Assembly (NCBI RefSeq): GCF_964212655.1
Contig: NZ_OZ156465.1
Location: 4,278,001-4,342,000, forward strand
DNA from: Candidatus Thiodiazotropha sp. LNASS1
GTDB lineage: Bacteria > Pseudomonadota > Gammaproteobacteria > Chromatiales > Chromatiaceae
Direction of reading: 5' to 3'
DNA: 64,000 nt
The position numbers were made by a program, and so were the translations under genes. Within the stretch, counting starts at the first letter, position 1; the number at the start of each line of letters is the position of its first letter. Shown here in pieces: positions 1 to 64,000 of this stretch. The notes below the pieces were generated by a model, which worked only from the letters and a program-made list of their open reading frames with translations, made no database searches and was not told the origin of the DNA.

Positions 1-208
1 CGTAGCTGATCTCACGGAAGCAAGCACCCATGACTTGCGCTGCCGCGGCATATTCAGAATCCAGGGCCGACAAGGCCTGTTCCAGCTGGCCAAAGATGTC
101 CTCTTCCAGAAAGGCTTCCTCCGGCTCGTAATAGCAGGCACTGAGCATACGGCAGGCGTCCGCTTTGGCTTGATGTCGGCGCTGTACGTCGTTTTGAAGG
201 TTTTCCAT
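1..208 (-). CDS. TorD/DmsD-like molybdoenzyme chaperone, N-terminal part
   Basis: Cut by the left edge; only the first 69 codons are visible. The product starts MENLQNDVQRRHQAKADACR and continues with an acidic helical stretch of the kind seen in TorD/DmsD-type cytoplasmic chaperones, which bind the Tat signal of a molybdoenzyme and support cofactor loading. The ATG at 206-208 has an AAGGG ribosome site just upstream. It is the last visible gene of the minus-strand operon, 67 bp after the ferredoxin subunit, and the catalytic subunit of that operon carries a Tat signal, so it is probably its dedicated chaperone. The family call rests on a short N-terminus plus context. Confidence 0.6.
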   Translation of the reverse strand, partial: MENLQNDVQRRHQAKADACRMLSACYYEPEEAFLEEDIFGQLEQALSALDSEYAAAAQVMGACFREISY

Positions 209-275
209 GGAAATCCCTTTAAAGCAAAGGGCTGGGGCCAACGACCCCAGCACCAATTCATCGTGCGTGCGATCC

Positions 276-1052
276 TCAAACGGTCGGATCGTTGTAACTT
301 CGGATATAGAAGACGTTGGGTTCGGTTCCTTCCTCTTCCTTTAGCCGAGTCGTTTTCTGAGCGGCGAGGATCTTGGCGATCGCGCTATTGGGATCATTTT
401 GATCACCGAAGATCCGGGCGTCTGCCGGGCACGCCTCAACACATGACGGTAGTTCACCGACGCTTGTTCTGTGATAACAGAACGTACACTTCTCGATGAT
501 ACCCATGTTGCGCACCGGCGGATAATCGCCTGAATTGAACCTGTTCTCGCTGGGCGGCGTCGCACCGGCCGTCTTGGCTACTTCGGCTCCCGATGCCGTG
601 CATCCGGCGATGGCCGGGCTCTCATCGAGCCACTCCGGATGGACCGGAAAATCGAACTGATTGAAACTGATGACGCTGTAGGTTCCGCCGTCGAGACTGG
701 AATCGTCCAGCTCCTGAGAACTATAGGGGCAGGCGTCCAGGCAGGCCCCGCAGCCAATGCACCTTTCCTGGTTGAAGAGCGTCGTACCGTCGGGCGCCTT
801 GAACATGGCTTTGGGCTCGGTGGGACATTCTTCGATACAGGGAGGATTGCTGCAATGATTGCACAGCACTGGCATTTGCACATAGGTAGTGTTAGGAAAC
901 TCGCCCTCTGTCTTCATGACGAAGTCGGCCCAGTTGAAACTCTGATTGTGGGCCCGAGCCTGGGTGTTGTTTTCTGCCTTGCAGGCCAACGCACAACTGC
1001 CGCAACCTGTGCATTGGTGCAGATCGATTACCATTCCATATTTGACTGACAT
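276..1052 (-). CDS. Four-cluster ferredoxin subunit of molybdopterin oxidoreductase (ArrB/PsrB/TtrB type)
   Basis: 258 aa electron-transfer subunit expected to carry four [4Fe-4S] clusters between the catalytic subunit and the membrane/cytochrome partners. Visible cysteine groups: CTGCGSCALAC near residue 15, CNHCSNPPCIEEC near 92, CIGCGACLDAC near 125, and a split CTFC...CVEAC group in the last third. A long insertion between the third and fourth groups and the ending FYIRSYNDPTV are typical of ArrB-like subunits. ATG at 1050-1052 has a GGGGATAAG ribosome site. It lies 33 bp after the catalytic gene, so co-translation is likely. No signal peptide is seen; co-export with the Tat-bearing catalytic subunit is the usual arrangement. 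Confidence 0.88.
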   Translation of the reverse strand: MSVKYGMVIDLHQCTGCGSCALACKAENNTQARAHNQSFNWADFVMKTEGEFPNTTYVQMPVLCNHCSNPPCIEECPTEPKAMFKAPDGTTLFNQERCIGCGACLDACPYSSQELDDSSLDGGTYSVISFNQFDFPVHPEWLDESPAIAGCTASGAEVAKTAGATPPSENRFNSGDYPPVRNMGIIEKCTFCYHRTSVGELPSCVEACPADARIFGDQNDPNSAIAKILAAQKTTRLKEEEGTEPNVFYIRSYNDPTV

Positions 1053-1085
1053 GATCTTATCCCCGTTAATTAATTCGGTCGATGG

Positions 1086-3644
1086 CTAGAGCTTCTGGAT
1101 CTTGACGCGCGACACGGCATGACGGGCGGTCGAGCCGCTGAGGCGGTCGTAATCGGCCGGCAGCAGTTCGTTGTTGTTGAACCCGCGCGGGACATGTTTG
1201 CCGTAGTCCGCGCTGGCCAACCGGCCGTAGGCCCAGTGGCCCATGCCGAAGGTCTTGTTGACCGTGCCCGGGCGAACGCCTTCCCAGAGTTTGACTTGAA
1301 TTTTCACACTCTTTTCTGGCGATGTTACCGTTACCCAGTCTCCGTCTGTCAGCTTCAGTTTCTGGGCATCCTTGGGATTGATCTTGAGGACATCTGTGTG
1401 ACTGATATCGCCCGGATCGACCTTCTTGAATTCATAGAATTCGTTTAAGTTCTGTGACCGACCCTCGCGGCTCAACCGGCTACGGCTGTCCATGAAGACG
1501 AAAGGAAATTCGTTCTCGTCGCCATGGTATTTAGCCGGTTCCCAATGCGGTACAAAGACCTGCTCGCCGCGACCCGCGTATTGGGTGACTTCCATGACCT
1601 TGTCGATGCTGACCTCGTATTTCTCGGCGTGCATGCCGAGCACCTTCTTCAAAGTCTCGCTGTAGAACTCGAACTTATGGGTCTCTGTTTTGAAGCCCTT
1701 CTCCCACTTTTTCTTGAAAGGATACTGGTCGGACTGCCACAGACCGAGTTTCACGAATTCCTGCCATCCGTTGATCTTCTCGCCACTATGGTATTTGGTG
1801 GGATTCCATTGCTTCTCGGTCATGACCTTGACGACGATTTCGGCGAACTGCGCCTCGTTTTCAGCTGCCTTGCCGGTTTCAGGATCCTTCAATTCGGTTT
1901 GGAAGTAGTCGAACAGGTTCGGGAAGCCTTTTTCCTTCAGCTTCTTGGCCAGCATCCAGACCACTTCGGTCTCGTCGATGCGGGTGTCCCACAGTGGCTT
2001 GACCAAAGGTTGCTGCAGGCCTATGTAACTGTAGCGGTTGTACTTGCTCGGCACCAGGCCCCAGCGTTCGAACATATGGAACGATGCCGGCAGCACAATA
2101 TCGGCAAACTGGCTCATCTCCGAGGGATTGGTCACGATGTGCGCGAAGAAGGGAACTTTCTCCAACGCCTTTTCCCAACGGGTCGCACCGGTGCACGAGA
2201 AGGTGAAATTGTTCCAATAACCGATGGCCACTTTGATTTCGTAAGGATCTTCGTCGAGGATCCCGTCGGCCGCCCGGTTGGTGACCACGCCGCCGCCCGG
2301 TTTTTTCTTGAGTGAGGGGAATTCAAGGGTGCCACGCTGGTCGATCTTCTTGTGTTTCACTCCTTTTTGGGCGATTTCGTCCAGGTACGGCTTGAATTTC
2401 TCCTTGTAAAGCGGAATATGGGTATAGGGCGCCTTCATCTTCTGCAGTGTGCCACCCTTGTTGTCGGCGCCGCCGACCAGGCCGTTGAGGGCATGGGCCG
2501 CAAGGGCGCCATAGGCGCCGCGTGGCTGCATGGCGGCACCCGGCGCCATCCATACCATGACGTTGGGTGCTGCTTTTCCGAAACCGATCGCCACGCGCCG
2601 GATCTGTTCCGCCGGCACCAGACAAATCTTTTCCGCCCATTCGGGAGTCCGGTCCTTAAGCTCGAGGTTCCACCACTTGACAACGCCATGGGTGAGTTTT
2701 TCGTCGAACGCCGTCTCGTCCACCATTGCGCCGGTCTTGAAGGCGTTGACACCGTCCTTGAAGTCACCGACGAACTCCCGGCTCCATAGCCCTTCAGTCA
2801 GAATGACATGTGCAAGTGCGAGGGCAAGCGCACTGTCTTCCCCCGGTTTGACCGGCATCCATTCGTGGGCCTTGGATGCGGTCGCCGAAAGGCGTGGGTC
2901 CACCGCAACAACGGTCGCCTGATCGAGAACCTTGCCCCATTGGCGGATGGCGTTGGGTACCTGGCGGTTGGAGGCGATGGGATCGCCGCCGAAGCAGATC
3001 ACGTATTTGCTGTTCTCCAGGTCGTAATCGCGGTAGTCCCAATAACCTTCGGTGTAGTAGGAGCCGAATTTTTCCGCCTCGGCGCAGATGGCGCTGTGGG
3101 AGATATTGTTGGGAGAGCCGAAAATCCTGGGCAGCGCACCATAGATGACGTCGCGGCAATAGGTATAACGGCCGCGCATCAGCATAAATTTTTCCGTTTC
3201 GTTGTTTTTGCGCAATTCCATCATCTTGTCGGCGATAGTATCCAATGCCTCGTCCCATGAAACCGCCACGAACTTGGGATCGACGCCGCGCCCCTTCTTC
3301 GGATTGGTGCGCTTCATCGGCACCTTGATGCGGTCGGGATCGTACATCTGCCCGATAGCCAGATGCCCGCGTGGACAGACGTAGCCATTACTGCTCTTGG
3401 AAAGATGATGGCCGCGGACCTTGACCACCCGGCCTTCCTGAACGAAGGCCTCGGCAGCGCACCAGGAGGTACAGCCCTGGCAGACGGTCGGCACCCATTT
3501 GCCTTTGCCGGGAGAGGCGGGCTTGGGTGCGGGGCCATCGGCCGGCGGATCTTCAGCCATTGCCTCGCGCACCATGGCGGAGGTCGCGATAAGGCCACCA
3601 GTAGCGACAGAACTCTTGATAAAATCTCTACGATTAAGTTTCAT
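1086..3644 (-). CDS. Tat-exported molybdopterin oxidoreductase catalytic subunit (ArrA/SrrA/PsrA-like)
   Basis: 852 aa DMSO-reductase-superfamily catalytic subunit, expected to hold Mo-bisMGD and one [4Fe-4S] cluster and to reduce (or oxidise) an oxyanion or sulfur compound in the periplasm. The N-terminus has a Tat signal (NRRDFIKSS). The cluster motif is C55-x2-C58-x3-C62-x27-C90. A GSPNNISHSAICAEAEKFG block places Cys187 as likely Mo ligand, as in the arsenate/polysulfide/thiosulfate reductase branch rather than the Ser-ligated DMSO reductases. Overall flavour resembles respiratory arsenate reductase ArrA, but selenate, tetrathionate, polysulfide or another substrate cannot be excluded from sequence alone. 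It lies 108 bp after the cytochrome b gene and is followed by the ferredoxin subunit and chaperone. Confidence 0.85.
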   Translation of the reverse strand: MKLNRRDFIKSSVATGGLIATSAMVREAMAEDPPADGPAPKPASPGKGKWVPTVCQGCTSWCAAEAFVQEGRVVKVRGHHLSKSSNGYVCPRGHLAIGQMYDPDRIKVPMKRTNPKKGRGVDPKFVAVSWDEALDTIADKMMELRKNNETEKFMLMRGRYTYCRDVIYGALPRIFGSPNNISHSAICAEAEKFGSYYTEGYWDYRDYDLENSKYVICFGGDPIASNRQVPNAIRQWGKVLDQATVVAVDPRLSATASKAHEWMPVKPGEDSALALALAHVILTEGLWSREFVGDFKDGVNAFKTGAMVDETAFDEKLTHGVVKWWNLELKDRTPEWAEKICLVPAEQIRRVAIGFGKAAPNVMVWMAPGAAMQPRGAYGALAAHALNGLVGGADNKGGTLQKMKAPYTHIPLYKEKFKPYLDEIAQKGVKHKKIDQRGTLEFPSLKKKPGGGVVTNRAADGILDEDPYEIKVAIGYWNNFTFSCTGATRWEKALEKVPFFAHIVTNPSEMSQFADIVLPASFHMFERWGLVPSKYNRYSYIGLQQPLVKPLWDTRIDETEVVWMLAKKLKEKGFPNLFDYFQTELKDPETGKAAENEAQFAEIVVKVMTEKQWNPTKYHSGEKINGWQEFVKLGLWQSDQYPFKKKWEKGFKTETHKFEFYSETLKKVLGMHAEKYEVSIDKVMEVTQYAGRGEQVFVPHWEPAKYHGDENEFPFVFMDSRSRLSREGRSQNLNEFYEFKKVDPGDISHTDVLKINPKDAQKLKLTDGDWVTVTSPEKSVKIQVKLWEGVRPGTVNKTFGMGHWAYGRLASADYGKHVPRGFNNNELLPADYDRLSGSTARHAVSRVKIQKL

Positions 3645-3752
3645 GCTCCTCCTCCTATTTGGTCTTTTCAGGAAAATCCTGAGTAGTGTTCAATGTTCAA
3701 GAATCGATGACATGGTGGAAAACCAATTGTCGGTTCTCCACGAGCCGGATAA

Positions 3753-4382
3753 TCAAGTTCTTAATTGTTCTTCGTTTTCGTTTTCGTCTTCGACTTCTTC
3801 CCAACCGGTAATCATCGCTTTGATATGGGCGGTCGGGGTATGTCCGGCGGTAGCCAGGTAGACATGGACGATCAGGAAGATCAACATCAGGTAGGCAGCA
3901 CTGGCATGCGCCACGGCTACCCACTCCAGTGGCAGATTGGCCAGTCCGTACTCAGGCCAGACATCGTAGAACAGGTAGAGCCAGCCGCTGAACCATATGG
4001 TCGGTCCAATCACCAGCAACACGAACAGGTAGGCGAGGCGCTGCAGCGGATTATGCTTGTACCGCGTGGTCTGCCGGAACGGGTGCGGGGCATTGGTGAA
4101 GATGCCGACTGCGTAGTACTTGATCATGGCATCGGCCTTCTCCAGGGTAGGCATGTACTGCTTCCACTCCCCTGTGGTGAAGTGCCAGAAGATAGCGAAG
4201 ATCCAGAGGCCGACCAGGGTCCAGGCAGCGATAGTGTGGTAGCCGACCACCTGCTCGAAGCCGAACAGGGAGTAGATACCGTGCACCTCGAAGCCGGTGA
4301 CCAGCAGGGTAATGATCAGCGCCGCCTGGGACCAGTGCCAGAAACGCTCGAAACGTTTGAACACGTAGATTTTCTTTGGCAT
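3753..4382 (-). CDS. Cytochrome b (formate dehydrogenase gamma/b561 type) of the respiratory operon
   Basis: 209 aa with about four membrane segments and conserved-looking histidines (RFWHWSQAALI near residue 15, GYHTIAAWT near 46, IVHVYLATAGHT near 175), as in diheme cytochrome b subunits of formate dehydrogenases, hydrogenases and thiosulfate reductases. It probably exchanges electrons with the quinone pool and passes them to periplasmic partners. The start MPKKIYVFKRF is chosen because GAAGGG lies 8 nt upstream; the longer frame overlaps the preceding gene. Only 4 bp separate it from the stop of the nine-heme cytochrome gene, so the two are surely co-transcribed. The C-terminus is strongly acidic. 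Confidence 0.85.
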   Translation of the reverse strand: MPKKIYVFKRFERFWHWSQAALIITLLVTGFEVHGIYSLFGFEQVVGYHTIAAWTLVGLWIFAIFWHFTTGEWKQYMPTLEKADAMIKYYAVGIFTNAPHPFRQTTRYKHNPLQRLAYLFVLLVIGPTIWFSGWLYLFYDVWPEYGLANLPLEWVAVAHASAAYLMLIFLIVHVYLATAGHTPTAHIKAMITGWEEVEDENENEEQLRT

Positions 4383-4386
4383 GACT

Positions 4387-6003
4387 TTATCCCTTCTTTT
4401 GGCTTGAGATAACGCGAATCGCGCCGTGCAAGAGCACGCCAATCAGCGCCAGCAATGCCATGGTCAAGAACAGTTTATCGAGTATGGGCAGGCTGCCAAT
4501 GCCCGGCATATAAAGACCTTCAACATCTTTCATGCGGCCATCCCTGCTGTGACAGGACACGCAGGCGAGAGCATCCTCGGCTGGCGCGACCATGTGATTG
4601 ACGGGGATGCGCATTTCGGTTTCGACAAAGCCGACCTGACCGCTGAACTCCCTGCCTGCCACCTTCATTGCGGCATCGATGGATGCCGGCCAGTCAAAGG
4701 TCTTCCAGTAGCCATCGTTCTTCTTTCCGAACAAGCTCGCCGGCACGAGGGTCGCCTTTTCCTCATCGATGGGTTGTTTCCCACGCAAGGTCTTGACCGG
4801 CCATATGCGGGCTTTGGGATCATCAGGACCACCCGCGAGAGTGTTGAGCTGCACGACCCCGGAGGGATCGATGCTGTCATCCATGGTTGTGAATTCGATC
4901 TGGCCACTGAACCAGACGTATTCCGGCACCAGGTTTTCGGCCCACTGAGCGCTTCCCCGTTGTGATGAGTACGTGATGCGTCCCTCGCCATCCTTTTCGA
5001 CGATCGCCTTGCCCTTTTCATTGAGACGACCGGCCGTCGACCAATCCCAATAGGTTTTTGTCGGCAGGCCGCCACGCGCCAGAGCGGGGATATGGCATGT
5101 CTGGCAGGCGATCCGGTCTACGTGATTGTTTAGCTTGGGGTTGGCGCTTTCCGGGTGGGGCGTCAGGCCGTGGCAGGATTCGCAGGTGGCGCGGCTGCCA
5201 CCAACGACGTCTATACCGTGTTCATCCTTGCTCGCAGGCTCATACTGGCTCCCCATCATCTGGTGCCATTCGGTTTTGTGGCATGTGGTGCAGCTATAAC
5301 CGAGCCCGTCTTGCGCCATGTGCACGTCGAGGTGGCGGGGGGCTGTCGCCAGCGATGAATCGAGGTCGCCCTGTTTGATGCCATCACCCCCGTCACTGTA
5401 GAAATGACACCCACCACAGGATTGCACGGTTGGCTTGCCGACCTGTTTCGCCAGTTCGGATAAGTTCGGTTTGCGGACCACCTCGCGCGCCTTGGACTTG
5501 TCCCATTCCACATGGCAGGCCGGGCACTTGACACGCAGCTGATGCATTTTGTTGGACGCATAGGTCCCGGTGGTGTCATGACAGGCGAGGCAATCGACCT
5601 GTTCTTCGGCCGTGAAGTCGAAACCTTCGTCTTTCCATTCGTTGCTGATATGACAGCGGGCGCAATAGGGTCCGTTCGACGAGGTCGCAAACATCGTGCT
5701 GTTCAGGACGTTCCTTTTGCCGACCAACTGTCCCGTCTTGCCGTTCGGAATTTCCCAATTCCAGTGACTGGACGTATGCACCTGCTTGGCAGCCAGGTTA
5801 TGGCAACTGAGGCACGCCTTCGTCAGCTCCATGCCGGACTTAAATCTCTGCTGCAAGACCTCGAAGCTGGAATGATCGGCGGTCGACTGTTGCAAGGGCG
5901 TTGGCGTGACCGTTTCCGGCTTTATTTCAAAAGCCCCGTGGGAGCTGTTGATAGTCAAACCTATAAAAAAAAGCGATGCCAAGCGCCCTAGTTTCCCGAT
6001 CAT
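4387..6003 (-). CDS. Membrane-anchored nine-heme cytochrome c, octaheme tetrathionate reductase (OTR) family
   Basis: 538 aa with an N-terminal signal peptide (about residues 1-23) and nine CxxCH heme motifs: CLSCH, CARCH, CLACH, CPACH, CGGCH, CTTCH, CESCH, CQTCH and CVSCH. Blocks such as CHNLAAKQVH, CLACHDTTGTY and the CGGCHF...GDLDSSL...LDVHM stretch are characteristic of the OTR family, periplasmic enzymes able to reduce tetrathionate, nitrite or hydroxylamine. Two features differ from the soluble octaheme enzyme: a ninth heme motif near residue 483 and a C-terminal transmembrane helix (about 505-525). Start at the ATG at 6001-6003, preceding the signal peptide. First gene of the operon; it may be an electron conduit between the cytochrome b and the molybdoenzyme, or a reductase itself. 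Confidence 0.87.
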   Translation of the reverse strand: MIGKLGRLASLFFIGLTINSSHGAFEIKPETVTPTPLQQSTADHSSFEVLQQRFKSGMELTKACLSCHNLAAKQVHTSSHWNWEIPNGKTGQLVGKRNVLNSTMFATSSNGPYCARCHISNEWKDEGFDFTAEEQVDCLACHDTTGTYASNKMHQLRVKCPACHVEWDKSKAREVVRKPNLSELAKQVGKPTVQSCGGCHFYSDGGDGIKQGDLDSSLATAPRHLDVHMAQDGLGYSCTTCHKTEWHQMMGSQYEPASKDEHGIDVVGGSRATCESCHGLTPHPESANPKLNNHVDRIACQTCHIPALARGGLPTKTYWDWSTAGRLNEKGKAIVEKDGEGRITYSSQRGSAQWAENLVPEYVWFSGQIEFTTMDDSIDPSGVVQLNTLAGGPDDPKARIWPVKTLRGKQPIDEEKATLVPASLFGKKNDGYWKTFDWPASIDAAMKVAGREFSGQVGFVETEMRIPVNHMVAPAEDALACVSCHSRDGRMKDVEGLYMPGIGSLPILDKLFLTMALLALIGVLLHGAIRVISSQKKG

Positions 6004-6384
6004 TTTGCGTAACCTATTATTTTTGGTAATTAGACCTCTTCCCAAAATACCTACACTCTCTTGGGATCCTGGTCCAGGCCTTTCTCCCGATTGGAGGGTG
6101 TCAGTGGTACTCCTAACCAATAGGGTTATAGGCCGTTGAGCGGCTCGATGCGGCAGCGAGCATCGCCAATTATCCCGTCTCCTTGAGAAAGTTCGGGCGT
6201 GAAACGTGCGCGCCCCTCTCATCCGCAGGTGATAAACAACTGTACAGCGACTACTGGAAAAACCGAAAAGTGACTACAAGAAACTGCAGAAAGACAACGA
6301 TATAAATCGGATTACATTCTTATTGTTAGAGCACAAGCTACCATCATTGATATATATCTTGAATGACACAGATCAACGAAAACA
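6004..6384. other. Intergenic region upstream of the respiratory operon
   Basis: No gene is visible. This stretch must carry the promoter of the minus-strand operon. A short inverted motif (TAACC-AATA-GGGTTA, about 6115-6130) lies roughly 115 bp upstream of the cytochrome start and could be a regulator site, but no clear -35/-10 or -24/-12 pair was identified. The right end merges into the Tn3-type transposase relic. Confidence 0.4.
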
Positions 6385-6858
6385 ATGATCAGCCAATACG
6401 GTACAAACCAGGTCAACTTCGCGCAGCTACACCTGTTCGGTTATCGGTTTGAGTTTTGGTATCGGGACTTTCGAAGTAAATTCCAGACCGGGCTTTACGG
6501 TTTCAGGCATCCCAGCGCTTGTGACGGTTATCCACTGAAGCCGGTCCGATGTATCCGGGAGAATCTGATCCTATCGGAGTGGTCGATCATTGAGCGGATC
6601 CTATTGCCACTTGATTTAATGACCACCACGTAGTGTGTGATCGTCTCCAAGCTCAGCACGTATCGGCGACAGAATCGCACCAACAAAGCCTTGTGGGAGT
6701 TCGACAATATCATTAAGAGCCTTTACTTGCTCGACTACGTCGACCTGCCGATGCGTAGGAGTAATGTCCACAAGGCGCTGAACCGTTACGAAGCCTGCTA
6801 TTGGTTGGGCGCGCCATCGCCTATGCACCCTAGCGTTAAAATACAATCGATAAAGTAA
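6385..6858 (+). pseudogene. Tn3-family transposase relic (C-terminal part) with internal amber stop
   Basis: One reading frame gives GTNQVNFAQLHLFGYRF, then YGFRHPS, LKPVR, and after a stop VSKLSTYRRQNRTNKALWEF and IIKSLYLLDYVDLPMRRSN, then LNRYEA. These are the conserved C-terminal blocks of Tn3-family DDE transposases. The frame is interrupted by TAG at 6631-6633, where the family usually has Gln, so one C-to-T change explains it. The N-terminal two-thirds is missing, and after LNRYEACYW the sequence departs from the family and ends. No terminal inverted repeats were found. It is a dead fragment marking past transposon activity at the border of the cassette region. Confidence 0.85.
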
Positions 6859-7171
6859 TTATTGTTAAGTTAAACATCAGCATGATGCTCTCGCAGAGAT
6901 AATTATTTATCTCAAATTTTCAATATGGAGGGAATAAATGGGGACATCCATCACATGTATTTTCTTAAAACACATACAAATCAGTAAGATGGCAAGAAAT
7001 GGTCCAGTGTGATTATTGTAATATTGCGTTGGGTGTCCCGGAAATTGGCACGAGCAACTTCATATACTCATCGTGTGGATGACAACTATATCAGTAAAAC
7101 AATGAAAGAGTACTGTCGAGAAGCATGTAGCAAGATATCTGTTGCACTAAATCAAGTTATTCGACAGGCTC
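6859..7171. other. Intergenic region between Tn3 relic and first cassette boundary
   Basis: No supported gene. It contains an AATGGGGACATCCATC motif (about 6957) resembling sequences around REP-associated transposases, but no transposase reading frame. The rest is AT-rich and unremarkable until the GTTAGGC site at 7172. Confidence 0.4.
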
Positions 7172-7178
7172 GTTAGGC
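7172..7178 (+). other. attC R'-type core site GTTAGGC (left boundary of first cassette)
   Basis: GTTAGGC fits the integron core consensus GTTRRRY exactly and lies 10 bp upstream of the first ATG of the next gene, where a cassette boundary is expected. The matching left half (RYYYAAC) of this site was not found upstream, so only the right end appears preserved. Confidence 0.45.
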
Positions 7179-7200
7179 GTAATAGAAATGCGAAGATACA

Positions 7201-7593
7201 TTGTATGGAGCTGTGTATTTATTCTTTTTGATTATATCGGGCTGCTTTTACTCTAATACTGATTTTGTTCGCGTTGAGCCAGGTAAGCATGTACCAGTTC
7301 CAGAGAATACGAAGCCGAATACGAATTATGGATGGGTAAAGGTAAATCGAAGTGAAGCGAAAGGTTTTATGGTTCGTGTAGGAAATTTAACGTACAAGAG
7401 GATAATAAAGCCACACATGGTTAACGGCGATATAACTTTTGAGGCTGCTGTGTCTGCGTTTGCTGCTTTTGCAGAGAAAGAAGTAGAGCGAAGAGACTAT
7501 TGTGAATCTGCATTCGTTCCGGAGAAGGCAAGAAAACTATATGGCTCAAATACTCAACCAGAAATGAATATTTATGTGGAATGTAGGCGCTAA
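7201..7593 (+). CDS. Putative small lipoprotein (integron-type cassette gene)
   Basis: 130 aa product of unknown function. The N-terminus is a short hydrophobic segment ending in a lipobox-like ISGC around residue 15, suggesting a lipoprotein; the rest is soluble with an alanine-rich helical stretch (FEAAVSAFAAFAEKEVERRD). The open frame begins with TTG at 7201. An ATG at 7188, in another frame, would give a better charged start (MRRYIVWSC), so a one-base indel near 7200-7215 may have broken the original signal peptide. Its stop codon lies in CGCTAAC at the edge of an attC-like site, the normal cassette arrangement. Family not recognised. Confidence 0.55.
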   Translation: MYGAVYLFFLIISGCFYSNTDFVRVEPGKHVPVPENTKPNTNYGWVKVNRSEAKGFMVRVGNLTYKRIIKPHMVNGDITFEAAVSAFAAFAEKEVERRDYCESAFVPEKARKLYGSNTQPEMNIYVECRR

Positions 7594-7602
7594 CAATATT
7601 TC

Positions 7603-7677
7603 GCCTAACAAAAACTTCAACTACGCGCCTATCGGCGCCGGACGCACTAACGTGCGGCGGTTAAGTTGGCGTTCGGG
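7603..7677 (+). repeat. attC-like recombination site 1
   Basis: Starts GCCTAAC (R'' type), followed by the inner pair CTTCAACT / AAGTTG, a GC-rich folded centre (CGCGCC...GGCGCC; GCAC...GTGC), and ends GGCGTTCGGG, where GTTCGGG is a degenerate R'. The layout R''-L''-centre-L'-R' is that of integron attC sites. It sits directly behind the small lipoprotein gene. Confidence 0.6.
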
Positions 7678-7697
7678 TCACTTGAATAATGGCGATA

Positions 7698-7716
7698 ATG
7701 TACATACAATGTACGT
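7698..7716 (+). promoter_or_regulatory. Direct-repeat operator candidate at brnT start
   Basis: ATGTACAT (7698-7705) and ATGTACGT (7709-7716) are repeated 11 bp apart, the second abutting the brnT ATG. BrnA-type antitoxins repress their own operon, so this is a plausible operator. No normal ribosome site precedes brnT. Confidence 0.4.
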
Positions 7717-8007
7717 ATGATAAAGTTTGAATGGAATTCAGCTAAAGCTACAGCGAATATAAAAAAACACGGTATATCCTTTGAAGAAGCTAAGTCTGTG
7801 TTTTATGACGAGTTTGCTGTTCAATTCTATGATTCTGAGAACTCCGAGCTGGAAGAAGACCGTTTTCTCATGCTTGGTCTTAGCAGCGAGTCAAGAATCT
7901 TGATTGTTTGCCATTGCGAAAGAGATTCCGGTAATACAATTCGGATAATTTCCGCTAGAAAGGCAACGAGTAGAGAGCGTATATATTACGCAGGTGACTC
8001 ATCATGA
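7717..8007 (+). CDS. brnT: BrnT family ribonuclease toxin
   Basis: 96 aa, DUF497/BrnT family: N-terminal FEWNSAKATANIKKHGISFE is the family signature, followed by a beta-rich core (RFLMLGLSSESRILIVCH) and the ending RIISARKATSRERIYY with the conserved basic residues of the RelE-like fold. BrnT toxins cleave RNA and are neutralised by BrnA. The stop overlaps the start of the antitoxin gene by 4 bp, the usual toxin-first order. Part of a stretch of small genes bounded by attC-like sites, where toxin-antitoxin pairs are common and are thought to stabilise the array. Confidence 0.9.
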   Translation: MIKFEWNSAKATANIKKHGISFEEAKSVFYDEFAVQFYDSENSELEEDRFLMLGLSSESRILIVCHCERDSGNTIRIISARKATSRERIYYAGDSS

Positions 8008-8228
8008 AAAAAGAATACGATCTTTCTAAAATGAAATCTCGAAAGAATCCTTATGCTTCGAAACTTAAAAAGCCAATTACTATGAGGCTTAGTGAAGATG
8101 TAATAGAGTACTTTAAAGACATGGCTGAAGAGTCCGGAGTACCTTATCAAAGTTTAATAAATCTATATCTTCGTGATTGCGTGGCCCATAATCGAAAGGT
8201 GGATATTTCATGGAACAAACAACCCTAA
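8004..8228 (+). CDS. brnA: BrnA family antitoxin
   Basis: 74 aa. The C-terminal half KPITMRLSEDVIEYFKDMAE with GVPYQSLINLYLRDC is a ribbon-helix-helix DNA-binding domain as in BrnA; the N-terminal part (KKEYDLSKMKSRKNPYASKL) is the toxin-binding segment. It overlaps brnT by 4 bp and should repress the operon with the toxin as co-repressor. Its last codons run into CCCTAAC of the following attC-like site. Confidence 0.88.
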   Translation: MKKEYDLSKMKSRKNPYASKLKKPITMRLSEDVIEYFKDMAEESGVPYQSLINLYLRDCVAHNRKVDISWNKQP

Positions 8229-8281
8229 CCAGTCCATAAAACCGACGCGAAAAACACACTCGGCTTATGGAGACGTCAGGC
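8223..8281 (+). repeat. attC-like recombination site 2
   Basis: R''-like CCCTAAC (8223-8229), then a clear imperfect inverted repeat TCCATAAAACCGA (8233-8245) with TCGGCTTATGGA (8260-8271), and a degenerate R' GTCAGGC (8275-8281). The 59 bp length and the unpaired bases in one arm fit an attC site. It separates brnA from the acetyltransferase gene. Confidence 0.62.
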
Positions 8282-8288
8282 GACAGTA

Positions 8289-8807
8289 ATGCACCCAGAT
8301 AATAACCAGGCATCAGCGGTAGAGTTATCTTCTTTCAATCCCAAAGGCGATTTGCCTATGGTCGAAAAATGGCTAAGGTATCCCCATGTGGCGCGCTGGT
8401 GGGGCAATCCCAAGGAGGCGATTGCTGCGATCCGGAACCACGACACTTTGGCTTCAGCTATTATCTTGGTCGATAGCACTCCAATCGGCTATCTTTGTTG
8501 GCAGACACCTACCCACAAAGAGCTTGCGGATACAGGACTCGCTGACCTACCCGCAGATTTGGTCGATATCGATATCATGATCGGAGAGCCGTCTGCCTTG
8601 GGACACGGATATGGTCCCGAGGCTTTGTCCCAACTACTTGCAAAGTTACGCGATGATGGTGTCCAAATTGTCGGCATGGCCACCGCTGAATCCAATCAAC
8701 GTGCCAGGAAAGCTTTTAAGAAGGCTGGGTTTAGATTATTCCGAACCTTTACCGAATCAGGTGAGCAAATGCGTTACTTAACCAGAGAACCCGATACTGC
8801 CGCCTAA
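8289..8807 (+). CDS. GNAT acetyltransferase, AAC(6')-like
   Basis: 172 aa. Features of the aminoglycoside 6'-N-acetyltransferase branch of GNAT enzymes: an early WLRYPHVARWWGNP block, a central IDIMIGEPSALGHGYGPEAL acetyl-CoA motif, and the ending NQRARKAFKKAGFRLFRTF. The true substrate may be an aminoglycoside, a related amine or something else; resistance should not be assumed. It begins 8 bp after attC-like site 2 and its stop codon is part of GCCTAAC of site 3, so it is a complete single-gene cassette. Confidence 0.8.
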   Translation: MHPDNNQASAVELSSFNPKGDLPMVEKWLRYPHVARWWGNPKEAIAAIRNHDTLASAIILVDSTPIGYLCWQTPTHKELADTGLADLPADLVDIDIMIGEPSALGHGYGPEALSQLLAKLRDDGVQIVGMATAESNQRARKAFKKAGFRLFRTFTESGEQMRYLTREPDTAA

Positions 8808-8875
8808 CAAACGCATGCAGACTGACCGCTTCAAGCACCGCGCGCTTTCCGCGGCCGCTGAGTTGAGCATTAGCC
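8802..8875 (+). repeat. attC-like recombination site 3
   Basis: GCCTAAC (8802-8808) overlaps the stop codon of the preceding gene. It is followed by CGCTTCAAGC and a GC-rich fold (CCGCGCG...CGCGG), then GAGTTGAGC and a terminal CATTAGCC. CTTCAA/TTGAG form the inner pair; the terminal ATTAGCC is a degenerate R'. About 74 bp, in the attC size range. Confidence 0.62.
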
Positions 8876-8894
8876 GAAAAGAGAGGAGTCACAC

Positions 8895-9311
8895 ATGATC
8901 GAACCAAAAAGCTCATTTCCTGTATTTACGGTTAAGAACCTCGATGCAGCGAAATCTTTCTATACAGAGAACCTTGGCTTTGATGTTGTCTTTTCGGGTG
9001 ATTGGTACATTCACCTGGTTTCAAAGTCGGGCGTTCAGCTGGGTTTTCTGCTGCCAGATCAACCTACCCAACCCCCAATATTTCAAAAGCCATACATTGG
9101 TGAAGGCGTTATTTTCAGCTTGGAAGTGGAAGATGCAGATACCGCTTTCGCAGCAGCAAAATCTAGTTCACTCAACATCGTGCTTGAGTTGCGGTCCGAG
9201 GATTGGGGGCAACGTCACTTTTGCATCCAAGACCCGAACGGGATTTATTTAGACATTGTTCAGTCTTTTGAACCGACCGAAGAATATCAGGATGATTATG
9301 TCTCGGAATAA
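8895..9311 (+). CDS. VOC (glyoxalase/bleomycin resistance) family protein
   Basis: 138 aa single-domain vicinal-oxygen-chelate protein. FPVFTVKNLDAAKSFYTENL at residues 8-27 is the first beta-alpha module and GQRHFCIQDPNGIYLDIVQ near the end the second, with the usual DPNG turn and terminal acidic ligand. Such proteins bind metals and act as dioxygenases, isomerases, thiol transferases or drug-binding resistance proteins; the specific role is not readable. A GAGAGGAGT ribosome site precedes the ATG. It starts 19 bp after attC-like site 3 and overlaps the TfoX-type gene, so both may share one cassette. Confidence 0.82.
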   Translation: MIEPKSSFPVFTVKNLDAAKSFYTENLGFDVVFSGDWYIHLVSKSGVQLGFLLPDQPTQPPIFQKPYIGEGVIFSLEVEDADTAFAAAKSSSLNIVLELRSEDWGQRHFCIQDPNGIYLDIVQSFEPTEEYQDDYVSE

Positions 9312-9561
9312 TAGCCTCGCAGACCTAAAAAATATCGGCAAGAAAATTGCCGGTAGGTTGAATGAGGTTGGGATATTTTCCGAAGACGATTTAAGGCGAG
9401 TCGGTGCTGTTGGCGCACATCGCTTGATCAAGGAGAGGTATCCAGACGAAACGCTGGCGGTCTGTTACTACCTGTATTCATTTGAAGGGGCTTTGACTGA
9501 CGAGCATTGGGATGAAATCGGTGAACAGAGAAAACAACAGCTCAAGGCACAAATCGGCTAA
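9298..9561 (+). CDS. TfoX C-terminal domain protein
   Basis: 87 aa, helix-hairpin-helix-like TfoX C-terminal domain: SLADLKNIGKKIAGRLNEVG and RRVGAVGAHRLIKERYP, then CYYLYSFEGALTDEHW. Stand-alone proteins of this type are frequent integron cassette genes and lack the N-terminal half of the competence regulator TfoX; function unknown. Start chosen at 9298 (AGGA five bases upstream); an ATG at 9292 is an alternative. The beginning overlaps the VOC gene by 14 bp, and the stop lies in GGCTAAC of the next attC-like site. Confidence 0.78.
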   Translation: MSRNNSLADLKNIGKKIAGRLNEVGIFSEDDLRRVGAVGAHRLIKERYPDETLAVCYYLYSFEGALTDEHWDEIGEQRKQQLKAQIG

Positions 9562-9606
9562 CAAGGCGCTGTGCTTCATTGCCGCCGGTGAGCTTTGTCG
9601 TTAAGC
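9556..9606. repeat. attC-like recombination site 4, shared by two convergent genes
   Basis: Runs from GGCTAAC (9556-9562) to GTTAAGC (9600-9606), 51 bp. The right core fits GTTRRRY exactly on the plus strand; on the minus strand GCTTAAC fits RYYYAAC. The stop codons of the plus-strand TfoX-type gene and of the minus-strand yoeB gene both lie in its ends, so it may be a site for either orientation. Confidence 0.52.
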
Positions 9607-9876
9607 CTCAAAAGTATCGTAGTGACTGCCAATGGCAAAAATATAGATAAGAGAATCGTCAAACTTATATATGAGCCTGTCTTTTTGGCTAATCCGCCAC
9701 GACCAAAAGCCAGTGAGATTATGACGAAGGGCTTCAGGCTTCCCTAAACCTGTCGTTGGATCATCGTGCAACATTTCTTTCAAAATTGCGTAAAGGTTTT
9801 TGTGCATACGTTTATCGCGTTGTCGCAAATCTTCGTATACAAGCCATGTTTTTCCCTCAAATACTAAGGATCTCAT
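9601..9876 (-). CDS. yoeB: YoeB family mRNA interferase toxin
   Basis: 91 aa, Txe/YoeB family of RelE-fold ribosome-dependent endonucleases. Diagnostic blocks: KTWLVYEDLRQRDKRMHKNL, GLGKPEALRHNLTGFWSWRI, DRLIYKF and the terminal GSHYDTF with the conserved histidine-tyrosine. Length matches the family. The start overlaps the end of yefM by 20 bp on the minus strand, giving the antitoxin-toxin order typical of this system. It lies in the cassette region, reversed relative to the neighbouring cassettes. Confidence 0.92.
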   Translation of the reverse strand: MRSLVFEGKTWLVYEDLRQRDKRMHKNLYAILKEMLHDDPTTGLGKPEALRHNLTGFWSWRISQKDRLIYKFDDSLIYIFAIGSHYDTFEA

Positions 9877-10129
9877 CCATTTGCCCTTCCGTGGGGGTAT
9901 ATCCTTTACCTGCCTTATTGGTTGTACTTGATTCAGCGATCTGGCGCATCAGGCTGGTACCTTGCAGAACGTACAGTGTCTCCTGGTCTCGTTCCCAATC
10001 TTCTGCGCTCATCACTACAAAGTCTGCACCGCTTCGGTGGGTTACACGTAGTGGGGTGTGGTGGCTAACAACCTGTTCTACAAAGGATTTTAATCTTTCT
10101 CTAAAATTATTTACTGTGGTGGTGTACAT
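9857..10129 (-). CDS. yefM: YefM/Phd family antitoxin
   Basis: 90 aa. The Phd/YefM fold is visible in TTTVNNFRERLKSFVEQV, HTPLRVTHRSGADFVVMSAE and DWERDQETLYVLQGTSLMRQ; the tail MDEILSI binds the toxin. The start at the ATG at 10127-10129 is chosen because the longer frame (to 10282) has no family resemblance and would bury the operator. It represses its own promoter, probably through the palindrome at 10148-10164, and neutralises YoeB. Confidence 0.88.
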   Translation of the reverse strand: MYTTTVNNFRERLKSFVEQVVSHHTPLRVTHRSGADFVVMSAEDWERDQETLYVLQGTSLMRQIAESSTTNKAGKGYTPTEGQMDEILSI

Positions 10130-10147
10130 TGCAGGCGCCTTCGAAAC

Positions 10148-10164
10148 GTACGGTATTGCCGTAC
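10148..10164 (-). promoter_or_regulatory. Palindromic operator of yefM-yoeB
   Basis: Perfect palindrome GTACGG-TATTG-CCGTAC, 18 bp upstream of the yefM start codon. YefM-type antitoxins bind palindromes with GTAC-containing cores overlapping their promoter, so this is a strong candidate autoregulatory site. Confidence 0.6.
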
Positions 10165-10233
10165 AGTCTAGATGAGAAGCCTTAGCATTTTCGGGTTTTT
10201 CATCAGCCTCGTTATGTTCAATCATCGAAAAGC

Positions 10234-10725
10234 ATGGATATAAGAGAATACCGAGAATCAGACTGGAACCAGGTATGGACAATTATCGAAAAGGTCTTTC
10301 GTGCGGGTGAAACCTATGCATTTTCACCCGAGATCAGTGAGCTGGAAGCCCGCAATGTCTGGATAGAGATGCCGAAAAAAACCTATGTGGCAATAGCCGA
10401 TGACGATGAAATCCTGGGCACATATTATATAAAACCCAATCAACCCGATCTTGGTTCTCATGTTTGTAATTGCGGCTATATAGTTTCCGAAAGCGCCCGG
10501 GGTAAAGGTGTGGCTTCGAGATTGTGCAAGCATTCTCAGCAGGTGGCGGTGGAGTTGGGTTTTCGTGCAATGCAATACAATCTGGTTGTTTCCACAAATG
10601 AAGGTGCAATTCGTTTATGGATCAAGCTCGGTTTTGAGGTTGTCGGTATATTGCCGAACGCATATAAAAGCAAAAGCGCCGGCTACGTCGATGCGCTTGT
10701 AATGTACAAAGAACTTAAAACATAA
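10234..10725 (+). CDS. GNAT family N-acetyltransferase
   Basis: 163 aa GNAT enzyme. Acetyl-CoA site: CGYIVSESARGKGVASRLC (pattern RGxGxA) near residue 90; later NEGAIRLWIKLGFEVVGILP is motif B. The N-terminus MDIREYRESDWNQVWTIIEK is typical of small-molecule or protein acetyltransferases of the YhhY/RimI style. Substrate unknown. It starts about 100 bp from the yefM start, divergently, and no attC-like site is visible between them or behind this gene, so its membership in the cassette region is uncertain. Confidence 0.82.
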   Translation: MDIREYRESDWNQVWTIIEKVFRAGETYAFSPEISELEARNVWIEMPKKTYVAIADDDEILGTYYIKPNQPDLGSHVCNCGYIVSESARGKGVASRLCKHSQQVAVELGFRAMQYNLVVSTNEGAIRLWIKLGFEVVGILPNAYKSKSAGYVDALVMYKELKT

Positions 10726-11089
10726 TAATTGGGTCGCCCGGGACGTTGGTTCGCTTTGGGTGTTTCCCCCTCTTGCATGGACCATGGAAAGGGACGCGAT
10801 TACCGGGTGACTCGATGAAGCACGAAGCCATCCCGTTCCGGATCTGATTCAAACACCCAGCTGGGAATGTGATGCTAAATATGGTTCGTACTACCAGTCA
10901 TCTCGTGAATAGATCCAAATAACCGGTTAACGTGGAGCTATCTGAATCCCAATTTAGGCCGGGATAGCGAATTCCGTTTGAGTCCCATATACTTGGCACT
11001 TCGGTTTTCTTCGGTCTATTCAGATTTATTCCATTGTCTGAGTAGAATGTGGGCTATAAACAATCAAACCTGAGAGGTGGATTTTCATC
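10726..11089. other. Intergenic region upstream of pckG
   Basis: No open frame with coding character. It holds a small hairpin near 10800 (ACCGGGT repeats) and the pckG promoter region. No attC-like site is seen, so the cassette region appears to end before this point. Confidence 0.5.
11034..11060 (+). promoter_or_regulatory. Possible sigma-70 promoter of pckG
   Basis: TTGTCT (11034-11039) and TATAAA (11055-11060) with a 15 bp spacer, 29 bp before the pckG ATG. The spacer is short, so this is tentative. Confidence 0.3.
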
Positions 11090-12949
11090 ATGACCACGAA
11101 ACATGACGGCGCCGTTCGCACAAGCAATCGTAAACTTTTAGCTTGGGTTGATGAGATCGCTCGGTTATGTGAACCGGACCGTATTTACTGGTGCGATGGT
11201 TCCCAGGAAGAGTACGATCGCTTGTGTGACGAGATGGTGAAAAGCGGTACCTTGATTCGCCTGAATCCGGAGAAGCGGCCCAACAGTTACCTGGCCCGTT
11301 CCCATCCGAGCGACGTGGCTCGCGTTGAGGAACGAACCTATATCTGCTCTAAAAGGGAAGAGGATGCCGGGCCGACCAATAATTGGATGGATCCCAAGAA
11401 GATGAAAACGATCCTGAATGGATTGTTCAAAGGCTGCATGCGGGGCAGGACGATGTATGTGATCCCATTCAGTATGGGACCGCTCGGCTCTCACATCGCC
11501 CATATCGGTATTGAAATCTCCGACTCCGCTTATGTCGCGGTTAACCAACGCATCATGACCCGCATGGGGCAGAAAGTGCTCGATGTGCTGGGTGACGAGG
11601 GTGAATTCGTGCCATGCGTGCACTCGGTTGGCGCACCCTTGACACCGGGGGAAGAGGACGTCCCCTGGCCCTGCGCCGGCAACATCGAGGATAAGTACAT
11701 TACCCATTTTCCCGAGACCCGGGAGATCTGGTCGTTCGGAAGTGGTTACGGTGGCAATGCCCTGTTGGGCAAGAAATGCTTTGCGCTGCGAATCGCCTCG
11801 GTGATGGGGCGGGATGAGGGCTGGTTGGCCGAACATATGTTGATCATGGGTGTGGAAACGCCCGAGAAGAAGAAGTTCTTCGTGGCGGCTGCCTTCCCCA
11901 GCGCCTGCGGAAAAACCAATTTTGCAATGCTCAAGTCGCCAGAAGGATTTGAGGGCTGGAAGGTCACCACCATAGGTGATGATATTGCCTGGATAAAACC
12001 CAATCCTGAGGACGGTAAGTTTTACGCCATCAATCCGGAGTACGGACTGTTCGGCGTTGCTCCGGGCACCAATGAATCATCCAACCCCAATGCGCTTGCC
12101 GCATTGCGTGAAAACTGTATCTTCACCAACTGCGCCCTGACGGATGATGGGGATATATGGTGGGAGGGGCTGACGGAAGATCCGCCAGAGCACATGATCG
12201 ACTGGCGTGGAGATGATTGGAACATAGGTTGCGGTCGCCCGGCGGCCCATCCCAATGCACGTTTCACCGCCCCCGCCGCCGCTTGTCCTTCGATTGATCC
12301 GGAATGGGAGAATCCTGCCGGTGTTCCAATCACCGCCTTTCTGTTTGGCGGGCGTGTCAGTCACAACTTTCCATTGGTATTTCAGAGCTACAACTGGGAG
12401 CATGGTGTCTACATGGCAGCGACCATGGGCTCGGAAGCGACCGCCGCCTCCATCGGTCAGGCCGCCATGCGACGCGATCCCATGGCCATGTTGCCGTTCT
12501 GTGGTTACAACATGGCGGACTACCTGAAACACTGGCTGCGTATCGGACGTAAAAACGTTGCGACACCACCTGCCATATTCCGGGTGAACTGGTTCCGCAA
12601 GGATGAACACGGCCGTTTCATCTGGCCAGGCTTCAGCGAGAACATGCGGGTGCTCAAGTGGATAGTCGACCGTTGCAGCGGCTATGGTCATGCCGTCGAG
12701 AGTCCCTTGGGCTGGGTTCCCTCCCATGGTTCCCTCAACTGGGATGGGTTGGAATTCGACAAGGCCGATTTTTTTGAAATCATGAATATCGATCGGGAAG
12801 TGGCGCGCCATGAAACCATTGATCAGGAAGAGTTGTTCACCCGTTTTGGTGATCACCTTCCCCGCGAAATGGAACTTGAACGCGAGCTTCAGCTGGCGCG
12901 GTTGTATCACTCTCCAAAATATTGGGATTTGTCTGCAACCTGTGATTGA
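11090..12949 (+). CDS. pckG: Phosphoenolpyruvate carboxykinase (GTP)
   Basis: 619 aa, full length for the GTP-dependent family. It interconverts oxaloacetate and PEP, linking the TCA cycle to gluconeogenesis; in an autotroph it may also run in the carboxylating direction. The kinase P-loop FPSACGKTN is at residues 269-277 with the reactive Cys273. Other marks: [40 protein letters not shown], and [20 protein letters not shown] in the last third. GAGAGGTGG ribosome site before the ATG. A strong hairpin follows, so it is probably a single-gene transcript. Confidence 0.97.
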
Positions 12950-13017
12950 GCAATGTGAGGTATAGGCCACAGAAACATCTTGGTCCTCATCGATAACCTG
13001 TTCTCACCCCTCCGCAT

Positions 13018-13052
13018 GACCGACAGCACCGCCCTTCGGGGCGGTGTCGGTC
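13018..13052 (+). terminator. Strong GC-rich hairpin after pckG
   Basis: GACCGACA-CACCGCC-CTTCG-GGGCGGTG-CGGTC forms a long stem with a small loop about 70 bp after the pckG stop. There is no clear T-run after it, so it may be a terminator or an RNA-stabilising structure. Confidence 0.6.
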
Positions 13053-13088
13053 GGCATCCTCATTCCAAACCATTATTTTTTTAAATAA

Positions 13089-13129
13089 AACCATGTCCGT
13101 TTTTTGTCTGAGGTGCGGCAAGCCGCACC
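13089..13129. repeat. Hairpin repeat, left copy (flanks IS110 element)
   Basis: Starts AACCATGTC, has a T-run, then CTGAGGTGCGGC-AA-GCCGCACC, a perfect hairpin. A diverged copy lies at 14579-14618. The differences in the stems are mostly paired (GCGGC/GCCGC against GTGGT/GCCGT), so the hairpin shape is kept. Confidence 0.7.
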
Positions 13130-13316
13130 CTTGTATCTCTTCTGATGAATTGTTTAGCTAGCAATTCATCACACGGTGATAAGACCTGCACCGCACCCTG
13201 AGACCACGAGTCTGTTTTGTAGATACAGGCTATCACCGATTCTCTATAAACTGAATGGTATCGGAGTCCCTCCGGCATTACGGAGAGAGGCTGCATGAAC
13301 AAGGTGAGTGAAGAGA
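13130..13316 (+). ncRNA. Candidate bridge-RNA region of the IS110 element
   Basis: IS110-group elements are known to make a structured bridge RNA from the noncoding left end. This stretch contains a clear hairpin (GATGAATTG-tttagctag-CAATTCATC, about 13143-13169) and further short pairings. The RNA and its guide loops are inferred, not demonstrated. Confidence 0.35.
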
Positions 13317-14303
13317 ATGAAAGCGATAATTGGCATTGATGTGAGTAAAAATAAGCTGGATTGTCTGTGGTTACGCAGTATCGAACCACGCAAGGTCAAG
13401 TCGAAGGTCTTTCCTAATACACCAGCCGGCCATGACCACCTACTCGATTGGTCACAAAAACAGACTGGTCAGCCACTGAGTGGGTTACGCTTTGTCATGG
13501 AGGCGACTGGCATCTACCACGAGCGTCTAGCCTACGGTCTGCATGAGCAAGGTGGTGAAGTCGCGGTGCTTAACCCGGCCCAGGTGAGAGATTACGCCAA
13601 GGGTATCGCGGTGCACACCAAGACCGACAGAAAGGACTCGCTGGTGTTAGCCTTGTATGGCGCCAAAGAACCCCTGCATCTGTGGAGACCGGAACCGGCA
13701 GAGATACGTAAACTCAAAGAGTTACTGTCACGGCTGGAGGCATTGCAAGGCGATATCCAGCGTGAACGCAACCGCCTGGAGAAGGCCTTGTCAGGGATCA
13801 GTCATCTAGAGGTTGGGCACTCCATCTCGACCGTGCTCAAAGGCCTGGAGCAAGAACAAAAGCGTCTGGAAGCGATGATCGATGAGCATATCGACACCCA
13901 CCCCCAGCTGAAAAACGACCAGCAGCTGCTAGAAAGTATCCCAGGCATTGGCCGGACCCTCAGTCGAATCATGATGAGTGTCTACTGTGCCCGGGATTTT
14001 GAGCATGCTAGTCAAATGGCCGCCTATCTGGGAGTGGTGCCCATCGAGCATCAATCCGGATCCAGCATCAACAAGCGACCACGACTGTCGAAAGCAGGCA
14101 GCGCGAGGATCAGGGCCAAACTCTACATGCCTGCTATCGTGGCCAGTCTACACAACCCGACGGCCAAGGCCTTATACGAGCGGTTGCTCGCGAGAGGAAA
14201 ATGCAAAATGTCCGCATTAGGAGCCGTTATGCGCAAATTAGTACATCTGTGCTTTGGGGTACTCAAGCACCAGCAAGATTACTCCCCACAAGCCGCTTTA
14301 TAG
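13317..14303 (+). CDS. IS110 family transposase (DEDD, serine)
   Basis: 328 aa. The N-terminal DEDD (RuvC-like) domain begins IIGIDVSKNKLDCLWL with the first catalytic Asp; FVMEATGIYHERLAYGL carries the Glu and HTKTDRKDSLVLALY the Asp pair. A coiled-coil middle (ERNRLEKALS) leads to the C-terminal Tnp domain with LESIPGIGRTLSRIMM, AAYLGVVPIEHQSGSSI and RLSKAGSARIRAKLYM, which contains the active serine. It appears intact. The ATG at 13317 is preferred to the GTG at 13308. Low similarity in plan to the second IS110-type gene at 30425 shows they are different elements. Confidence 0.93.
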   Translation: MKAIIGIDVSKNKLDCLWLRSIEPRKVKSKVFPNTPAGHDHLLDWSQKQTGQPLSGLRFVMEATGIYHERLAYGLHEQGGEVAVLNPAQVRDYAKGIAVHTKTDRKDSLVLALYGAKEPLHLWRPEPAEIRKLKELLSRLEALQGDIQRERNRLEKALSGISHLEVGHSISTVLKGLEQEQKRLEAMIDEHIDTHPQLKNDQQLLESIPGIGRTLSRIMMSVYCARDFEHASQMAAYLGVVPIEHQSGSSINKRPRLSKAGSARIRAKLYMPAIVASLHNPTAKALYERLLARGKCKMSALGAVMRKLVHLCFGVLKHQQDYSPQAAL

Positions 14304-14344
14304 CTACTTGTGGGAGTAAGGGAGAGATGGTATCTATATGCTAC

Positions 14345-14535
14345 GATCCCGTCATTCCGGCGCATGCCGGAATCCAGGGAGAATGCCAGGGTGGTGGTAT
14401 GAAGCGACAACCGTGCGTGTATCTATTAGCCAGCAAACGAAATGGAACCCTATACACGGGTGTGACTTTTAACCTGCTACGGTCGACAATCGTGTGGAGC
14501 ATCTGGATTCCGGCCTGCGCCGGAATGACGGGATC
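14345..14535. mobile_element. Mini-element with palindromic ends and a GIY-YIG remnant
   Basis: An 18 bp perfect inverted repeat, GATCCCGTCATTCCGGCG (14345-14362) and its complement (14518-14535), plus inner CCGGAATCCAG / CTGGATTCCGG. These are the widespread GTCATTCCGGCG-type palindromes. Between them is only the start of a GIY-YIG gene, so it looks like an internally deleted derivative of a larger unit. Confidence 0.7.
14399..14482 (+). pseudogene. GIY-YIG endonuclease remnant
   Basis: Twenty-eight codons reading MKRQPCVYLLASKRNGTLYT-GVTFNLLR match the N-terminal GIY-YIG domain of small proteins of about 90-100 aa (YhbQ/UvrC-like), where the usual pattern is VYxLxSxxNGxLYxGVTxNL. After the leucine the frame continues directly into the right palindrome, so about 70 codons, including the catalytic tyrosine-arginine region, are deleted. 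Confidence 0.75.
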
Positions 14536-14578
14536 AGTGAAGTCTACCCACAAATTCTTCGGTGGATTCTTATTTTAG

Positions 14579-14618
14579 AACCATGTCTGCTTTTTCTCTG
14601 AGGTGTGGTTTGCCGTAC
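14579..14618. repeat. Hairpin repeat, right copy
   Basis: Diverged copy of the repeat at 13089-13129, with the same order: AACCATGTC, T-run, TCTGAGGTG and hairpin GGTGTGGT-TT-GCCGTACC. Confidence 0.65.
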
Positions 14619-14645
14619 CTTACTTTAGATTGAAGTGGGAACCAT

Positions 14646-15077
14646 TTAGATCTGGCCGAACAGGGTCATGATAAAAAAATAGATGACGAAGGCGGCCCCG
14701 ACGATGAGCCAAAACCTGTTCCATTTTTTATGGCGCAGTTTGAATTTAGCTGTCTGCGTATCGATAACGGATCTGTCATTCTCGCCCAGTGACGGATCGA
14801 TCCATACCCGGGCATGGTTCAGGTCGTCGGCTTCGACGGCGGCTATCGCCTGGTTCAGATCGATGCGATAGATGTGGTTGTCCAGATCGACCAGGTTGTT
14901 GTGCAGCATGTTGTGCAGATGCATCTGGCCCGCATCGATATCGTTGAAGCGGGCGATATAGCGGATTTGTGAGCCATGACTGGCTTCCTGGGTGTTCGGC
15001 AGTTTATCCTTGACTATTACACGCACCAAATCCAGATGCTCAGGGTGAGTTTCCAATGTGAGATAGCCGGTCTTCAT
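14646..15077 (-). CDS. Conserved-looking hypothetical protein with C-terminal membrane anchor
   Basis: 143 aa, not recognised. The N-terminal 110 residues are soluble and mixed alpha/beta (GYLTLETHPEHLDLVRVIVK; IRYIARFNDIDAGQMHLHNM); the last 25 residues form one transmembrane helix (FWLIVGAAFVIYFFIMTLFG) after a basic KLRHKKWNRF stretch, so the domain should face the cytoplasm with the tail in the inner membrane. Normal codon character and a clean frame support a real gene. It stands alone between the IS region and the formate regulator. Confidence 0.65.
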   Translation of the reverse strand: MKTGYLTLETHPEHLDLVRVIVKDKLPNTQEASHGSQIRYIARFNDIDAGQMHLHNMLHNNLVDLDNHIYRIDLNQAIAAVEADDLNHARVWIDPSLGENDRSVIDTQTAKFKLRHKKWNRFWLIVGAAFVIYFFIMTLFGQI

Positions 15078-15377
15078 AGGTTTTTTATCTGTTTACCCGC
15101 ATTACTCAGCCATAGTGTAAGCGACACTTTGAAGTTTTTAGTTTTTAGTTTTTAGTTTTTAGTTTTTAGTGGATGGGTTTGCTTAGCTCACGACTTTTTT
15201 AGATTATCTTTTCCTAATGCGCTTGCCGCTGAAGATGTGACGAGTGGTCAAGAAAGAGGAGTGTGGTCAAACAACTCAAAACTCAACACTAAAAACTCAA
15301 AACTTCTCAGCAGCTTTTGACTGACATGCTCCCATCCTTGATTGAGCATGATGGGCAATCAGGTAAGTTTATAACAT
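15078..15377. other. Intergenic region with low-complexity repeats
   Basis: No gene. It contains the GTTTTTA tandem run (15134-15168) and a related AACTCAAAACT / ACTAAAAACT stretch (about 15269-15302), which also appears near 35085-35110. CCCGCATTACTCA at about 15098 echoes the inverted repeat after the NarI-like gene at 27770. Confidence 0.55.
15134..15168. repeat. Tandem repeat, five copies of GTTTTTA
   Basis: Five perfect 7-bp units in a row in an intergenic region. Too short and without spacers to be a CRISPR array; slippage-prone low-complexity DNA. Confidence 0.9.
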
Positions 15378-16292
15378 CTACTCATCCCCCCACACCAGTT
15401 CTCCCGCTTCGCGTAGGTCATAACCGGACAGCTGTTTTGCCATGGCCTTGCATTCGGTTGAACGCAGACGCGCTATGAGATCCTGAAACAGGCGCCGAAA
15501 CCAGATACTGCGGGGTAGTGTCAGATCGAAGGACTCCCAGCCGAATGGGATGAATGCCAATCCATATTCATTGGCTGCCGCGCGTGCCCCCGGGGCTACG
15601 TCCGCCTGGCCCATGGCGATATTGGCGGCGGCCTCACGTTCCGAAAGGGCGGTGGCGACACAATTCAGCTTTTCCGTGCTGGTGCCATAACCGCTGAGTA
15701 CTTCCATCAGAAAACGCTGAGCGCCGGCGCCGCTTTGACGCATGGTCCAACGGAACTCGCGGTCGAAGAGATTCTCCGGCTGCAGTTTCCGTTGTTCGAT
15801 CCGGCGGCTGACCATCAGTCCCTGTTCGCGGCGAAACAGGCGTATCAGCACCCACTGGCGAAATTGCGGGTATTGGCGCAGCAGTGCCGGGTGGCGCGTA
15901 TGGCTCTCCTGATTCGGCCCCCAATGGATACCACAGGCGTCGATACGATTGGCCTGCAGCAGTTCCAGGCCCAGCCGGGTGCCGGTGGGGGAGTAACTGA
16001 TCAGGGCATGGGAGCCGGTCTCATCGGCAAAGGTCATGATCAACCGATAGAGCAGGGGATCGTCGCTGCCGGCGATCACCAGCCTGTTGGTCATCAATCC
16101 ACCGTGGGCGGAGTCGAGCATCCAACGATCGACCAGCTCTCTCGGAAACAACCACTTGCCGGTTATCTTGGTGGCGGGGATGCGCTCTTCGTTGACCAGG
16201 GCATAGATCTTCTTCTCATTCAGATGAAGATATTCCGCAACCTGTTTGACGTTCATAAAGATATGTTGATCCTGGGACATCACCGCTACCAT
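15378..16292 (-). CDS. Helix-turn-helix regulator with periplasmic-binding-protein-like domain, linked to formate dehydrogenase
   Basis: 304 aa. Residues 12-60 (FMNVKQVAEYLHLNEKKIYA, then ITGKWLFPRELVDRW) are an excisionase/MerR-like winged helix; residues 68-300 (NRLVIAGSDDPLLYRLIMTF, then ARAAANEYGLAFIPFGWESF) form a type-2 substrate-binding fold, as in regulators sensing molybdate or small anions. Such proteins often neighbour formate dehydrogenase genes and could respond to molybdate, tungstate or formate. Start at 16292 because GGGGGGAAGCT lies directly upstream. It follows fdhD by 12 bp, in the moaA-fdhD-regulator operon, and may act at the AAATGTCCC inverted repeat before the divergent operon; that link is inference. 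Confidence 0.78.
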   Translation of the reverse strand: MVAVMSQDQHIFMNVKQVAEYLHLNEKKIYALVNEERIPATKITGKWLFPRELVDRWMLDSAHGGLMTNRLVIAGSDDPLLYRLIMTFADETGSHALISYSPTGTRLGLELLQANRIDACGIHWGPNQESHTRHPALLRQYPQFRQWVLIRLFRREQGLMVSRRIEQRKLQPENLFDREFRWTMRQSGAGAQRFLMEVLSGYGTSTEKLNCVATALSEREAAANIAMGQADVAPGARAAANEYGLAFIPFGWESFDLTLPRSIWFRRLFQDLIARLRSTECKAMAKQLSGYDLREAGELVWGDE

Positions 16293-16304
16293 AGCTTCCC
16301 CCCG

Positions 16305-17189
16305 TTATCGGCTTTTGCTCTGACCGGCCTGTCGTACCCCGGACTTTTGCGGGCGGACCTCCGGCACGGCATCGAAACTGACCTGTTCCGCCCCGTTGTA
16401 GACCAGGAAGTGTTTGCCCTTGGCGCGGGCGATCAGGGTGACGCCGACCTTTCTAGCCAATTCCAATCCCATTTGCGTGATACCTGAGCGGGAGAGCAGG
16501 ACCGGTATCCCCATCTGTGCAACCTTGATCACCATCTCGGAGGTGAGCCTGCCGGTGGTATAGAAGATCTTGTCGTTGCCATCGGTTTCTTCGAGCCACA
16601 TATGGCCGGCGATGGCGTCGACGGCGTTATGCCGCCCCACATCTTCGATGAAGAGATGAATCCGCTCTTCACTGCACAGGGCACAGCCGTGTACCGCTCC
16701 AGCCCGTTGATAGACCTGGTTGTACTCGTTGAGTGTCTGCAACAGTCTGTATATCTCGGATTGACGAATACTCCTCCGGGGCAGTTCGATCTTCTCCAGG
16801 TCATCCATCAGATCGCCAAACACTGTCCCCTGGCCGCAGCCGGTCGTCACTGTTTTACGCGCCATCTTCTCTTTCACGCCCTGTACGCCCTCATAGGTGG
16901 TGATGGCTGCGGAGTCGGTCTCCCAGTCGACCTGGATCGCTTTGATCTGTTCGATATCCAGGATCAGTTTTTGATTGCGCAGCCATCCCAGCACCAGCAT
17001 CTCGGGACGGGTGCCCAGGGTCATCAGGGTGACCAGTTCCTGTTTGTCCAGATAGAGTGTCAGGGCACGTTCCGCGGCAACATGGCCGTTTCTGATATCG
17101 CCATACTCATCGATCGCAACAGCCTCCACCGCGGCACTGAGTCCCGCATCAGTCATCAGGGGCCGTTTTGTATCAGAGAGGGTGTCCAT
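16305..17189 (-). CDS. fdhD: Formate dehydrogenase accessory sulfurtransferase FdhD
   Basis: 294 aa. FdhD moves sulfur from a cysteine desulfurase to the Mo-bisMGD cofactor, making the sulfido ligand needed for formate dehydrogenase activity. Family blocks: LVTLMTLGTRPEMLVLGWLR, RAGAVHGCALCSEE with the functional cysteine pair (about C169 and C172), FIEDVGRHNAVDAIAGHMWL, and FYTTGRLTSEMVIKVAQMGI. The ATG at 17189 has GGTGG upstream; a GTG at 17198 is an alternative. Immediately follows moaA and precedes the regulator, divergent from the formate dehydrogenase operon it serves. Confidence 0.95.
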   Translation of the reverse strand: MDTLSDTKRPLMTDAGLSAAVEAVAIDEYGDIRNGHVAAERALTLYLDKQELVTLMTLGTRPEMLVLGWLRNQKLILDIEQIKAIQVDWETDSAAITTYEGVQGVKEKMARKTVTTGCGQGTVFGDLMDDLEKIELPRRSIRQSEIYRLLQTLNEYNQVYQRAGAVHGCALCSEERIHLFIEDVGRHNAVDAIAGHMWLEETDGNDKIFYTTGRLTSEMVIKVAQMGIPVLLSRSGITQMGLELARKVGVTLIARAKGKHFLVYNGAEQVSFDAVPEVRPQKSGVRQAGQSKSR

Positions 17190-17198
17190 GGGTTCCAC

Positions 17199-18257
17199 CT
17201 AACCACCGGTTACATTCATATGGCGGAACAGCACCGGTTTGGCCGTAAGATCGAACTCGTGGCCCTTGGGCTTGATCTCCATGGCATCGATGATCGCCTG
17301 GCGCAACGGCTCATCGTCCAGTGGATTGGCGCGCACCACCCGGCGCAAGTCCATGGAGTGTTCCTGACCGAGACATAGCAGCAGGCGCCCTTCGGCGGTG
17401 AGACGCACCCGGTTGCAGTGATCACAGAAGTTGTGGCTGTGAGGCGAGATGAAGCCGACCCGGGTGTTGCTGTCGTTGATACGGTAGTAACGCGCCGGTC
17501 CGCCGGTCGTATCCGTGGTGGCTATCAGATCGTAGTGCGGTTGCAGATCCTGCAGTACCTGTTGGCTGGAGTAGTAGAGTTCCGCCCGGTCGTGATCACC
17601 GGTCTCTCCCAGAGGCATCTCCTCGATAAAGCTGATATCCATGCCGCGTTTTTCGGCGAATTCCACCAATGCGGGGATTTCGTCATGATTGCGGTTTTTC
17701 AGGATCACCGAGTTGATCTTCACCCGCTGAAAACCTGCCTCGAGGGCGGCATCGATTCCGGCGAGGGTACGGCGAATGTCACCGATCCTGGTTATTTTCC
17801 TGAAACGCGCTTCCTGCAGTGAATCGAGGCTGATATTGACCCGCGTCACGCCTGCACGCTGCAATGTCTTTGCGTAGCGATTAAGCAGGGTGCCGTTGGT
17901 GGTCAGTGTGAGATCGTCCAGTCCATCCAGCTGGCCGAGGGACTCAAACAGCTGCATGACACCGCGTCTGGTCAGGGGCTCACCGCCGGTGATGCGGATT
18001 TTTCTCACCCCCATCTCTACGAAGGATTTGCCGACCCGAAACAGTTCTTCCAGGGTCAACAGCTGAGAACGGGGTACGAACGTCATATCTTCCGACATGC
18101 AGTAGACGCAGCGCAGGTCGCAACGGTCGGTGACAGAGATCCGCAGATAGTTGATGCGGCGATTAAAGCGGTCGACCAGGGATGATTGGGTCTGATGTTC
18201 GGGGCTCTCTCTGTTCACGCGCGGTCTCTCGGGTTGGATCTCCTGTCTGATGAGCAA
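17199..18257 (-). CDS. moaA: GTP 3',8-cyclase MoaA
   Basis: 352 aa radical-SAM enzyme for the first step of molybdenum cofactor synthesis. N-terminal cluster C46-x3-C50-x2-C53 (TDRCDLRCVYC) binds the SAM [4Fe-4S]; the C-terminal cluster is in HNFCDHCNRVRLTAEGRLLLC. KIRITGGEPLTRRGV is the SAM-binding GGE motif. The protein ends in Gly-Gly (NVTGG), as required for MoaA function. The frame opens with TTG at 18257 (later starts possible up to residue 14). First gene of the moaA-fdhD-regulator operon; a local copy next to a molybdoenzyme suggests a supply role. Confidence 0.95.
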   Translation of the reverse strand: MLIRQEIQPERPRVNRESPEHQTQSSLVDRFNRRINYLRISVTDRCDLRCVYCMSEDMTFVPRSQLLTLEELFRVGKSFVEMGVRKIRITGGEPLTRRGVMQLFESLGQLDGLDDLTLTTNGTLLNRYAKTLQRAGVTRVNISLDSLQEARFRKITRIGDIRRTLAGIDAALEAGFQRVKINSVILKNRNHDEIPALVEFAEKRGMDISFIEEMPLGETGDHDRAELYYSSQQVLQDLQPHYDLIATTDTTGGPARYYRINDSNTRVGFISPHSHNFCDHCNRVRLTAEGRLLLCLGQEHSMDLRRVVRANPLDDEPLRQAIIDAMEIKPKGHEFDLTAKPVLFRHMNVTGG

Positions 18258-18688
18258 TTACCGTACCCGATGAAACCGATCACCAGCGTGTAAAGACCGG
18301 GAATAGTTCAGGTTTCACTCAACGGTTACCGCTCAAGGATCGGCATATTGACGCTAATCCCTTGTCTGGTGGGGGCTGGCGGCAAGTGGCGCTGTATCTG
18401 CGGTGGAATAACATGGGGGGATCAGCCCTTGCGCATCCGTCCCATGGCTGGGCAAGGCGTATAGGATTTCGCTCCCGTTACACCCATCGTGATGCCACGG
18501 TGGTGTAGCAATATGGTAAGAAATGTCCCACCTCAGTGATTCTAAACGGGACATTTTGCCCTGTTTTTCCGCTGATCCGTTTTACCGATTTTTTTCCCAA
18601 TGCGACTCTCTTCTGATTTTACTGCCCTGATGATCGTTTGGTATGCAACTTGCGATGCATGAATTGGATAAGCACCGGGTATCAAACC
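18258..18688. other. Divergent promoter region moaA / formate dehydrogenase operon
   Basis: About 430 bp with no convincing gene. It should hold both promoters. The clearest element is the inverted repeat at 18521-18556; further short inverted motifs (GCCCTTGCGCATCC, CACCATCGTGATGCCACGGTGGTG around 18482-18505) suggest regulator binding or RNA structure. Confidence 0.5.
18521..18556. promoter_or_regulatory. Inverted-repeat operator candidate for the formate operon
   Basis: AAATGTCCC (18521-18529) and GGGACATTT (18548-18556) are perfect 9-bp inverted repeats with an 18 bp spacer, roughly 130 bp before the first gene of the formate dehydrogenase operon. The size and position fit a dimeric activator site; the protein is unknown. 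Confidence 0.5.
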
Positions 18689-19219
18689 ATGACGGCAACG
18701 AATAGCGACCATACAAGGGACCATAACCCTTCAAAATTCAATGTTTCTGTGATCATCCAGCAGTCACCCAGTGATTCCCGATGGCTGGAAGACCGTTGGG
18801 AGGCCGTTGGCGTTGTAGCCGCCCTGGAAGAGGAGAGGGTCGATAGGGCCGGGCCGAGCCTGATCCACCAGGAGGGGCCGGTCAGTCACTATCTCTATCC
18901 GGGATTCACCCTGCGCCTGCATGAGGATGAGTGTGAAAGCTACTACTACAATCTGCTCTCATCGCAACCCCACTGTTACGTGGTGGCGAATTTGGACGAC
19001 CAGGGCAAGCCGAACCCCTTTCTCGTCAGTCTTAGTTATGACGAGGCCCATGCCTATCTCGAGGGCGACGATACCGTCTACACCGTACCGGTACCGGCCG
19101 AGTTGTATCGTTGGACAGAGGCCTTTGTGCTGGACCACTACGCGCCGCAGAAAAGGACCAAGCGCAAGCGTGCCGACTGGAAATCTGCAGCCCGCGGGCC
19201 CGGCGATCATGAAGCCTGA
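18689..19219 (+). CDS. DUF3305 family protein (formate dehydrogenase operon)
   Basis: 176 aa, matching DUF3305 proteins that regularly precede formate dehydrogenase genes. Visible pattern: VSVIIQQSPSDSRWLEDRWE, then SHYLYPGFTLRLHEDECESY and LSYDEAHAYLEGDDTVYTVP, ending in a basic tail (RTKRKRADWKSA). No signal or cofactor motif. Probably cytoplasmic, assisting assembly or regulation. Start at the ATG at 18689 is chosen to place the conserved block about 20 residues in; ATGs at 18659 and 18638 are possible. Its end overlaps the next gene by 11 bp. Confidence 0.75.
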   Translation: MTATNSDHTRDHNPSKFNVSVIIQQSPSDSRWLEDRWEAVGVVAALEEERVDRAGPSLIHQEGPVSHYLYPGFTLRLHEDECESYYYNLLSSQPHCYVVANLDDQGKPNPFLVSLSYDEAHAYLEGDDTVYTVPVPAELYRWTEAFVLDHYAPQKRTKRKRADWKSAARGPGDHEA

Positions 19220-19718
19220 GGATTCCCCGGAAACAGCCGTTCAGACAGACGCCGGCTTCTATCGTCGCTGGTCTGAAAAAAAACAGGCATCCCGGCAGCC
19301 CCTGGCGGAACAGGACGAAACGGTCGAAGAGCAACAACAGCCAGGCGACGAGGATATGCCTTCGTTGGAGAGCCTGGATGAAAACTCCGACTACAGCGGT
19401 TTCCTCTCCCCCCGGGTATCCGATCAGCTGCGCCAAGTCGCATTGCGGAAGCTCTTTCACAGTGCGGCATTCAATGTCTGCGACGGCTTGGATGATTACG
19501 CAGAGGATTTCACGAGTTTTGAAAAACTCGGGGATCTGATGACAGCGGATCTGCGTCACCGGCTTGAGCAGGAAGCACTCAGGCAGCAGCAACAAGTGGA
19601 TGAGTTGGCCAAGCGCGATGCACGGGAGAGTGACGCATCAGACGATGAGGCGAGTGATGAGCCGGCGACAGCGCAGACCGGGCAAAACGAAGATCCAACC
19701 GACGAGGCAAAAACATGA
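19209..19718 (+). CDS. DUF3306 family protein (formate dehydrogenase operon)
   Basis: 169 aa. FYRRWSEKKQASR near the start and SDQLRQVALRKLFHSAAFNV with CDGLDDYAEDFTSFEKLGDL in the middle are the DUF3306 signature, a family found only beside formate dehydrogenase operons. The rest is acidic, glutamine- and glutamate-rich, probably disordered or coiled coil (EQEALRQQQQVDELAKRDAR). Role unknown; overlap by 11 bp with the previous gene and by 4 bp (ATGA) with the next implies tight co-translation. Confidence 0.78.
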   Translation: MKPEDSPETAVQTDAGFYRRWSEKKQASRQPLAEQDETVEEQQQPGDEDMPSLESLDENSDYSGFLSPRVSDQLRQVALRKLFHSAAFNVCDGLDDYAEDFTSFEKLGDLMTADLRHRLEQEALRQQQQVDELAKRDARESDASDDEASDEPATAQTGQNEDPTDEAKT

Positions 19719-21343
19719 GTGAATCGAACACCACGGCCGTGTCAATGGTCAACCGCCGGGCGCGGGATCTGGCGTTGCAGGCGATGCGGGAAATCGGCGT
19801 GGAGGCGACCAGTCTGGTCAACTATCAGTCCCGCGGCCGGGTGGCGGTGATCGGGGATCAGACGGCGCTGGAGATCGCGCCGCGGCTGAACGATAAGCTC
19901 AGTCCGATCGTGGTCTTGACCCGGGGTGTGGAAGAACCGGGCGCTCCGGTTGTCCCCGTGGGTGGACGTGACCTTCGGATAGAGGGGTATCTCGGGGCTT
20001 TCAAGATACATCTCGGCGAAGCCGGCCGCGCCAATGCGGAGATCCTTGCGGTGGATCTGATCCTGGATCTCTCGCACACGCCTTTGATGGATCGGGTGAT
20101 GAATCCTCCCGGTTACTACCACTCAAGTATCGAGGAGGATCAGCTCTCGCCGGTACTCGATGAAATGGCTCAGATGACCGGTAATTTCGAGAAACCCCGC
20201 TATTTCGACTACGATCCGGCGATCTGTGCCCATGGCCGTTCGGGTAAGCATGCCTGCACCCGTTGCATCGATGCCTGTCCCGCCGATGCGATCACCAGCC
20301 TGGCCGAGACTGTCGAAGTGAACAGCTATCTCTGCCAGGGAGGCGGTGCCTGCGCCAGTGTCTGCCCCAGTGGGGCGATGCGCTATCTCTATCCATCGGT
20401 CAGAGACACTTTGCAACGGCTGCGTAAATTGTTGCATACCTATCTTGAGCAAGGAGGGTGTTCTCCGGTGGTGGTGTTTCATGCCGCTTCGGATCAACCG
20501 TTGCCGAACGATATGCCCGCCCACTATCTGCCGGTAGTGGTGGAGGAGTTGGCCAGCACCGGCATGGATGTCTGGTTGACGGTTCTGGCTTATGGCGCCA
20601 GGCAAGTGTTGTTGGCGGATGACGGCGGCATGCCGTCGGCCGTGAAGAGTGCGATGCAGGAACAGTTCGCCATCGCGGAGGAGATCCTGCGTGCGATGGG
20701 GTATCCCCAAACATCGATCCGGCTGATTGCACATGCTGAATTGCTGCGGGATAGCGGTGAGGGTATGCCTGAGATCCCGCTGGCGGGATTTTCCGGGATC
20801 GGCAGCAAGCGGCAATCGATCTTTCTTGCCATCGACCACCTTTACGACCAGGCCGAGCGGCCCAAACCGATGGCCAGCCTTCCCGCGGGCGCTCCCTTTG
20901 GGACCGTCTATGTGGAGGAAAAGGCCTGTACCCTCTGCCTCTCCTGTGTCGGCGCCTGTCCAGGCAAGGCGTTGCAGAGTGGCAGCGAGGGTATGCCTCA
21001 GCTTCGTTTCATCGAGGCCAATTGTCTGCAGTGCGGACTCTGTACCCGCACCTGTCCCGAGGACGCAATCTGGATCACGCCGCGGTTGCTGTTCGAAGCA
21101 GAGAGTCGTAACCAGACCCGTACCCTGCGGGAAGAGGAGCCCTTTCTCTGTACCGCCTGCGGTAAACCCTTCGCAACCCGCTCGGTGATCGAAAAGATGC
21201 GAAGCAGACTTAAAGATCATTATATGTTTCAGAGCGAAAGGGCGCTCAAGCGGCTTACCCTGTGCGATAGCTGCCGGGTGGTGGATATTGTGCAGGACGC
21301 GGAGGCCATGGGCGGGGATCTGGATGGACGGTTGCAACAGTAG
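19715..21343 (+). CDS. Multi-cluster 4Fe-4S protein of the formate dehydrogenase operon
   Basis: 542 aa cytoplasmic polyferredoxin. Cysteine groups: CAHGRSGKHACTRCIDACP (about residue 170), CQGGGACASVCP (about 208), CTLCLSCVGACP and CLQCGLCTRTCP (about 408 and 440), plus a late CTAC / CDSC group that could bind zinc or another cluster. The region between the cluster pairs resembles an HdrA/FrhD-like electron-transfer scaffold. Such proteins accompany DUF3305/DUF3306 and periplasmic formate dehydrogenase; they may deliver electrons for maturation or link formate oxidation to a cytoplasmic pool. Start overlaps the previous stop (ATGA). Confidence 0.82.
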   Translation: MSESNTTAVSMVNRRARDLALQAMREIGVEATSLVNYQSRGRVAVIGDQTALEIAPRLNDKLSPIVVLTRGVEEPGAPVVPVGGRDLRIEGYLGAFKIHLGEAGRANAEILAVDLILDLSHTPLMDRVMNPPGYYHSSIEEDQLSPVLDEMAQMTGNFEKPRYFDYDPAICAHGRSGKHACTRCIDACPADAITSLAETVEVNSYLCQGGGACASVCPSGAMRYLYPSVRDTLQRLRKLLHTYLEQGGCSPVVVFHAASDQPLPNDMPAHYLPVVVEELASTGMDVWLTVLAYGARQVLLADDGGMPSAVKSAMQEQFAIAEEILRAMGYPQTSIRLIAHAELLRDSGEGMPEIPLAGFSGIGSKRQSIFLAIDHLYDQAERPKPMASLPAGAPFGTVYVEEKACTLCLSCVGACPGKALQSGSEGMPQLRFIEANCLQCGLCTRTCPEDAIWITPRLLFEAESRNQTRTLREEEPFLCTACGKPFATRSVIEKMRSRLKDHYMFQSERALKRLTLCDSCRVVDIVQDAEAMGGDLDGRLQQ

Positions 21344-21492
21344 AGCCCCATTTTGACCAACCATTGAGAGATGCCGATTCTGCGATTGGATCCGGGGGGA
21401 GTGAGGACTTGGTCGATTTCAGTCCAATTTGTCATTTCTTTCCCATGAGAGCTGGTCCGGTGCTTGCAAACAGTATTTTGGAGGAGAGTGTG

Positions 21493-22161
21493 ATGACCGA
21501 AATGAGCCAAGCCGTCCAAACTGACAATGAGTGCGCGGAAAACCCGTTGCCCGGTTCGGTGACTGACACCGCACCTGCTGTCGATCTGGATCGGGAACAG
21601 CACTATCGAATCGGCGCCTACGGCATGTTGGCTCAACTGTTGCGGCAATCCCCGGATCAACTAATGCTCGAAAAGGTCACCGGTTTTGCGACCGTGGAAC
21701 CAAGCAGGGACGAGTTGGCGTTGGCGATGTCCATGTTGGGTCTATCCGCATCGGATTCGCGGCCGCAAGCGGTGGAGCTGGAGTTTCACGATCTGTTCAT
21801 CGGCATGGGTCGCGGTGAGTTGGTGCCCTATGGCTCCTGGTATCTTACGGGGTTCCTGATGGAGAAACCCCTGGGCAGGCTGCGGGACGATCTGGCGATG
21901 TTGGGATTTCAACGCCAGGACGGTGTCACTGAACCGGAGGATCATGTTGCCGCACTGTGCGAAGTGATGGCAATGATGATCGGCGAAGGCGTCGGTTTCC
22001 GTCAGCAATCACACTTCTTCGAATCACATATGGCTGGTTGGCTGGAGCATTTTTTCGCTGATTTGAGTGAGGCGAAAGCTGCTGTCTTCTATCGTGCGGT
22101 GGGGCGCTTCGGCGCCGCATTCGCAGCGATGGAGAAACGTTACCTGAGTATGCCCGTGTAG
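21493..22161 (+). CDS. TorD/DmsD family chaperone for formate dehydrogenase
   Basis: 222 aa, all-helical TorD fold: RIGAYGMLAQLLRQSPDQLM near residue 37, the conserved EFHDLFIGMGRGELVPYGSW near 97 (the usual ExxxLFxG...PYxS motif) and a helical end (FFADLSEAKAAVFYRAVGRF). It should bind the Tat signal of FdhA and protect it until cofactor insertion. Strong GGAGGAGAG ribosome site before the ATG at 21493. About 150 bp after the polyferredoxin gene and 68 bp before the small Tat protein. Confidence 0.88.
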   Translation: MTEMSQAVQTDNECAENPLPGSVTDTAPAVDLDREQHYRIGAYGMLAQLLRQSPDQLMLEKVTGFATVEPSRDELALAMSMLGLSASDSRPQAVELEFHDLFIGMGRGELVPYGSWYLTGFLMEKPLGRLRDDLAMLGFQRQDGVTEPEDHVAALCEVMAMMIGEGVGFRQQSHFFESHMAGWLEHFFADLSEAKAAVFYRAVGRFGAAFAAMEKRYLSMPV

Positions 22162-22229
22162 CGCTCTATGTATGTAGCCTGACCGATTGTCACATGACTG
22201 AACTGTGAATCCGAGTGGAGGATGATTTC

Positions 22230-22442
22230 ATGAAAAAACAGCTTAAGCAGAAACCGGATCCGAAACGCAGGGCGTTTCTGCGCGGCACTGCGAGTGCCGG
22301 TGTCGGCGTCGCCGTCGCGGCCAGCCTGCCCGGTCTGACAACGGCCTCCACGGATGAAGCTTCAAGCGAGTCGGCCAAGACAAAGAAAGGCTACCGCCTG
22401 ACACCCCATATCGCGGCCTATTACAAGTCCACCGTGAGTTGA
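22230..22442 (+). CDS. Small Tat-signal protein of the formate dehydrogenase operon
   Basis: 70 aa. Begins MKKQLKQKPDPKRRAFLRGT followed by a hydrophobic alanine/valine stretch, a full twin-arginine signal, leaving only about 35 residues after cleavage (KKGYRLTPHIAAYYKSTVS at the end). Small Tat-signal proteins of this type occur immediately before fdhA in many proteobacteria; they may be a subunit of, or assembly factor for, the exported complex. GGAGG ribosome site 8 nt upstream; 19 bp before fdhA. Confidence 0.82.
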   Translation: MKKQLKQKPDPKRRAFLRGTASAGVGVAVAASLPGLTTASTDEASSESAKTKKGYRLTPHIAAYYKSTVS

Positions 22443-22461
22443 GTTTTTCGAGGATACCTGA

Positions 22462-25356
22462 ATGAAACTGCATAAAACCTCCGATCTGGTGAACGACAGC
22501 AGTAAAGAGTCGGTTGAACCCGAAAGATCATCCGCCGGTCAGACCATGAGCCGTCGCGACTTTCTGCGTAACTCCAGCCTGATGGCAGGCGGCGCCGCAT
22601 TGGCCACCGGATTTACCCCGGGCATGATGAAAAAGGCCGAAGCGGCAACAGCCGAAAAGGGTCAGGCGGAGCAGATCAAGACCATCTGTACCCACTGTTC
22701 GGTCGGTTGCGGCATCATCGCCGAGGTCCAGAATGGTGTCTGGACCGGCCAGGAGCCCGCCTTCGATCATCCCTTCAATCTGGGCGCCCATTGCGCAAAG
22801 GGCGCTTCGGTGCGTGAACACGGGCATGGCGAAAGACGGCTGAAATATCCCACCAAGCTGGTGGATGGCAAATGGAAACGCATCTCCTGGGAACAGGCGA
22901 TCAACGAAATCGGCGACAAGATGCTCGAGGTGCGCGAGCAGTCGAGCCCCGATTCGGTCTACTGGCTGGGATCGGCCAAGCATAATAATGAACAGGCTTA
23001 TTTGTTCCGCAAGTTCGCCGCATTCTGGGGTACCAACAATGTGGACCACCAGGCCCGTATCTGTCACTCCACCACGGTAGCCGGTGTCGCCAACACCTGG
23101 GGCTACGGTGCCATGACCAACTCCTATAACGACATCCATAACTCCAAGTCGATTCTGATCATCGGCGGCAATCCGGCGGAGGCCCACCCGGTCTCGCTGC
23201 AGCATGTGTTCAAGGCCAAGGAGCAGAACAATGCCCAGTTGATCGTTATCGATCCTCGATTTACCCGTACGGCAGCCCATGCCAACCAATACCTGCGGCT
23301 TCGTCCCGGTACGGATGTGCCCGTTGTCTGGGGCATGCTCTGGCATATCTTCAAAAACGGCTGGGAGGACAAGGAGTTCATCCGTCAACGGGTTTACGGA
23401 CTGGAGGAGGTGAAGAAGGAGATCGCCAAATGGACGCCTGAAGAGGTGGAGCGTGTCTCAGGTGTACCTGAGAACCAGGTCTACGCAGCCGCCAAGACTA
23501 TGGCGGACAATCGCCCCGGCACTTTCATATGGTGCATGGGGGGCACCCAGCATACCATCGGCAACAACAACACCCGGGCCTACTGCGTCTTCCAATTGGC
23601 CCTGGGCAACATGGGCACATCAGGAGGCGGGACCAACATCTTCCGTGGCCACGACAATGTGCAGGGCGCCACCGACTTCGGTGTTCTTTCCCACACACTG
23701 CCGGGCTATTACGGCCTGTCTAAGGGGGCCTGGGGACACTGGTCCAAGGTCTGGGGTGTGGATTATGACTGGCTCGCCGGCCGCTTCGAACAGGCCAGCT
23801 ACGAGCAATCCAAGGGCAAGGATGCAATGGTGATGAACACCAAAGGTATCCCGGTATCACGCTGGATAGACGGCGTGCTGGAAGAGAAGGCTAACATTGC
23901 GCAAAAGGACAATGTGCGGGTGATGGTGTTATGGGGGCATGCACCCAACAGCCAGACCCGTGGCCAGGAGATGAAGAAGGCCATGGAGAAGCTGGATATG
24001 ATGGTGATCATCGATCCCTATCCGACCGTCTCGGCGGTCATGCATGACAGGACCGATGGTGTCTATCTGCTGCCCGCCGCCACTCAATTCGAGACCTATG
24101 GTTCGGTTACCGCCTCCAACCGCTCACTGCAGTGGCGGGACAAGGTCATTGAGCCGATATTCGAATCCCTGCCGGACCACACCATTATGTATCGCCTGGC
24201 GAGCAAGCTTGGTTTCGCCGACGAGTTGTTCAAGCATATCAAGGTCGAGAACGACGAACCCTTGATCGAGGACATCACCCGCGAATTCAACAACGGCATG
24301 TGGACGATCGGTTATACCGGTCAGAGTCCGGAGCGCATGAAAAAGCAGCAACAGAACTGGGGAACCTTCGACTATACCAGCCTGTTGGCGGAGGGCGGTC
24401 CCTGCGACGGTGAATACTACGGTCTGCCCTGGCCCTGCTGGGGTACGGCGGATATGGGCCATCCCGGCACACCGAACCTCTACGACACCAGCAAACCGGT
24501 GGCCAAGGGCGGCCTCAACTTCCGTGCCCGTTTCGGAGTCGAGCGCAATGGTGAAAATCTGCTGGCAGAGGGATCCTATCCGGTCGGCAACGAGATCAAG
24601 AACGGTCATCCTGAGTTCACCGCCGACCTGTTGAAAAAACTGGGTTGGTGGGATGACTTGACCCCGGAGGAGAAAAAACTGGCGGAGGGCAAGAACTGGA
24701 AGACAGACCGTTCCGGCGGTATCCAGCGTGTCGCCATCAAGCATGGCTGCGCGCCCTTCGGCAATGCCAAGGCCCGGGCTGTGGTCTGGACCTTCCCCGA
24801 TCCGGTACCGGTCCATCGCGAACCTCTTTATACCAACCGGCGTGATCTGGTGGAGAAGTATCCCACCTACGAGGACCGCAAGTCCTTCTATCGCTTGCCG
24901 ACCCGCTACGGCTCGATTCAGGCCAAGGACTACTCCAAGGATTTCCCCATCATTCTCACCTCAGGTCGTCTGGTCGAGTATGAAGGCGGTGGTGATGAGT
25001 CCCGCTCCAATCCCTGGTTGGCGGAGCTGCAGCAGGATATGTTTATCGAGATGCATCCGCGCGATGCAAACAATGCCGGCGTCAGGGATGGCGAAGATGT
25101 CTGGGTCGAGGGCGCCGAGGGTGCCCGCATCAAAGTCAAGGCGCTGGTGACACGGCGGGTGGCGGCTGGTGTGGCCTTTATGCCGTTCCACTTCGGCGGC
25201 CACTTTCTGGGTAAGGATCTGCGCAGCAAATATCCCGAGGGCGCGGATCCATACGTTCTGGGCGAAGCCTGTAATACGGCCATGACCTATGGCTATGACT
25301 CGGTCACGCAGATGCAGGAGACAAAATGCAGTCTCTGTCGCATCAGCAAGGCGTAA
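22462..25356 (+). CDS. fdhA: Formate dehydrogenase catalytic subunit, cysteine type, Tat-exported
   Basis: 964 aa Mo/W-bisMGD enzyme oxidising formate to CO2 in the periplasm. An N-terminal extension precedes the Tat motif SRRDFLRNSS (about residues 30-39). Cluster motif C76-x2-C79-x3-C83-x27-C111. The metal ligand is Cys201 (ARICHSTTVAG), the place where many formate dehydrogenases have selenocysteine; the codon is TGT, so no Sec machinery is needed here. Other marks: GGNPAEAHPVSLQHVF, DPRFTRTAAHANQY and the C-terminal FGGHFLGKDLRSKYPEGADP. GAGGA ribosome site upstream; followed at 26 bp by fdhB. Confidence 0.95.
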   Translation: MKLHKTSDLVNDSSKESVEPERSSAGQTMSRRDFLRNSSLMAGGAALATGFTPGMMKKAEAATAEKGQAEQIKTICTHCSVGCGIIAEVQNGVWTGQEPAFDHPFNLGAHCAKGASVREHGHGERRLKYPTKLVDGKWKRISWEQAINEIGDKMLEVREQSSPDSVYWLGSAKHNNEQAYLFRKFAAFWGTNNVDHQARICHSTTVAGVANTWGYGAMTNSYNDIHNSKSILIIGGNPAEAHPVSLQHVFKAKEQNNAQLIVIDPRFTRTAAHANQYLRLRPGTDVPVVWGMLWHIFKNGWEDKEFIRQRVYGLEEVKKEIAKWTPEEVERVSGVPENQVYAAAKTMADNRPGTFIWCMGGTQHTIGNNNTRAYCVFQLALGNMGTSGGGTNIFRGHDNVQGATDFGVLSHTLPGYYGLSKGAWGHWSKVWGVDYDWLAGRFEQASYEQSKGKDAMVMNTKGIPVSRWIDGVLEEKANIAQKDNVRVMVLWGHAPNSQTRGQEMKKAMEKLDMMVIIDPYPTVSAVMHDRTDGVYLLPAATQFETYGSVTASNRSLQWRDKVIEPIFESLPDHTIMYRLASKLGFADELFKHIKVENDEPLIEDITREFNNGMWTIGYTGQSPERMKKQQQNWGTFDYTSLLAEGGPCDGEYYGLPWPCWGTADMGHPGTPNLYDTSKPVAKGGLNFRARFGVERNGENLLAEGSYPVGNEIKNGHPEFTADLLKKLGWWDDLTPEEKKLAEGKNWKTDRSGGIQRVAIKHGCAPFGNAKARAVVWTFPDPVPVHREPLYTNRRDLVEKYPTYEDRKSFYRLPTRYGSIQAKDYSKDFPIILTSGRLVEYEGGGDESRSNPWLAELQQDMFIEMHPRDANNAGVRDGEDVWVEGAEGARIKVKALVTRRVAAGVAFMPFHFGGHFLGKDLRSKYPEGADPYVLGEACNTAMTYGYDSVTQMQETKCSLCRISKA

Positions 25357-25382
25357 CCGGGTTTTAAACAGAGGACACTAAC

Positions 25383-26012
25383 ATGGCACGAATGAAATTT
25401 TATTGTGATCCGGAACGTTGCATCGAGTGCAATGCATGCGTAACCGCCTGTAAGAACGAGAACGAGGTTCCATGGGGCGTGAACCGCCGCAGGGTGGTGA
25501 CCATCAATGACGGCGACGAGGGTGAACGCTCCCTCTCGGTGGCCTGTATGCACTGTTCGGATGCGCCTTGCGCCACAGTCTGTCCGGTGGACTGTTTCTA
25601 TACCACCCAGGACGGCGTTGTACTGCATGACAAGGATATCTGTATCGGTTGCGGTTACTGTTTCTATGCCTGCCCCTTCGGCGCACCGCAGTTTCCCGAG
25701 GATGGCGCCTTCGCCACGCGAGGCAAGATGGATAAATGTACCTTCTGCGCCGGCGGGCCGGAGGCCGACAACAGCTCCGAAGAGCATCGCAAGTACGGAT
25801 CCAACCGACTGGCCGAAGGCAAGCTGCCGCTGTGTGCGGAGATGTGCTCTACCAAGGCGTTGCTGGCGGGGGATTCGGATACCATCTCCGAGATCTATCG
25901 CAAACGCATCATCAATCGCAGCGCGAGTGTGATGGCGCGGGGTGTCTCCTATCGCGATGCCTCGTTCCGCGCACCTTACAGTGCCGCCGGCAAGAGCAGT
26001 GCTAAAGAGTGA
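25383..26012 (+). CDS. fdhB: Formate dehydrogenase iron-sulfur subunit
   Basis: 209 aa four-cluster ferredoxin subunit: CIECNACVTAC (residue 14 onward), CMHCSDAPCATVC, CIGCGYCFYACPFG, and the split CTFC...CAEMC group. It carries electrons from FdhA to the cytochrome b subunit. It has no membrane helix, unlike the E. coli FdnH, so the FdhABC complex is probably held by FdhC alone. Lies 26 bp after fdhA and 29 bp before fdhC. Confidence 0.94.
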   Translation: MARMKFYCDPERCIECNACVTACKNENEVPWGVNRRRVVTINDGDEGERSLSVACMHCSDAPCATVCPVDCFYTTQDGVVLHDKDICIGCGYCFYACPFGAPQFPEDGAFATRGKMDKCTFCAGGPEADNSSEEHRKYGSNRLAEGKLPLCAEMCSTKALLAGDSDTISEIYRKRIINRSASVMARGVSYRDASFRAPYSAAGKSSAKE

Positions 26013-26041
26013 TTGCGGGCTAAAGGGAGAGCTGACGTTCC

Positions 26042-27130
26042 ATGTACAGGGTAAGCAACCTTTCTCAGGCCGGCCTTGGCCTCAAAACAGGGGTTTTCCT
26101 GTGGCTGCTGTGGTTGCTTCTCCTGCCGTTGGAAACTGTCGCTGATACCAAGCAGCCGAAAGGCATGCCATCGACGATGGTGCTTAATCCTGCCGCGGAA
26201 TTGTGGCGGGATGTGCGTCAGCGGGATATGCCCATATCAGGCACCACCCAGGTGAAGGGAGTGGATTCGGGTGTGCTGATCAATGCCAATGGCGATAAGT
26301 GGCGTAAATTCCGCATGCAGCAGTTGATTCCCATCGGCGGTTACCTGCTGCTGGGTATCCTTGTCGGCCTGGCGGTTTTCTACATGCTACGCGGCAAGGT
26401 GAAAATCGTCGGCGGGGCATCGGACAGGAAGCTGCCCCGTTACACCAGCTATGAGCGATTGATCCACTGGTTCATGGCATCGATTTTCCTGTTTCTCGCC
26501 ATCACCGGCCTGATCATTCTATTCGGCCGCCCGCTGTTGATACCCATCTTCGGCAAGGAGATCTTTTCCATCATTGCATCGGCCAGTAAGGAGGGTCACA
26601 ACCTGATGGGCCCGCTGTTTATGGTTGCGCTGATCCTGGTGTTTGTAAAATTCGTCCGGCGCAATATCTACCAGAAGGGGGATATGAGTTGGCTGTTACG
26701 AGGTGGAGGCATCATCGGTAAGAAGCATGTTCCGTCCAACTTCTTCAACATGGGCGAGAAGAGCATGTTCTGGATGCTGGTGCTGGTGGGCTCGGTGATC
26801 GTCATCTCCGGGCTGGTATTGATATTTCCCGTTTTCGGTCAGAGTCGGGAGTGGATGGAGCTGGCCCATGTGGGCCACGCCATCGGCGCGATACTCATGA
26901 TCGGTGTGATCCTCGGCCACATCTATATCGGCAGCATCGGCATGGAGGGCGCCATCGACGGTATGACGACCGGTTACTGCGATCTTAACTGGGCCAAGGA
27001 GCATCACGATCTGTGGGCGACACAGATGGAAAAACGGGGTGAAGCGATAGCGAATGAAGAAGTGAATCGATTCAGTGATCCCGATACGAACGAATACCTT
27101 GGCAGAGAGTTACGGGAGGCCGACAAGTGA
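26042..27130 (+). CDS. fdhC: Formate dehydrogenase cytochrome b subunit (gamma)
   Basis: 362 aa. A signal peptide-like N-terminus and about 70 residues of periplasmic sequence precede four transmembrane segments with heme histidines (YERLIHWFMASIFLFLAITG, EGHNLMGPLFM, HVGHAIGAILMIGVILGHIY). This is the long form of the FdoI/FdnI-type subunit found in FdhABC complexes. It passes electrons to quinone. The stop overlaps the start of the NarI-like gene by 4 bp. Confidence 0.93.
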   Translation: MYRVSNLSQAGLGLKTGVFLWLLWLLLLPLETVADTKQPKGMPSTMVLNPAAELWRDVRQRDMPISGTTQVKGVDSGVLINANGDKWRKFRMQQLIPIGGYLLLGILVGLAVFYMLRGKVKIVGGASDRKLPRYTSYERLIHWFMASIFLFLAITGLIILFGRPLLIPIFGKEIFSIIASASKEGHNLMGPLFMVALILVFVKFVRRNIYQKGDMSWLLRGGGIIGKKHVPSNFFNMGEKSMFWMLVLVGSVIVISGLVLIFPVFGQSREWMELAHVGHAIGAILMIGVILGHIYIGSIGMEGAIDGMTTGYCDLNWAKEHHDLWATQMEKRGEAIANEEVNRFSDPDTNEYLGRELREADK

Positions 27131-27768
27131 TCGCTCAATTCATCGATGGTCCCCTGTGGATCTTCTCCCTGAGCGTCTTTTTGATAGGCGTCACTTGGCG
27201 TATCGTGACGATACTCATGGCGGGCAACAGAAAAGATCTGGCCACCCCCAGAGGAAGCGCTTCCACAGGCGCCATTCGCACTGTCTTCACCCGCTCTGTA
27301 TATGAACGCAGCGCAGCCACACGTGGACGGCTTCTGCTGATCGCCGGTTATCTGTTCCATATCGGACTCTTCGTGCTGCTCTTCTTCGCGCAGCCACATA
27401 TCGATTTCATCGCCGAACGGATCACCGGTCTCAGCTGGACCGCGATACCCCATTGGGCCTTCATCCTTTCCGCCGAACTTGCATTTCTGGGTCTGCTGTT
27501 GTTGTGGATACATCGTCTGCTCAGTCCGGTGACCCGTCTGCTCTCCGACCTGGATGACCACGTGGGCACTCTATTGGTGTTTTTGGTCATGCTGACCGGC
27601 TGTCTGGCATTGGCGCAATCATTCGAAAGTCTGCGCCTGATCCATCTGCTGCTGGCTGAATTGCTGCTGATCTACTTTCCCTTCAGCAAGCTGATGCATA
27701 CTTTCACCTTTATCTTGAGTCGCGGTTATACCGGCGCAACCATGGGGCGCAAAGGTGTCAACGCATAG
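27127..27768 (+). CDS. NarI/DsrM-like membrane protein
   Basis: 213 aa with about five transmembrane helices (FIDGPLWIFSLSVFLIGVTW; LLIAGYLFHIGLFVLLFFAQ; FILSAELAFLGLLLLWIHRL; HVGTLLVFLVMLTGCLALAQ; LHLLLAELLLIYFPFSKLMH). Histidines in helices 2 and 5 resemble the b-heme ligands of NarI and of DsrM/HmeC/TmcC subunits. It overlaps fdhC and precedes an HdrD/DsrK-like protein, so the two likely form a quinone-reactive pair like DsrMK. This would give formate electrons, or quinol, a second exit to a cytoplasmic thiol/disulfide or cluster partner. Confidence 0.75.
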   Translation: MIAQFIDGPLWIFSLSVFLIGVTWRIVTILMAGNRKDLATPRGSASTGAIRTVFTRSVYERSAATRGRLLLIAGYLFHIGLFVLLFFAQPHIDFIAERITGLSWTAIPHWAFILSAELAFLGLLLLWIHRLLSPVTRLLSDLDDHVGTLLVFLVMLTGCLALAQSFESLRLIHLLLAELLLIYFPFSKLMHTFTFILSRGYTGATMGRKGVNA

Positions 27769-27769
27769 C

Positions 27770-27824
27770 CCGCATTACTCACGCCCTAGGATCCTCCCGC
27801 TACGATCGGGTGTGAGTAATGCGG
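27770..27824 (+). terminator. Long inverted repeat between the NarI-like and HdrD-like genes
   Basis: CCGCATTACTCAC (27770-27782) and GTGAGTAATGCGG (27812-27824) are perfect 13-bp inverted repeats around a 29 bp loop. It could end most transcripts, tune expression of the following gene, or be an inserted repeat; there is no T-run. Confidence 0.45.
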
Positions 27825-27837
27825 ATTAGGGGGGGTT

Positions 27838-29109
27838 ATGAATGAACAGTTTGAGCAGGGCGTAGAGGCGCTGCGCCAGCAGATAGACGCAAGGATCTCA
27901 TCCTACTTCTCCAGTTGCGTCCACTGCGGACTCTGCGCCGAGGCCTGTCTCTTCTTTACAGAGACGCAAGATCCCCGCTACACACCGATCTACAAGGTGG
28001 AACCGATGAAGAAGCTGTGGCGGCGGGAGCATACCTTCTGGGGTAAGTTGGGATCTGTCTTCGGATTGCTTGAATCCCTGACCGAGAAAGACTTTGCCGA
28101 TTGGGAGACGCTGGTCTATGACAGCTGCACCTTGTGCGGACGTTGCTCCATGGTCTGTCCGGTGGGCAACGACATCACCTACATGATCAGAAAACAGCGG
28201 GAGGGTTTTTCCGTTGCCGGTTATGCGCCCGACGGTATGAAGGAGGCGACCCGGCGGGCGTTGAGGATCGGCAGTCCCATGGGTGTCACGCTCAAGACAC
28301 TCAAGGCCGCTCTGGCGCATGTGGAGAAGGATACCGGACTGCAAATTCCGATAGACAAAAAGGGCGCTGACTATATGACCCTCTTCTCCTCGATGGAGAT
28401 AGTCAATTTCCCCGAATATATCGAGAGCATTGCACGTATCTTCGATGCGGCGGGGGTCTCCTGGACCATCAGCAGCAAGGCATTCGAGGCCACCAACAGC
28501 GGTATCCAGATCGGCAACAAAGAGGCGGCCGCAGAACTGGTCAATCGGGTTGTGATCGCCGCTGAAGAGCTGGCTGTCAACTATGTGATCAGTCCGGAGT
28601 GCGGGCATGCCTATACCGCAATACGTTGGGAGGGGCCGAACCTGGTCGGTCGCCACTATCCCTTCGAGGTGATCCATATTCTGGAATTGCTGGAGCAGCT
28701 GAAAGCCGAAGGACGTCTGCAACTGGAATACAGGGACAGCACACCGATGACGCTGCACGATCCCTGTCAGATCGTTCGGCGCGGTGGCGTGGTGCAGCAG
28801 CCCCGTGAATTGCTCAACAGCGTGGCGGAGAACTTTGTCGAAATGAAAGACCATGGCGTGATGAACTGGTGCTGTGGTGGTGGCGGTGGCGTGAGTGCCA
28901 ATGAACGTTCCGAGCCATTACGGCTGCATGTGTTCGACCGCAAGAAAAAACAGCTGCGGGAGACCGGAGTAAATACCATTGTCACAGCATGCGCCAATTG
29001 CCGCATCATCCTGGAGGAGGGCATAGAACACAACGATATGGACACCGAAGTGATCAGCCTGACCGAATTGGTTGCGGATCATTTGACTGCTTCATCGGAG
29101 AAGAAATAG
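27838..29109 (+). CDS. HdrD/DsrK-like iron-sulfur protein with CCG domain
   Basis: 423 aa cytoplasmic protein. Two ferredoxin groups, SCVHCGLCAEACLFF (about residue 22) and DSCTLCGRCSMVCPVG (about 98), then the CCG region: LHDPCQIVRRGGVVQQPREL, MNWCCGGGGGVSANERSEPL and VTACANCRIILEEG. CCG domains bind the noncubane cluster of heterodisulfide reductase-type enzymes. With the NarI-like protein upstream it forms a DsrMK/TmcBC-like module. It may exchange electrons with a cytoplasmic disulfide or sulfur carrier. Very strong GGGGGGG ribosome site before the ATG. Confidence 0.82.
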   Translation: MNEQFEQGVEALRQQIDARISSYFSSCVHCGLCAEACLFFTETQDPRYTPIYKVEPMKKLWRREHTFWGKLGSVFGLLESLTEKDFADWETLVYDSCTLCGRCSMVCPVGNDITYMIRKQREGFSVAGYAPDGMKEATRRALRIGSPMGVTLKTLKAALAHVEKDTGLQIPIDKKGADYMTLFSSMEIVNFPEYIESIARIFDAAGVSWTISSKAFEATNSGIQIGNKEAAAELVNRVVIAAEELAVNYVISPECGHAYTAIRWEGPNLVGRHYPFEVIHILELLEQLKAEGRLQLEYRDSTPMTLHDPCQIVRRGGVVQQPRELLNSVAENFVEMKDHGVMNWCCGGGGGVSANERSEPLRLHVFDRKKKQLRETGVNTIVTACANCRIILEEGIEHNDMDTEVISLTELVADHLTASSEKK

Positions 29110-29110
29110 G

Positions 29111-29634
29111 AGTCCGCAAATGAACGCTAACGAACGCAAATTTAAGAGAATACTTTTTTAAGTTATCTCAATGGTATTTCTCGTTCCCATGCTCCAGCGT
29201 GGGAACGCATATATCAGTACAACAACAGAACAAAGTATGAATTCCCGCAAAGGACCGTGGTAATCAGAAGAATATAAGTCTGCAAATGAACGCGAATGAA
29301 CGCGAATGAACGCAAATTTAAGAGAATACTTTTTTTTCTCGTTCCCATGCTCCAGCGTGGGAATGCATATATCAGTACAACAACAGAACAAAGTATGAAT
29401 TCCCGCAAAGGACCGTGGTAATCAGAAGAATAAAAGTCCGCAAATGAACGCGAATGAACGCAAATTTAAGAGAATACTTTTTTAAGTTATCTCAATGGTA
29501 TTTCTCGTTCCCACGCTCCAGCGTGGGAATGCATATATCAGTGCAACAACAGAACAAGGTATGAATTTCCGCAGAGGACCGCGGTAACTAGAAAATTTAC
29601 TTTATTTGCGTTTATTCGCGTTCATTTGCGGACT
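29111..29634. mobile_element. Repeat element A with terminal inverted repeats and three internal copies
   Basis: Ends 29111-29141 and 29604-29634 are inverted repeats of 31 bp with three mismatches (AGTCCGCAAATGAACGC...ACGCAAAT). Inside, a 150-176 bp unit is repeated three times (landmark TTTAAGAGAATACTTTTTT at 29141, 29317 and 29465). Each unit contains the palindrome GTTCCCACGCTCCAGCGTGGGAA or a close variant. No gene is present; it looks like a non-autonomous element that duplicated internally. Confidence 0.7.
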
Positions 29635-29820
29635 ATTCCAGCCAATCTTCTACGGTGGTTTCCGCCTATGAATTGCCCTTTTTTATAGGGTTATAGATGT
29701 TCAACATATGCTGTACTTGAATTGTCTTACATCACAAGGGAGTCACTTGGCTGTTTGCAGCGAAACCGACGAGGGCTTCCGGTCAATAAGTTAAAATCCA
29801 ACAATTTCCTGGGGGTCATC

Positions 29821-30249
29821 ATGTCCTCTCGTATCAATAAATTTTTTATTGCCATGCTGTGGCTTGCACTCTATGCGCCGCAGATCAATGCCGGCACACC
29901 GGCGCCTGACGGCGTCATGCTCTATATCATCTCGCCGGCCAACGGTGAACAGGTGAACAATCCGGTCACTGTGCGCTTTGGATTGAAAGGCATGGGTGTC
30001 GCGCCCGCGGGTATCGAGCGCGAGAAGACCGGTCATCATCATCTGCTGATCGATGTGGAAGCGATGCCGGCCATGGACAAACCCTTGCCGTCGGATGAGA
30101 ACCATCGCCATTTCGGAGGCGGCCAGACAGAGGTCACTCTCGATCTTGCCAAAGGTACCCATACCCTGCAGCTGGTGTTGGGCGATAAGGATCATATCCC
30201 GTTCGATCCGCCCATCCTTTCCGAAAAAATCACTATTACGGTGAAGTGA
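29821..30249 (+). CDS. Exported DUF4399 family protein
   Basis: 142 aa with a signal peptide (MSSRINKFFIAMLWLALYAP and on to residue 25). The mature part, YIISPANGEQVNNPVTVRFG, GHHHLLIDVE and GTHTLQLVLGDKDHIPFDPP, is the DUF4399 pattern: a small immunoglobulin-like periplasmic domain with conserved histidines (GHHHLL; HRHFGGGQTE) that could bind a metal. Function unknown. The ATG at 29821 is preceded by GGGGG. It is a single gene between two repeat elements. Confidence 0.82.
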   Translation: MSSRINKFFIAMLWLALYAPQINAGTPAPDGVMLYIISPANGEQVNNPVTVRFGLKGMGVAPAGIEREKTGHHHLLIDVEAMPAMDKPLPSDENHRHFGGGQTEVTLDLAKGTHTLQLVLGDKDHIPFDPPILSEKITITVK

Positions 30250-30424
30250 ATAGGGTTTGCAGTTAGTGGTGAAAGAGTAGGAGCCGCAAATGAACGCGAA
30301 TCACCGCTAATTTACGCCAATAGTATATTGATAAAACAGTTGTCCTCAATGGTATGGACTCCTCCCCCGCCCAACACTTAGGTTAGGGTGGGAGAGTTAG
30401 TCAGCGAAACCGGGAGCCCATACC

Positions 30425-31450
30425 ATGAAAAATACTACCACTATCAGCATCGACTTAGCGAAAAACGTTTTTCAAGTTGCCGTATTCAACAGGCACGGCA
30501 AGCTCAAATCGAACCAGAAGATGAGCGCCAAAAAGCTGGGGCTTTTAGTCACACGGCACCCAGAGGCGAACATCTGCATGGAGGCCTGCGGTTCCGCCCA
30601 CCATTGGGGAAGACGGTTTATCAAGGAAGGCCACGAGGTCTATCTGGTGCCGGCACATATTGCCGCCAAATACCGTAGTGGCAACAAAAACGACCCGAAC
30701 GATGCACTTGCCATTTACGAGGCCGCCAAAAGGCCGGAGACCCACTTTGTTGCGGTGCGTACGCTCGCACAACAGGACCTGGCGAGCCAGCATAAACTGC
30801 GGCAAGGTTACATGAAGCAACGTACCCAGCTGGCCAACCGGATGCGCGGGTTCGCCCTCGAATATGGCGTCAAATTTCCCAAAGGCATCAGCCAGCTGCG
30901 CCGCCACGTACCGGAGGCGTTGGAGGCGGCCGAGAACGAACTGACGATGATCGCCAGAAGCATCCTGAGGAACCTGCTGGAGCAGCTGTTATCGCTGGAT
31001 GTGCTGATCAAAGAGATCACCCAGGCGTTAACCTGGCAGACCCGACAGTTACCCGCTTGCCGGGAACTGTTTCGCATGCCCGGTATCGGCTGGCTGGGGG
31101 CTGGCGCGCTGTACGCCAAGTTTGGGGATGGCGCGGCTTTCCGGCGTGGACGCGACGCCAGTGCCAGCGTTGGGCTGGTCCCTGGCCATCGAGGGACTGG
31201 GGGTCACAACAAAACGACGGGCATCTCCAAACGCGGGGACAAATACCTGCGTTACCTGCTGGTACACGGTGCCCGTTCAGCGGTGAGCAACGTTGGAGAC
31301 AAACAAGACGGCTTAAGTTGCTGGATCAGGAGACAACGGGCCATGCATTCCATAAACAACACGAGCGTCGCTTTAGCCAATAAACTGGTCAGAATGGCCT
31401 GGGCCATTTTGAGCAGTGGCGGTCAATACCGAGTACCTGTCGCTCAGTAA
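30425..31450 (+). CDS. IS110/IS1111 family transposase
   Basis: 341 aa and apparently intact. DEDD domain: [51 protein letters not shown]-terminal domain: [59 protein letters not shown], with the catalytic serine region. The gene is on the plus strand inside repeat element B. Family members use a short guide RNA to choose the target, which fits the insertion in a repeated sequence. Confidence 0.93.
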
Positions 31451-31703
31451 CAGCGGTATTGATGACAACAAAAGCACGGTTGTAAGCCGAGTATTAGCGA
31501 TCGAAATTGATGGAAAAGTGCAGAATATTAGCGCACCAGGCAAAACCTGATGGGAACGATGGCAGAAAAAGCCTCCCCCTCGATAAGGAGCCTGGTAACG
31601 ATGGATGACACCATTAAGGCCAGGGGTAGCTCCCCATTGTAAAGACCGGATATACGTGAACTCGCTAAATTCTCTCTATCCAGCAAAAAGGTTGCAATAC
31701 ATT
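31451..31703 (+). ncRNA. Candidate guide (bridge/seek) RNA region of the IS1111-type element
   Basis: For the IS1111 group the guide RNA is known to come from the noncoding right end. This stretch has no gene, many short inverted segments (for example CCAGGCAAAACCTGATGG; GGAGCCTGGTAACGATGGATG), and ends with ATACATTGAG (31697-31706), which is the reverse complement of the left-flank target CTCAATGGTAT apart from one missing base. The RNA itself is inferred. Confidence 0.35.
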
Positions 31704-31866
31704 GAGGAGTCCATATACGTTCCCACGCTCCAGCGTGGGAATGCAGACATCAGCGTAACAACAGGACATGTTATGGATTCCCACGAAGGACCGTGGGAAC
31801 CAGAAGAAAACCTTTCTACCATTCGCGAATATTTGCGGTGATTCGCGTTCATTAGCGGCTAATCTC

Positions 31867-32994
31867 TTAAAGCAGAGCCTTTTCCCCGTTACGTCTTCGT
31901 AGATATTCAATCGCAATCCCTACCAACAACCCCAAGGCAACATTCAGCAGCAGGCAGACCAGTCCGGTGATGACAATAACCGGCAGGTTTTCCCGAGAAA
32001 CTTGTGTCAACTCTTTGCTCATTGCAAGATCCAATCCGGCGAAAACCAGCAGTGCGCCAACCGCGGCAAGAGGAATCAACAACAGCAGTTGCAGGGCGTT
32101 CGGCCCCAACAGCAGGCCGATGGAGAGACAGGTGATACCGAATATTGCAGGTGCCAGGCCGGTGCGGGCACCGAACCTGTGCTGCACCACCAGGCCCCCC
32201 GCGCCATGGCAAATGGGAAAGGCGCCCAGTGGGGCCAGAAGCAGATTAAGCACACCGGTACTCATGCCAAGCTGCTGGGGGGTGATCGGTCGCGCTTGAT
32301 CCTCAAAAAGACGTCTTGCGATAGCCGCGGTTACGATCATTGCGTTGGTCAGGGTCAGGGCGAGTTGTGGCAGCAGGATTGTTTCAGCCGATGTCCAGGC
32401 ATCGGACCAGTCGATACTGACCCATTGGGGCAGATAAAAACCGATGGCAATCTCCGGCATCTGGCCAGGTCGGTCAATGCCGCTCCAGATGGCGCTGCCA
32501 AGAATGACCAGGATGGCGGCAACGGGTTTGAACCGTGTCGGCAGCAGCAGGAGTAATAGAACCAGTGACATCAGGCCGATCATGGGCTCCTGCAGTATCA
32601 ACTTTGCCCCGGCCCAGGCAAGGATCAAACCGACACCCAATTGAATCCCGGTGAGCACCGATTGAGGTATCATTTTACCGATACGCGAGACGAGTCCCGT
32701 GAGCGTCAACAGGAGAACCGTTGCACCCAGAAGCAGGCCGGTGACGGCGATGGTGCCGGCTGTGAGGTTGTCTGCGATGACAACGGCCGCTACCGCTTTC
32801 ATCGGTTGTACAGGGATGGGACGACGGTAGATCGCAGCGACCGCTAGGGCAAACAAACCGAAGCCTATGAACAATCCTGACGGATCCATCAAGTGCAGTG
32901 TGAGCACGGCGATTACAATGGGCAGGAAAGTGCCAAGATCGGCGAATGCGCCGGATAGTTCAGCGGCTACCTGTTTTGTTGTAAACGTCTTCAA
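31867..32994 (-). CDS. MOT1-like molybdate/sulfate transporter
   Basis: 375 aa with about ten hydrophobic segments. Two MOT1 family motifs are visible: ELSGAFADLGTFLPI at residues 12-26 and PICHGAGGLVVQHRFGARTG at about residue 265. This branch (distinct from ModABC) includes high-affinity molybdate importers. Given two molybdoenzyme operons and moaA/fdhD in the window, molybdate is the more likely substrate, but sulfate is possible. An inverted repeat resembling a ModE site lies just upstream. It is a single gene on the minus strand, ending next to repeat element B. Confidence 0.85.
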   Translation of the reverse strand: MKTFTTKQVAAELSGAFADLGTFLPIVIAVLTLHLMDPSGLFIGFGLFALAVAAIYRRPIPVQPMKAVAAVVIADNLTAGTIAVTGLLLGATVLLLTLTGLVSRIGKMIPQSVLTGIQLGVGLILAWAGAKLILQEPMIGLMSLVLLLLLLPTRFKPVAAILVILGSAIWSGIDRPGQMPEIAIGFYLPQWVSIDWSDAWTSAETILLPQLALTLTNAMIVTAAIARRLFEDQARPITPQQLGMSTGVLNLLLAPLGAFPICHGAGGLVVQHRFGARTGLAPAIFGITCLSIGLLLGPNALQLLLLIPLAAVGALLVFAGLDLAMSKELTQVSRENLPVIVITGLVCLLLNVALGLLVGIAIEYLRRRNGEKALL

Positions 32995-33017
32995 TGTGTT
33001 GTTGCTTTTATAAAAAC

Positions 33018-33047
33018 CGGTATATTTTGCTCATTAAAATATAATCG
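33018..33047 (-). promoter_or_regulatory. Inverted repeat upstream of the molybdate transporter, ModE-like
   Basis: CGGTATAT...ATATAATCG encloses a perfect inner repeat TATATTTT-GCTCATT-AAAATATA, 24 bp upstream of the transporter start codon. ModE boxes are palindromes with CG...TATAT half sites, so molybdate-dependent repression is plausible; the spacing differs from the E. coli site. Confidence 0.35.
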
Positions 33048-33170
33048 TAGCAGTTGTGTCGTGAAACGCAGCCTTATCGGATTCAGGTGGATTCAAAATG
33101 AGCAAGGTGCTGTTGTATAAACCAACGACTTGTTCCAGATATCCTCAATATCAGGTTAGGATTATCCAAT

Positions 33171-34490
33171 ATGTATCGATGTAAAATGTTTGCCGTTGCA
33201 CTCGTCACCCTGGCGTTTTCCGGTTTGGCCGAGTCGGATAGGAGTGATGGCTTCAATTTCATCCCCCTCGACGCGTCCGCCAATTCCGCCGATTGGATAC
33301 CGGCTTCTCCCTGGAAAGTGCCAAAGGGCTTTAAGCAGTGGGCGGTCTCCGACGAGACCGACCTGAATATCTACGATGGCGGCCGCAATGACTGGCATGA
33401 CATGAATACGGTGAATGAGACCGGACCTGAGAAAGGCCGTTATCTCTACCGGACCCATGAACTGCGCAGCCCGAACAACCAACCGGAAGGCGGCTCCGTC
33501 AGTGTGGTCGATCTTAAGAGCGGCGAGACCCGCATCCTGGCGCAGGCCCCCGACTATGACGCCCTCGACGGTATCCGCTGGACTCCCTGGGGCACCATCC
33601 TGTTTGCCGAAGAGGTTACCGGCGGCCGTCTGTTCGAACTCTTTCTGGAGGATGACCTGACAAAGGCCAGGAAGGTTGTGGACAGGCCCCTTCTAGGTCG
33701 TCTTGCCCATGAAGGCATAGACCTGGACCGCGACGGCAATGTCTATCTGGTGGATGAGTATCGTGGCCGTACCTCAGGTTGCAGCGGCGTCACACCTTGC
33801 GGCGGAGGTGTCTACAAGTTCGTGCCCGATGTTGCGGGTGATCTCAAAGCCGGTTCACTCTATGCCTTGAAGGTGAACGGCATGGATGGTGTTGGTCTGG
33901 GCGAGTGGGTTGGTCCCATCGATCCCCTGAAAGCCAGGGAATCGGGCAGCGTCGCGGGTGGTCAGAGCTACCAGCGTCCCGAGGACCTGGAGATTATCGG
34001 GGATACCCTCTATGTCGCCATCACCGAGGGGCCCAGAGATACGAAAGTCGATAGGCGCGGTCGGCTCGTCTTTACCTCCGAACTCTACGAGGGGCGCGTT
34101 ATCGCCATCGATCTTCGCACCATGCAGGTGAGCAATTTCGTCAAGCCGGGGGTGAATGCGCCGGTGGAGATCGGCAGGCCGGGCGAGCCGGGTCACCGGT
34201 CGGGTTTCGACAGCGTGGACAACCTTGCTGAAGCGCCGAATGGCGACCTTGTGATGATCGAGGACAACAATCCATCGGATATCTGGTTCGCCAGCCAAGT
34301 GACCAATGAGTTCGGGGCATCCCGATCCGTCGCCCTGTTTGCTTCCCTGACCGATCCCGATGCGGAGGGCACGGGTATCTACTACAGCCCCGAAGATCCC
34401 GGCACCTTGTATGTCAATGTGCAACATTCGGCCGCGGACGACGGCGACGGCACCTGGGCTATCAGTCGTGAAGAACGCAAGGGAAAGTAG
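33171..34490 (+). CDS. Exported PhoX-like (DUF839) protein
   Basis: 439 aa with an N-terminal signal peptide (about residues 1-20). Blocks DWHDMNTVNETGPEKGRYLY, LDGIRWTPWGTILFAEEVTG, LGRLAHEGIDLDRDGNVYLV, YQRPEDLEIIGDTLYVAITE and DSVDNLAEAPNGDLVMIEDN belong to the DUF839/PhoX beta-propeller family. PhoX enzymes are calcium/iron phosphatases; here the acidic loop residues (Glu and Asp in AHEG, RPED, VDNL) are kept but activity is unproven. It has a Sec-type rather than a Tat signal, unusual for PhoX. Divergent from the molybdate transporter. Confidence 0.82.
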   Translation: MYRCKMFAVALVTLAFSGLAESDRSDGFNFIPLDASANSADWIPASPWKVPKGFKQWAVSDETDLNIYDGGRNDWHDMNTVNETGPEKGRYLYRTHELRSPNNQPEGGSVSVVDLKSGETRILAQAPDYDALDGIRWTPWGTILFAEEVTGGRLFELFLEDDLTKARKVVDRPLLGRLAHEGIDLDRDGNVYLVDEYRGRTSGCSGVTPCGGGVYKFVPDVAGDLKAGSLYALKVNGMDGVGLGEWVGPIDPLKARESGSVAGGQSYQRPEDLEIIGDTLYVAITEGPRDTKVDRRGRLVFTSELYEGRVIAIDLRTMQVSNFVKPGVNAPVEIGRPGEPGHRSGFDSVDNLAEAPNGDLVMIEDNNPSDIWFASQVTNEFGASRSVALFASLTDPDAEGTGIYYSPEDPGTLYVNVQHSAADDGDGTWAISREERKGK

Positions 34491-35189
34491 GCAAAGAATG
34501 CGCAGCGCAGGAATAGTCAAAGAGATGATAAATAACAGTAATGACAAGGATGTGCGTTCTTGACCGAGTGAAGACTCCACCGTCGGGACTGGGGAATTGA
34601 TTTAGCCGCGAATGGACGCTAATCACCGCAAAATCACGCAAATTTATACGGGACAATTTTAATATTCATCTAAAATGTAATCCCTCTCTATTTCGGCTTG
34701 CTGCGATGAATCAATGAGAGCAAATAAGCCATATCTTCATGGCGTCGATTTGCGGTGATTAGCGTCCATTCGCGGCCTTTTCTTCCCAGTTCATAGCCGC
34801 TTGATCAGAGGAAGAACCGTTGGGATCACGACTGGAAGAGGGCTCATCCACCCATTCACACTAAATTTCACACTGCCGTCATGAAGGTGTGGTAGTTAGC
34901 CAAGGCGGATTCGCTCCTGCTGACGTTGTGATGGGATTCTGATTGCATAGCCCGCATGATGAGGCTTATATTAACTGTCAATATCTACCCGACTACCCAT
35001 CGAGCTCAGCCATGTGATGGCGGACAAGACTAATGGGATTAGAGAAACTAAACAGACTTGAGCAAAGCGAACCCATTAACTCAAAACTAAAAACTCAACA
35101 CTCAAAACTATTGAGAAGTCGCTAATACGATGGCTGAGTAAGGTGGGTAACCAGGAAAACTCTGACAAATCTTACCAAGGGGGCTTCTT
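34491..35189. other. Intergenic region with repeat element C and low-complexity DNA
   Basis: About 700 bp without a supported gene between the PhoX-like gene and the GAPDH gene. It holds repeat element C (34605-34776), a direct AACTCAAAACT / AAAAACTCAACACTC stretch (about 35080-35110), and at its end the ribosome site for the GAPDH gene (AAGGGGG at 35177-35183). No ArsR-type gene is present here. Confidence 0.6.
34605..34776. mobile_element. Repeat element C, 172 bp with perfect 28-bp terminal inverted repeats
   Basis: 34605-34632 (begins GCCGCGAATGGACGC) and 34749-34776 are exact reverse complements. The ends resemble those of elements A and B (G-C-C-G-C-rAATgaACGC pattern) but the interior is different, so this is a shorter family member. 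No coding content. Confidence 0.8.
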
Positions 35190-36191
35190 TTGAAAGCGAA
35201 GATTGGCATAAATGGCTTTGGCCGTATGGGGCGTCTCGCGCTACGAGCCGGCCGGGATGAGGATTCGCTGGCGTTTGTACGCGTCAACGAGATCGCCGGC
35301 GATGCGGTCTGCTCGGCCCATCTGCTGCAGTTCGATTCGGTGCATGGCACCTGGGATGTGGCGTGTGCCGCCCAGGGAAGTGAGCTTGTGGTGGGGGAAG
35401 ATCGCCTCGCTTACAGCTCGAACCCTGATATCGCCACTACCGACTGGTCAGATTGCGACATCGTCATCGAGGCCACCGGCAAACACCACAAGCAACCGCA
35501 GACCCTGCAGACCTATTTCGATCAGGGCGTGAAAAAGGTCATCGTCGCCGCGCCCACCGAAGGGGCGCTGAACATCGTCTACGGCATCAACGACGATCGT
35601 TACGAGCCGGAAAAGCACCACTTGATCACCGCCGCGTCCTGCACCACCAACTGTCTGGCGCCGGTGGTCAAGGTGATGCATGAAAAGGTCGGGATCGAGC
35701 AGGGCTGCATGACCACCATCCACGACATCACCAACACCCAGATCATCGTCGACAAGGGGCACAAGGACCTGCGCCGCGCCCGCGCCTGCGGCCAGTCCCT
35801 GATCCCCACCACTACCGGCTCGGCGAAGGCGATCACCAAGATCTTTCCCGAGCTCGAGGGCAAACTGAACGGCCATGCGGTGCGGGTGCCGCTGCTCAAC
35901 GGCTCCCTCACCGATTTCGTCTTCCATGCCGCCCGCGATGTCACGGCGGAGGAGATCAACGGGTATTTCAAAGCGGCGGCGGAAGGCGAACTGAAGGGCA
36001 TTCTCGGTTACGAGGAGCGGCCCCTTGTTTCCGTCGACTATGTCAACGAGGCGCGTTCATCCGTGGTCGACGCCCCATCCACCATGGTGGTCGATGGCTC
36101 CCTGGTGAAGATCTACGCCTGGTATGACAACGAGTGGGGCTACGTCAATCGGCTGGTTGACCTCACACGCAAGGTGGTGGGCCTCCTCTGA
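35190..36191 (+). CDS. ArsJ-associated glyceraldehyde-3-phosphate dehydrogenase
   Basis: 333 aa type I GAPDH. NAD site [18 protein letters not shown]; active site [12 protein letters not shown] with Cys151; [15 protein letters not shown] near the end. In this context the enzyme uses arsenate in place of phosphate to make 1-arseno-3-phosphoglycerate, which ArsJ exports. Start is a TTG at 35190 with AAGGGGG 8 nt upstream. The stop overlaps the arsJ start by one base, which ties the two functions together and argues against a purely glycolytic role. GC-rich codon use compared with the repeats upstream. Confidence 0.92.
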
Positions 36192-37411
36192 TGGAGCAGG
36201 GACTGCGCAACTACCTGGTCGTCACCGGCGGCTACTGGGCCTTCACCGTCACCGACGGCGCCATCCGCATGCTGGTGGTGCTCTACTTCCACCTGTTGGG
36301 CTACTCACCCTTCGAAGTGGCGATGCTGTTTCTCTTCTACGAGTTCTTCGGCATCGTCACCAACCTGGTCGGTGGTTGGCTGGGCGCGCGAATCGGTCTC
36401 AACCTGACCATGCACATCGGCATGGGGCTGCAGGTGGTGGCGTTATTGCTGCTCACCGTGCCCGATCCCTGGCTCTCGGTGCCCTACGTGATGTTCGCCC
36501 AGGCCCTCTCGGGCATCGCCAAGGACCTGAACAAGATGTCGGCTAAGGCATCGGTGAAGACCATGGTAAAGGACGGCAGCGAGACCAAGCTGTTCAAGTG
36601 GGTGGCGGTGCTCACCGGGTCCAAGAATGCCCTCAAGGGCGGCGGCTATTTCATCGGCGCGGCACTGCTGGAGCTGGTCGGTTTCCGCGGCGCATTGGCG
36701 ATACTGGCGGCGATGCTGCTGCTGGTCCTGATCGTCACCGCCTTTCTCCTGCCCAGCGGTCTCGGCAAGATGAAGTCGAAGCCGAAATTCACCCAGGTCT
36801 TCTCCAACATCGCCGCCATCAACTGGCTCTCGGCGGCACGTTTTTTCCTCTTCGGCTCCCGCGATGTCTGGTTCGTGGTGGGCCTGCCGGTCTTTCTCTA
36901 CCAAGTGCTTGGCTGGACGTTCACCCAGGTGGGCGGTTACATGGCGCTCTGGATCATCGGCTACGGCATCGTCCAGGCCAGCGTGCCCAGGCTGGTCAAA
37001 CGCAGCCACCACGGCCAGGGCCCGGGCGGCGGCACGGCAAGGCTCTGGGCCTTCCTGCTGGCCCTGTTCCCCATCGCCATCGCCGCCGGATTGAACATGG
37101 GCTGGCCCGCCGACTATGTGCTGGTGATCGGCCTGATCCTCTTCGGCGCGGTCTTCGCCGTCAACTCCGCCGTCCACTCCTATCTGATCCTGGCCTACTC
37201 CGATCACGAAAAAGTGGCGATGAACGTGGGCTTCTACTACATGGCCAATGCCGGCGGACGGCTGTTGGGCACGGTACTCTCGGGGCTGATCTATCAACTT
37301 CACGGACTCACCGGCTGCCTCTGGTGGTCGGCGGCCTTCGTGCTTGCTGCGGCCCTGCTTTCGTTTGGGTTGCCGGAGATTAAAAGGGAAGTGGTGAGGC
37401 AGCAGGAATAA
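36191..37411 (+). CDS. arsJ: Organoarsenical efflux MFS transporter ArsJ
   Basis: 406 aa major-facilitator protein with about 11-12 hydrophobic segments. The blocks YWAFTVTDGAIRMLVVLYFH, ALSGIAKDLNKMSAKASVKT, WVAVLTGSKNALKGGGYFIG and SRDVWFVVGLPVFLYQVLGW are characteristic of ArsJ. It exports 1-arseno-3-phosphoglycerate made by the coupled GAPDH, which then breaks down to arsenate outside; together they form an arsenate efflux route without reduction. Overlaps the GAPDH gene by one base. No arsR or arsC is in the window. Confidence 0.93.
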   Translation: MEQGLRNYLVVTGGYWAFTVTDGAIRMLVVLYFHLLGYSPFEVAMLFLFYEFFGIVTNLVGGWLGARIGLNLTMHIGMGLQVVALLLLTVPDPWLSVPYVMFAQALSGIAKDLNKMSAKASVKTMVKDGSETKLFKWVAVLTGSKNALKGGGYFIGAALLELVGFRGALAILAAMLLLVLIVTAFLLPSGLGKMKSKPKFTQVFSNIAAINWLSAARFFLFGSRDVWFVVGLPVFLYQVLGWTFTQVGGYMALWIIGYGIVQASVPRLVKRSHHGQGPGGGTARLWAFLLALFPIAIAAGLNMGWPADYVLVIGLILFGAVFAVNSAVHSYLILAYSDHEKVAMNVGFYYMANAGGRLLGTVLSGLIYQLHGLTGCLWWSAAFVLAAALLSFGLPEIKREVVRQQE

Positions 37412-37917
37412 TATCCGGCTGGCGTGATATTAAATATCGGTGAAGCCTCCCAATTAATGCATGTGGGCATGCATATCTCTACTTCATGACTTTATTCAGA
37501 GGACAACTTTGTCGGCTGACTTCACCCTGTATAACCTCAAATACTTCCTAGGGATGAGAAGTATTTTTATTCCTAATACGACTTAAAAAAATGCTGAATC
37601 GCGTGATAGGAAGCAACTTGCCCGTAAAGCCGCGATAGCGTTTTCCCGACTGGATGGGTGTGTCGTGGGATAATGACTGGTAAGCTGATGAAAATTAGTG
37701 TAGAAAATTAATTAAACAGGGAGGTTGTTCAATTCTGATCCCAATCTTCCACGCGTAGATAGCAGGCCTGTTGCATGTTTTGTTTCGTGCAGGTTGCCTT
37801 CTATCCGACAGAATTAAGCGGGATAGCGGGCAGATTGCACGCCTAATTACTTGAATAGGTGGGTTATAAGGCAAATTGCCTTTTACTTAAATGTTATACA
37901 CAACAAGGGAGTTAATA
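37412..37917. other. Intergenic region, arsJ to accessory stretch 2
   Basis: About 500 bp with no coding frame. Sequence character shifts to AT-rich toward the right. GCCTAATTAC...GGTTATAAGGC (about 37840-37873) has a loose inverted arrangement but does not fit the attC consensus well enough to call. Confidence 0.5.
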
Positions 37918-38223
37918 ATGAATGAGATAATCTGTAAAGCAATACAGGAGAAGAGACTCTTATCATTTACATATAAAGGGCATAGGCGCGTTGTTGAGCC
38001 ACATACACATGGCATCAGCACTGCTAATAATGAATGTCTCCGCTGTTACCAGATTTCTGGCGGAAGTGTTTCAGGATGAGTTCCTGATTGGAAAATTATG
38101 ACCACAAATAATATTGATGGGTTAACCATAAGTGATGACACCTTTGAATGCCCTCGCGATGGATACAAAAAAATGATGGCGGTATGCATACAATATTTTG
38201 TGAATTGTAATGCTATGAATTGA
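37918..38223 (+). pseudogene. WYL-like small protein gene with in-frame TGA
   Basis: ATG at 37918 with AAGGGAG upstream. The first 53 codons (MNEIICKAIQEKRLLSFTYK; RRVVEPHTHGISTANNECLR; CYQISGGSVSG) match a family of about 100-residue WYL-like proteins. TGA at 38077-38079 is followed in the same frame by VPDWKIMTTNNIDGLTISDD and DGYKKM, the normal continuation of that family, ending at TGA 38221-38223. So one nonsense change splits an otherwise readable gene. The C-terminal few residues (MAVCIQYFVNCNAMN) look degenerate. Confidence 0.7.
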
Positions 38224-38235
38224 AGGTATACATAT

Positions 38236-39519
38236 ATGAACGAAATCATATGCCCTAATTGCAGCAAGGCTTTTAAAGTAGATGAAGCGGGCTTTGCTGA
38301 CATTCTTAAGCAAGTTCGAGATCATGAATTTGAAGAAGAGCTAGCAAATAGGCTAGCTCTTGCAGAAAAAGAAAAAGACAGTGCGGTTAAACTTGCAGAA
38401 GCGAATGTTAAAAACTCCTTACAAGAGGCGCTAACTAAAAAAGACAAAGAAATAATAGAGCTGAAAGCGAAAAACAGTAATGAGCTTGCAGAAAAATTAG
38501 CCGAAAAAGAATTAGAAATCTCTGAAATGAAATCTAAAATTCAAAACTCAGAGACAGAAAAAAAACTAGAAGTATCTGAAGCAGTTAAGAAGTTAGAGAA
38601 AGAACGAGACGACTTGACCAATGATCTAAAAATAAAAGAATCCGAAAAACAACTGCTTGAGAAATCGATTAGAGAGCAGTTTAACAATCAGCTCATGGTA
38701 AAGGACGAAACCATAAAAATGAAGGACGACGAAATCAATCGCCTTAAGGATTTCAAACAGAAATTATCAACAAAGATGGTTGGTGAAACATTAGAGCAGC
38801 ATTGTGAAGTCGAATTTAATAAACTTCGCGCGACAGCGTTTCAGAATGCTCATTTTGAAAAAGACAATGATTCAAGTGGCGGAACAAAGGGCGACTTCAT
38901 TTACAGGGAGAACGATGATGAAGGAAATGAAATTATTTCCTTGATGTTCGAAATGAAGAATGAAAACGATGAAACCGCCACAAAGAAAAAGAATGAAGAC
39001 TTTTTTGCAAAACTCGACAAAGATCGTAAAGATAAAAAATGTGAATATGCGATTTTAGTGTCTCTTTTAGAACCAGATAACGAACTATATAATAATGGAA
39101 TCATTGATGTCTCGCATAAATACGAAAAAATGTATGTGATTCGCCCACAATTCTTTATACCCATCATTACGCTACTGCGTAATGCGGCAATGAATTCTTT
39201 AAAATACAAGCAAGAGCTAAATTTGATGAGAAATCAAAATATAGACATCACTAATTTTGAGGACAAAATAACTAAATTTAAAGAAGGCTTTGCAAAAAAT
39301 TACGCATCCGCTTCCAATCATTTTGAAAAAGCAATAGATGAGATTGACAAGGCTATCGTAAGAATGCAGAAAGTGAAGCAAGAATTAACAACAAGTGAAA
39401 ATCAGTTGCGCCTAGCTAACCAGAAAGCTGAAGGCTTAACAATTAAAAAATTGACTTTCGGGAACCCCACAATGAAAGAAAAATTTAATAAAGCGAATGA
39501 AGATACCACCGCAAAATAA
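38236..39519 (+). CDS. DUF2130 protein with zinc-ribbon and coiled coil
   Basis: 427 aa. The N-terminus NEIICPNCSKAFKVDEAGFA has a CxxC half of a zinc ribbon; residues 35-175 are a long charged coiled coil (lysine/glutamate heptads); residues 180-340 hold the DUF2130 core (VGETLEQHCEVEFNKLRATA; KGDFIYREND; LMFEMKNENDETATKKKNED; FPIITLLRNAAMNSLKYKQE-like end). The D...E.K arrangement recalls restriction-endonuclease-like folds, and these proteins are suspected nucleases. Strongly AT-rich, unlike the flanking GAPDH-arsJ genes, which suggests recent acquisition. It begins 13 bp after the WYL-like remnant. Confidence 0.82.
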   Translation: MNEIICPNCSKAFKVDEAGFADILKQVRDHEFEEELANRLALAEKEKDSAVKLAEANVKNSLQEALTKKDKEIIELKAKNSNELAEKLAEKELEISEMKSKIQNSETEKKLEVSEAVKKLEKERDDLTNDLKIKESEKQLLEKSIREQFNNQLMVKDETIKMKDDEINRLKDFKQKLSTKMVGETLEQHCEVEFNKLRATAFQNAHFEKDNDSSGGTKGDFIYRENDDEGNEIISLMFEMKNENDETATKKKNEDFFAKLDKDRKDKKCEYAILVSLLEPDNELYNNGIIDVSHKYEKMYVIRPQFFIPIITLLRNAAMNSLKYKQELNLMRNQNIDITNFEDKITKFKEGFAKNYASASNHFEKAIDEIDKAIVRMQKVKQELTTSENQLRLANQKAEGLTIKKLTFGNPTMKEKFNKANEDTTAK

Positions 39520-39521
39520 AT

Positions 39522-39577
39522 GTATAACAAATCGCTCGTGCAGGACTTCCGCTTCGCTCCAACCCCACAGCTCAACC
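39522..39577 (+). repeat. attC-like site, left half only
   Basis: GTATAACAAATCGCTCGTGC starts two bases after the DUF2130 stop and looks like the left half of an attC site (R''-type AAC core, then a GC-rich arm around TTCCGCTTCGC). The expected complementary right half is absent; the IS1182 relic begins here instead, so the site seems cut by that insertion. Confidence 0.42.
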
Positions 39578-39648
39578 GTTGAGGCTATCGGAAAACCCAA
39601 AAATTCGATAAAATCATATAGACAGTAACGGTGCACGGAGAAAGGAAG

Positions 39649-40285
39649 ATGGCACGTTATAAGGATTACAACTACGATCAGATGAAAATGCTGCCCGTCT
39701 CCTATGAGAAGCAAATTCTCGCGGGGAGTTTCGAATATTCTCTTTCCTATTTGATCGACAACGAGCTTGATCTAAAAGCATTGATCAACGCTATCACAAT
39801 GACACCAATGGCTGACCAGCCTATGATCCGAGGCTGCTTCTAAAATTGTGATACTGGCTTATTCCAAAGGTATCACCAGCAGTCGTCAGATAGAACGCCT
39901 ATACCGTGAGAATATCTTGTTCATGGCACTGTCGGCCGATTTGCAACCCGACCACAGTACTGTGGCGGATTTCATCTCCCGCGCTCCTGATGCATTAGCC
40001 GACCTGTTTGGACAAGTTGTCTTGATCTGCGACCGGTTAGGCCTGATCAGTAAAGAGATGTTCGCCATCGACGGGTGCAAGTTGCCTTTCAATGCCTCCA
40101 AGACATGGAGCGGTACCCATGCGGAACTGAACAAGAAACGCAAGAAGATCGACCGTGCAGTTCGGCGCATGCAGCAACGGCATCGGGAGCAGGATACGGC
40201 AGAACAACAACCGGACATCTATGAATATGAGCGAGAGCAGATCAGAAAACTAAGGGCGACTTCGCGCAAGATCAAACAGTTTTAG
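39649..40285 (+). pseudogene. IS1182-family transposase relic, frameshifted and truncated
   Basis: Starts MARYKDYNYDQMKMLPVSYE and EYSLSYLIDNELDLKALINA, the IS1182 N-terminus; then the frame degenerates and stops at 39841. From 39848 another frame gives ILAYSKGITSSRQIERLYRE, NILFMALSADLQPDHSTVAD and KEMFAIDGCKLPFNASKTWS, the middle of the same transposase. The gene ends near RATSRKIKQF, lacking the C-terminal half with the remaining catalytic residues. It is a dead fragment. Confidence 0.85.
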
Positions 40286-40323
40286 CTGAAGACGAAAGGC
40301 ACACATTGTGCTATGCTTTTGGG

Positions 40324-40605
40324 ATGAAAACCTTTGCATGGAGTTCGGAGAAGAATGAGCTTCTCAAGACAGAACGGGGAATTTCCTTTGAAGAGGTGGT
40401 ACTGAATATTCAGCTCGGGAATGAAGTCGATATCTTCGAACACCCGAACCAAGAACGATATCCAGGCCAACAAATCTCCGTTGTCGTCATTGAGGGCTAC
40501 GTCTACCTCGTTCCGTTCGTCGAGAACGAGGAAGAAGTCTTCCTGAAAACCATCATTCTCAGCCGAAAGGCTACTAAACAGTATCTTGGTGGTACAGATG
40601 AATAA
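40324..40605 (+). CDS. BrnT-like toxin (DUF497-related)
   Basis: 93 aa. MKTFAWSSEKNELLKTERGI with SFEEVVLNIQLG is a BrnT-like start, and VFLKTIILSRKATKQYLGG at the end carries the basic motif of the fold. It differs from the BrnT at 7717 in having an insertion (HPNQERYPGQQI) in the middle, so it belongs to another subgroup. It overlaps the ribbon-helix-helix protein gene by 8 bp. Start at the ATG at 40324 rather than the upstream 40306, because family similarity begins there. Confidence 0.72.
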   Translation: MKTFAWSSEKNELLKTERGISFEEVVLNIQLGNEVDIFEHPNQERYPGQQISVVVIEGYVYLVPFVENEEEVFLKTIILSRKATKQYLGGTDE

Positions 40606-40879
40606 GCTCGATCCTGAAGAAAAGGAAATCCTTGAAGCCTTTGAAGGTGGCCAACTCAAACGGGCCAGGGGGGCGTCGAAAATTATTGCAGAGCATCAAA
40701 AATATGCCGAAGCAACCTTCAAGAAAGATGCCCGTATCAATATTCGCCTGTCTTCCAAGGATCTCAGGGCACTTCAAGCTCGAGCCTTGAAAGAAGGCAT
40801 TCCTTATCAAACGCTGGTGTCCAGCGTGCTCCACAAATTCGTGGATGGCCAACTTGTCGATAAAGCGGCTAACAAGTAG
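40598..40879 (+). CDS. Antitoxin partner, CopG/BrnA-like ribbon-helix-helix
   Basis: 93 aa. Residues 48-80 (ARINIRLSSKDLRALQARAL, then GIPYQTLVSSVLHKFVDGQL) form a ribbon-helix-helix domain; the acidic N-terminus (LDPEEKEILEAFEGGQLKRA) is the likely toxin-binding arm. It overlaps the BrnT-like gene and ends in GCGGCTAAC at an attC-like site, so the pair is a complete cassette. The domain is the same as in many CopG-type antitoxins of such pairs. Confidence 0.78.
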   Translation: MNKLDPEEKEILEAFEGGQLKRARGASKIIAEHQKYAEATFKKDARINIRLSSKDLRALQARALKEGIPYQTLVSSVLHKFVDGQLVDKAANK

Positions 40880-40974
40880 TTCCAGCTGACGCCAAACACT
40901 GTGCGGCTTATTGCGCAAGCATTCTGTATTGTTGCGCAAACGCCGCTCCGCATTTGGCTTTGCTGAACATTGGC
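40867..40974 (+). repeat. attC-like recombination site 5
   Basis: Begins GGCTAACAAGTAGTTCCAGC over the end of the antitoxin gene and ends TTTGCTGAACATTGGC. Arms pair as CAGC...GCTG, GACGCCAAAC...(T)TTGGC and GTGCGGC...GCCGC, with a long AT/GC centre (TTGCGCAA twice). The right core CATTGGC is degenerate. About 108 bp, a typical longer attC. Confidence 0.58.
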
Positions 40975-41012
40975 GACATCAGTAAAACAATTTCATCCGA
41001 GAAGAATATGCG

Positions 41013-41408
41013 ATGAATTCAAAACTTACTAAATATGCTTTCTTGGCTGGAGTCGCTTATTTTTGCTGCATGGCAACTGCACATTTTTTCGGCATAAAAG
41101 TTCCCGTATTGTTCGTGTATTACGACACACCTTTTTATGCTTACCAAGACAAAATTATATCTTTTGCTGTATGTGCGTATATCGCTTTGTTCTATTCAGC
41201 TTCGCAACACCGATCTGTGGCGCTTAACGCAATTATTGTGCTAGCAGTAACCGTGCTTGGTTTAAGCTCGGTCAATTTGTCGAGTTCCCTTGCTTCTGTG
41301 CTGGAAGAGGGGCAATCTACTTTGCCGTATTGGTTACAAACAGGTGCAATCGCATTTTATCTTGTTGCACTTGTGGTCTTATACATCAAGGATGGCAAAA
41401 GCTCATAA
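41013..41408 (+). CDS. Small membrane protein (cassette gene)
   Basis: 131 aa with four likely transmembrane helices (YAFLAGVAYFCCMATAHFFG; IISFAVCAYIALFYSA; LNAIIVLAVTVLGLSSVNLS; YWLQTGAIAFYLVALVVLYI). Not recognised; the layout resembles short inner-membrane proteins common in cassette arrays. Its start lies 39 bp after attC-like site 5, and TAACAAGC follows its end (41406-41413), the beginning of another attC-type site that is not completed downstream. Confidence 0.65.
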   Translation: MNSKLTKYAFLAGVAYFCCMATAHFFGIKVPVLFVYYDTPFYAYQDKIISFAVCAYIALFYSASQHRSVALNAIIVLAVTVLGLSSVNLSSSLASVLEEGQSTLPYWLQTGAIAFYLVALVVLYIKDGKSS

Positions 41409-41492
41409 CAAGCGACTATGGCGTAAATGGCATCACCCAAACCATTCCCTCTTAGAACTCAAGCTGAATAAAACTATTCCAAATTTAAAGGG

Positions 41493-41678
41493 TCAGACCC
41501 CTTTTTCTAACATATCCAGCCGATTCCAGGGATCATTCATCTCCCCTTTACGGCGTCCATGTCCCTTGCGACGTGGCTCTTTGTCGGGTTCGAATCTTAT
41601 TAACTCACGGCGATCAACAATCTTTCTGCGCTGTTGCAAGCGCCGTTCGGGTCCGGAATACGGTGTTTGATTAGTCAT
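41493..41678 (-). CDS. Small basic hypothetical protein
   Basis: 61 aa, very rich in arginine (GPERRLQQRRKIVDRRELIR; DKEPRRKGHGRRKGEMNDPW). GPERR-x-RR-type motifs occur in short proteins and in PilZ-adjacent segments, but no function is recognised. A GGGGGTTTAGGG ribosome site precedes the ATG. Its stop codon lies inside an AAAGGG-GTCTGA-CCCTTT palindrome, which probably acts as part of the terminator or is a small repeat. Confidence 0.6.
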   Translation of the reverse strand: MTNQTPYSGPERRLQQRRKIVDRRELIRFEPDKEPRRKGHGRRKGEMNDPWNRLDMLEKGV

Positions 41679-41949
41679 CCCTAAACCCCCAGAAAGTGTT
41701 GTTCATTAATTATAGTCTATCAGTAGACGTGCTGATAAATGTTAATCAATGTGAATAAAGTGGTCGGCAACAATGGATAACTATTGGCATGTGGAGTTCT
41801 TTCTGAACAACTTCGAGGTGTGACTAAAAGGGTTTTATAATATTAAAATACGCAAGAACGATTTCAGTCACCAACCATTTTTATACGTCATATTCATTGG
41901 TGCTGTGTCTAGTTGATGAGTTAAAGTTTATACGTAAGGAGGTATTCAA
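41679..41949. other. AT-rich intergenic region
   Basis: No gene seen. The only mark is a very strong ribosome site (AAGGAGG, 41937-41943) just before the relic that follows. Confidence 0.45.
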
Positions 41950-42147
41950 ATGGAAGGTGACATTGACAATGAACTTCTTAACACCATTGATATTCTGCCG
42001 CTGCAATTGCGAGCTATTGCACAGATGCATTTTGTTGAAAACAACTCCTACACTGAAATCTCTCAGTAACTGTCTATCACACAAGCAAATGCTCGCAAGC
42101 GCGTCCAGCTAGCCCGGTAAATCATAAAAGAACAGAAAATAGCAGGG
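41950..42147 (+). pseudogene. Sigma-70 region 4 relic with two ochre stops
   Basis: From ATG 41950 one frame reads LLNTIDILPLQLRAIAQMHF, VENNSYTEISQ, stop, LSITQANARKRVQLAR, stop, IIKEQKIAG. This is the region 4 helix-turn-helix of an ECF-type sigma factor. Both stops are TAA (42067-42069 and 42118-42120) at places where Gln is usual. Region 2 is missing. AAGGAGG lies 6 bp before the ATG, so the first 39 codons could still be translated. Confidence 0.72.
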
Positions 42148-42234
42148 GTAAGACCTCTTTATAGAAACCAGGCGTCGTTAGAGTTGCATGTCTGAGATGA
42201 CGCAATACGATTATTCTTCCGGTACTTGATTGAA

Positions 42235-42256
42235 AAACCCCGCATATGCGGGGTTT
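42235..42256. terminator. Bidirectional terminator hairpin
   Basis: AAACCCCGCATATGCGGGGTTT is a perfect 22-bp palindrome with A-runs on the left and T-runs on the right, so it can stop transcription from both sides: the relic region on the left and the 42419-42940 minus-strand gene on the right. Confidence 0.8.
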
Positions 42257-42418
42257 CATCTTGCAGATAAAATCTAGTCAAGTTTCCAACATGATGATAA
42301 AGCTTGTTGTCAGCGCACCTGAAAGCGAGGTCAACAGCCATTTAATCGTATTATGTGCGTTGCTTTGTACCTTATCTGTTGATTTCTCTCGCATGATTAT
42401 TTCTCCTGGTTCTGTCGC

Positions 42419-42940
42419 TTATGCGCAGGCATTCATGGGAAGTGGTGGTTCACTGGTGGCAAATGTTTCGAGTTTCTCGAAGAACGTTTTATGATCGATG
42501 TAATGCGAACCGTCACACGAGAAGGTCATCCCGATCAGACCGTTAACGCGGTTGATCGAGCCGTTGCGCAGGTAGATGTTTTTGTCCGTCGTGCGAAGAC
42601 GCCTAAACTCGTTCAGTATCGCCAGCGTATCTTCGGCATGTATCACCGGTTGCAGGTGATCGATCAGGCTGTCGCGAAATTGGTCGAGGAAACCCGGTGC
42701 CAGCACCTCCTCCTTCACGAACACCCGGTAGCGGTAGGCATCATCAGCGAACCAGCAGGTCAACTGGCTGGAGGAGTGGTGTATTTTGACGTGAAACGCG
42801 CCTTTACGGGTCAACAGCGCATGGACGATTTCATGAATGCGATCGATCTCACTGTCGAACAGGCTCTCGACTCGTGACTGTTGGAAAAGGAAGGCCCTGA
42901 CGGAAGGGTCGCCTTTGATTTGTAACCATCTATCCGGCAT
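42419..42940 (-). CDS. Hypothetical protein divergent from the LysR regulator
   Basis: 173 aa, family not recognised. Soluble, mixed alpha/beta, no signal peptide; notable segments DPSVRAFLFQQSRVESLFDS, YRYRVFVKEEVLAPGFLDQF and NIYLRNGSINRVNGLIGMTF. A strong GAGGAGG ribosome site lies 8 nt before the ATG. It is divergent from the CbbR-like gene across a 119 bp spacer, the usual layout for a LysR target, so it is probably controlled by it. Terminated by the hairpin at 42235. Confidence 0.68.
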   Translation of the reverse strand: MPDRWLQIKGDPSVRAFLFQQSRVESLFDSEIDRIHEIVHALLTRKGAFHVKIHHSSSQLTCWFADDAYRYRVFVKEEVLAPGFLDQFRDSLIDHLQPVIHAEDTLAILNEFRRLRTTDKNIYLRNGSINRVNGLIGMTFSCDGSHYIDHKTFFEKLETFATSEPPLPMNACA

Positions 42941-43059
42941 TTCGAATCCTCCTCATACGGTGGACAAAACCAAGAAAAATACTCGGTTAATAGACATTGT
43001 ATCTGCTGTGTGTATAAATAATAATAAATATTATTAATTATCAGCATAGGAAATAATCT
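42941..43059. promoter_or_regulatory. Divergent promoter region of the LysR regulator and hypothetical gene
   Basis: AT-rich spacer with an inverted AATAAT-AA-ATTATT-type repeat (about 43019-43040) near the regulator start. LysR proteins bind T-N11-A dyads in such spacers; several are possible here and none is decisive. Confidence 0.4.
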
Positions 43060-44049
43060 ATGCCAAAGGCAGCAAACTACAATCTGGCGCGTCGCATCAG
43101 CATTCGCCAGCTCCAGGTTTTCGACACCGTGTCACGGTTGCGCAGCTTCACTCGTGCCGCGGAGGAGCTGTACTTGTCACAGCCGACCGTGTCGATGCAG
43201 ATAAAAAAACTGGAGTCCGATATCGGATTGCCCTTGATCGAACAGGTGGCAAAAAAGCTTTCTCTGACTGAAGCGGGCAAGGCGCTTCAGGCGGCCGCGC
43301 ATGACATCCTTGAGACGCTGGGCCGGTTCGAGATGGAGGTGGAAGATCAGAAAGGGCTACGCACCGGACAGCTGCATTTAGCGGTGGTCTCGACGGCCAA
43401 CTACTTTGCGCCGCGGCTGCTCGGGCAGTTCCGGCACCAGTACCCCGGCATCAAGGTCACATTGGAAGTCACCAATCGTGAACACATCCTCGAACGCATG
43501 CTGAACAATAGTGATGATATCTATCTGATTGGTAAACCGCCCGAATCCAGTGAACTGGAATTTCAGCCATATCTACCGAATCCGATGGTTGTTGTTGCGC
43601 CCGTGGATCACAAGTTAGCGAAACGGAAAAGCGTTTCATTACAGGAAATAGCCGACGAACCGTTTATCATTCGTGAGCAGGGTTCCGGAACAAGAATTGC
43701 TGTGGAGCACAAATTCGCCAATGCCGGGCTCGAACTCAATATCGGGATGGAACTGGGAAATAACGAGTCGATCAAGCAGGGTATTACCGGTGGACTTGGG
43801 ATTGCGGTGTTGTCGCTGCACACCCTGACCAGCGGTGACATGAACGAATTGACCGTCCTGGATGTTGAGGGTTTCCCCATCTCCTGGCAATGGTTTATCG
43901 GTCATCCCCGCAGCAAGCGATTGTCGATTGCGGCAAAAACCTTCATCGACTTCATGTATGAGGAGGGGCCGTTGTTGCTGCCGGAGAATGTCATCGATAG
44001 TGCTTTAGTGGACATGTCGATGATGAAAATTAAAGGGGTTGGTGAGTAA
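43060..44049 (+). CDS. LysR-family regulator, CbbR-like
   Basis: 329 aa. Winged helix at residues 13-75 (SIRQLQVFDTVSRLRSFTRA; EELYLSQPTVSMQIKKLESD; IGLPLIEQ) and a type-2 periplasmic-binding fold (RTGQLHLAVVSTANYFAPRL; GIKVTLEVTNREHILERMLN; DEPFIIREQGSGTRIAVEHK; QGITGGLGIAVLSLHTL). The overall pattern is that of CbbR, the activator of Calvin cycle genes, or of its sulfur/nitrogen-regulating relatives. No RuBisCO gene is in the window, so the target is unknown. A palindrome AAAGGGATCAGACCCCTTT follows the stop. Confidence 0.9.
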   Translation: MPKAANYNLARRISIRQLQVFDTVSRLRSFTRAAEELYLSQPTVSMQIKKLESDIGLPLIEQVAKKLSLTEAGKALQAAAHDILETLGRFEMEVEDQKGLRTGQLHLAVVSTANYFAPRLLGQFRHQYPGIKVTLEVTNREHILERMLNNSDDIYLIGKPPESSELEFQPYLPNPMVVVAPVDHKLAKRKSVSLQEIADEPFIIREQGSGTRIAVEHKFANAGLELNIGMELGNNESIKQGITGGLGIAVLSLHTLTSGDMNELTVLDVEGFPISWQWFIGHPRSKRLSIAAKTFIDFMYEEGPLLLPENVIDSALVDMSMMKIKGVGE

Positions 44050-44450
44050 AAGGGATCAGACCCCTTTGCTGTTTCAATAAGTAGTTGAAGTGCCCATCTC
44101 AGATCATTCATAGAGGATGAAGTCGATTCAGAGAAGATGAGTTCTTGATGCTAGCTAGATCAAATCCGGCATTCTCCAAATGCGAACTTTCTAGCTTTTT
44201 TAATGCCGCAAACTAAAATCCTTTTAATACTTAGTGTCATGTTAACATCGCTAGTCCCTGGTTTATGCAGAATCATCAAGGGTCCATATCCCAGTTCAGT
44301 TGGTTGCCAGTGAATAGTACTCGATAACAGAGTGGCTGCCTAATGAACTATTGAGTCCTTCGCCGGAAATTAACAAAGAGGGTTCTTGAAACATACTCTA
44401 GGTACAAAAATGGTTCTGATTAAATGAGGCATCGTATGGGAGAGCAATGA
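44050..44450. other. Intergenic region upstream of sohB
   Basis: No supported gene. At the left a palindrome (AAAGGG-ATCAGA-CCCCTTT, 44049-44067) is a likely terminator or short dispersed repeat, related to the one over the stop of the 41493 gene. The right end holds the GGGAGAG ribosome site of sohB. Confidence 0.5.
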
Positions 44451-45488
44451 ATGGAATTTGTCACCGACTATAGCCTGTTTCTGGCAAAATCGATCACCGT
44501 GGTATTGGCCATTCTTGCTGTTGTTGGGGGCATCATTGTACTTGCCGCTCGAGGTAAGCCCCGGAGCAAGCAGCGTCTTGAAGTGAAATACTTGAACCGG
44601 GACTACGATGATTTGGCCCATGCCCTCAAGGCGGCGATGCTGCCAAAGAAGGCATTTAAGCAGATTCACAAAACACGTAAGCAGGATCTCAAGAAATCCC
44701 GGAAACTGAGATCCGATGCCCGGTCAAAAGATAAAAAGAGAGTATTCGTGCTGAATTTTCACGGTGACATCCGCGCTTCAGCGGTGGCCTCCTTGCGTGA
44801 AGAGATTACGGTCATCCTGTCCGTGGCAAGGCCGGAAGACGAGGTCGTGCTGCGTTTGGAGAGTAGTGGCGGTCTGGTCCATGCCTATGGCCTGGCGGCT
44901 TCCCAGCTTACGCGACTCAAGGACAAGAATATACGACTGACAATAGCGGTGGACAAGGTTGCCGCGAGTGGCGGATATCTGATGGCCTGTGTGGCCGATC
45001 ATATCATTGCTGCACCATTTGCTGTGGTCGGTTCCATTGGTGTGTTGGCACAATTGCCAAATTTCAACCGTTTTCTGAAACGACACGATATCGATTTCGA
45101 GCAGTTCACTGCCGGTGAATTTAAAAGAACGGTCACCCTTTTTGGCGAAAACACTGACAAAGACAGAGAAAAGTTTCGTGAAGAGATCGATGAGGCACAC
45201 CGGTTGTTTAAGGCATTCATAAAGTCCCAGCGCAGCGAGCTTGATATCGAAACTGTGGCGACCGGGGAACACTGGTACGGGACACGCGCCCTGGAATTGA
45301 AGCTTGTCGATGAATTATGCACAAGTGACGATTACCTATTGGAGGCCAGAAAAACAGCAGAGCTTTACCAAGTCACTTTCAGACCGCTTAAATCTCTCAT
45401 CGACCGATTGTCGTCATTGCCATCGATATTTGATAAAGGACTTCTGGGGCGTGGCAGAAGTGGGTATGGGGTGCACGAAATAGAGTAA
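44451..45488 (+). CDS. sohB: SohB family signal peptide peptidase/protease
   Basis: 345 aa. One N-terminal transmembrane helix (SITVVLAILAVVGGIIVLAA), a basic linker, then the ClpP-like fold: VLRLESSGGLVHAYGLAASQ, DKVAASGGYLMACVADHIIA with the nucleophilic Ser, and FKRTVTLFGENTDKDREKFR with the Lys of the Ser-Lys dyad. SohB is a periplasm-facing protease anchored in the inner membrane. Full length for the family. Single gene. Confidence 0.93.
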   Translation: MEFVTDYSLFLAKSITVVLAILAVVGGIIVLAARGKPRSKQRLEVKYLNRDYDDLAHALKAAMLPKKAFKQIHKTRKQDLKKSRKLRSDARSKDKKRVFVLNFHGDIRASAVASLREEITVILSVARPEDEVVLRLESSGGLVHAYGLAASQLTRLKDKNIRLTIAVDKVAASGGYLMACVADHIIAAPFAVVGSIGVLAQLPNFNRFLKRHDIDFEQFTAGEFKRTVTLFGENTDKDREKFREEIDEAHRLFKAFIKSQRSELDIETVATGEHWYGTRALELKLVDELCTSDDYLLEARKTAELYQVTFRPLKSLIDRLSSLPSIFDKGLLGRGRSGYGVHEIE

Positions 45489-45738
45489 CAATCGAACCTG
45501 CTCTGCTGAAGGTATCGATAGATAAGAATAATTGAGGAGGAATTATGAATATATTAATGCTTGTTCACTCTCAGAGGTGGTGAATTCCAATATTGAAGCA
45601 TCGGGTATCAAACAGCTGCCGGGTATATTGATTTATGCCCTAACGCAGATACAAAAAAATCGTTAAAGTACTAAACTGAGTTCAGGGAACCACGGCTCGC
45701 GGTTTAAGGCATCTTTAATTATTGATATGGAGATGGTC
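45489..45738. other. Intergenic region sohB to five-heme cytochrome
   Basis: No gene longer than a dozen codons (a MNILMLVHSQRW frame at 45545 follows an AGGAGGA ribosome site but ends at once). Likely contains the promoter of the cytochrome gene. Confidence 0.4.
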
Positions 45739-47076
45739 ATGAGGTGCGCTTTCACTCTTATATTCGCTGTGCTGCTCATGGTCGCAGCGGCCCACGCCGA
45801 AGTCAGTACCGTTCAATCCGGTACACTCCTTCCGATTCACCCGCAAAGCTATCAGTCTTCAGAGACCTGTTCGAACTGCCATACCCGATTGTATGAGCAA
45901 TTTAAGCATTCGATGCATGCCAGGGCTTTCGAGAATCCTGTTTTTCAGTATCAATTTTACGAAGTATTTCTTCCACAAATGGCGAATGATAATGATAGCG
46001 TTTTCGCTGCAGCTGCCTGTTTGGCATGCCATTCACCCACGACACTTCTATCCCAGGATCTGCGTCTGCCTGCCCCTGACGCTGTAGATAAATCACTGCC
46101 AGGTGTGACCTGTGACTTTTGCCACACACTGACGGGGTATACTGGACCGAGTCCAGGCAATGCCAACTACCGTCCTTCCCCCGGTCCGATCAAGTATGGT
46201 CCACTGAAATTTTCTTCTGACTGGCACCGTGCCTACTCGCAGTTTCAGCGCCAGAGCGAGATCTGTGCCGTATGCCACGAGGCGAAGAATAGATTTGGAG
46301 TGCCGATACACACGACCTACAGCGAATGGAGGGCCAGTGCCTGGCCAAATAGAGGGATTGTTTGTCAGGATTGCCATATGAGTGCGAGTGGTCGACTGGT
46401 ATCGGGTAAGCCGGTCTTTGATTCGGGTGTCCTGGCCACAAACACGCTTATCACGCCGAAAGAGCGCGAAAAGATCTATAGTCACAATTTTCCAGGCGCG
46501 AGAGTAGATAACCAGCTTCACGGGGTGGTGAAGTTACAGGTGTACAGTTTCCCCAGGCAGCTGAAACCGGGTCAACCGATGTTTATCGGTATTGAGTTGG
46601 ATAACACAGAGGCAGGGCATAGCCTGCCGACAGGCGCGATTGAATTACGTCTGGCTTGGCTGGATGTGAGACTCAGGATGCAGGACAAGGAGTGGCAGCT
46701 TAAGGCAGAGCCAACTGCGAAGATGAATTGGGATGTGGCAGGGGCCAGTCCTGCGGATAAGGCACTGAACGGTACAGACATATCGCCGGGCAGCCGACTT
46801 TACCGGGCAATTTTAGTAGACAGAGAAGGCCAGCCGACACTCAACAAGTGGGAGGCGGTCGATAAGGTGTTCGATAATCGCTTGCAGGCGGGAGAGGGGC
46901 GGCGTGAGCTGTATCGTTTTACCCTACCGGCAGATGTCTCAGGCAGTGTTGAGGTCGATGCGGTACTTCGATATCTCCGCTATCCTCCAGGCGTCGCAAT
47001 ACGTCTTGGTAGCGGCACTGTCGATAGTGTTCTGGTAGCTAAGGCCAATAAGATCATTCAGATCAGTGACAACTAA
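45739..47076 (+). CDS. Periplasmic five-heme cytochrome c (c554-like)
   Basis: 445 aa with a signal peptide (MRCAFTLIFAVLLMVAAAHA). Five CxxCH motifs: ETCSNCHTRLYEQFKHSMHA, AACLACHSPTTLL, VTCDFCHTLTGY, EICAVCHEAKNRF and IVCQDCHMSASGR, all in the first 220 residues. The spacing fits cytochrome c554/hydroxylamine oxidoreductase-related multiheme proteins. The C-terminal 200 residues are a beta-rich heme-free domain (KLQVYSFPRQLKPGQPMFIG; LFRFTLPADVSGSV-like). It could shuttle electrons or act as a reductase. Start at 45739, which has GGAG upstream; an ATG at 45727 is possible. Confidence 0.88.
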   Translation: MRCAFTLIFAVLLMVAAAHAEVSTVQSGTLLPIHPQSYQSSETCSNCHTRLYEQFKHSMHARAFENPVFQYQFYEVFLPQMANDNDSVFAAAACLACHSPTTLLSQDLRLPAPDAVDKSLPGVTCDFCHTLTGYTGPSPGNANYRPSPGPIKYGPLKFSSDWHRAYSQFQRQSEICAVCHEAKNRFGVPIHTTYSEWRASAWPNRGIVCQDCHMSASGRLVSGKPVFDSGVLATNTLITPKEREKIYSHNFPGARVDNQLHGVVKLQVYSFPRQLKPGQPMFIGIELDNTEAGHSLPTGAIELRLAWLDVRLRMQDKEWQLKAEPTAKMNWDVAGASPADKALNGTDISPGSRLYRAILVDREGQPTLNKWEAVDKVFDNRLQAGEGRRELYRFTLPADVSGSVEVDAVLRYLRYPPGVAIRLGSGTVDSVLVAKANKIIQISDN

Positions 47077-47148
47077 CAACCCTATTGCATTCATTATTTA
47101 CGAATCTAGGAATACCCCCTTTACCACCACATCCAAAGATATGGTTTT

Positions 47149-47742
47149 CTACTTACCTGCCAGTAGATATCGAATGGCTTCCAGGATAACGAAAGAGGGT
47201 GTTTGATGAGGAAACATGAAACGTAGATCACCCTCCGGTGTGATCAGATAGGTAACCGATGAGTGGTTGACCGCATAACCGAAATCGGATCCTTCAATGA
47301 CAGCTTCTTCGTATTGTGCGCCATAGCGTCTGGCGACCTCGGCAACTTCACCTTCACTGCCGGTTACACCCACCAGGTTGGGGTGGAAGTGTCTGACATA
47401 CTCATCCAGTACTTGGACATTATCCCGTTTGGGATCGACACTGATAAACACGCCATGTACAGATTTCAACTCATCTTCACTGAGTTCATTCAGGGTCTGG
47501 GCAATAATGGCAAGGGAGGTAGGGCAGACATCGGGGCATTTGGTATAACCGAAGTAGAGCAGTACCACTTTCCCTCTAAATTGTTTCAATGAGACCTTGC
47601 CTTGGCTGGAATAGAGAACGAAATCTCCGCCGGGTGACTCACTGCGGGAGCTGAGTATCTCGTCTTCTTGGACCATCTCATCCGATGCGGCGGATGAGAA
47701 CAGGATGAGCAGCGCAAAGAAGAAAAAGATCATCCGAAACAT
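47149..47742 (-). CDS. SCO1/SenC/PrrC family copper chaperone
   Basis: 197 aa exported thioredoxin-fold protein. Signal peptide (MFRMIFFFFALLILFSSAAS); copper-binding CxxxC motif in YFGYTKCPDVCPTSLA and the distal histidine in AVNHSSVTYLITPEGDLRFM. SCO proteins load copper into cytochrome c oxidase or reduce its CuA-site cysteines. Convergent with the five-heme cytochrome gene, 72 bp apart; no oxidase genes are nearby, so it may serve a distant oxidase or a copper enzyme. Confidence 0.93.
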   Translation of the reverse strand: MFRMIFFFFALLILFSSAASDEMVQEDEILSSRSESPGGDFVLYSSQGKVSLKQFRGKVVLLYFGYTKCPDVCPTSLAIIAQTLNELSEDELKSVHGVFISVDPKRDNVQVLDEYVRHFHPNLVGVTGSEGEVAEVARRYGAQYEEAVIEGSDFGYAVNHSSVTYLITPEGDLRFMFPHQTPSFVILEAIRYLLAGK

Positions 47743-48046
47743 AGTGCCTCATGGCTCCTTGCCTGACTAATAAACATTTTATCCAACATTAATCCTCCTA
47801 CCATGTGCCGTTGCTGTCAGATTATTAGCCATACATGTGGCAACTTCTCTGTTATCGACACAACAGTCGAAAACCGCAGATTGATTGAGTCCTTTGTAGG
47901 ATCAACTTTTCGGGGGATTGAGCGGCCGGTCAAAATTAAGACATTTTTTTGCTAAGGATAAGAATGAAATTCCTAATATAGGGTGAATAATCGAGTGAAT
48001 TGACTATAGTATACACGCTCAAGACCAACTAAAAAGGAAGGTTATC
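47743..48046. other. Intergenic region between SCO and PstS-like genes
   Basis: Divergent spacer without gene. TTGACT (48000) and TATAGTATAC (48005) mark a possible promoter for the PstS-like gene, overlapping rather than forming a normal -35/-10 pair. Confidence 0.35.
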
Positions 48047-48925
48047 TTGCGCTATCAATTCATATCCAAACTGCTGTTTCTGGCACTATTACCCATCACG
48101 ACACAAGCGCTGGAGCTCTCCTGGGTAGGCTGCGGTATAACCCGCAACGCGTTTATGGCCGATCTTGCGGCTGCCTACAAGGAGGAAACCGGTATCGATA
48201 TCACTATCGCCGGTGGGGGCGCTACCAAAGGGATCCGCGAAATTACCGGCAATCAGGCAGACATAGGTGGCGCCTGCCGATTCAAGCTGGATTCAAGTCG
48301 GGTGGAAGCCAGCGCCAATATGATTCCCGTGGCCTGGGATGCGCTGGTGGTTGTGGTGCACAACTCCAATCCCATCGATTCTATCAGCCTGGTGCAGCTG
48401 CGTGAGCTGTACCGGGGTAAGATCACAAACTGGTCCCAGCTAGGCGGGGCGGATCAGCCATTGGAACTGCTTATCCGCAAGGGAAAGATCTCCGGCGTCG
48501 GTTACACCCTGCGTCAGCATCTGTTCGAAGATCCGAAGGCCAGTTTCATCAGCAAGCATGAATTCCCGTCTTCCGGTCCTTTGGAAAAAACGGTGGAAAA
48601 GAATCCCAATGCCATCGCGGTCACCGGCATCGCGAGTGCGCACAAACGGGATTTCAAGATTCTCAAACTGGAAGGCAAGGAACCGAGTTTTGAGAAAATC
48701 CGCACGGGTAACTATCTGCTCTACCGCCCACTCTATCTGGTGCACAACAGGCACTCACCCAACAGTCGGGAGTCCAACCGCTTCATTCAGTTCGCCTTAG
48801 GGCCCAAGGGCAGGGAGATTATCCGTAAAAATGATGTCGTGCCTTACTTCGATGGCATGTTGTTGTTGCAGAAACGAATGGAGCATTGGAAGCAGTTCGT
48901 CAGAGAGGCCCTCGCCAAGCAATAA
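48047..48925 (+). CDS. PstS-like periplasmic substrate-binding protein
   Basis: 292 aa with a signal peptide (about residues 1-21). LSWVGCGITRNAFMADLAAA, the glycine-rich TIAGGGATKGIREITGNQAD and IPVAWDALVVVVHNSNPIDS are the phosphate-binding-protein pattern (PBP-like domain of the PstS family), with ELYRGKITNWSQLGG as the second hinge region. Many single PstS-like proteins without an ABC transporter act in other roles (signalling, adhesion, anion binding). Start is TTG at 48047 with AGGAAGG upstream. No pst genes nearby. Confidence 0.88.
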   Translation: MRYQFISKLLFLALLPITTQALELSWVGCGITRNAFMADLAAAYKEETGIDITIAGGGATKGIREITGNQADIGGACRFKLDSSRVEASANMIPVAWDALVVVVHNSNPIDSISLVQLRELYRGKITNWSQLGGADQPLELLIRKGKISGVGYTLRQHLFEDPKASFISKHEFPSSGPLEKTVEKNPNAIAVTGIASAHKRDFKILKLEGKEPSFEKIRTGNYLLYRPLYLVHNRHSPNSRESNRFIQFALGPKGREIIRKNDVVPYFDGMLLLQKRMEHWKQFVREALAKQ

Positions 48926-49234
48926 AATAAAAGGGGGCGCCCAATGACCGCTTCCGCTCAACAGAGCGAACGCCTCCCCGTGGCCATCGCTCCAATCAAC
49001 CGGCAGATCACGCATTGTGCGCCTGTCTATCTGTTGCGTCACTCCGTGGTTATCTATTGGTTGAATAGGTAACTTATTGTTTTTCGGATCGTTCCAGGTG
49101 CGAATACTCCTCAATTTGACTTATGTCTTTGCCATCTCTTTCGCTGTAAAACAAAATATCACCCAGAAATGATTGATGACGAAGATCCGAGTATCTATCC
49201 TGCATCTTTCCGATTTGCACCTACGGAGACATTC
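48926..49234. other. Intergenic region
   Basis: No gene. Immediately after the PstS-like gene AAAAGGGGGCGCCCAATG includes a GGGCGCCC palindrome (weak terminator candidate). Confidence 0.35.
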
Positions 49235-49747
49235 ATGAAACGTTACGCTTTTATTCTGGCTATCAGCATCACTGCACTTCTTATTTCCGCTTCGGTTACG
49301 GCCGGCAGTTCGAGTCAGTGTCCCGATATATCTCAGGCGCAGAAGATTGGGGATTGCCCTACTGAAGATGACATGAAGCGCATGTTCAAAATCCATTGTG
49401 GCTTTGAGCGTGATCCAAACGCCAAGAAAAAGACTGAGCTGTGTGACAGCTACGGAGAGTATAAACGTCGCAAGAATAATGCGCTGTGGGAATCCTCAGA
49501 CAAAGAATTCATGGGCTACGTAAGCTGCGCCGTACCCCCGGCGGAGATCAAAAAGGGTCAACCCACAAGTATTGCGATATCACAGAAAAACGGCCTGTAT
49601 AAAATAACTTGCAGTTATCAGAGTGGTGCAAAGCTATCCATGCGTACCCGCAGTGTATGCCGTGTGCCCGGTGTGAAGAATTCACTGATGGTCATGCGTG
49701 CCGAATGTGGCGCCAACGGTAAACCTTGCAAGTTTGAATGTGATTGA
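49235..49747 (+). CDS. Exported cysteine-rich hypothetical protein
   Basis: 170 aa with a clear signal peptide (MKRYAFILAISITALLISAS, cleavage near AGSSS). The mature protein has about ten cysteines, so it is probably disulfide-stabilised in the periplasm or outside; segments CPDISQAQKIGDCPTEDDMK and CEYKRRK-like basic patches are seen, and the end reads ANGKPCKFECD. Family not recognised. The ATG has GGAG upstream. Alone, with a repeat element behind it. Confidence 0.7.
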   Translation: MKRYAFILAISITALLISASVTAGSSSQCPDISQAQKIGDCPTEDDMKRMFKIHCGFERDPNAKKKTELCDSYGEYKRRKNNALWESSDKEFMGYVSCAVPPAEIKKGQPTSIAISQKNGLYKITCSYQSGAKLSMRTRSVCRVPGVKNSLMVMRAECGANGKPCKFECD

Positions 49748-49910
49748 GACTCGGGATGTCCGATATCAGTAAAGGCAGTGATTGTCGGCATGGCACGTTG
49801 AGGGAATTCAAACGTTACAACATATTTCGATATTGGCCGTAGCAGTTCCGGTCGCTCGATACCGGTATAAAGTACCTGGTTCCTTTTTTTGTGGAATTAA
49901 CTGTCGCAGA

Positions 49911-50059
49911 GAGGAATGGCGCTTACTTAAGCCGAGAACCACCGTCATCCCGGCGCAGGCCGGGATCCAGAATGCTTGATGGTGACGGTATTCCTGGATT
50001 CCGGCCTGCGCCGGAATGACAGAAATCCTGAAATTCGTCTAAAGTAAGCGCCACTCCTC
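49911..50059. mobile_element. Mini-element of 149 bp with 18-bp terminal inverted repeats
   Basis: GAGGAATGGCGCTTACTT (49911-49928) and its complement with one mismatch (50042-50059) bound the element. Inside is a pair of GTCATYCCGGCGCAGGCCGGRATCCAG-type palindromes in opposite orientation (49944-49970 and 49994-50020), the same kind as in the mini-element at 14345. No coding content. Confidence 0.75.
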
Positions 50060-50218
50060 TACGACCCTGATTATTGCTGGCCCTCAGCGTCGACGAGGGT
50101 GTAAAAGAATTTAAAATATGGACACAAAATAATTATTTTAAAATAGAGCGTAAAATCAGATAATCGACTCAAGGATATTCAATTTACTCATCATGCATTG
50201 GTAAAGGGAGGTACAGCG
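50060..50218. other. Upstream region of the secreted 594-residue protein
   Basis: AT-rich leader with the promoter presumably near AAATAATTATTTTAAAATAG (50128); the strong ribosome site AGGGAGGT (50205-50212) decides the GTG start at 50219. Confidence 0.4.
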
Positions 50219-52003
50219 GTGGCGATAAATTTCAGGATGATGGCGGCCGTGCTGCTGACCATTGCTGCCACAGGTGTCAACGCCGTCCACCTCAATTCGG
50301 ACGGCGCCGGTCAAATTGCACTCTTACCGTACTACACCGTCAACAACGGCTTCATCACCAACCTGACCGTCACCAACACCACGGAGCTCAATAAGGCCGT
50401 CAAGGTCAGGTTCCATGAATCGCGTATCGGTTACGATGTCTTCGACATCAATGTCTATCTGGCGCCCTACGATGTGTGGAACGCCACACTTCGTATGAAT
50501 ACCACGACCGGTCTGCCCAACCTCATCACCGAGGATGAGACCTGCACCTATCCAGACAAGGCCATATTGCAGGCCAGTATCGACTTCAGCAACAGCTATG
50601 ACGCCACCACCGACGAAGATCTGACCGAAGGTTATGTGGAGATCATCGAGATGGGTGTCCTGGCCGATGGTTCCGGCCCGGCAGAAGACAGTGGTCTAGA
50701 GGCGGAAATCGATGCCGGCGGGAGTGCTGATGGTGTTGTCAACCCAGTAGCGGGGGACCGCTCCATTGCGGATGGCCTGCGGCATGATGCCACAGGCATA
50801 CCGGCGGATTGCTCTGTGGTCGCGGATGCCTGGAGTGCCGGTGATGTTGATGAGCAGATCAACGGCTTCGAGTCCGGTGCCTTGTCGACAGAAGGGATTG
50901 CCCAGGATACGGGTGGGGCGGGAGTGCCCTATGGGGACAGCCTGAATGCGGGGCTGGTTGAGCCCACCGGCGGGATCAAGGTCTATTCAATAATGCTCAA
51001 CGTCACCAGCGGCGCCGCTTTTGTGCAGCAGGCCACCCATATCGATCACTACACCACGGTGGCCCAGCACTATCGGCCGGACGATCCGGTCAACTCCCAG
51101 TTGCCGTCGCTGGCCTCCGGCGATGTGCAACGGGCGAACATGCTGAGCACAGATGGTAACACGGTGAAATCCATCGACCTCCCGCTGGCCGAGTACGATA
51201 CCGGTTCCGTCTACGACATCACCCCCAACCCGTCGATCCCTATGGGCTCCAATCCATTGCCGATTGCCTTGGTACTGAGTGCCGATGCGGTCGCTGCGCC
51301 ATACTTCGTCGAGTTCGGCGTTAATGGTGAGACCGATATCGTGCTGAACTTTCCGATGCGCAAGCATGGTATCTACAACAGCCACACCTTGACCAATGAC
51401 CACGATGATACTGGTCCCCTGGAAGCTTGCTCAGGTACCTTGAATGACGGGATTAACGATGGTGAGACTGTCACCCTAGAAAGCTTAGGCACGCAGTTTA
51501 ACGACCATCCTCATGATGGTGCAGGCACCTTCTGTAGAAATGCAGGATATTTAATAAATGCAACGCCTGACACAGAGATACGTCTCTTCTACTACGACTA
51601 TGAAGAAAGGGCTGCTGCGCTTGACGCTGACGCTATATCTGATTCGCTTATCAGCCCTTTGAAATTAACAGTTTCTCTACCACGTGTAATCAATGTGGTT
51701 TCCGTGAATCGTGCCATTGGTGGTAATCAGTCTGTTCTGGGCACCCCTGCCGCGAATGTTTTCAACTGGAATCTTGATCCTGGCTTTGAGGCGGGATGGG
51801 TGACCATCTCAGCCGCTGCCCAATACGACTACGCAACCAACCCAAGCATAATTACGATGACCGAAATCATTGGTGGTATCGGTGCTATGGCTGGAGAGTG
51901 GACAGGTGTCCCGGTCATCGGTTTCTCCGCCATGGCGGCGGATCTGGGGCCATCCCAGTTGGGTGAGGTGGTTGAGCTGTATCGTAACGTCAACCGCAAT
52001 TGA
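50219..52003 (+). CDS. Large secreted protein of unknown function
   Basis: 594 aa. Signal peptide (AINFRMMAAVLLTIAATGVN), then a repeated theme of beta strands: GQIALLPYYTVNNGFITNLT, RVRFHESRIGYDVFDINVYL-like and, near the end, KLTVSLPRVINVVSVNRAIG and VTISAAAQYDYATNPSIITM. No enzyme or adhesin motif is recognised; aspartate/glycine-rich and acidic overall, with one Cys pair near CTYPDK and others later, so probably surface or periplasmic. Start is GTG at 50219 with AGGGAGGT upstream. No partners in operon. Confidence 0.7.
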   Translation: MAINFRMMAAVLLTIAATGVNAVHLNSDGAGQIALLPYYTVNNGFITNLTVTNTTELNKAVKVRFHESRIGYDVFDINVYLAPYDVWNATLRMNTTTGLPNLITEDETCTYPDKAILQASIDFSNSYDATTDEDLTEGYVEIIEMGVLADGSGPAEDSGLEAEIDAGGSADGVVNPVAGDRSIADGLRHDATGIPADCSVVADAWSAGDVDEQINGFESGALSTEGIAQDTGGAGVPYGDSLNAGLVEPTGGIKVYSIMLNVTSGAAFVQQATHIDHYTTVAQHYRPDDPVNSQLPSLASGDVQRANMLSTDGNTVKSIDLPLAEYDTGSVYDITPNPSIPMGSNPLPIALVLSADAVAAPYFVEFGVNGETDIVLNFPMRKHGIYNSHTLTNDHDDTGPLEACSGTLNDGINDGETVTLESLGTQFNDHPHDGAGTFCRNAGYLINATPDTEIRLFYYDYEERAAALDADAISDSLISPLKLTVSLPRVINVVSVNRAIGGNQSVLGTPAANVFNWNLDPGFEAGWVTISAAAQYDYATNPSIITMTEIIGGIGAMAGEWTGVPVIGFSAMAADLGPSQLGEVVELYRNVNRN

Positions 52004-52189
52004 GAGTGAATGGTGTGGTTTAGAGGGCCGCCTGCGAATCATAGAAAACTATTGATTACATTTTATTTTTATGACGTGCACTCGTTTATCATGAAAACCA
52101 TTGCTGGTATTTCCTGGTATAAATGGTGCTATTGACACCCAGGCGGACACCAGAAACAATTTAGGCTTGTTTGATACGGGTGCAGTACA

Positions 52190-52483
52190 ATGAGTAAGAA
52201 CAATTTCCCGTTCGTCGCCTTGGGTATCGGCCTGTTTTTGATGCTGATCGTGATGAAAGGCAGCGTCACAGGTGATGATGGGGCGACTGCCATGCCATTG
52301 CTGACCCTGCTCGTGGTGAGTGAATTCGCTTTTTTCGTGACCGCCGTCGGGGCCTACCTGGGCGTCATGCAAATATTGTCGGTCGGTATCAAGCCACTGA
52401 TCGCAGTCGTCACGCTGTGCTGCATCGTGCTGTCGATCGGCTTTATGTGGTTGGGGATAGAGCTATGGCCGTTCAGCGGTTGA
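52190..52483 (+). CDS. Small membrane protein
   Basis: 97 aa with three transmembrane helices (FPFVALGIGLFLMLIVMKGS; LLTLLVVSEFAFFVTAVGAY; LIAVVTLCCIVLSIGFMWLG). Function not recognised. Its 3' end overlaps the end of the convergent NADAR gene by 21 bp. Confidence 0.65.
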   Translation: MSKNNFPFVALGIGLFLMLIVMKGSVTGDDGATAMPLLTLLVVSEFAFFVTAVGAYLGVMQILSVGIKPLIAVVTLCCIVLSIGFMWLGIELWPFSG

Positions 52484-52969
52484 TCTCTCCTCCCTGAGTT
52501 TCTCCCTGACCGCCATCAATATCTTGCCGAAGGTGTTGTGACCGCGCCCGTCTCGGCCGCAGCCCCAGTAGTAGTCGAATTGACTGTTCTCGATGATCTT
52601 CTGCTCCTTCGTGGCAAGCAAGGCTTCGACGACTTCAGGATGGGTGCGGCATTTTATATAGATACCGCGCGTCATGATGGTTTCCTTGACCTGTTCCCAA
52701 TCATTGCGTGCCGATTTTTTGTTTTTTGCCGCGAGTTTTTTCGCCTTGGCGGGATGATCCGCATCACGAATGGTGGTGCGCAGCCCACCGGGTTTGAATT
52801 TCATGCCCTGGTAGTAGTGTTCAACAGAGGGCCAGACATCGCCGTCAAGTTCAAACCCATGTTTGGAATAGCTGGAAAGAGGATTAAGAGGATCTGTACG
52901 GGATACATAAAGCGGTGTTGATTCCGACTTTGAAAATAGCATTCCTGGATACCTTTGATCTGCAGACAT
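52463..52969 (-). CDS. NADAR family protein (YbiA-like)
   Basis: 168 aa. Family blocks: DPLNPLSSYSKHGFELDGDV, WPSVEHYYQGMKFKPGGLRT (the conserved SVEHYYQ), DHPAKAKKLAAKNKKSAR and YYWGCGRDGRGHNTFGKILM. NADAR domains are N-glycosidases acting on ADP-ribosyl or riboflavin-pathway intermediates; YbiA removes damaged intermediates of riboflavin synthesis. Near-complete for the family. Start is the ATG at 52969; one at 52942 is possible. Confidence 0.9.
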   Translation of the reverse strand: MSADQRYPGMLFSKSESTPLYVSRTDPLNPLSSYSKHGFELDGDVWPSVEHYYQGMKFKPGGLRTTIRDADHPAKAKKLAAKNKKSARNDWEQVKETIMTRGIYIKCRTHPEVVEALLATKEQKIIENSQFDYYWGCGRDGRGHNTFGKILMAVREKLREERSTAERP

Positions 52970-53156
52970 TGGCCAAATTGTCCCTTAACAGGGCTCACAA
53001 TCCAAGTCATGACCAAGTGTGATGTCATCAATGCCATAGAGGGAAAATGATATTTATCGTCCAACAACATAGGCAGTAAAAGTTCTATCGACAAAACTGC
53101 ACTATCCAGGTGTTTTTTAAGAAACGACGAGTCAGGATAGGGACGGAACCGGGTAG

Positions 53157-53387
53157 ATGAAACTGCTTAAAATGATTACCACGAACACATATCTGAATTT
53201 ACTGGTCGGCATTCTGCTTTTATATACCGGTGCTTCAGAGGCCTGGTATGAACTACAAACCATCGAGCAGTTTCGTATCGGGATGCACCATGGCGTTCTA
53301 CTGTTTGCGCTGCTGCATATCCTAAAGACGCTGCCCGATCTGTTTGAGGGGCTCGAGCACATCAATCAGGTAAAAAAAGGAGATTAA
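53157..53387 (+). CDS. Small membrane protein, two helices
   Basis: 76 aa. Hydrophobic segments YLNLLVGILLLYTGASEAWY and MHHGVLLFALLHILKTL; a short acidic loop between. It is likely an inner-membrane accessory or regulatory protein; not recognised. The ATG follows a GGGACGGAACCGGGTAG stretch. Confidence 0.6.
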   Translation: MKLLKMITTNTYLNLLVGILLLYTGASEAWYELQTIEQFRIGMHHGVLLFALLHILKTLPDLFEGLEHINQVKKGD

Positions 53388-53413
53388 ACAGCTCTCCCTG
53401 CCGACCGTGAAAC

Positions 53414-54613
53414 TTAACTGATTTCAAGTTCAAATCTGCCATCGATCAGCTCAGTCACGCCGGTTGCAAACTGCGCACACTCTCGCGCCATGGTTTGGCG
53501 TAACCATATCCGGTCCTTTTGAGATGGGTAGTTCAGGCGGAATTTTCTGATCTGGAATGGCGTCATCACCAGGCGCGTCACCCGGCCGGCATGCGGGTCA
53601 AAGGTGAGGAAATAGGCCAGCGTCAGATCGTCCCGAAACAGATCGTATTTACCGATCCCCTCATAGTCGTTGAGAAAGTCGCCACAGCCGTAGATGATGG
53701 GAGCACCATGATACAGTTCTATCCCTTTCGGGTGGTGGGAGGAGTGGCCATGGACGATGTCCACCCCCGTCTTGTCCACCAGCCAATGGGCGAAGCGGCG
53801 ATGTTCGGGTGGAATCCCATAGCCCCAATTGCCGCCCCAGTGGATAGAGAACAGAATCAGGTCGCCGGTCTGTTTCCTGGTGGCGATATCAGCCGCCAAT
53901 CGGGTAATCTCTGAACTGCTGAACGATTTCAAAAGCGCTATACCAGGCCGGTTTACCTCGGCCCGCCATGCCGTGGGCACGCCGCTGGAACGATGGGCAA
54001 AGGCATACAGAAGAATCCTGCCTTTTCCCGGCAGATCGAAGATCAAGGGTGCTTCAGCGCTGGCGCGGTCCCGCCCGGTGCCGGCATATTCAATATTCTG
54101 GTTCTTTAGACTGGTGAGGGTTTCGGCCAAGCCGGCATAACCCCAATCCAGTACATGGTTGTTGGCGAGCACGCAGGCATCAATTTGTGCCGCGGTGAGG
54201 CAGGGAGTGTTTCGGGGGTGCATGCGGTAATTGATGCCCTTACGCGGCCAATATTCCTCGCTGATGGTGATGGCTGTTTCGAGATTGATGATCCGCAGGT
54301 CCGGTTTTATTTGCTCAAACTCGGTCAAGGCATCGCCCCATATGTAATCGAAGGGAACCTGTCGGGGAATGTGGCCACTCCTGTTTTCGGCGATCGTCAC
54401 ATAGTCCCTGGCGCTTTTGAGATGGGATTCGTAGATAGCCGGTCTGCCGGGGTAGGGCAGTATCTGGTCGATGCCGCGTCCGGTCATCACATCGCCACAC
54501 AGGAACAGGGTGATGGTGTCGTCCGTTGTGTCGATTCTACCCTGGGCCGATGTGTCGATACCGAAGCTCACAGCACCCAGCCCCAGGATATGGAGAAATG
54601 TTCGTCTGTGCAT
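53414..54613 (-). CDS. CapA family protein (poly-gamma-glutamate/capsule-type metallophosphatase)
   Basis: 399 aa. Starts MHRRTFLHILGLGAVSFGID, a twin-arginine signal, then LFLCGDVMTGRGIDQILPYP (metal-binding GDVM), LRIINLETAITISEEYWPRK, VLANNHVLDWGYAGLAETL (NNHxxDxG) and HWGGNWGYGIPPEHRRFAHW, GHSSHHPKGIELY, the calcineurin-like CapA signature. CapA-like proteins process anionic polymers or act in exported hydrolysis; no capsule genes are here. AGGAGT before the ATG at 54613. The upstream longer frame (54646) is not favoured. Confidence 0.88.
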   Translation of the reverse strand: MHRRTFLHILGLGAVSFGIDTSAQGRIDTTDDTITLFLCGDVMTGRGIDQILPYPGRPAIYESHLKSARDYVTIAENRSGHIPRQVPFDYIWGDALTEFEQIKPDLRIINLETAITISEEYWPRKGINYRMHPRNTPCLTAAQIDACVLANNHVLDWGYAGLAETLTSLKNQNIEYAGTGRDRASAEAPLIFDLPGKGRILLYAFAHRSSGVPTAWRAEVNRPGIALLKSFSSSEITRLAADIATRKQTGDLILFSIHWGGNWGYGIPPEHRRFAHWLVDKTGVDIVHGHSSHHPKGIELYHGAPIIYGCGDFLNDYEGIGKYDLFRDDLTLAYFLTFDPHAGRVTRLVMTPFQIRKFRLNYPSQKDRIWLRQTMARECAQFATGVTELIDGRFELEIS

Positions 54614-54860
54614 CAGATACTCCTGCCTGTCGCAAGAGATTGTCACTTCATGTTACTAGTTTAGTTCGAAAACAATGCAGTAATACAGATGAGGCGAATA
54701 GCCTGAATCTTGGTTTACTCACAGTTGTTTCGCGGATGGATCCGGATATCGGTTCAACCCGGTATTCAGGCTGTACTCGGTCCTCATGTGACAGATAATG
54801 CTCATTGCCATGGATCGAGTGCGGTCGGCGTACAGGAAAAGCAGTAGCTGGAGACCCTTT

Positions 54861-57190
54861 TTATTCGGTTCGTGCGTTATTAACTAATCTGCCGTAAGGA
54901 TTAAAGTCCAGGATGTATGCTTCAAGTTGATCTTTTTTCATCGGTTTGGCAAAGAGATATCCTTGAATGAGATCGCATCCACATGCAGTAATTGAAAGTA
55001 CCTGTTCCTCGTTTTCGACGCCTTCCGCCAGGGTGGGAATACTTAGGCTGTGACCGATACGAACGATGCTCTCGACAAAAGAATTGTAGTTATCGGCTGA
55101 GTCTATATGCTGAATGAAACTTCGGTCGATTTTAATTTCATCTATCGGTAATTTATCCAAAACGCTCAATGAGGAGTAGCCGGTGCCGAAATCATCGAGT
55201 GATACCTTAAAACCTTCGCGTTTGATTTGCATCAGGATATGTTGGATCTGATCAAAGTCATCAATGAATACATTTTCAGTTATCTCTAATGTTACATTCG
55301 ACGGTTTAATATCGTACTCATTTGCTTTGTCGACTAAGTATCGACGTAAATTCACATCACGCAATTGGCGTACTGATACATTAATGGATATCTGAAAGGG
55401 TTTGGATATTGATTGAATATGGCTTATCTCTCTGAATACAGTATCAATGACGAAATCACCGATATTGTTAATGAGTTTTGATCCTTCGGCCAAAGGGATG
55501 AAGTCCGTCGGCGAAATAGTACCCAGAGAGGGGTTAGTCCAACGTATCAAGGCTTCCACACCATGAAGTTGTCCGTCGATCGCATGCACTTGTGGTTGAT
55601 ATACCATGTACATTTCGTCGTTGTCGAGCGCCTGCTGCATGGCTTCTTGTATTAGAGTTCGTTCGTCGTTGATTTGCTGAAGTTCTTCAGTAAAGAAGGC
55701 ATAATCAGCATGTTCGTTTTTTGCGCTGTGCATGGCAATATCAGCCTTTTTCATTAGATCTTCCAATGGGTGGCCCGGCTGATTCGAGGTGGCTATTCCC
55801 ATGCTGCCGCTAAGTGAGAGCATGATCCCATCAACAACAATCTTCTCTCTAATTTGTTAGAAATATGTTCAGAAAATGTCTTAAGTTGTGCTACGTCACT
55901 ATGTGGTACCAGAATGATGAATTCATCGCCGCCTTGCCTGACTGCCAATGTATTATCAGTTGTACAGTTTTGCAGTCGTCGGGCAAGTATCTGAAGAACC
56001 CTGTCGCCAATCGAGTGACCATAGTATTCATTGATGTACTTGAAGTTGTTCATGTCGAGAAAAATGACTGAATAGCTACTTTTATTACTCACCTTTATCC
56101 ATTTGTGAAATTGATCGTCTAGGTAGTATCGGTTTGGCAGATTAGTCAATTTGTCATGTGAGGCTTGGTGTTTGAGTGTGACTCGGGAAATATTCTGAAT
56201 TTTATCGATATAGCGAATGATGAAAAATAAGACTGTATTGAAAAGCAAAAATAGGAAGAAATATTTGACATAAGCAATATAGATAGAATAGTTGATGTAG
56301 CGGTACTCCTTGGATATGGCTGTAAATAGTTCATACCGGTTGTTATAGGAGATAACTTCAAGCCAATCGGTGTCTGCGCTGAAGATGTAATGCACCGGCA
56401 TTTCTCTTGCCATAAACCTTTCCATATTCATACCCGCCGACTCTGCAATGCGCTGTTTCGCTAGAACAATCTCATTTTCCGGATACGGCGGTGAATAATA
56501 TGTTTTATATTTATTACCTAAAGGAAGAAATGAATCTGGATATGCATACTGGCTGTAATAGGAATCATTATCGGCGTTTTGTTTTGTGATGCTCACTGCG
56601 AAGCCCTCAGCTTTCCTGCCGATGGCCCAGGGATTGTTTTCGTTTTCCACATCAATTGCAAGAGAAATTACCGCCAGTGGTGTGCCTTGGGGGTCTCGAA
56701 GAGCGTACCGAAATGGTATGATCCATTGCTTCAAGGGGTCGTAAAAATAGGTCCGGCCAAGCACCATGCCATCGCTATAAAGTGCTTTAAGGTATGTTTC
56801 CCGGGTTTCCGGGGTTTGAAGTAAATTTGGCAGTCGCTCATTGTCGAGATTCAATGAATTGTGAATCATCTTTCCATCAGGTGTTGAGATTCCGTAGGCG
56901 GTAATGGATTGATTGTCGGCGATCAACTCATCCATGGCGTTTTTTAGGGCCCCACCGTTATCTAATCCGATATCGTAAAGACGGCGTCCGAGCGTTTTCA
57001 ATAGTGTGTCCAGCTGATGTAATTGGTTGATGGAGGAGATTTCAACGAGCTTGTGGATATGACTAATGTCTTTAATGGCGTTTTGTTGAATGTTATCGGA
57101 TGTGACTTTCCCTGCGACAAAATAGAGCAATAGAGAACATAAAATGAGAAAAAAATAGAGACGCCACAATGAACCGACCGGCATATACAT
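54861..57190 (-). pseudogene. GGDEF-EAL protein gene split by a frameshift
   Basis: One ancestral protein of about 775 residues in two frames. N-terminal part (57190 down to about 55845): transmembrane helix, Cache-like periplasmic region, second transmembrane helix (YVKYFFLFLLFNTVLFFIIR), then GGDEF domain with AVRQGGDEFIILVPH. After HISNKL the frame shifts; the C-terminal part (about 55850 down to 54861) completes the GGDEF domain (EKIVVDGIMLSLSGSMGIAT) and has an EAL domain (QLHGVEALIRWTNPSLGTIS, LDDFGTGYSSLSVLDKLP, TLAEGVENEEQVL). Both active sites look intact, so only the missing base at the AGAGAGAAG run (about 55850) separates it from a normal dual c-di-GMP enzyme. Confidence 0.85.
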
Positions 57191-57566
57191 TACACAAATA
57201 GTTAGGCGTTAAAGTACTAAACCACAAAATGCAGTTTTTTGGGGTTGATAAAAATTCAGAGAATAGAATCGTGGTATCCCTGCCAACAATACTAGGTATA
57301 AATGTAAAATAAAAACTATGCAATATAAATTACATTGCGAATATCAAGTGAAAATCTTTTTTATAAACCATGTGGTTGTGATTACAAGTAAAGTTTTGTG
57401 CCATCACCCATAATTCAAATATACTTTAAACGCATAATTGATAATACAATCGTGCTATCTCAAAGGTTTATACCTACTCATACCGCCGAGCCTGTCAGTC
57501 CGAATCATACCCTCACTTACAAGGTGTCGCATGAAAGGTCCCTTCGTTAATCAGCCCATTTTAACG
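57191..57566. other. Intergenic region between GGDEF-EAL and FAAL-PlsC genes
   Basis: About 375 bp, AT-rich, no supported gene. It holds the promoter of the minus-strand GGDEF-EAL gene. GTTAGGC at 57201 is an isolated match to the attC core and has no partner. Confidence 0.5.
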
Positions 57567-60401
57567 CTATATATGATCCTGATGCCGCAGACTCTGTTCA
57601 TTGCAATGACGGGCGATCTCCTCCCTCGCGGCGGTCTGAAGGCGAACGGCCTCCGCCCAATCATCTCCCTGCGGTTCCAGTGGTGGTGAGATGATGATCC
57701 GCACGGCGCCATGGTGTGGGAAGTTGGAGTCGGATTGCAGGATGGCGCGGGTGCCTCTTAGGGTGACCGGTAAAAGCGTCGCCCCGCTTTTGGCTGCCGT
57801 GACAAAGGCTCCCATGTGGAACGGTAACAAGCCCGGTTCAGCCCGGAATGTGCCTTCGGGATAGATCGCCAACGACCGGCCGGCAGCGAGCTGTTTGGCG
57901 AACTCCTCGGTTGCGATGGCGCTGCGCAAGGTATCGAATCGCTCCACGAACACCGTATCGAGGCGTTGCAGAAACAGCCTGGAGTAGAACTTCACCGCCA
58001 GCTCCTGCTTGGCGACATAGATGAAGTCCCGGGGTATGCCGTCGATCAGTGCCAGGGTGTCGAGATAACTGGCGTGATTGGCGATCAGGATGACGGGGCG
58101 ATCGGTTGCTGGAAGGTGCTCCAGGCCCTCGACACGAAGCGGTGTGGCGGTAAGGCCGCGCAGGATTCGAATCGCCTTACGGATCACTCTCCAGCGCCAG
58201 GGGAGGCGCGGCAGCAGCACGACCGAGAGCCATACCAGCGGGACCAGGGTATAGAAAATGATCCAGGCATAGAGTGCAAACAGGTAGCTTGCTGAACCTT
58301 TAAAGATCGTGCGCAGCCGCTGTGCTATCCCCGACAGCAGCAGATTCATCACCTGTAACGGCAGCGGGCGCTGTCCCCGTCCCAGGCGTCCCTGTTCATA
58401 CAGTGTCCGCATGGCGCCCCGCCGCAGTTTACCGCTGGAGGTTTTCAGTACGGTATGCGGGGGCGCCAGCAACAGATCGTCCGGCGGCATCCCGAGCAGG
58501 TCGATGGTCTTGTCACGGATTGCCTGTCGCAGGGCTTCAAGACGTTGCGGATCCTTCTCCCGGCTCTCCGCCACGACGACCAGTTGTTCGCTGCCGTTGG
58601 CGGAATCGATGCTGGGGAATGCCGCCACACAACCCTTGCGGATGCCGGGAAGCTCACCGACCAGCTGCTCCAGTTCGTAAGGGTAGATGTTGCGTCCGGC
58701 ACGAATGATCATCTCTTTGATACGGCCGGTAATGTAGATGTCGCCGTCCGCGAGATAGGCGCGGTCACCGGTATCCAGCCAGCCGTCCCGATAGAGGCCC
58801 TTGGTGGCTTCGGGATTGTTGAAATAACCGCGGGTGGCGGAGGGTCCCTGAAATTCGAGCCGCCCCTCGTTGCGCTCGGGGAGTGGCCGATCGGCCTCAT
58901 CCACCACCTGCACCCGGTAACCGGGCAGCGGTCTGCCGCACGCCACGATGGAGAGGGGATCGGGGTCGTCCTCCGCGGCGGTAAGGGCCTCGCCGTTGAG
59001 CATGAAACGGTCTCTGTTGATCCGGTCGACGACAGGCCCGCGCAGTGGTGGCGGGAAGGCCAGCCCCACCGCCACTTCAGCCAGGCCGTAGACCGGTGCC
59101 AGGGCGTTGGCGTTGAGGCCATATGGCGCGTAACGGCGGGTAAATCCCCGCAGCGTGGTGGCGCTGACGGGTTCAGCGCCATTGAAAGCGAACCGCCAGG
59201 AGCTGAGATCCAGTCCCGCGATCTCATCTTCCTCTACCTTGCCGAGACAGAGTTCGTAGCCGAAGTTGGGCGAGCCTGAGAGGGTTCCCCGGTGGTGGTG
59301 AATGGCCCACAGCCAGCGGGAGGGCTGTGCCAGGAAATGCAGGGGTGACATGATCACTAGCGGCATCGCGAAATAGAGGCTGCCGAGCCAGGCGCCGATC
59401 AGGCCCATGTCGTGATAGAGGGGCAGCCAGCTGACGAAGACATCCTCGGGCGTGACCGCCACCGCCTTACCCATGGCGCGGATGTTGGCCAACAGGTCGG
59501 CATGGCTGAGCATCACCCCCTTGGGGTCGCCCGTGCTGCCCGATGAGTATTGCAGAAAAGCGATATCCTGGCTGTTCCTGATGGTTGCGGGAGGCGTGCC
59601 TGCCGTTTTGTCGAGCTCGGACCAGTCGACGATGTGCTGTAGGGAAGGCACCTGGGTTCTGAACAGGCGGGCTACCCTGTGCGCCTCCTGAAACGTGATC
59701 AGTATGTGTACGCCCGCGTTTTGCAATATACGTCCATGGCGGCGCATATGCTCTTCCAGCTGTGAAGGGCGTGTGGGTGGATAGATGGGTACCGGCACGG
59801 CGCCCGCCAGGAGAACGCCGAAAAAACTATGGAAATAGCTCACACCGGTGGGCAGCATCAATGCCACCCTGTCGCCTGGCTGCACCGATCGTTCCCATAA
59901 GCCTGTTGCCACCCGGGTTGCACCCTGCCATAGATCCCGGTAGCTCATCTCATCGGGTTCGCCGTCATTGCCGTAATGTAGGATATGTGTCCTCTCCGGT
60001 TGCTGATCGAGATGCCAGGCCAGGACTTCCATCAGGGTCGAGGCCGCCGATGGTAGCGTTGACCTGTCTTTCGGCAATACCTTCGGCGCCGCTGTTGTCT
60101 CCACTTCCGGCATCCCGGCTGCTTGTGTGAGCAGGGTCATCAGTGCGCGCGGTGTTTCGGCAAGCAATGCTTCGTCCGGCAGCAGGATTGCGAACGCTTT
60201 GTTGATGCGCGCCACCAGCTCGGTGCGGGCCAGGCTGTCCAGTCCCAGGTCGTGCTCCAGACGGCAATCCAGGGTCAAATCATGTTTTAAATTATCGCTG
60301 TCCGGCGACTCATCGATCAATCCTTGAATCACGCTTAGCAGGGCATCAGCGGTGATCTCGGTCTTGCGGTTATCCTTCTGTTGGTTGAGTCGATTACCCA
60401 T
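57567..60401 (-). CDS. Fusion of acyl carrier protein, acyl-AMP ligase and PlsC-type acyltransferase
   Basis: 944 aa with three modules. Residues 10-95: acyl carrier domain with the phosphopantetheine serine in LEHDLGLDSLARTELVARIN. Residues 120-680: fatty acyl-AMP ligase with LQYSSGSTGDPKGVMLSHAD, YHDMGLIGAWLGSLYFAMPL and GDIYITGRIKEMIIRAGRNI. Residues 740-930: two hydrophobic helices, then PlsC acyltransferase with VILIANHASYLDTLALIDGI (HX4D) and LAIYPEGTFRAEPGLLPFHM. The protein probably activates a fatty acid, loads it on its own carrier and transfers it to a lipid acceptor at the membrane. Start at the ATG at 60401 with AAGGG upstream. Confidence 0.9.
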   Translation of the reverse strand: MGNRLNQQKDNRKTEITADALLSVIQGLIDESPDSDNLKHDLTLDCRLEHDLGLDSLARTELVARINKAFAILLPDEALLAETPRALMTLLTQAAGMPEVETTAAPKVLPKDRSTLPSAASTLMEVLAWHLDQQPERTHILHYGNDGEPDEMSYRDLWQGATRVATGLWERSVQPGDRVALMLPTGVSYFHSFFGVLLAGAVPVPIYPPTRPSQLEEHMRRHGRILQNAGVHILITFQEAHRVARLFRTQVPSLQHIVDWSELDKTAGTPPATIRNSQDIAFLQYSSGSTGDPKGVMLSHADLLANIRAMGKAVAVTPEDVFVSWLPLYHDMGLIGAWLGSLYFAMPLVIMSPLHFLAQPSRWLWAIHHHRGTLSGSPNFGYELCLGKVEEDEIAGLDLSSWRFAFNGAEPVSATTLRGFTRRYAPYGLNANALAPVYGLAEVAVGLAFPPPLRGPVVDRINRDRFMLNGEALTAAEDDPDPLSIVACGRPLPGYRVQVVDEADRPLPERNEGRLEFQGPSATRGYFNNPEATKGLYRDGWLDTGDRAYLADGDIYITGRIKEMIIRAGRNIYPYELEQLVGELPGIRKGCVAAFPSIDSANGSEQLVVVAESREKDPQRLEALRQAIRDKTIDLLGMPPDDLLLAPPHTVLKTSSGKLRRGAMRTLYEQGRLGRGQRPLPLQVMNLLLSGIAQRLRTIFKGSASYLFALYAWIIFYTLVPLVWLSVVLLPRLPWRWRVIRKAIRILRGLTATPLRVEGLEHLPATDRPVILIANHASYLDTLALIDGIPRDFIYVAKQELAVKFYSRLFLQRLDTVFVERFDTLRSAIATEEFAKQLAAGRSLAIYPEGTFRAEPGLLPFHMGAFVTAAKSGATLLPVTLRGTRAILQSDSNFPHHGAVRIIISPPLEPQGDDWAEAVRLQTAAREEIARHCNEQSLRHQDHI

Positions 60402-60640
60402 AGGCCTGACCCTTAGGATATGAGAGGCAGTTTGCCTGCCTGTGATCATGACTGCAGCCGGATTTGTCAACACGAATAGTCATGTGATCGCCCGATGTTG
60501 CGGGCCATGGTGATGTGATCGTCGGCGCTCTCCTTAGACTTGGCCCGTTAGGCTAAGTCTAGAAGATAAAATAAGAACGCACACCCATGGGTGTATGAAT
60601 TCTAGGGCCTGTTAACACTAATCCAATCAACAATATGTGA

Positions 60641-62017
60641 TTAATCCGCAGGGGTGCGCTGCATCTTGTTCAGAATCTTATCGTAAAATCGTCTGAACCG
60701 TTGTTTGAGATCTTCAGGTCTTGACAGTATATTGCCGGATGCTATGCCGTCATATTTATAGTCAGGATCGTCAATAACCGCATAGCGGACGACATCGTCT
60801 ATCAGGGTGTAGATAAAGGTCAGGATCTGTGGATTGAAAATATCGTTATGGCCTGCCATTACCGTTTTATCGGTTTTAATAAACTGCAACGGATAATCTG
60901 CAGGGAGAGGGCCTATTGTCGGGTGGCCATCAAGTGTCGTCAGTCCTTTCGGCACGCAATCATCCGGTACCTCATCACAGGGCAGTAAGGAGGGATAAGG
61001 TATATCGCCCGACCTGTTCATGGTCAGTCTGTGAGTCAAGTAGGGTGCAAAGTTGCCGGTAGTTGCCACATCGAGATGTTCTTCCCGCAACACCAGCTTC
61101 TCATCGGTGATTCGGTCGTAATAGTAGGATCTTTCCAGATCCTTCTGACGCCAGGTAAATAACAGGCCGATGGTTTGACCGATAGGAAAGAGGTAGTGGG
61201 TTGCGCTGTCCGCATCGCTGCTGATTGAGTAAAAAAGTGGATTTCTCAGGCTGGTATTTTGATTGTTTACCGCCGCCTCAACCATACTCAATGTTTGGTT
61301 GGCTTCTATGGCCGGATTAAGCACGATGACCGCATCGCCGATCCTTCCGCCATGCTCCTGTCTGTCGTTGACTATGATTTCTGTCAGCACTTCCGACGTT
61401 GCGCTAACGGTGATCGCACCGCCGAAACTGTGTCCCACGATCGCCAATACGTTTCTTTTGTTTTCACGGTCGATTTTATCCAGTTCCAACAGTAGCCGGG
61501 TTACGCCACCCTTGCCGACCTCTTGAGCGACGGCCTTGCGATCCCAGAAGGTCAGTTCCTTGAGCAGGGGCAGCTCGATGCTGCTGCCGCGCCATCCTAT
61601 GTAGACCCCGACCAGGCGCCTGTTGATAAGCTGCGCGGATTCAGCAAGCAACTCCAGGGTTTTTTTGAAGTCTTTGAGATTCTCGTCGTTTTCGTCGGCA
61701 TTGTGCTTCCAGCCATGAATAAAAACGATGGTTACCACACCCTGTGTCCGCTGGCGCTCGCCTATCTTGGCAAGTACCTGTTTTATCCAGTCGTCATTGA
61801 AAGCATTGCCGCGTTCGGTGAATTCGGCGAATGCCAGATCATACTTTGAATGCTCCTGGTAATAACTCTGCTTGCAGTTGCTGCTGTCGGGATCGACGCA
61901 ATTACCGTCGGTCCATGCCATGAAATGATAGGGCTCGGTAGTGGCACAACCCGATACCAGTAACACGAGAATGACCAAGCCGATCGGTACTGATCCAATT
62001 ATATTGCGATGCTCCAT
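60641..62017 (-). CDS. Lipoprotein alpha/beta hydrolase
   Basis: 458 aa. Lipoprotein signal with lipobox LLVSGCATTEP (Cys24). VTIVFIHGWKHNADENDENL holds the oxyanion HGW motif and LAIVGHSFGGAITVSATSEV the nucleophile GHSFG, as in exported lipases/esterases of the DUF900-like type. The C-terminus (AGHNDIFNPQILTFIYTLID) has a histidine that could complete the triad. Outer-membrane-attached hydrolase of unknown substrate. ATG has GGTACC/GGGAGG-like leader. Confidence 0.82.
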   Translation of the reverse strand: MEHRNIIGSVPIGLVILVLLVSGCATTEPYHFMAWTDGNCVDPDSSNCKQSYYQEHSKYDLAFAEFTERGNAFNDDWIKQVLAKIGERQRTQGVVTIVFIHGWKHNADENDENLKDFKKTLELLAESAQLINRRLVGVYIGWRGSSIELPLLKELTFWDRKAVAQEVGKGGVTRLLLELDKIDRENKRNVLAIVGHSFGGAITVSATSEVLTEIIVNDRQEHGGRIGDAVIVLNPAIEANQTLSMVEAAVNNQNTSLRNPLFYSISSDADSATHYLFPIGQTIGLLFTWRQKDLERSYYYDRITDEKLVLREEHLDVATTGNFAPYLTHRLTMNRSGDIPYPSLLPCDEVPDDCVPKGLTTLDGHPTIGPLPADYPLQFIKTDKTVMAGHNDIFNPQILTFIYTLIDDVVRYAVIDDPDYKYDGIASGNILSRPEDLKQRFRRFYDKILNKMQRTPAD

Positions 62018-62146
62018 CTTGGTACCTCCCTGTTATGTTTATGATTCTACATGGTTCCTGGAAGCAGGCGTTGGAATGCATGTTTATGCACTCCACAGTA
62101 ATAACTGTAGGTCACTATTTCTGACCTTACAAAATCACTATAACTG

Positions 62147-62818
62147 TCAGTCCTGTTGTTTGGGCGAACGCAATATCACGATCAATTCAGTCGGTCCATG
62201 CACGCCATACGCCAGGGTCTGCTGAATATCGGCGGATTTGGATGGACCCGATATCAGCAGGGCATTGGTTGGCATCTGTTGCCCCCACTGTTCAGCCTCG
62301 ACCGCTTCGGCAAAGGTGTTATAGAGCTTCTCGCTATCCACCACAACAAAATGGACAGGCGGCACCAGGGACCAGGTGCGGGGTTCGTGTTCATCAGGCC
62401 ATAGGATAAGGCTGCCGGTCTCGGCAATGGCGGCCCTGGCTGAGGTGACTGCCGCATCGGTGTGATAGAAGATCCGCTCCTTCCATTCATCGATGGGGCG
62501 CTCATTATGAACAAGCTTGGGTAACAGCGTATCACCCCAGGCAATCTCGATGGCTTGCGCCAACGATCCCTGTTTCGCATACAGCAGGTTGTCGATCTGT
62601 TTTTCAGTGGCAACCGTTTTCAGGGTGTCTGTCCAGCTGTCGGGAGCGACGATATGGACTTCGGCACGCACCGATTCGAGCATCGATTTGAAGCGGGCGA
62701 TACGCGCCTCCATAGGCCATGTCGGGTTCTCTATGGCCACGGTCTGGCTCGGGGTATCAAAGCTTGGTTGCTTGTTGCGCAGTCGCTGCAGGATGGCCTC
62801 TCTGGCTTTAGCGGTCAT
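62147..62818 (-). CDS. lutC: LutC/LldG family lactate utilisation protein
   Basis: 223 aa. DUF162 family: AREAILQRLRNKQPS near the start, then RPIDEWKERIFYHTDAAVTS, ARAAIAETGSLILWPDEHEP and VPPVHFVVVDSEKLYNTFAE, ending ISGPSKSADIQQTLAYGVHG and PTELIVIL. With LutB (and usually LutA) it forms the iron-sulfur lactate dehydrogenase LutABC. The start overlaps the lutB stop by 11 bp. lutA would lie beyond the right edge. Confidence 0.92.
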   Translation of the reverse strand: MTAKAREAILQRLRNKQPSFDTPSQTVAIENPTWPMEARIARFKSMLESVRAEVHIVAPDSWTDTLKTVATEKQIDNLLYAKQGSLAQAIEIAWGDTLLPKLVHNERPIDEWKERIFYHTDAAVTSARAAIAETGSLILWPDEHEPRTWSLVPPVHFVVVDSEKLYNTFAEAVEAEQWGQQMPTNALLISGPSKSADIQQTLAYGVHGPTELIVILRSPKQQD

Positions 62819-64000
62819 TGAAGCCCTCCTCGCGTGCCCGTTCATGCAGGGTTTTGGCGGCGATGCGGGGTCTGGCGCGGACCCGGGTCCAGGGCTCGAA
62901 ACCGAGGGGCAGGATTTTCCCCAGGCGTGTGACAAGGGTCATTGCCAGGCGATAGAGCGCCGGAGTTCGGTGTAGCCAGCTCCAGCCCTTCCATGTCGTG
63001 GCCTCCATCAATGTACGTCCGCTCCCCTGTCCATGGGTGGTGCCGTCATGGTTGGTTCGTACACGCTCATAGCGCAGCCGATTGAGGAGTGTGGGTATCG
63101 GGATACGCACCGGGCAGACTTCGGCGCAGGCGCCGCAGAGGGTGGAGGCGACAGGCAGTTCGCCCAGGTTGTCCAGTCCCGCCTTCTGCGGTTCCAGAAT
63201 GGACCCGATGGGGCCGGGGATGGTTGTGCCGTAGGCATGGCCGCCGATGCGGGTATAGATCGGGCAATGGTTCATGCAGGCCCCGCAACGGATACAGCGC
63301 AGGGTATTCACCAGCTCGTTGTCTTCATAGATGCGCGATCGGCCATTGTCGAGCAGGATCAGATGCACCTCATCCGGTCCATCCTTCTCCCCCGGCTTGC
63401 GCGGGGAGCTGATCATATTGAAATAGGTGGTGATCGGTTGTCCGGTGGCGCTGCGGGTGAGCAGTTTGAGCAGGGGGGGGACATGCTCCAGCTTCTCCAC
63501 CACCTTTTCGATCCCTGTCACCGCGATATGCACCGGCGGCACTGTTGTGCACATGCGGCCATTGCCCTCGTTCTCCACCAGGCAGAGGGTGCCGCTTTCG
63601 GCAACGGTAAAGTTGACGCCGGAGAGACCCACACCCGCGCGATAGAATTTTTTACGCAGGATGCCACGGGCGCTGCGCGTCAGGGTGTCCACGTCGTCGC
63701 TGTAGGGGATGTCAGGGAATTTTTCGTTGAACAGCTGGGCGATCTCCTGACGTGTTTTATGAATGGCTGGCGCGACGATGTGTGAAGGGGGTTCGCCGGC
63801 GAGCTGCAGGATGTACTCGCCCAGGTCCGATTCCAGGCACTCGATTCCGTGGGATTCCAGAAAACGGTTCAGATCCATCTCCTCGGAGACCATCGACTTT
63901 CCCTTGATCAGCAGCCCTGCCTGATGGCTCCGCATGATTTCAAGCACAATCTGATTCGCCGCATCGACACTTTCCGCCCAATGCACCTGGATGCCGTTGC
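62808..64000 (-). CDS. lutB: LutB/LldF family iron-sulfur protein, N-terminus beyond the window
   Basis: The open frame runs to the right edge (GNGIQVHWAESVDAANQIVL-like sequence), so the first residues are missing. Visible: EIMRSHQAGLLIKGKSMVSE, GVNFTVAESGTLCLVENEGN, and the cluster motifs LRCIRCGACMNHCPIYTRIG and STLCGACAEVCPVRIPIPTL. LutB carries electrons in oxidation of L-lactate to pyruvate, delivering them toward the quinone pool. Overlaps lutC. Confidence 0.92.
   Translation of the reverse strand, partial: NGIQVHWAESVDAANQIVLEIMRSHQAGLLIKGKSMVSEEMDLNRFLESHGIECLESDLGEYILQLAGEPPSHIVAPAIHKTRQEIAQLFNEKFPDIPYSDDVDTLTRSARGILRKKFYRAGVGLSGVNFTVAESGTLCLVENEGNGRMCTTVPPVHIAVTGIEKVVEKLEHVPPLLKLLTRSATGQPITTYFNMISSPRKPGEKDGPDEVHLILLDNGRSRIYEDNELVNTLRCIRCGACMNHCPIYTRIGGHAYGTTIPGPIGSILEPQKAGLDNLGELPVASTLCGACAEVCPVRIPIPTLLNRLRYERVRTNHDGTTHGQGSGRTLMEATTWKGWSWLHRTPALYRLAMTLVTRLGKILPLGFEPWTRVRARPRIAAKTLHERAREEGFNDR

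Follow-up and report, generated by a model that had tools for sequence, protein, structure and literature searches.

An operon joining a nine-heme OTR-family cytochrome and a cytochrome b to an ArrAB-type enzyme in Candidatus Thiodiazotropha and other bacteria

Genes and motifs at the locus

The window analysed here is a stretch of 64,000 nucleotides, positions 4278001-4342000 of the 4.75-Mb single-contig genome of Candidatus Thiodiazotropha sp. LNASS1, and at its beginning lies an operon whose elements are collected in Table 1. An earlier note on this DNA had described five genes there, and we confirm that this five-gene operon exists as first described, with all of the genes on the minus strand and at or near the positions it had given them. 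In order of transcription, they encode an OTR-like nine-heme cytochrome, a cytochrome b, an ArrA-like catalytic subunit, an ArrB-like subunit and a TorD chaperone, followed by a 4Fe-4S protein. The chaperone gene is complete at L098:13561-14208 (215 aa), and the sixth gene, just outside the window, is an ORF of 361 aa with a GTG start (L098:12605-13690) which, as listed, overlaps the end of torD. The spacer between the cytochrome b gene and arrA holds no sigma-70-like or terminator-like match, and in the six further members for which it was measured, its counterpart spans 98-113 bp. By eye, transposase-like genes flank the operon on both sides.

Table 1. Features of the operon, with positions counted from the first letter of the window
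Feature	Position	Strand	Basis or remark
Nine-heme OTR-family (octaheme tetrathionate reductase-type) cytochrome c	4387..6003	-	538 aa, signal-peptide-like N-terminus
Extra heme motif CPACH, fourth in order (ninth heme)	5512..5526	-	alignment
Lys210 codon	5374..5376	-	corresponds to Lys153 in the 1sp3 chain
C-terminal membrane helix of the OTR-like protein	4405..4491	-	hydrophobic helix read from alignment
Cytochrome b	3753..4382	-	PF01292, 209 aa, 4 bp past the OTR stop; search query 3753-4388, longer by two codons
Gap between cytochrome b gene and arrA	3645..3752	-	108 bp
ArrA-type molybdopterin catalytic subunit	1086..3644	-	852 aa, Tat motif NRRDF, N-terminal 4Fe-4S motif
Cys187 codon	3084..3086	-	alignment with the 6cz7 ArrA Cys
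ArrB-type four-[4Fe-4S] subunit	276..1052	-	258 aa, NF041715 and Pfam Fer4 families
torD-family chaperone gene	1..208, start at 208	-	PF02613; cut by window edge

The first gene product scores 539 bits against the OTR family model TIGR04315 (cut-off 375) and matches the OTR structure 1sp3 with an E-value of 2e-92. It carries nine CXXCH motifs: the eight that are common to OTRs and an extra one, which sits after the third and before the fourth of the shared hemes in all eight arr-linked OTRs that we found and in none of 18 unlinked ones, 17 of which have eight motifs while the remaining one (L139) has eleven, with three extra at the N-terminus. The lysine at the position of Lys210 is present in all 26 OTRs aligned, arr-linked and unlinked; its counterpart in 1sp3, Lys153, is presumably the atypical ligand of the heme at the catalytic site. 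The arr-linked OTRs form one clade (100/100), in a tree in which long branches, including that of the arr-linked clade, are flagged as meeting.

OTR matches (1e-30) occur in 102 of the 146 genomes of the host's family. Contrary to the earlier note, which had held that such cytochromes are usually encoded alone, the OTR gene is followed at once by a cytochrome b gene in each of the 18 loci sampled, all drawn from the host's family and most from the top of the match list. OTR and cytochrome b are a standing pair within this family, and the host's own genome holds a second such pair (L133). Four histidines of the cytochrome b (His16, 49, 159 and 173) are kept in 26 of 26 sequences, and the protein probably carries two b hemes.

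Descent and distribution of the parts

By its place in the trees and its best structure match, the catalytic subunit is an ArrA by descent. Its best phmmer match among solved structures is ArrA of Shewanella (PDB 6cz7, E 5e-297), followed at a distance by a structure named thiosulfate reductase (8e-50). NCBIfam models give it 1130 bits for ArrA (NF041714) against 287 for PhsA and 78 for TtrA, and the tree agrees, which rules out the latter two identities. The ArrA score is below the model's cut-off of 1600, a threshold passed by one Shewanella protein only among nine Arr-clade proteins scored, two of them from the nine-heme-linked group; the ArrB subunit likewise scores 244 bits against NF041715, whose cut-off is 450. 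The Tat signal, the N-terminal 4Fe-4S motif, the counterpart of the cysteine that we take to be the Mo ligand of ArrA (Cys187) and the pocket residues are all present. Six residues (R159, Y160, H183, C187, K192 and Y204), which we take to align with the substrate pocket of 6cz7, are identical in all eight OTR-linked ArrAs; in the 72 other Arr rows five of these positions are invariant, and K192 is a lysine in 67.

The phylogenetic placement that the earlier note had proposed as a check puts the subunit inside the known ArrA clade, apart from ArxA-like sequences. All eight OTR-linked ArrAs form a single clade, with a support of 100 in a tree of 85 rows and 100/100 in one of 49, nested inside ArrA together with rows from Shewanella, Desulfosporosinus and Bacillus. 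The smaller tree, of 49 selected rows, replaced the larger one, in which L133 formed a stray long branch; it omits L133 and, for speed, 35 others; four partial or split ORFs (L052, L058, L069 and L093) were kept out of the trees and of the residue comparison. Among the rows of these trees, the nearest neighbours of the OTR-linked clade are L023 and then L024-L026, all from metagenome-assembled genomes (MAGs) titled Deltaproteobacteria or Geopsychrobacter. The four outgroup rows show GRGWG, presumably an ArxA marker, at the place of RGRY in the ArrAs. By eye, a B-type gene follows the A gene in all four, a 4Fe-4S gene precedes it in L013 and L015, and an NrfD-like gene comes after it in L012 and L015. 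These four are most likely ArxA, an assignment made from motif and neighbours and not from a named ArxA reference. The RGRY motif and the position outside this ArxA-like group rule out that the window's catalytic subunit is itself an ArxA.

Relatives came from a scan of one genome per species across 84,980 species, from which the best 80 of 537 were kept. OTR and cytochrome b precede arrA in six of these 80, which are exactly those whose ArrA is at least 83% identical to that of the window, while the other 74 have no OTR or cytochrome b match within 7 kb, several of these loci being cut by contig ends. With the window and a draft of the same species (G096), this makes eight operons in seven species, and the search for the gene order, also suggested earlier, found it the same in all eight; three second copies (L009, L010 and L016, of L099, L020 and L021) are not counted. 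The hosts span the Gammaproteobacteria, Alphaproteobacteria and Magnetococcales: a Ctena symbiont (L018), a member of the Arenicellales (L019), Gammaproteobacteria HKST-UBA182 (L020), a member of the Magnetococcales (L021), an alphaproteobacterium (L022) and a Hyphomicrobiales MAG (L074). TorD and then the 4Fe-4S protein follow in all eight, the latter being a 73-aa fragment match in L019 and running to the contig end in L074. No NrfD-type or CymA-type gene lies beside the OTR-linked ArrABs, and the junction of an OTR-family and a b-type cytochrome with an ArrAB-type enzyme lacking such a partner, first noticed in the window, is thus a conserved operon. Around the host, ArrA matches occur in 8 of the 146 genomes of its family (1e-100), four of them ArxA-like, and in 3 of 398 genomes of the phylum (1e-150), its own included. 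Apart from the same-species draft, four genomes of the genus are without an ArrA match (1e-100), and the operon therefore looks acquired; no plasmid copy of arrA was found at the same threshold.

In the best tree the arr-linked cytochromes b fall into two groups, and they do not form one group in any of 200 bootstrap trees, although the starred branches alone do not force them apart. Identity between the window's OTR and that of L019 is 67-85% along residues 40-485, 55% along residues 485-505 and 30% along the helix (505-538); between the two cytochromes b it is 53-69%. Compared with the standalone pair L145, the same segments give 39-55%, 40% and 57%, and the cytochromes b 79-88%. The identity scan of L018 and L020 has the same pattern as the window, and in this lineage helix and cytochrome b are closer to standalone OTR pairs than to L019, L021, L022 and L074. 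The OTR membrane helix and the cytochrome b were thus swapped as a block, and the nine-heme domain meanwhile stayed with ArrAB; exchange as one block argues that helix and cytochrome b work together.

Quinone type, sensors and the direction of electron flow

Quinone markers were scored in 21 genomes, that of L092 not among them, using MqnA/D (PF02621), MenD (TIGR00173) and UbiG (TIGR01983); the assignments are those of marker genes, and MAGs may be incomplete. UbiG was present and both MqnA/D and MenD were absent in all eight operon hosts, which seem to make only ubiquinone, while the hosts of L023-L026 had MqnA/D in four of four, MenD in none and UbiG in none. A match to MqnC in the window's own genome was rejected as a menaquinone gene, since it scores 306 bits (cut-off 428) and the ORF is a CofGH (1100 bits, cut-off 1018). 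Host phylum and quinone type are confounded, and ubiquinone does not require the junction, because G083, with an NrfD-type operon, and G551 have an ArrA without OTR and show the same marker pattern. PMC5908839 assigns menaquinone to Arr and ubiquinone to Arx.

Regulatory genes adjoin the operon in L074, where a phosphonate-binding-type sensor, a kinase and a sigma-54 regulator are divergent from the OTR gene. This sensor scores 215 bits for AioX and 130 for ArrX, keeps the counterpart of Cys106 and a hydrophobic loop (AFL, VFL in the AioX alignment), and pairs with the AioX that its own genome carries next to aioBA (100/97), well separated from the sensors at other arr loci, in a tree of 46 rows from which two of 48 had been left out as too gappy. 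Between sensor and OTR lies an exact sigma-54 site, TGGCAC-N5-TTGC, in the correct orientation, against a chance level for the locus of about one match, a figure that allows one mismatch. According to PMC5908839, arsenite is the ligand of AioX and ArxX, and arsenate that of ArrX. An AioX-like sensor adjoins one operon of the eight. The window has none near its operon, and the sensor matches of its genome are elsewhere, an AioX-like one lying 0.4 Mb off beside another molybdoenzyme; the sensor evidence hence speaks for L074 and is an extension for the window. The 600 bp before the window's OTR gene likewise hold no sigma-54 site (best 12/16), and no exact match occurs in the window. The contrast with arsenate sensing is weak, because the closest ArrABs in the tree, L023-L025, are also without a clear ArrX: their sensors were dropped as ArrX candidates, lacking the Cys106 counterpart and making up a separate group apart from ArrX and AioX in the tree, and that of L025 scores 79 bits for PtxB, 67 for ArrX and 40 for AioX. 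L025 has an exact sigma-54 site before arrA, and L024 a near match.

We posit that the operon encodes a periplasmic ArrAB-type arsenic oxidoreductase that would be coupled to the ubiquinone pool through the nine-heme cytochrome, with its C-terminal helix as membrane anchor, and the diheme cytochrome b, which together would replace an NrfD-type ArrC or a CymA. The predicted path runs from ArrA through ArrB, the nine-heme cytochrome and cytochrome b to ubiquinone, and its usual direction would be arsenite oxidation, so that an Arr enzyme is used as Arx and Aio are. As a whole, this reading is tentative, and we give it a probability of about 0.45. The wiring and the arsenic substrate, taken jointly, are probable. 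The earlier note had called the substrate unreadable, which is too strong: the ArrA clade, the presumed pocket residues and neighbouring genes of arsenic type in two relatives (the sensor of L074, and in L020 an arsR-family regulator and an SBF-family transporter upstream of OTR, the latter in our reading an ACR3) point to arsenic. Given this wiring and substrate, the arsenite-to-quinone direction has slightly better than even odds, since the operon hosts carry only the ubiquinone marker and the hosts of L023-L026 show the reverse, and since the L074 sensor is AioX-like, with its exact sigma-54 site before OTR. The quinol-to-oxyanion chain envisaged earlier is, by these quinone markers and this sensor, matched or exceeded in likelihood by a chain from arsenite to quinone. 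Arx was bidirectional in vitro according to PMC6620896, and either direction is therefore chemically possible. Against the arsenite direction, clade and RGRY motif are, by sequence, those of arsenate reductases, and the genome of L074 has aioBA, so that a second arsenite oxidase may be unneeded there. A search for AioA (E up to 1e-60) found G546 and G544 (372 bits) above the cut-off of 359 and no match in the six other operon hosts.

We favour arsenite oxidation, with arsenate reduction as a close rival. Cytochrome b would then oxidise ubiquinol and pass electrons through the nine-heme cytochrome and ArrB to ArrA, where arsenate becomes arsenite. This is a serious if doubtful alternative, and besides clade and motif it can appeal to the best match of the cytochrome b, PhsC (112 bits, below the cut-off of 204), which is a quinol-oxidising subunit, and to the closest ArrABs in the tree, whose menaquinone hosts, sensor module and sigma-54 site in L025 fit regulated respiration. 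It has to contend with operon hosts lacking any menaquinone marker, with a sole operon-linked sensor that is AioX-like, and with the small driving force that ubiquinone, as PMC2500031 argues, gives for arsenate.

That cytochrome and molybdoenzyme are both reductases, as the earlier note had allowed, is possible, but the OTR-cytochrome b pair is better read as an electron link. Two separate enzymes in one operon, the pair being a quinol-linked reductase of its own (for nitrite, tetrathionate, hydroxylamine or another acceptor) and ArrAB having some other partner, would suit the frequency of standalone pairs in the family, the second pair of the host and the conserved Lys210; we consider it improbable, as it leaves unexplained a ninth heme at a single place in arr-linked OTRs only and a gene order fixed in eight of eight, and no NrfD-type gene is seen beside these ArrABs. 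Still more improbable is that the enzyme, ArrA ancestry notwithstanding, acts on something else (antimonate, selenate, a sulfur compound or nitrate), a view for which speak 47 positions fixed in the eight and found in less than 10% of the 72 other Arr rows (e.g. Q801M) and the tie between an Arr-clade enzyme and growth on nitrate in PMC12142623, and against which stand the unchanged pocket residues and the arsenic-type genes beside L020 and L074. The same source describes the Arr-clade enzyme as upregulated on nitrate, and clade hence does not prove substrate.

Significance and relation to known systems

Should arsenite oxidation be the usual direction, the operon would be a third route beside Aio and Arx, in which a true ArrA-type enzyme was made ubiquinone-linked by gaining a nine-heme cytochrome and a cytochrome b and was carried by gene transfer between Proteobacteria that have only ubiquinone, with an AioX-type sensor in one host; we offer this as a possibility of rather less than even odds. 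As a marker gene, arrA stands for arsenate reduction, and thus for arsenic mobilisation. If a clade of arrA does run in reverse, that marker misleads for such hosts. The operon also shows how a molybdoenzyme may be re-plugged from the menaquinone to the ubiquinone pool, with electron module, extra heme and membrane part traceable gene by gene, and it offers a defined lineage in which the direction of an Arr enzyme can be tested.

In the literature searched, which lay mostly outside subscription journals, we found no description of an arr operon that includes an OTR-type cytochrome and a cytochrome b; the clade of the catalytic subunit is thus a known one, and the gene order was not among the descriptions found there. 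PMC5052931 reports no arsenate reductase gene in Sedimenticola selenatireducens AK4OH1.

The operon resembles ArrAB of Shewanella (6cz7) and ArrCAB in its two subunits, catalytic and FeS, in the Tat signal, in the presumed pocket residues, in its place in the ArrA tree and in the TorD-type chaperone, present in most other loci. It differs from them in that OTR and cytochrome b precede arrA, that no NrfD-type ArrC or CymA-like gene lies beside the window's operon, and that its hosts have the ubiquinone marker only. With Arx (arxB'ABC) it would share the ubiquinone link and the direction, if the favoured reading holds, and its 4Fe-4S protein is weakly related (24%, E 2e-13) to an ORF of L015 that by eye is arxB'-like; unlike Arx, it has RGRY instead of GRGWG, a catalytic subunit within ArrA and a membrane partner that is not NrfD-like. 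With OTR (1sp3) and the standalone OTR-cytochrome b pairs it shares the family, eight of nine heme motifs, Lys210, the membrane helix and a cytochrome b alongside; the ninth heme and the linkage to arrAB set it apart. A cytochrome b of the PF01292 type serves as quinone site in PhsC of thiosulfate reductase, where it serves PhsAB directly, and is joined to a multiheme c cytochrome in CbcBA and CbcL of Geobacter, which feed metal reduction; to our knowledge, neither PhsC nor Cbc is linked to ArrAB. Known, then, are ArrAB by descent and the OTR-cytochrome b pair; what appears to be new is that such a pair, enlarged by a ninth heme whose position does not vary, is linked as an electron module to a lineage of ArrAB whose nearest relatives in the tree are without it, and perhaps the direction is new too.

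Surroundings and predicted cytochrome partners of the ArrAB-type operon

Immediately 5' of arrA, genes for multiheme cytochromes are found at L039 (11 hemes), L047 (11 hemes) and L062 (12 hemes), and the two 11-heme proteins, both of which were searched, match the NapC/NirT N-terminal family. At these three loci, the cytochromes upstream of arrA would provide ArrAB with a multiheme partner of a second type. In and around the main operon of the window, a hairpin separates arrB from torD in a region where terminator-like matches are not above chance (6 found vs 8.5 expected), and a toxin gene occupies a lower-GC stretch upstream.

Coordinates of the features discussed
Feature	Location	Strand	Basis
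Terminator-like hairpin	window 231-251	(-)	9 pairs, 7 G-C
BrnT-type toxin gene	window 7717-8007		PF04365
Formate dehydrogenase-like cluster	window 15378-29109		
GAPDH gene, then MFS transporter gene	window 35190-37411		Pfam
Second OTR-cytochrome b pair (L133)	G000:C1:882010-888077		
Further molybdoenzyme cluster	G000:C1:3870123-3880087 (L171:6123-16087)		
Bifunctional CofGH gene	L105:223-2622 (G000:C1, about 4.187-4.189 Mb)		Family score above cut-off

Other redox loci of the host genome

The second OTR-cytochrome b pair is adjoined by five-heme, eight-heme and NapC-like four-heme cytochromes, the eight-heme protein matching the hydrazine dehydrogenase family at 66 bits vs a cut-off of 900; similar cytochrome sets occur in several of the other sampled OTR loci. 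The further molybdoenzyme cluster encodes a ten-heme cytochrome with an NrfH-like start, a four-cluster FeS protein, an 841-aa catalytic subunit (nearest family PhsA, 339 bits, below the cut-off of 694) and a TorD-like protein, and an AioX-like sensor, kinase and regulator are divergent from it. The same gene set and sensor module recur in genome G545 (L173); the contig of the G543 counterpart stops within the cytochrome gene, and comparison with the same-species draft G096 covered the sensor. Together with its sensor, this cluster could constitute a so far undescribed system that responds to arsenic or to oxyanions.

Formate dehydrogenase-like, CofGH and GAPDH-MFS genes

The 964-aa Mo subunit of the formate dehydrogenase-like cluster is nearest to TIGR01591 (470 bits, below the cut-off of 666), and the cluster also holds 4Fe-4S proteins together with cytochrome b, chaperone, fdhD-like and moaA-like genes identified by eye. 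CofGH represents a step of coenzyme F420 synthesis. The GAPDH-MFS pair matches only Gp_dh and MFS_1 in Pfam, and its gene order is the layout known from ArsJ-type arsenate resistance.
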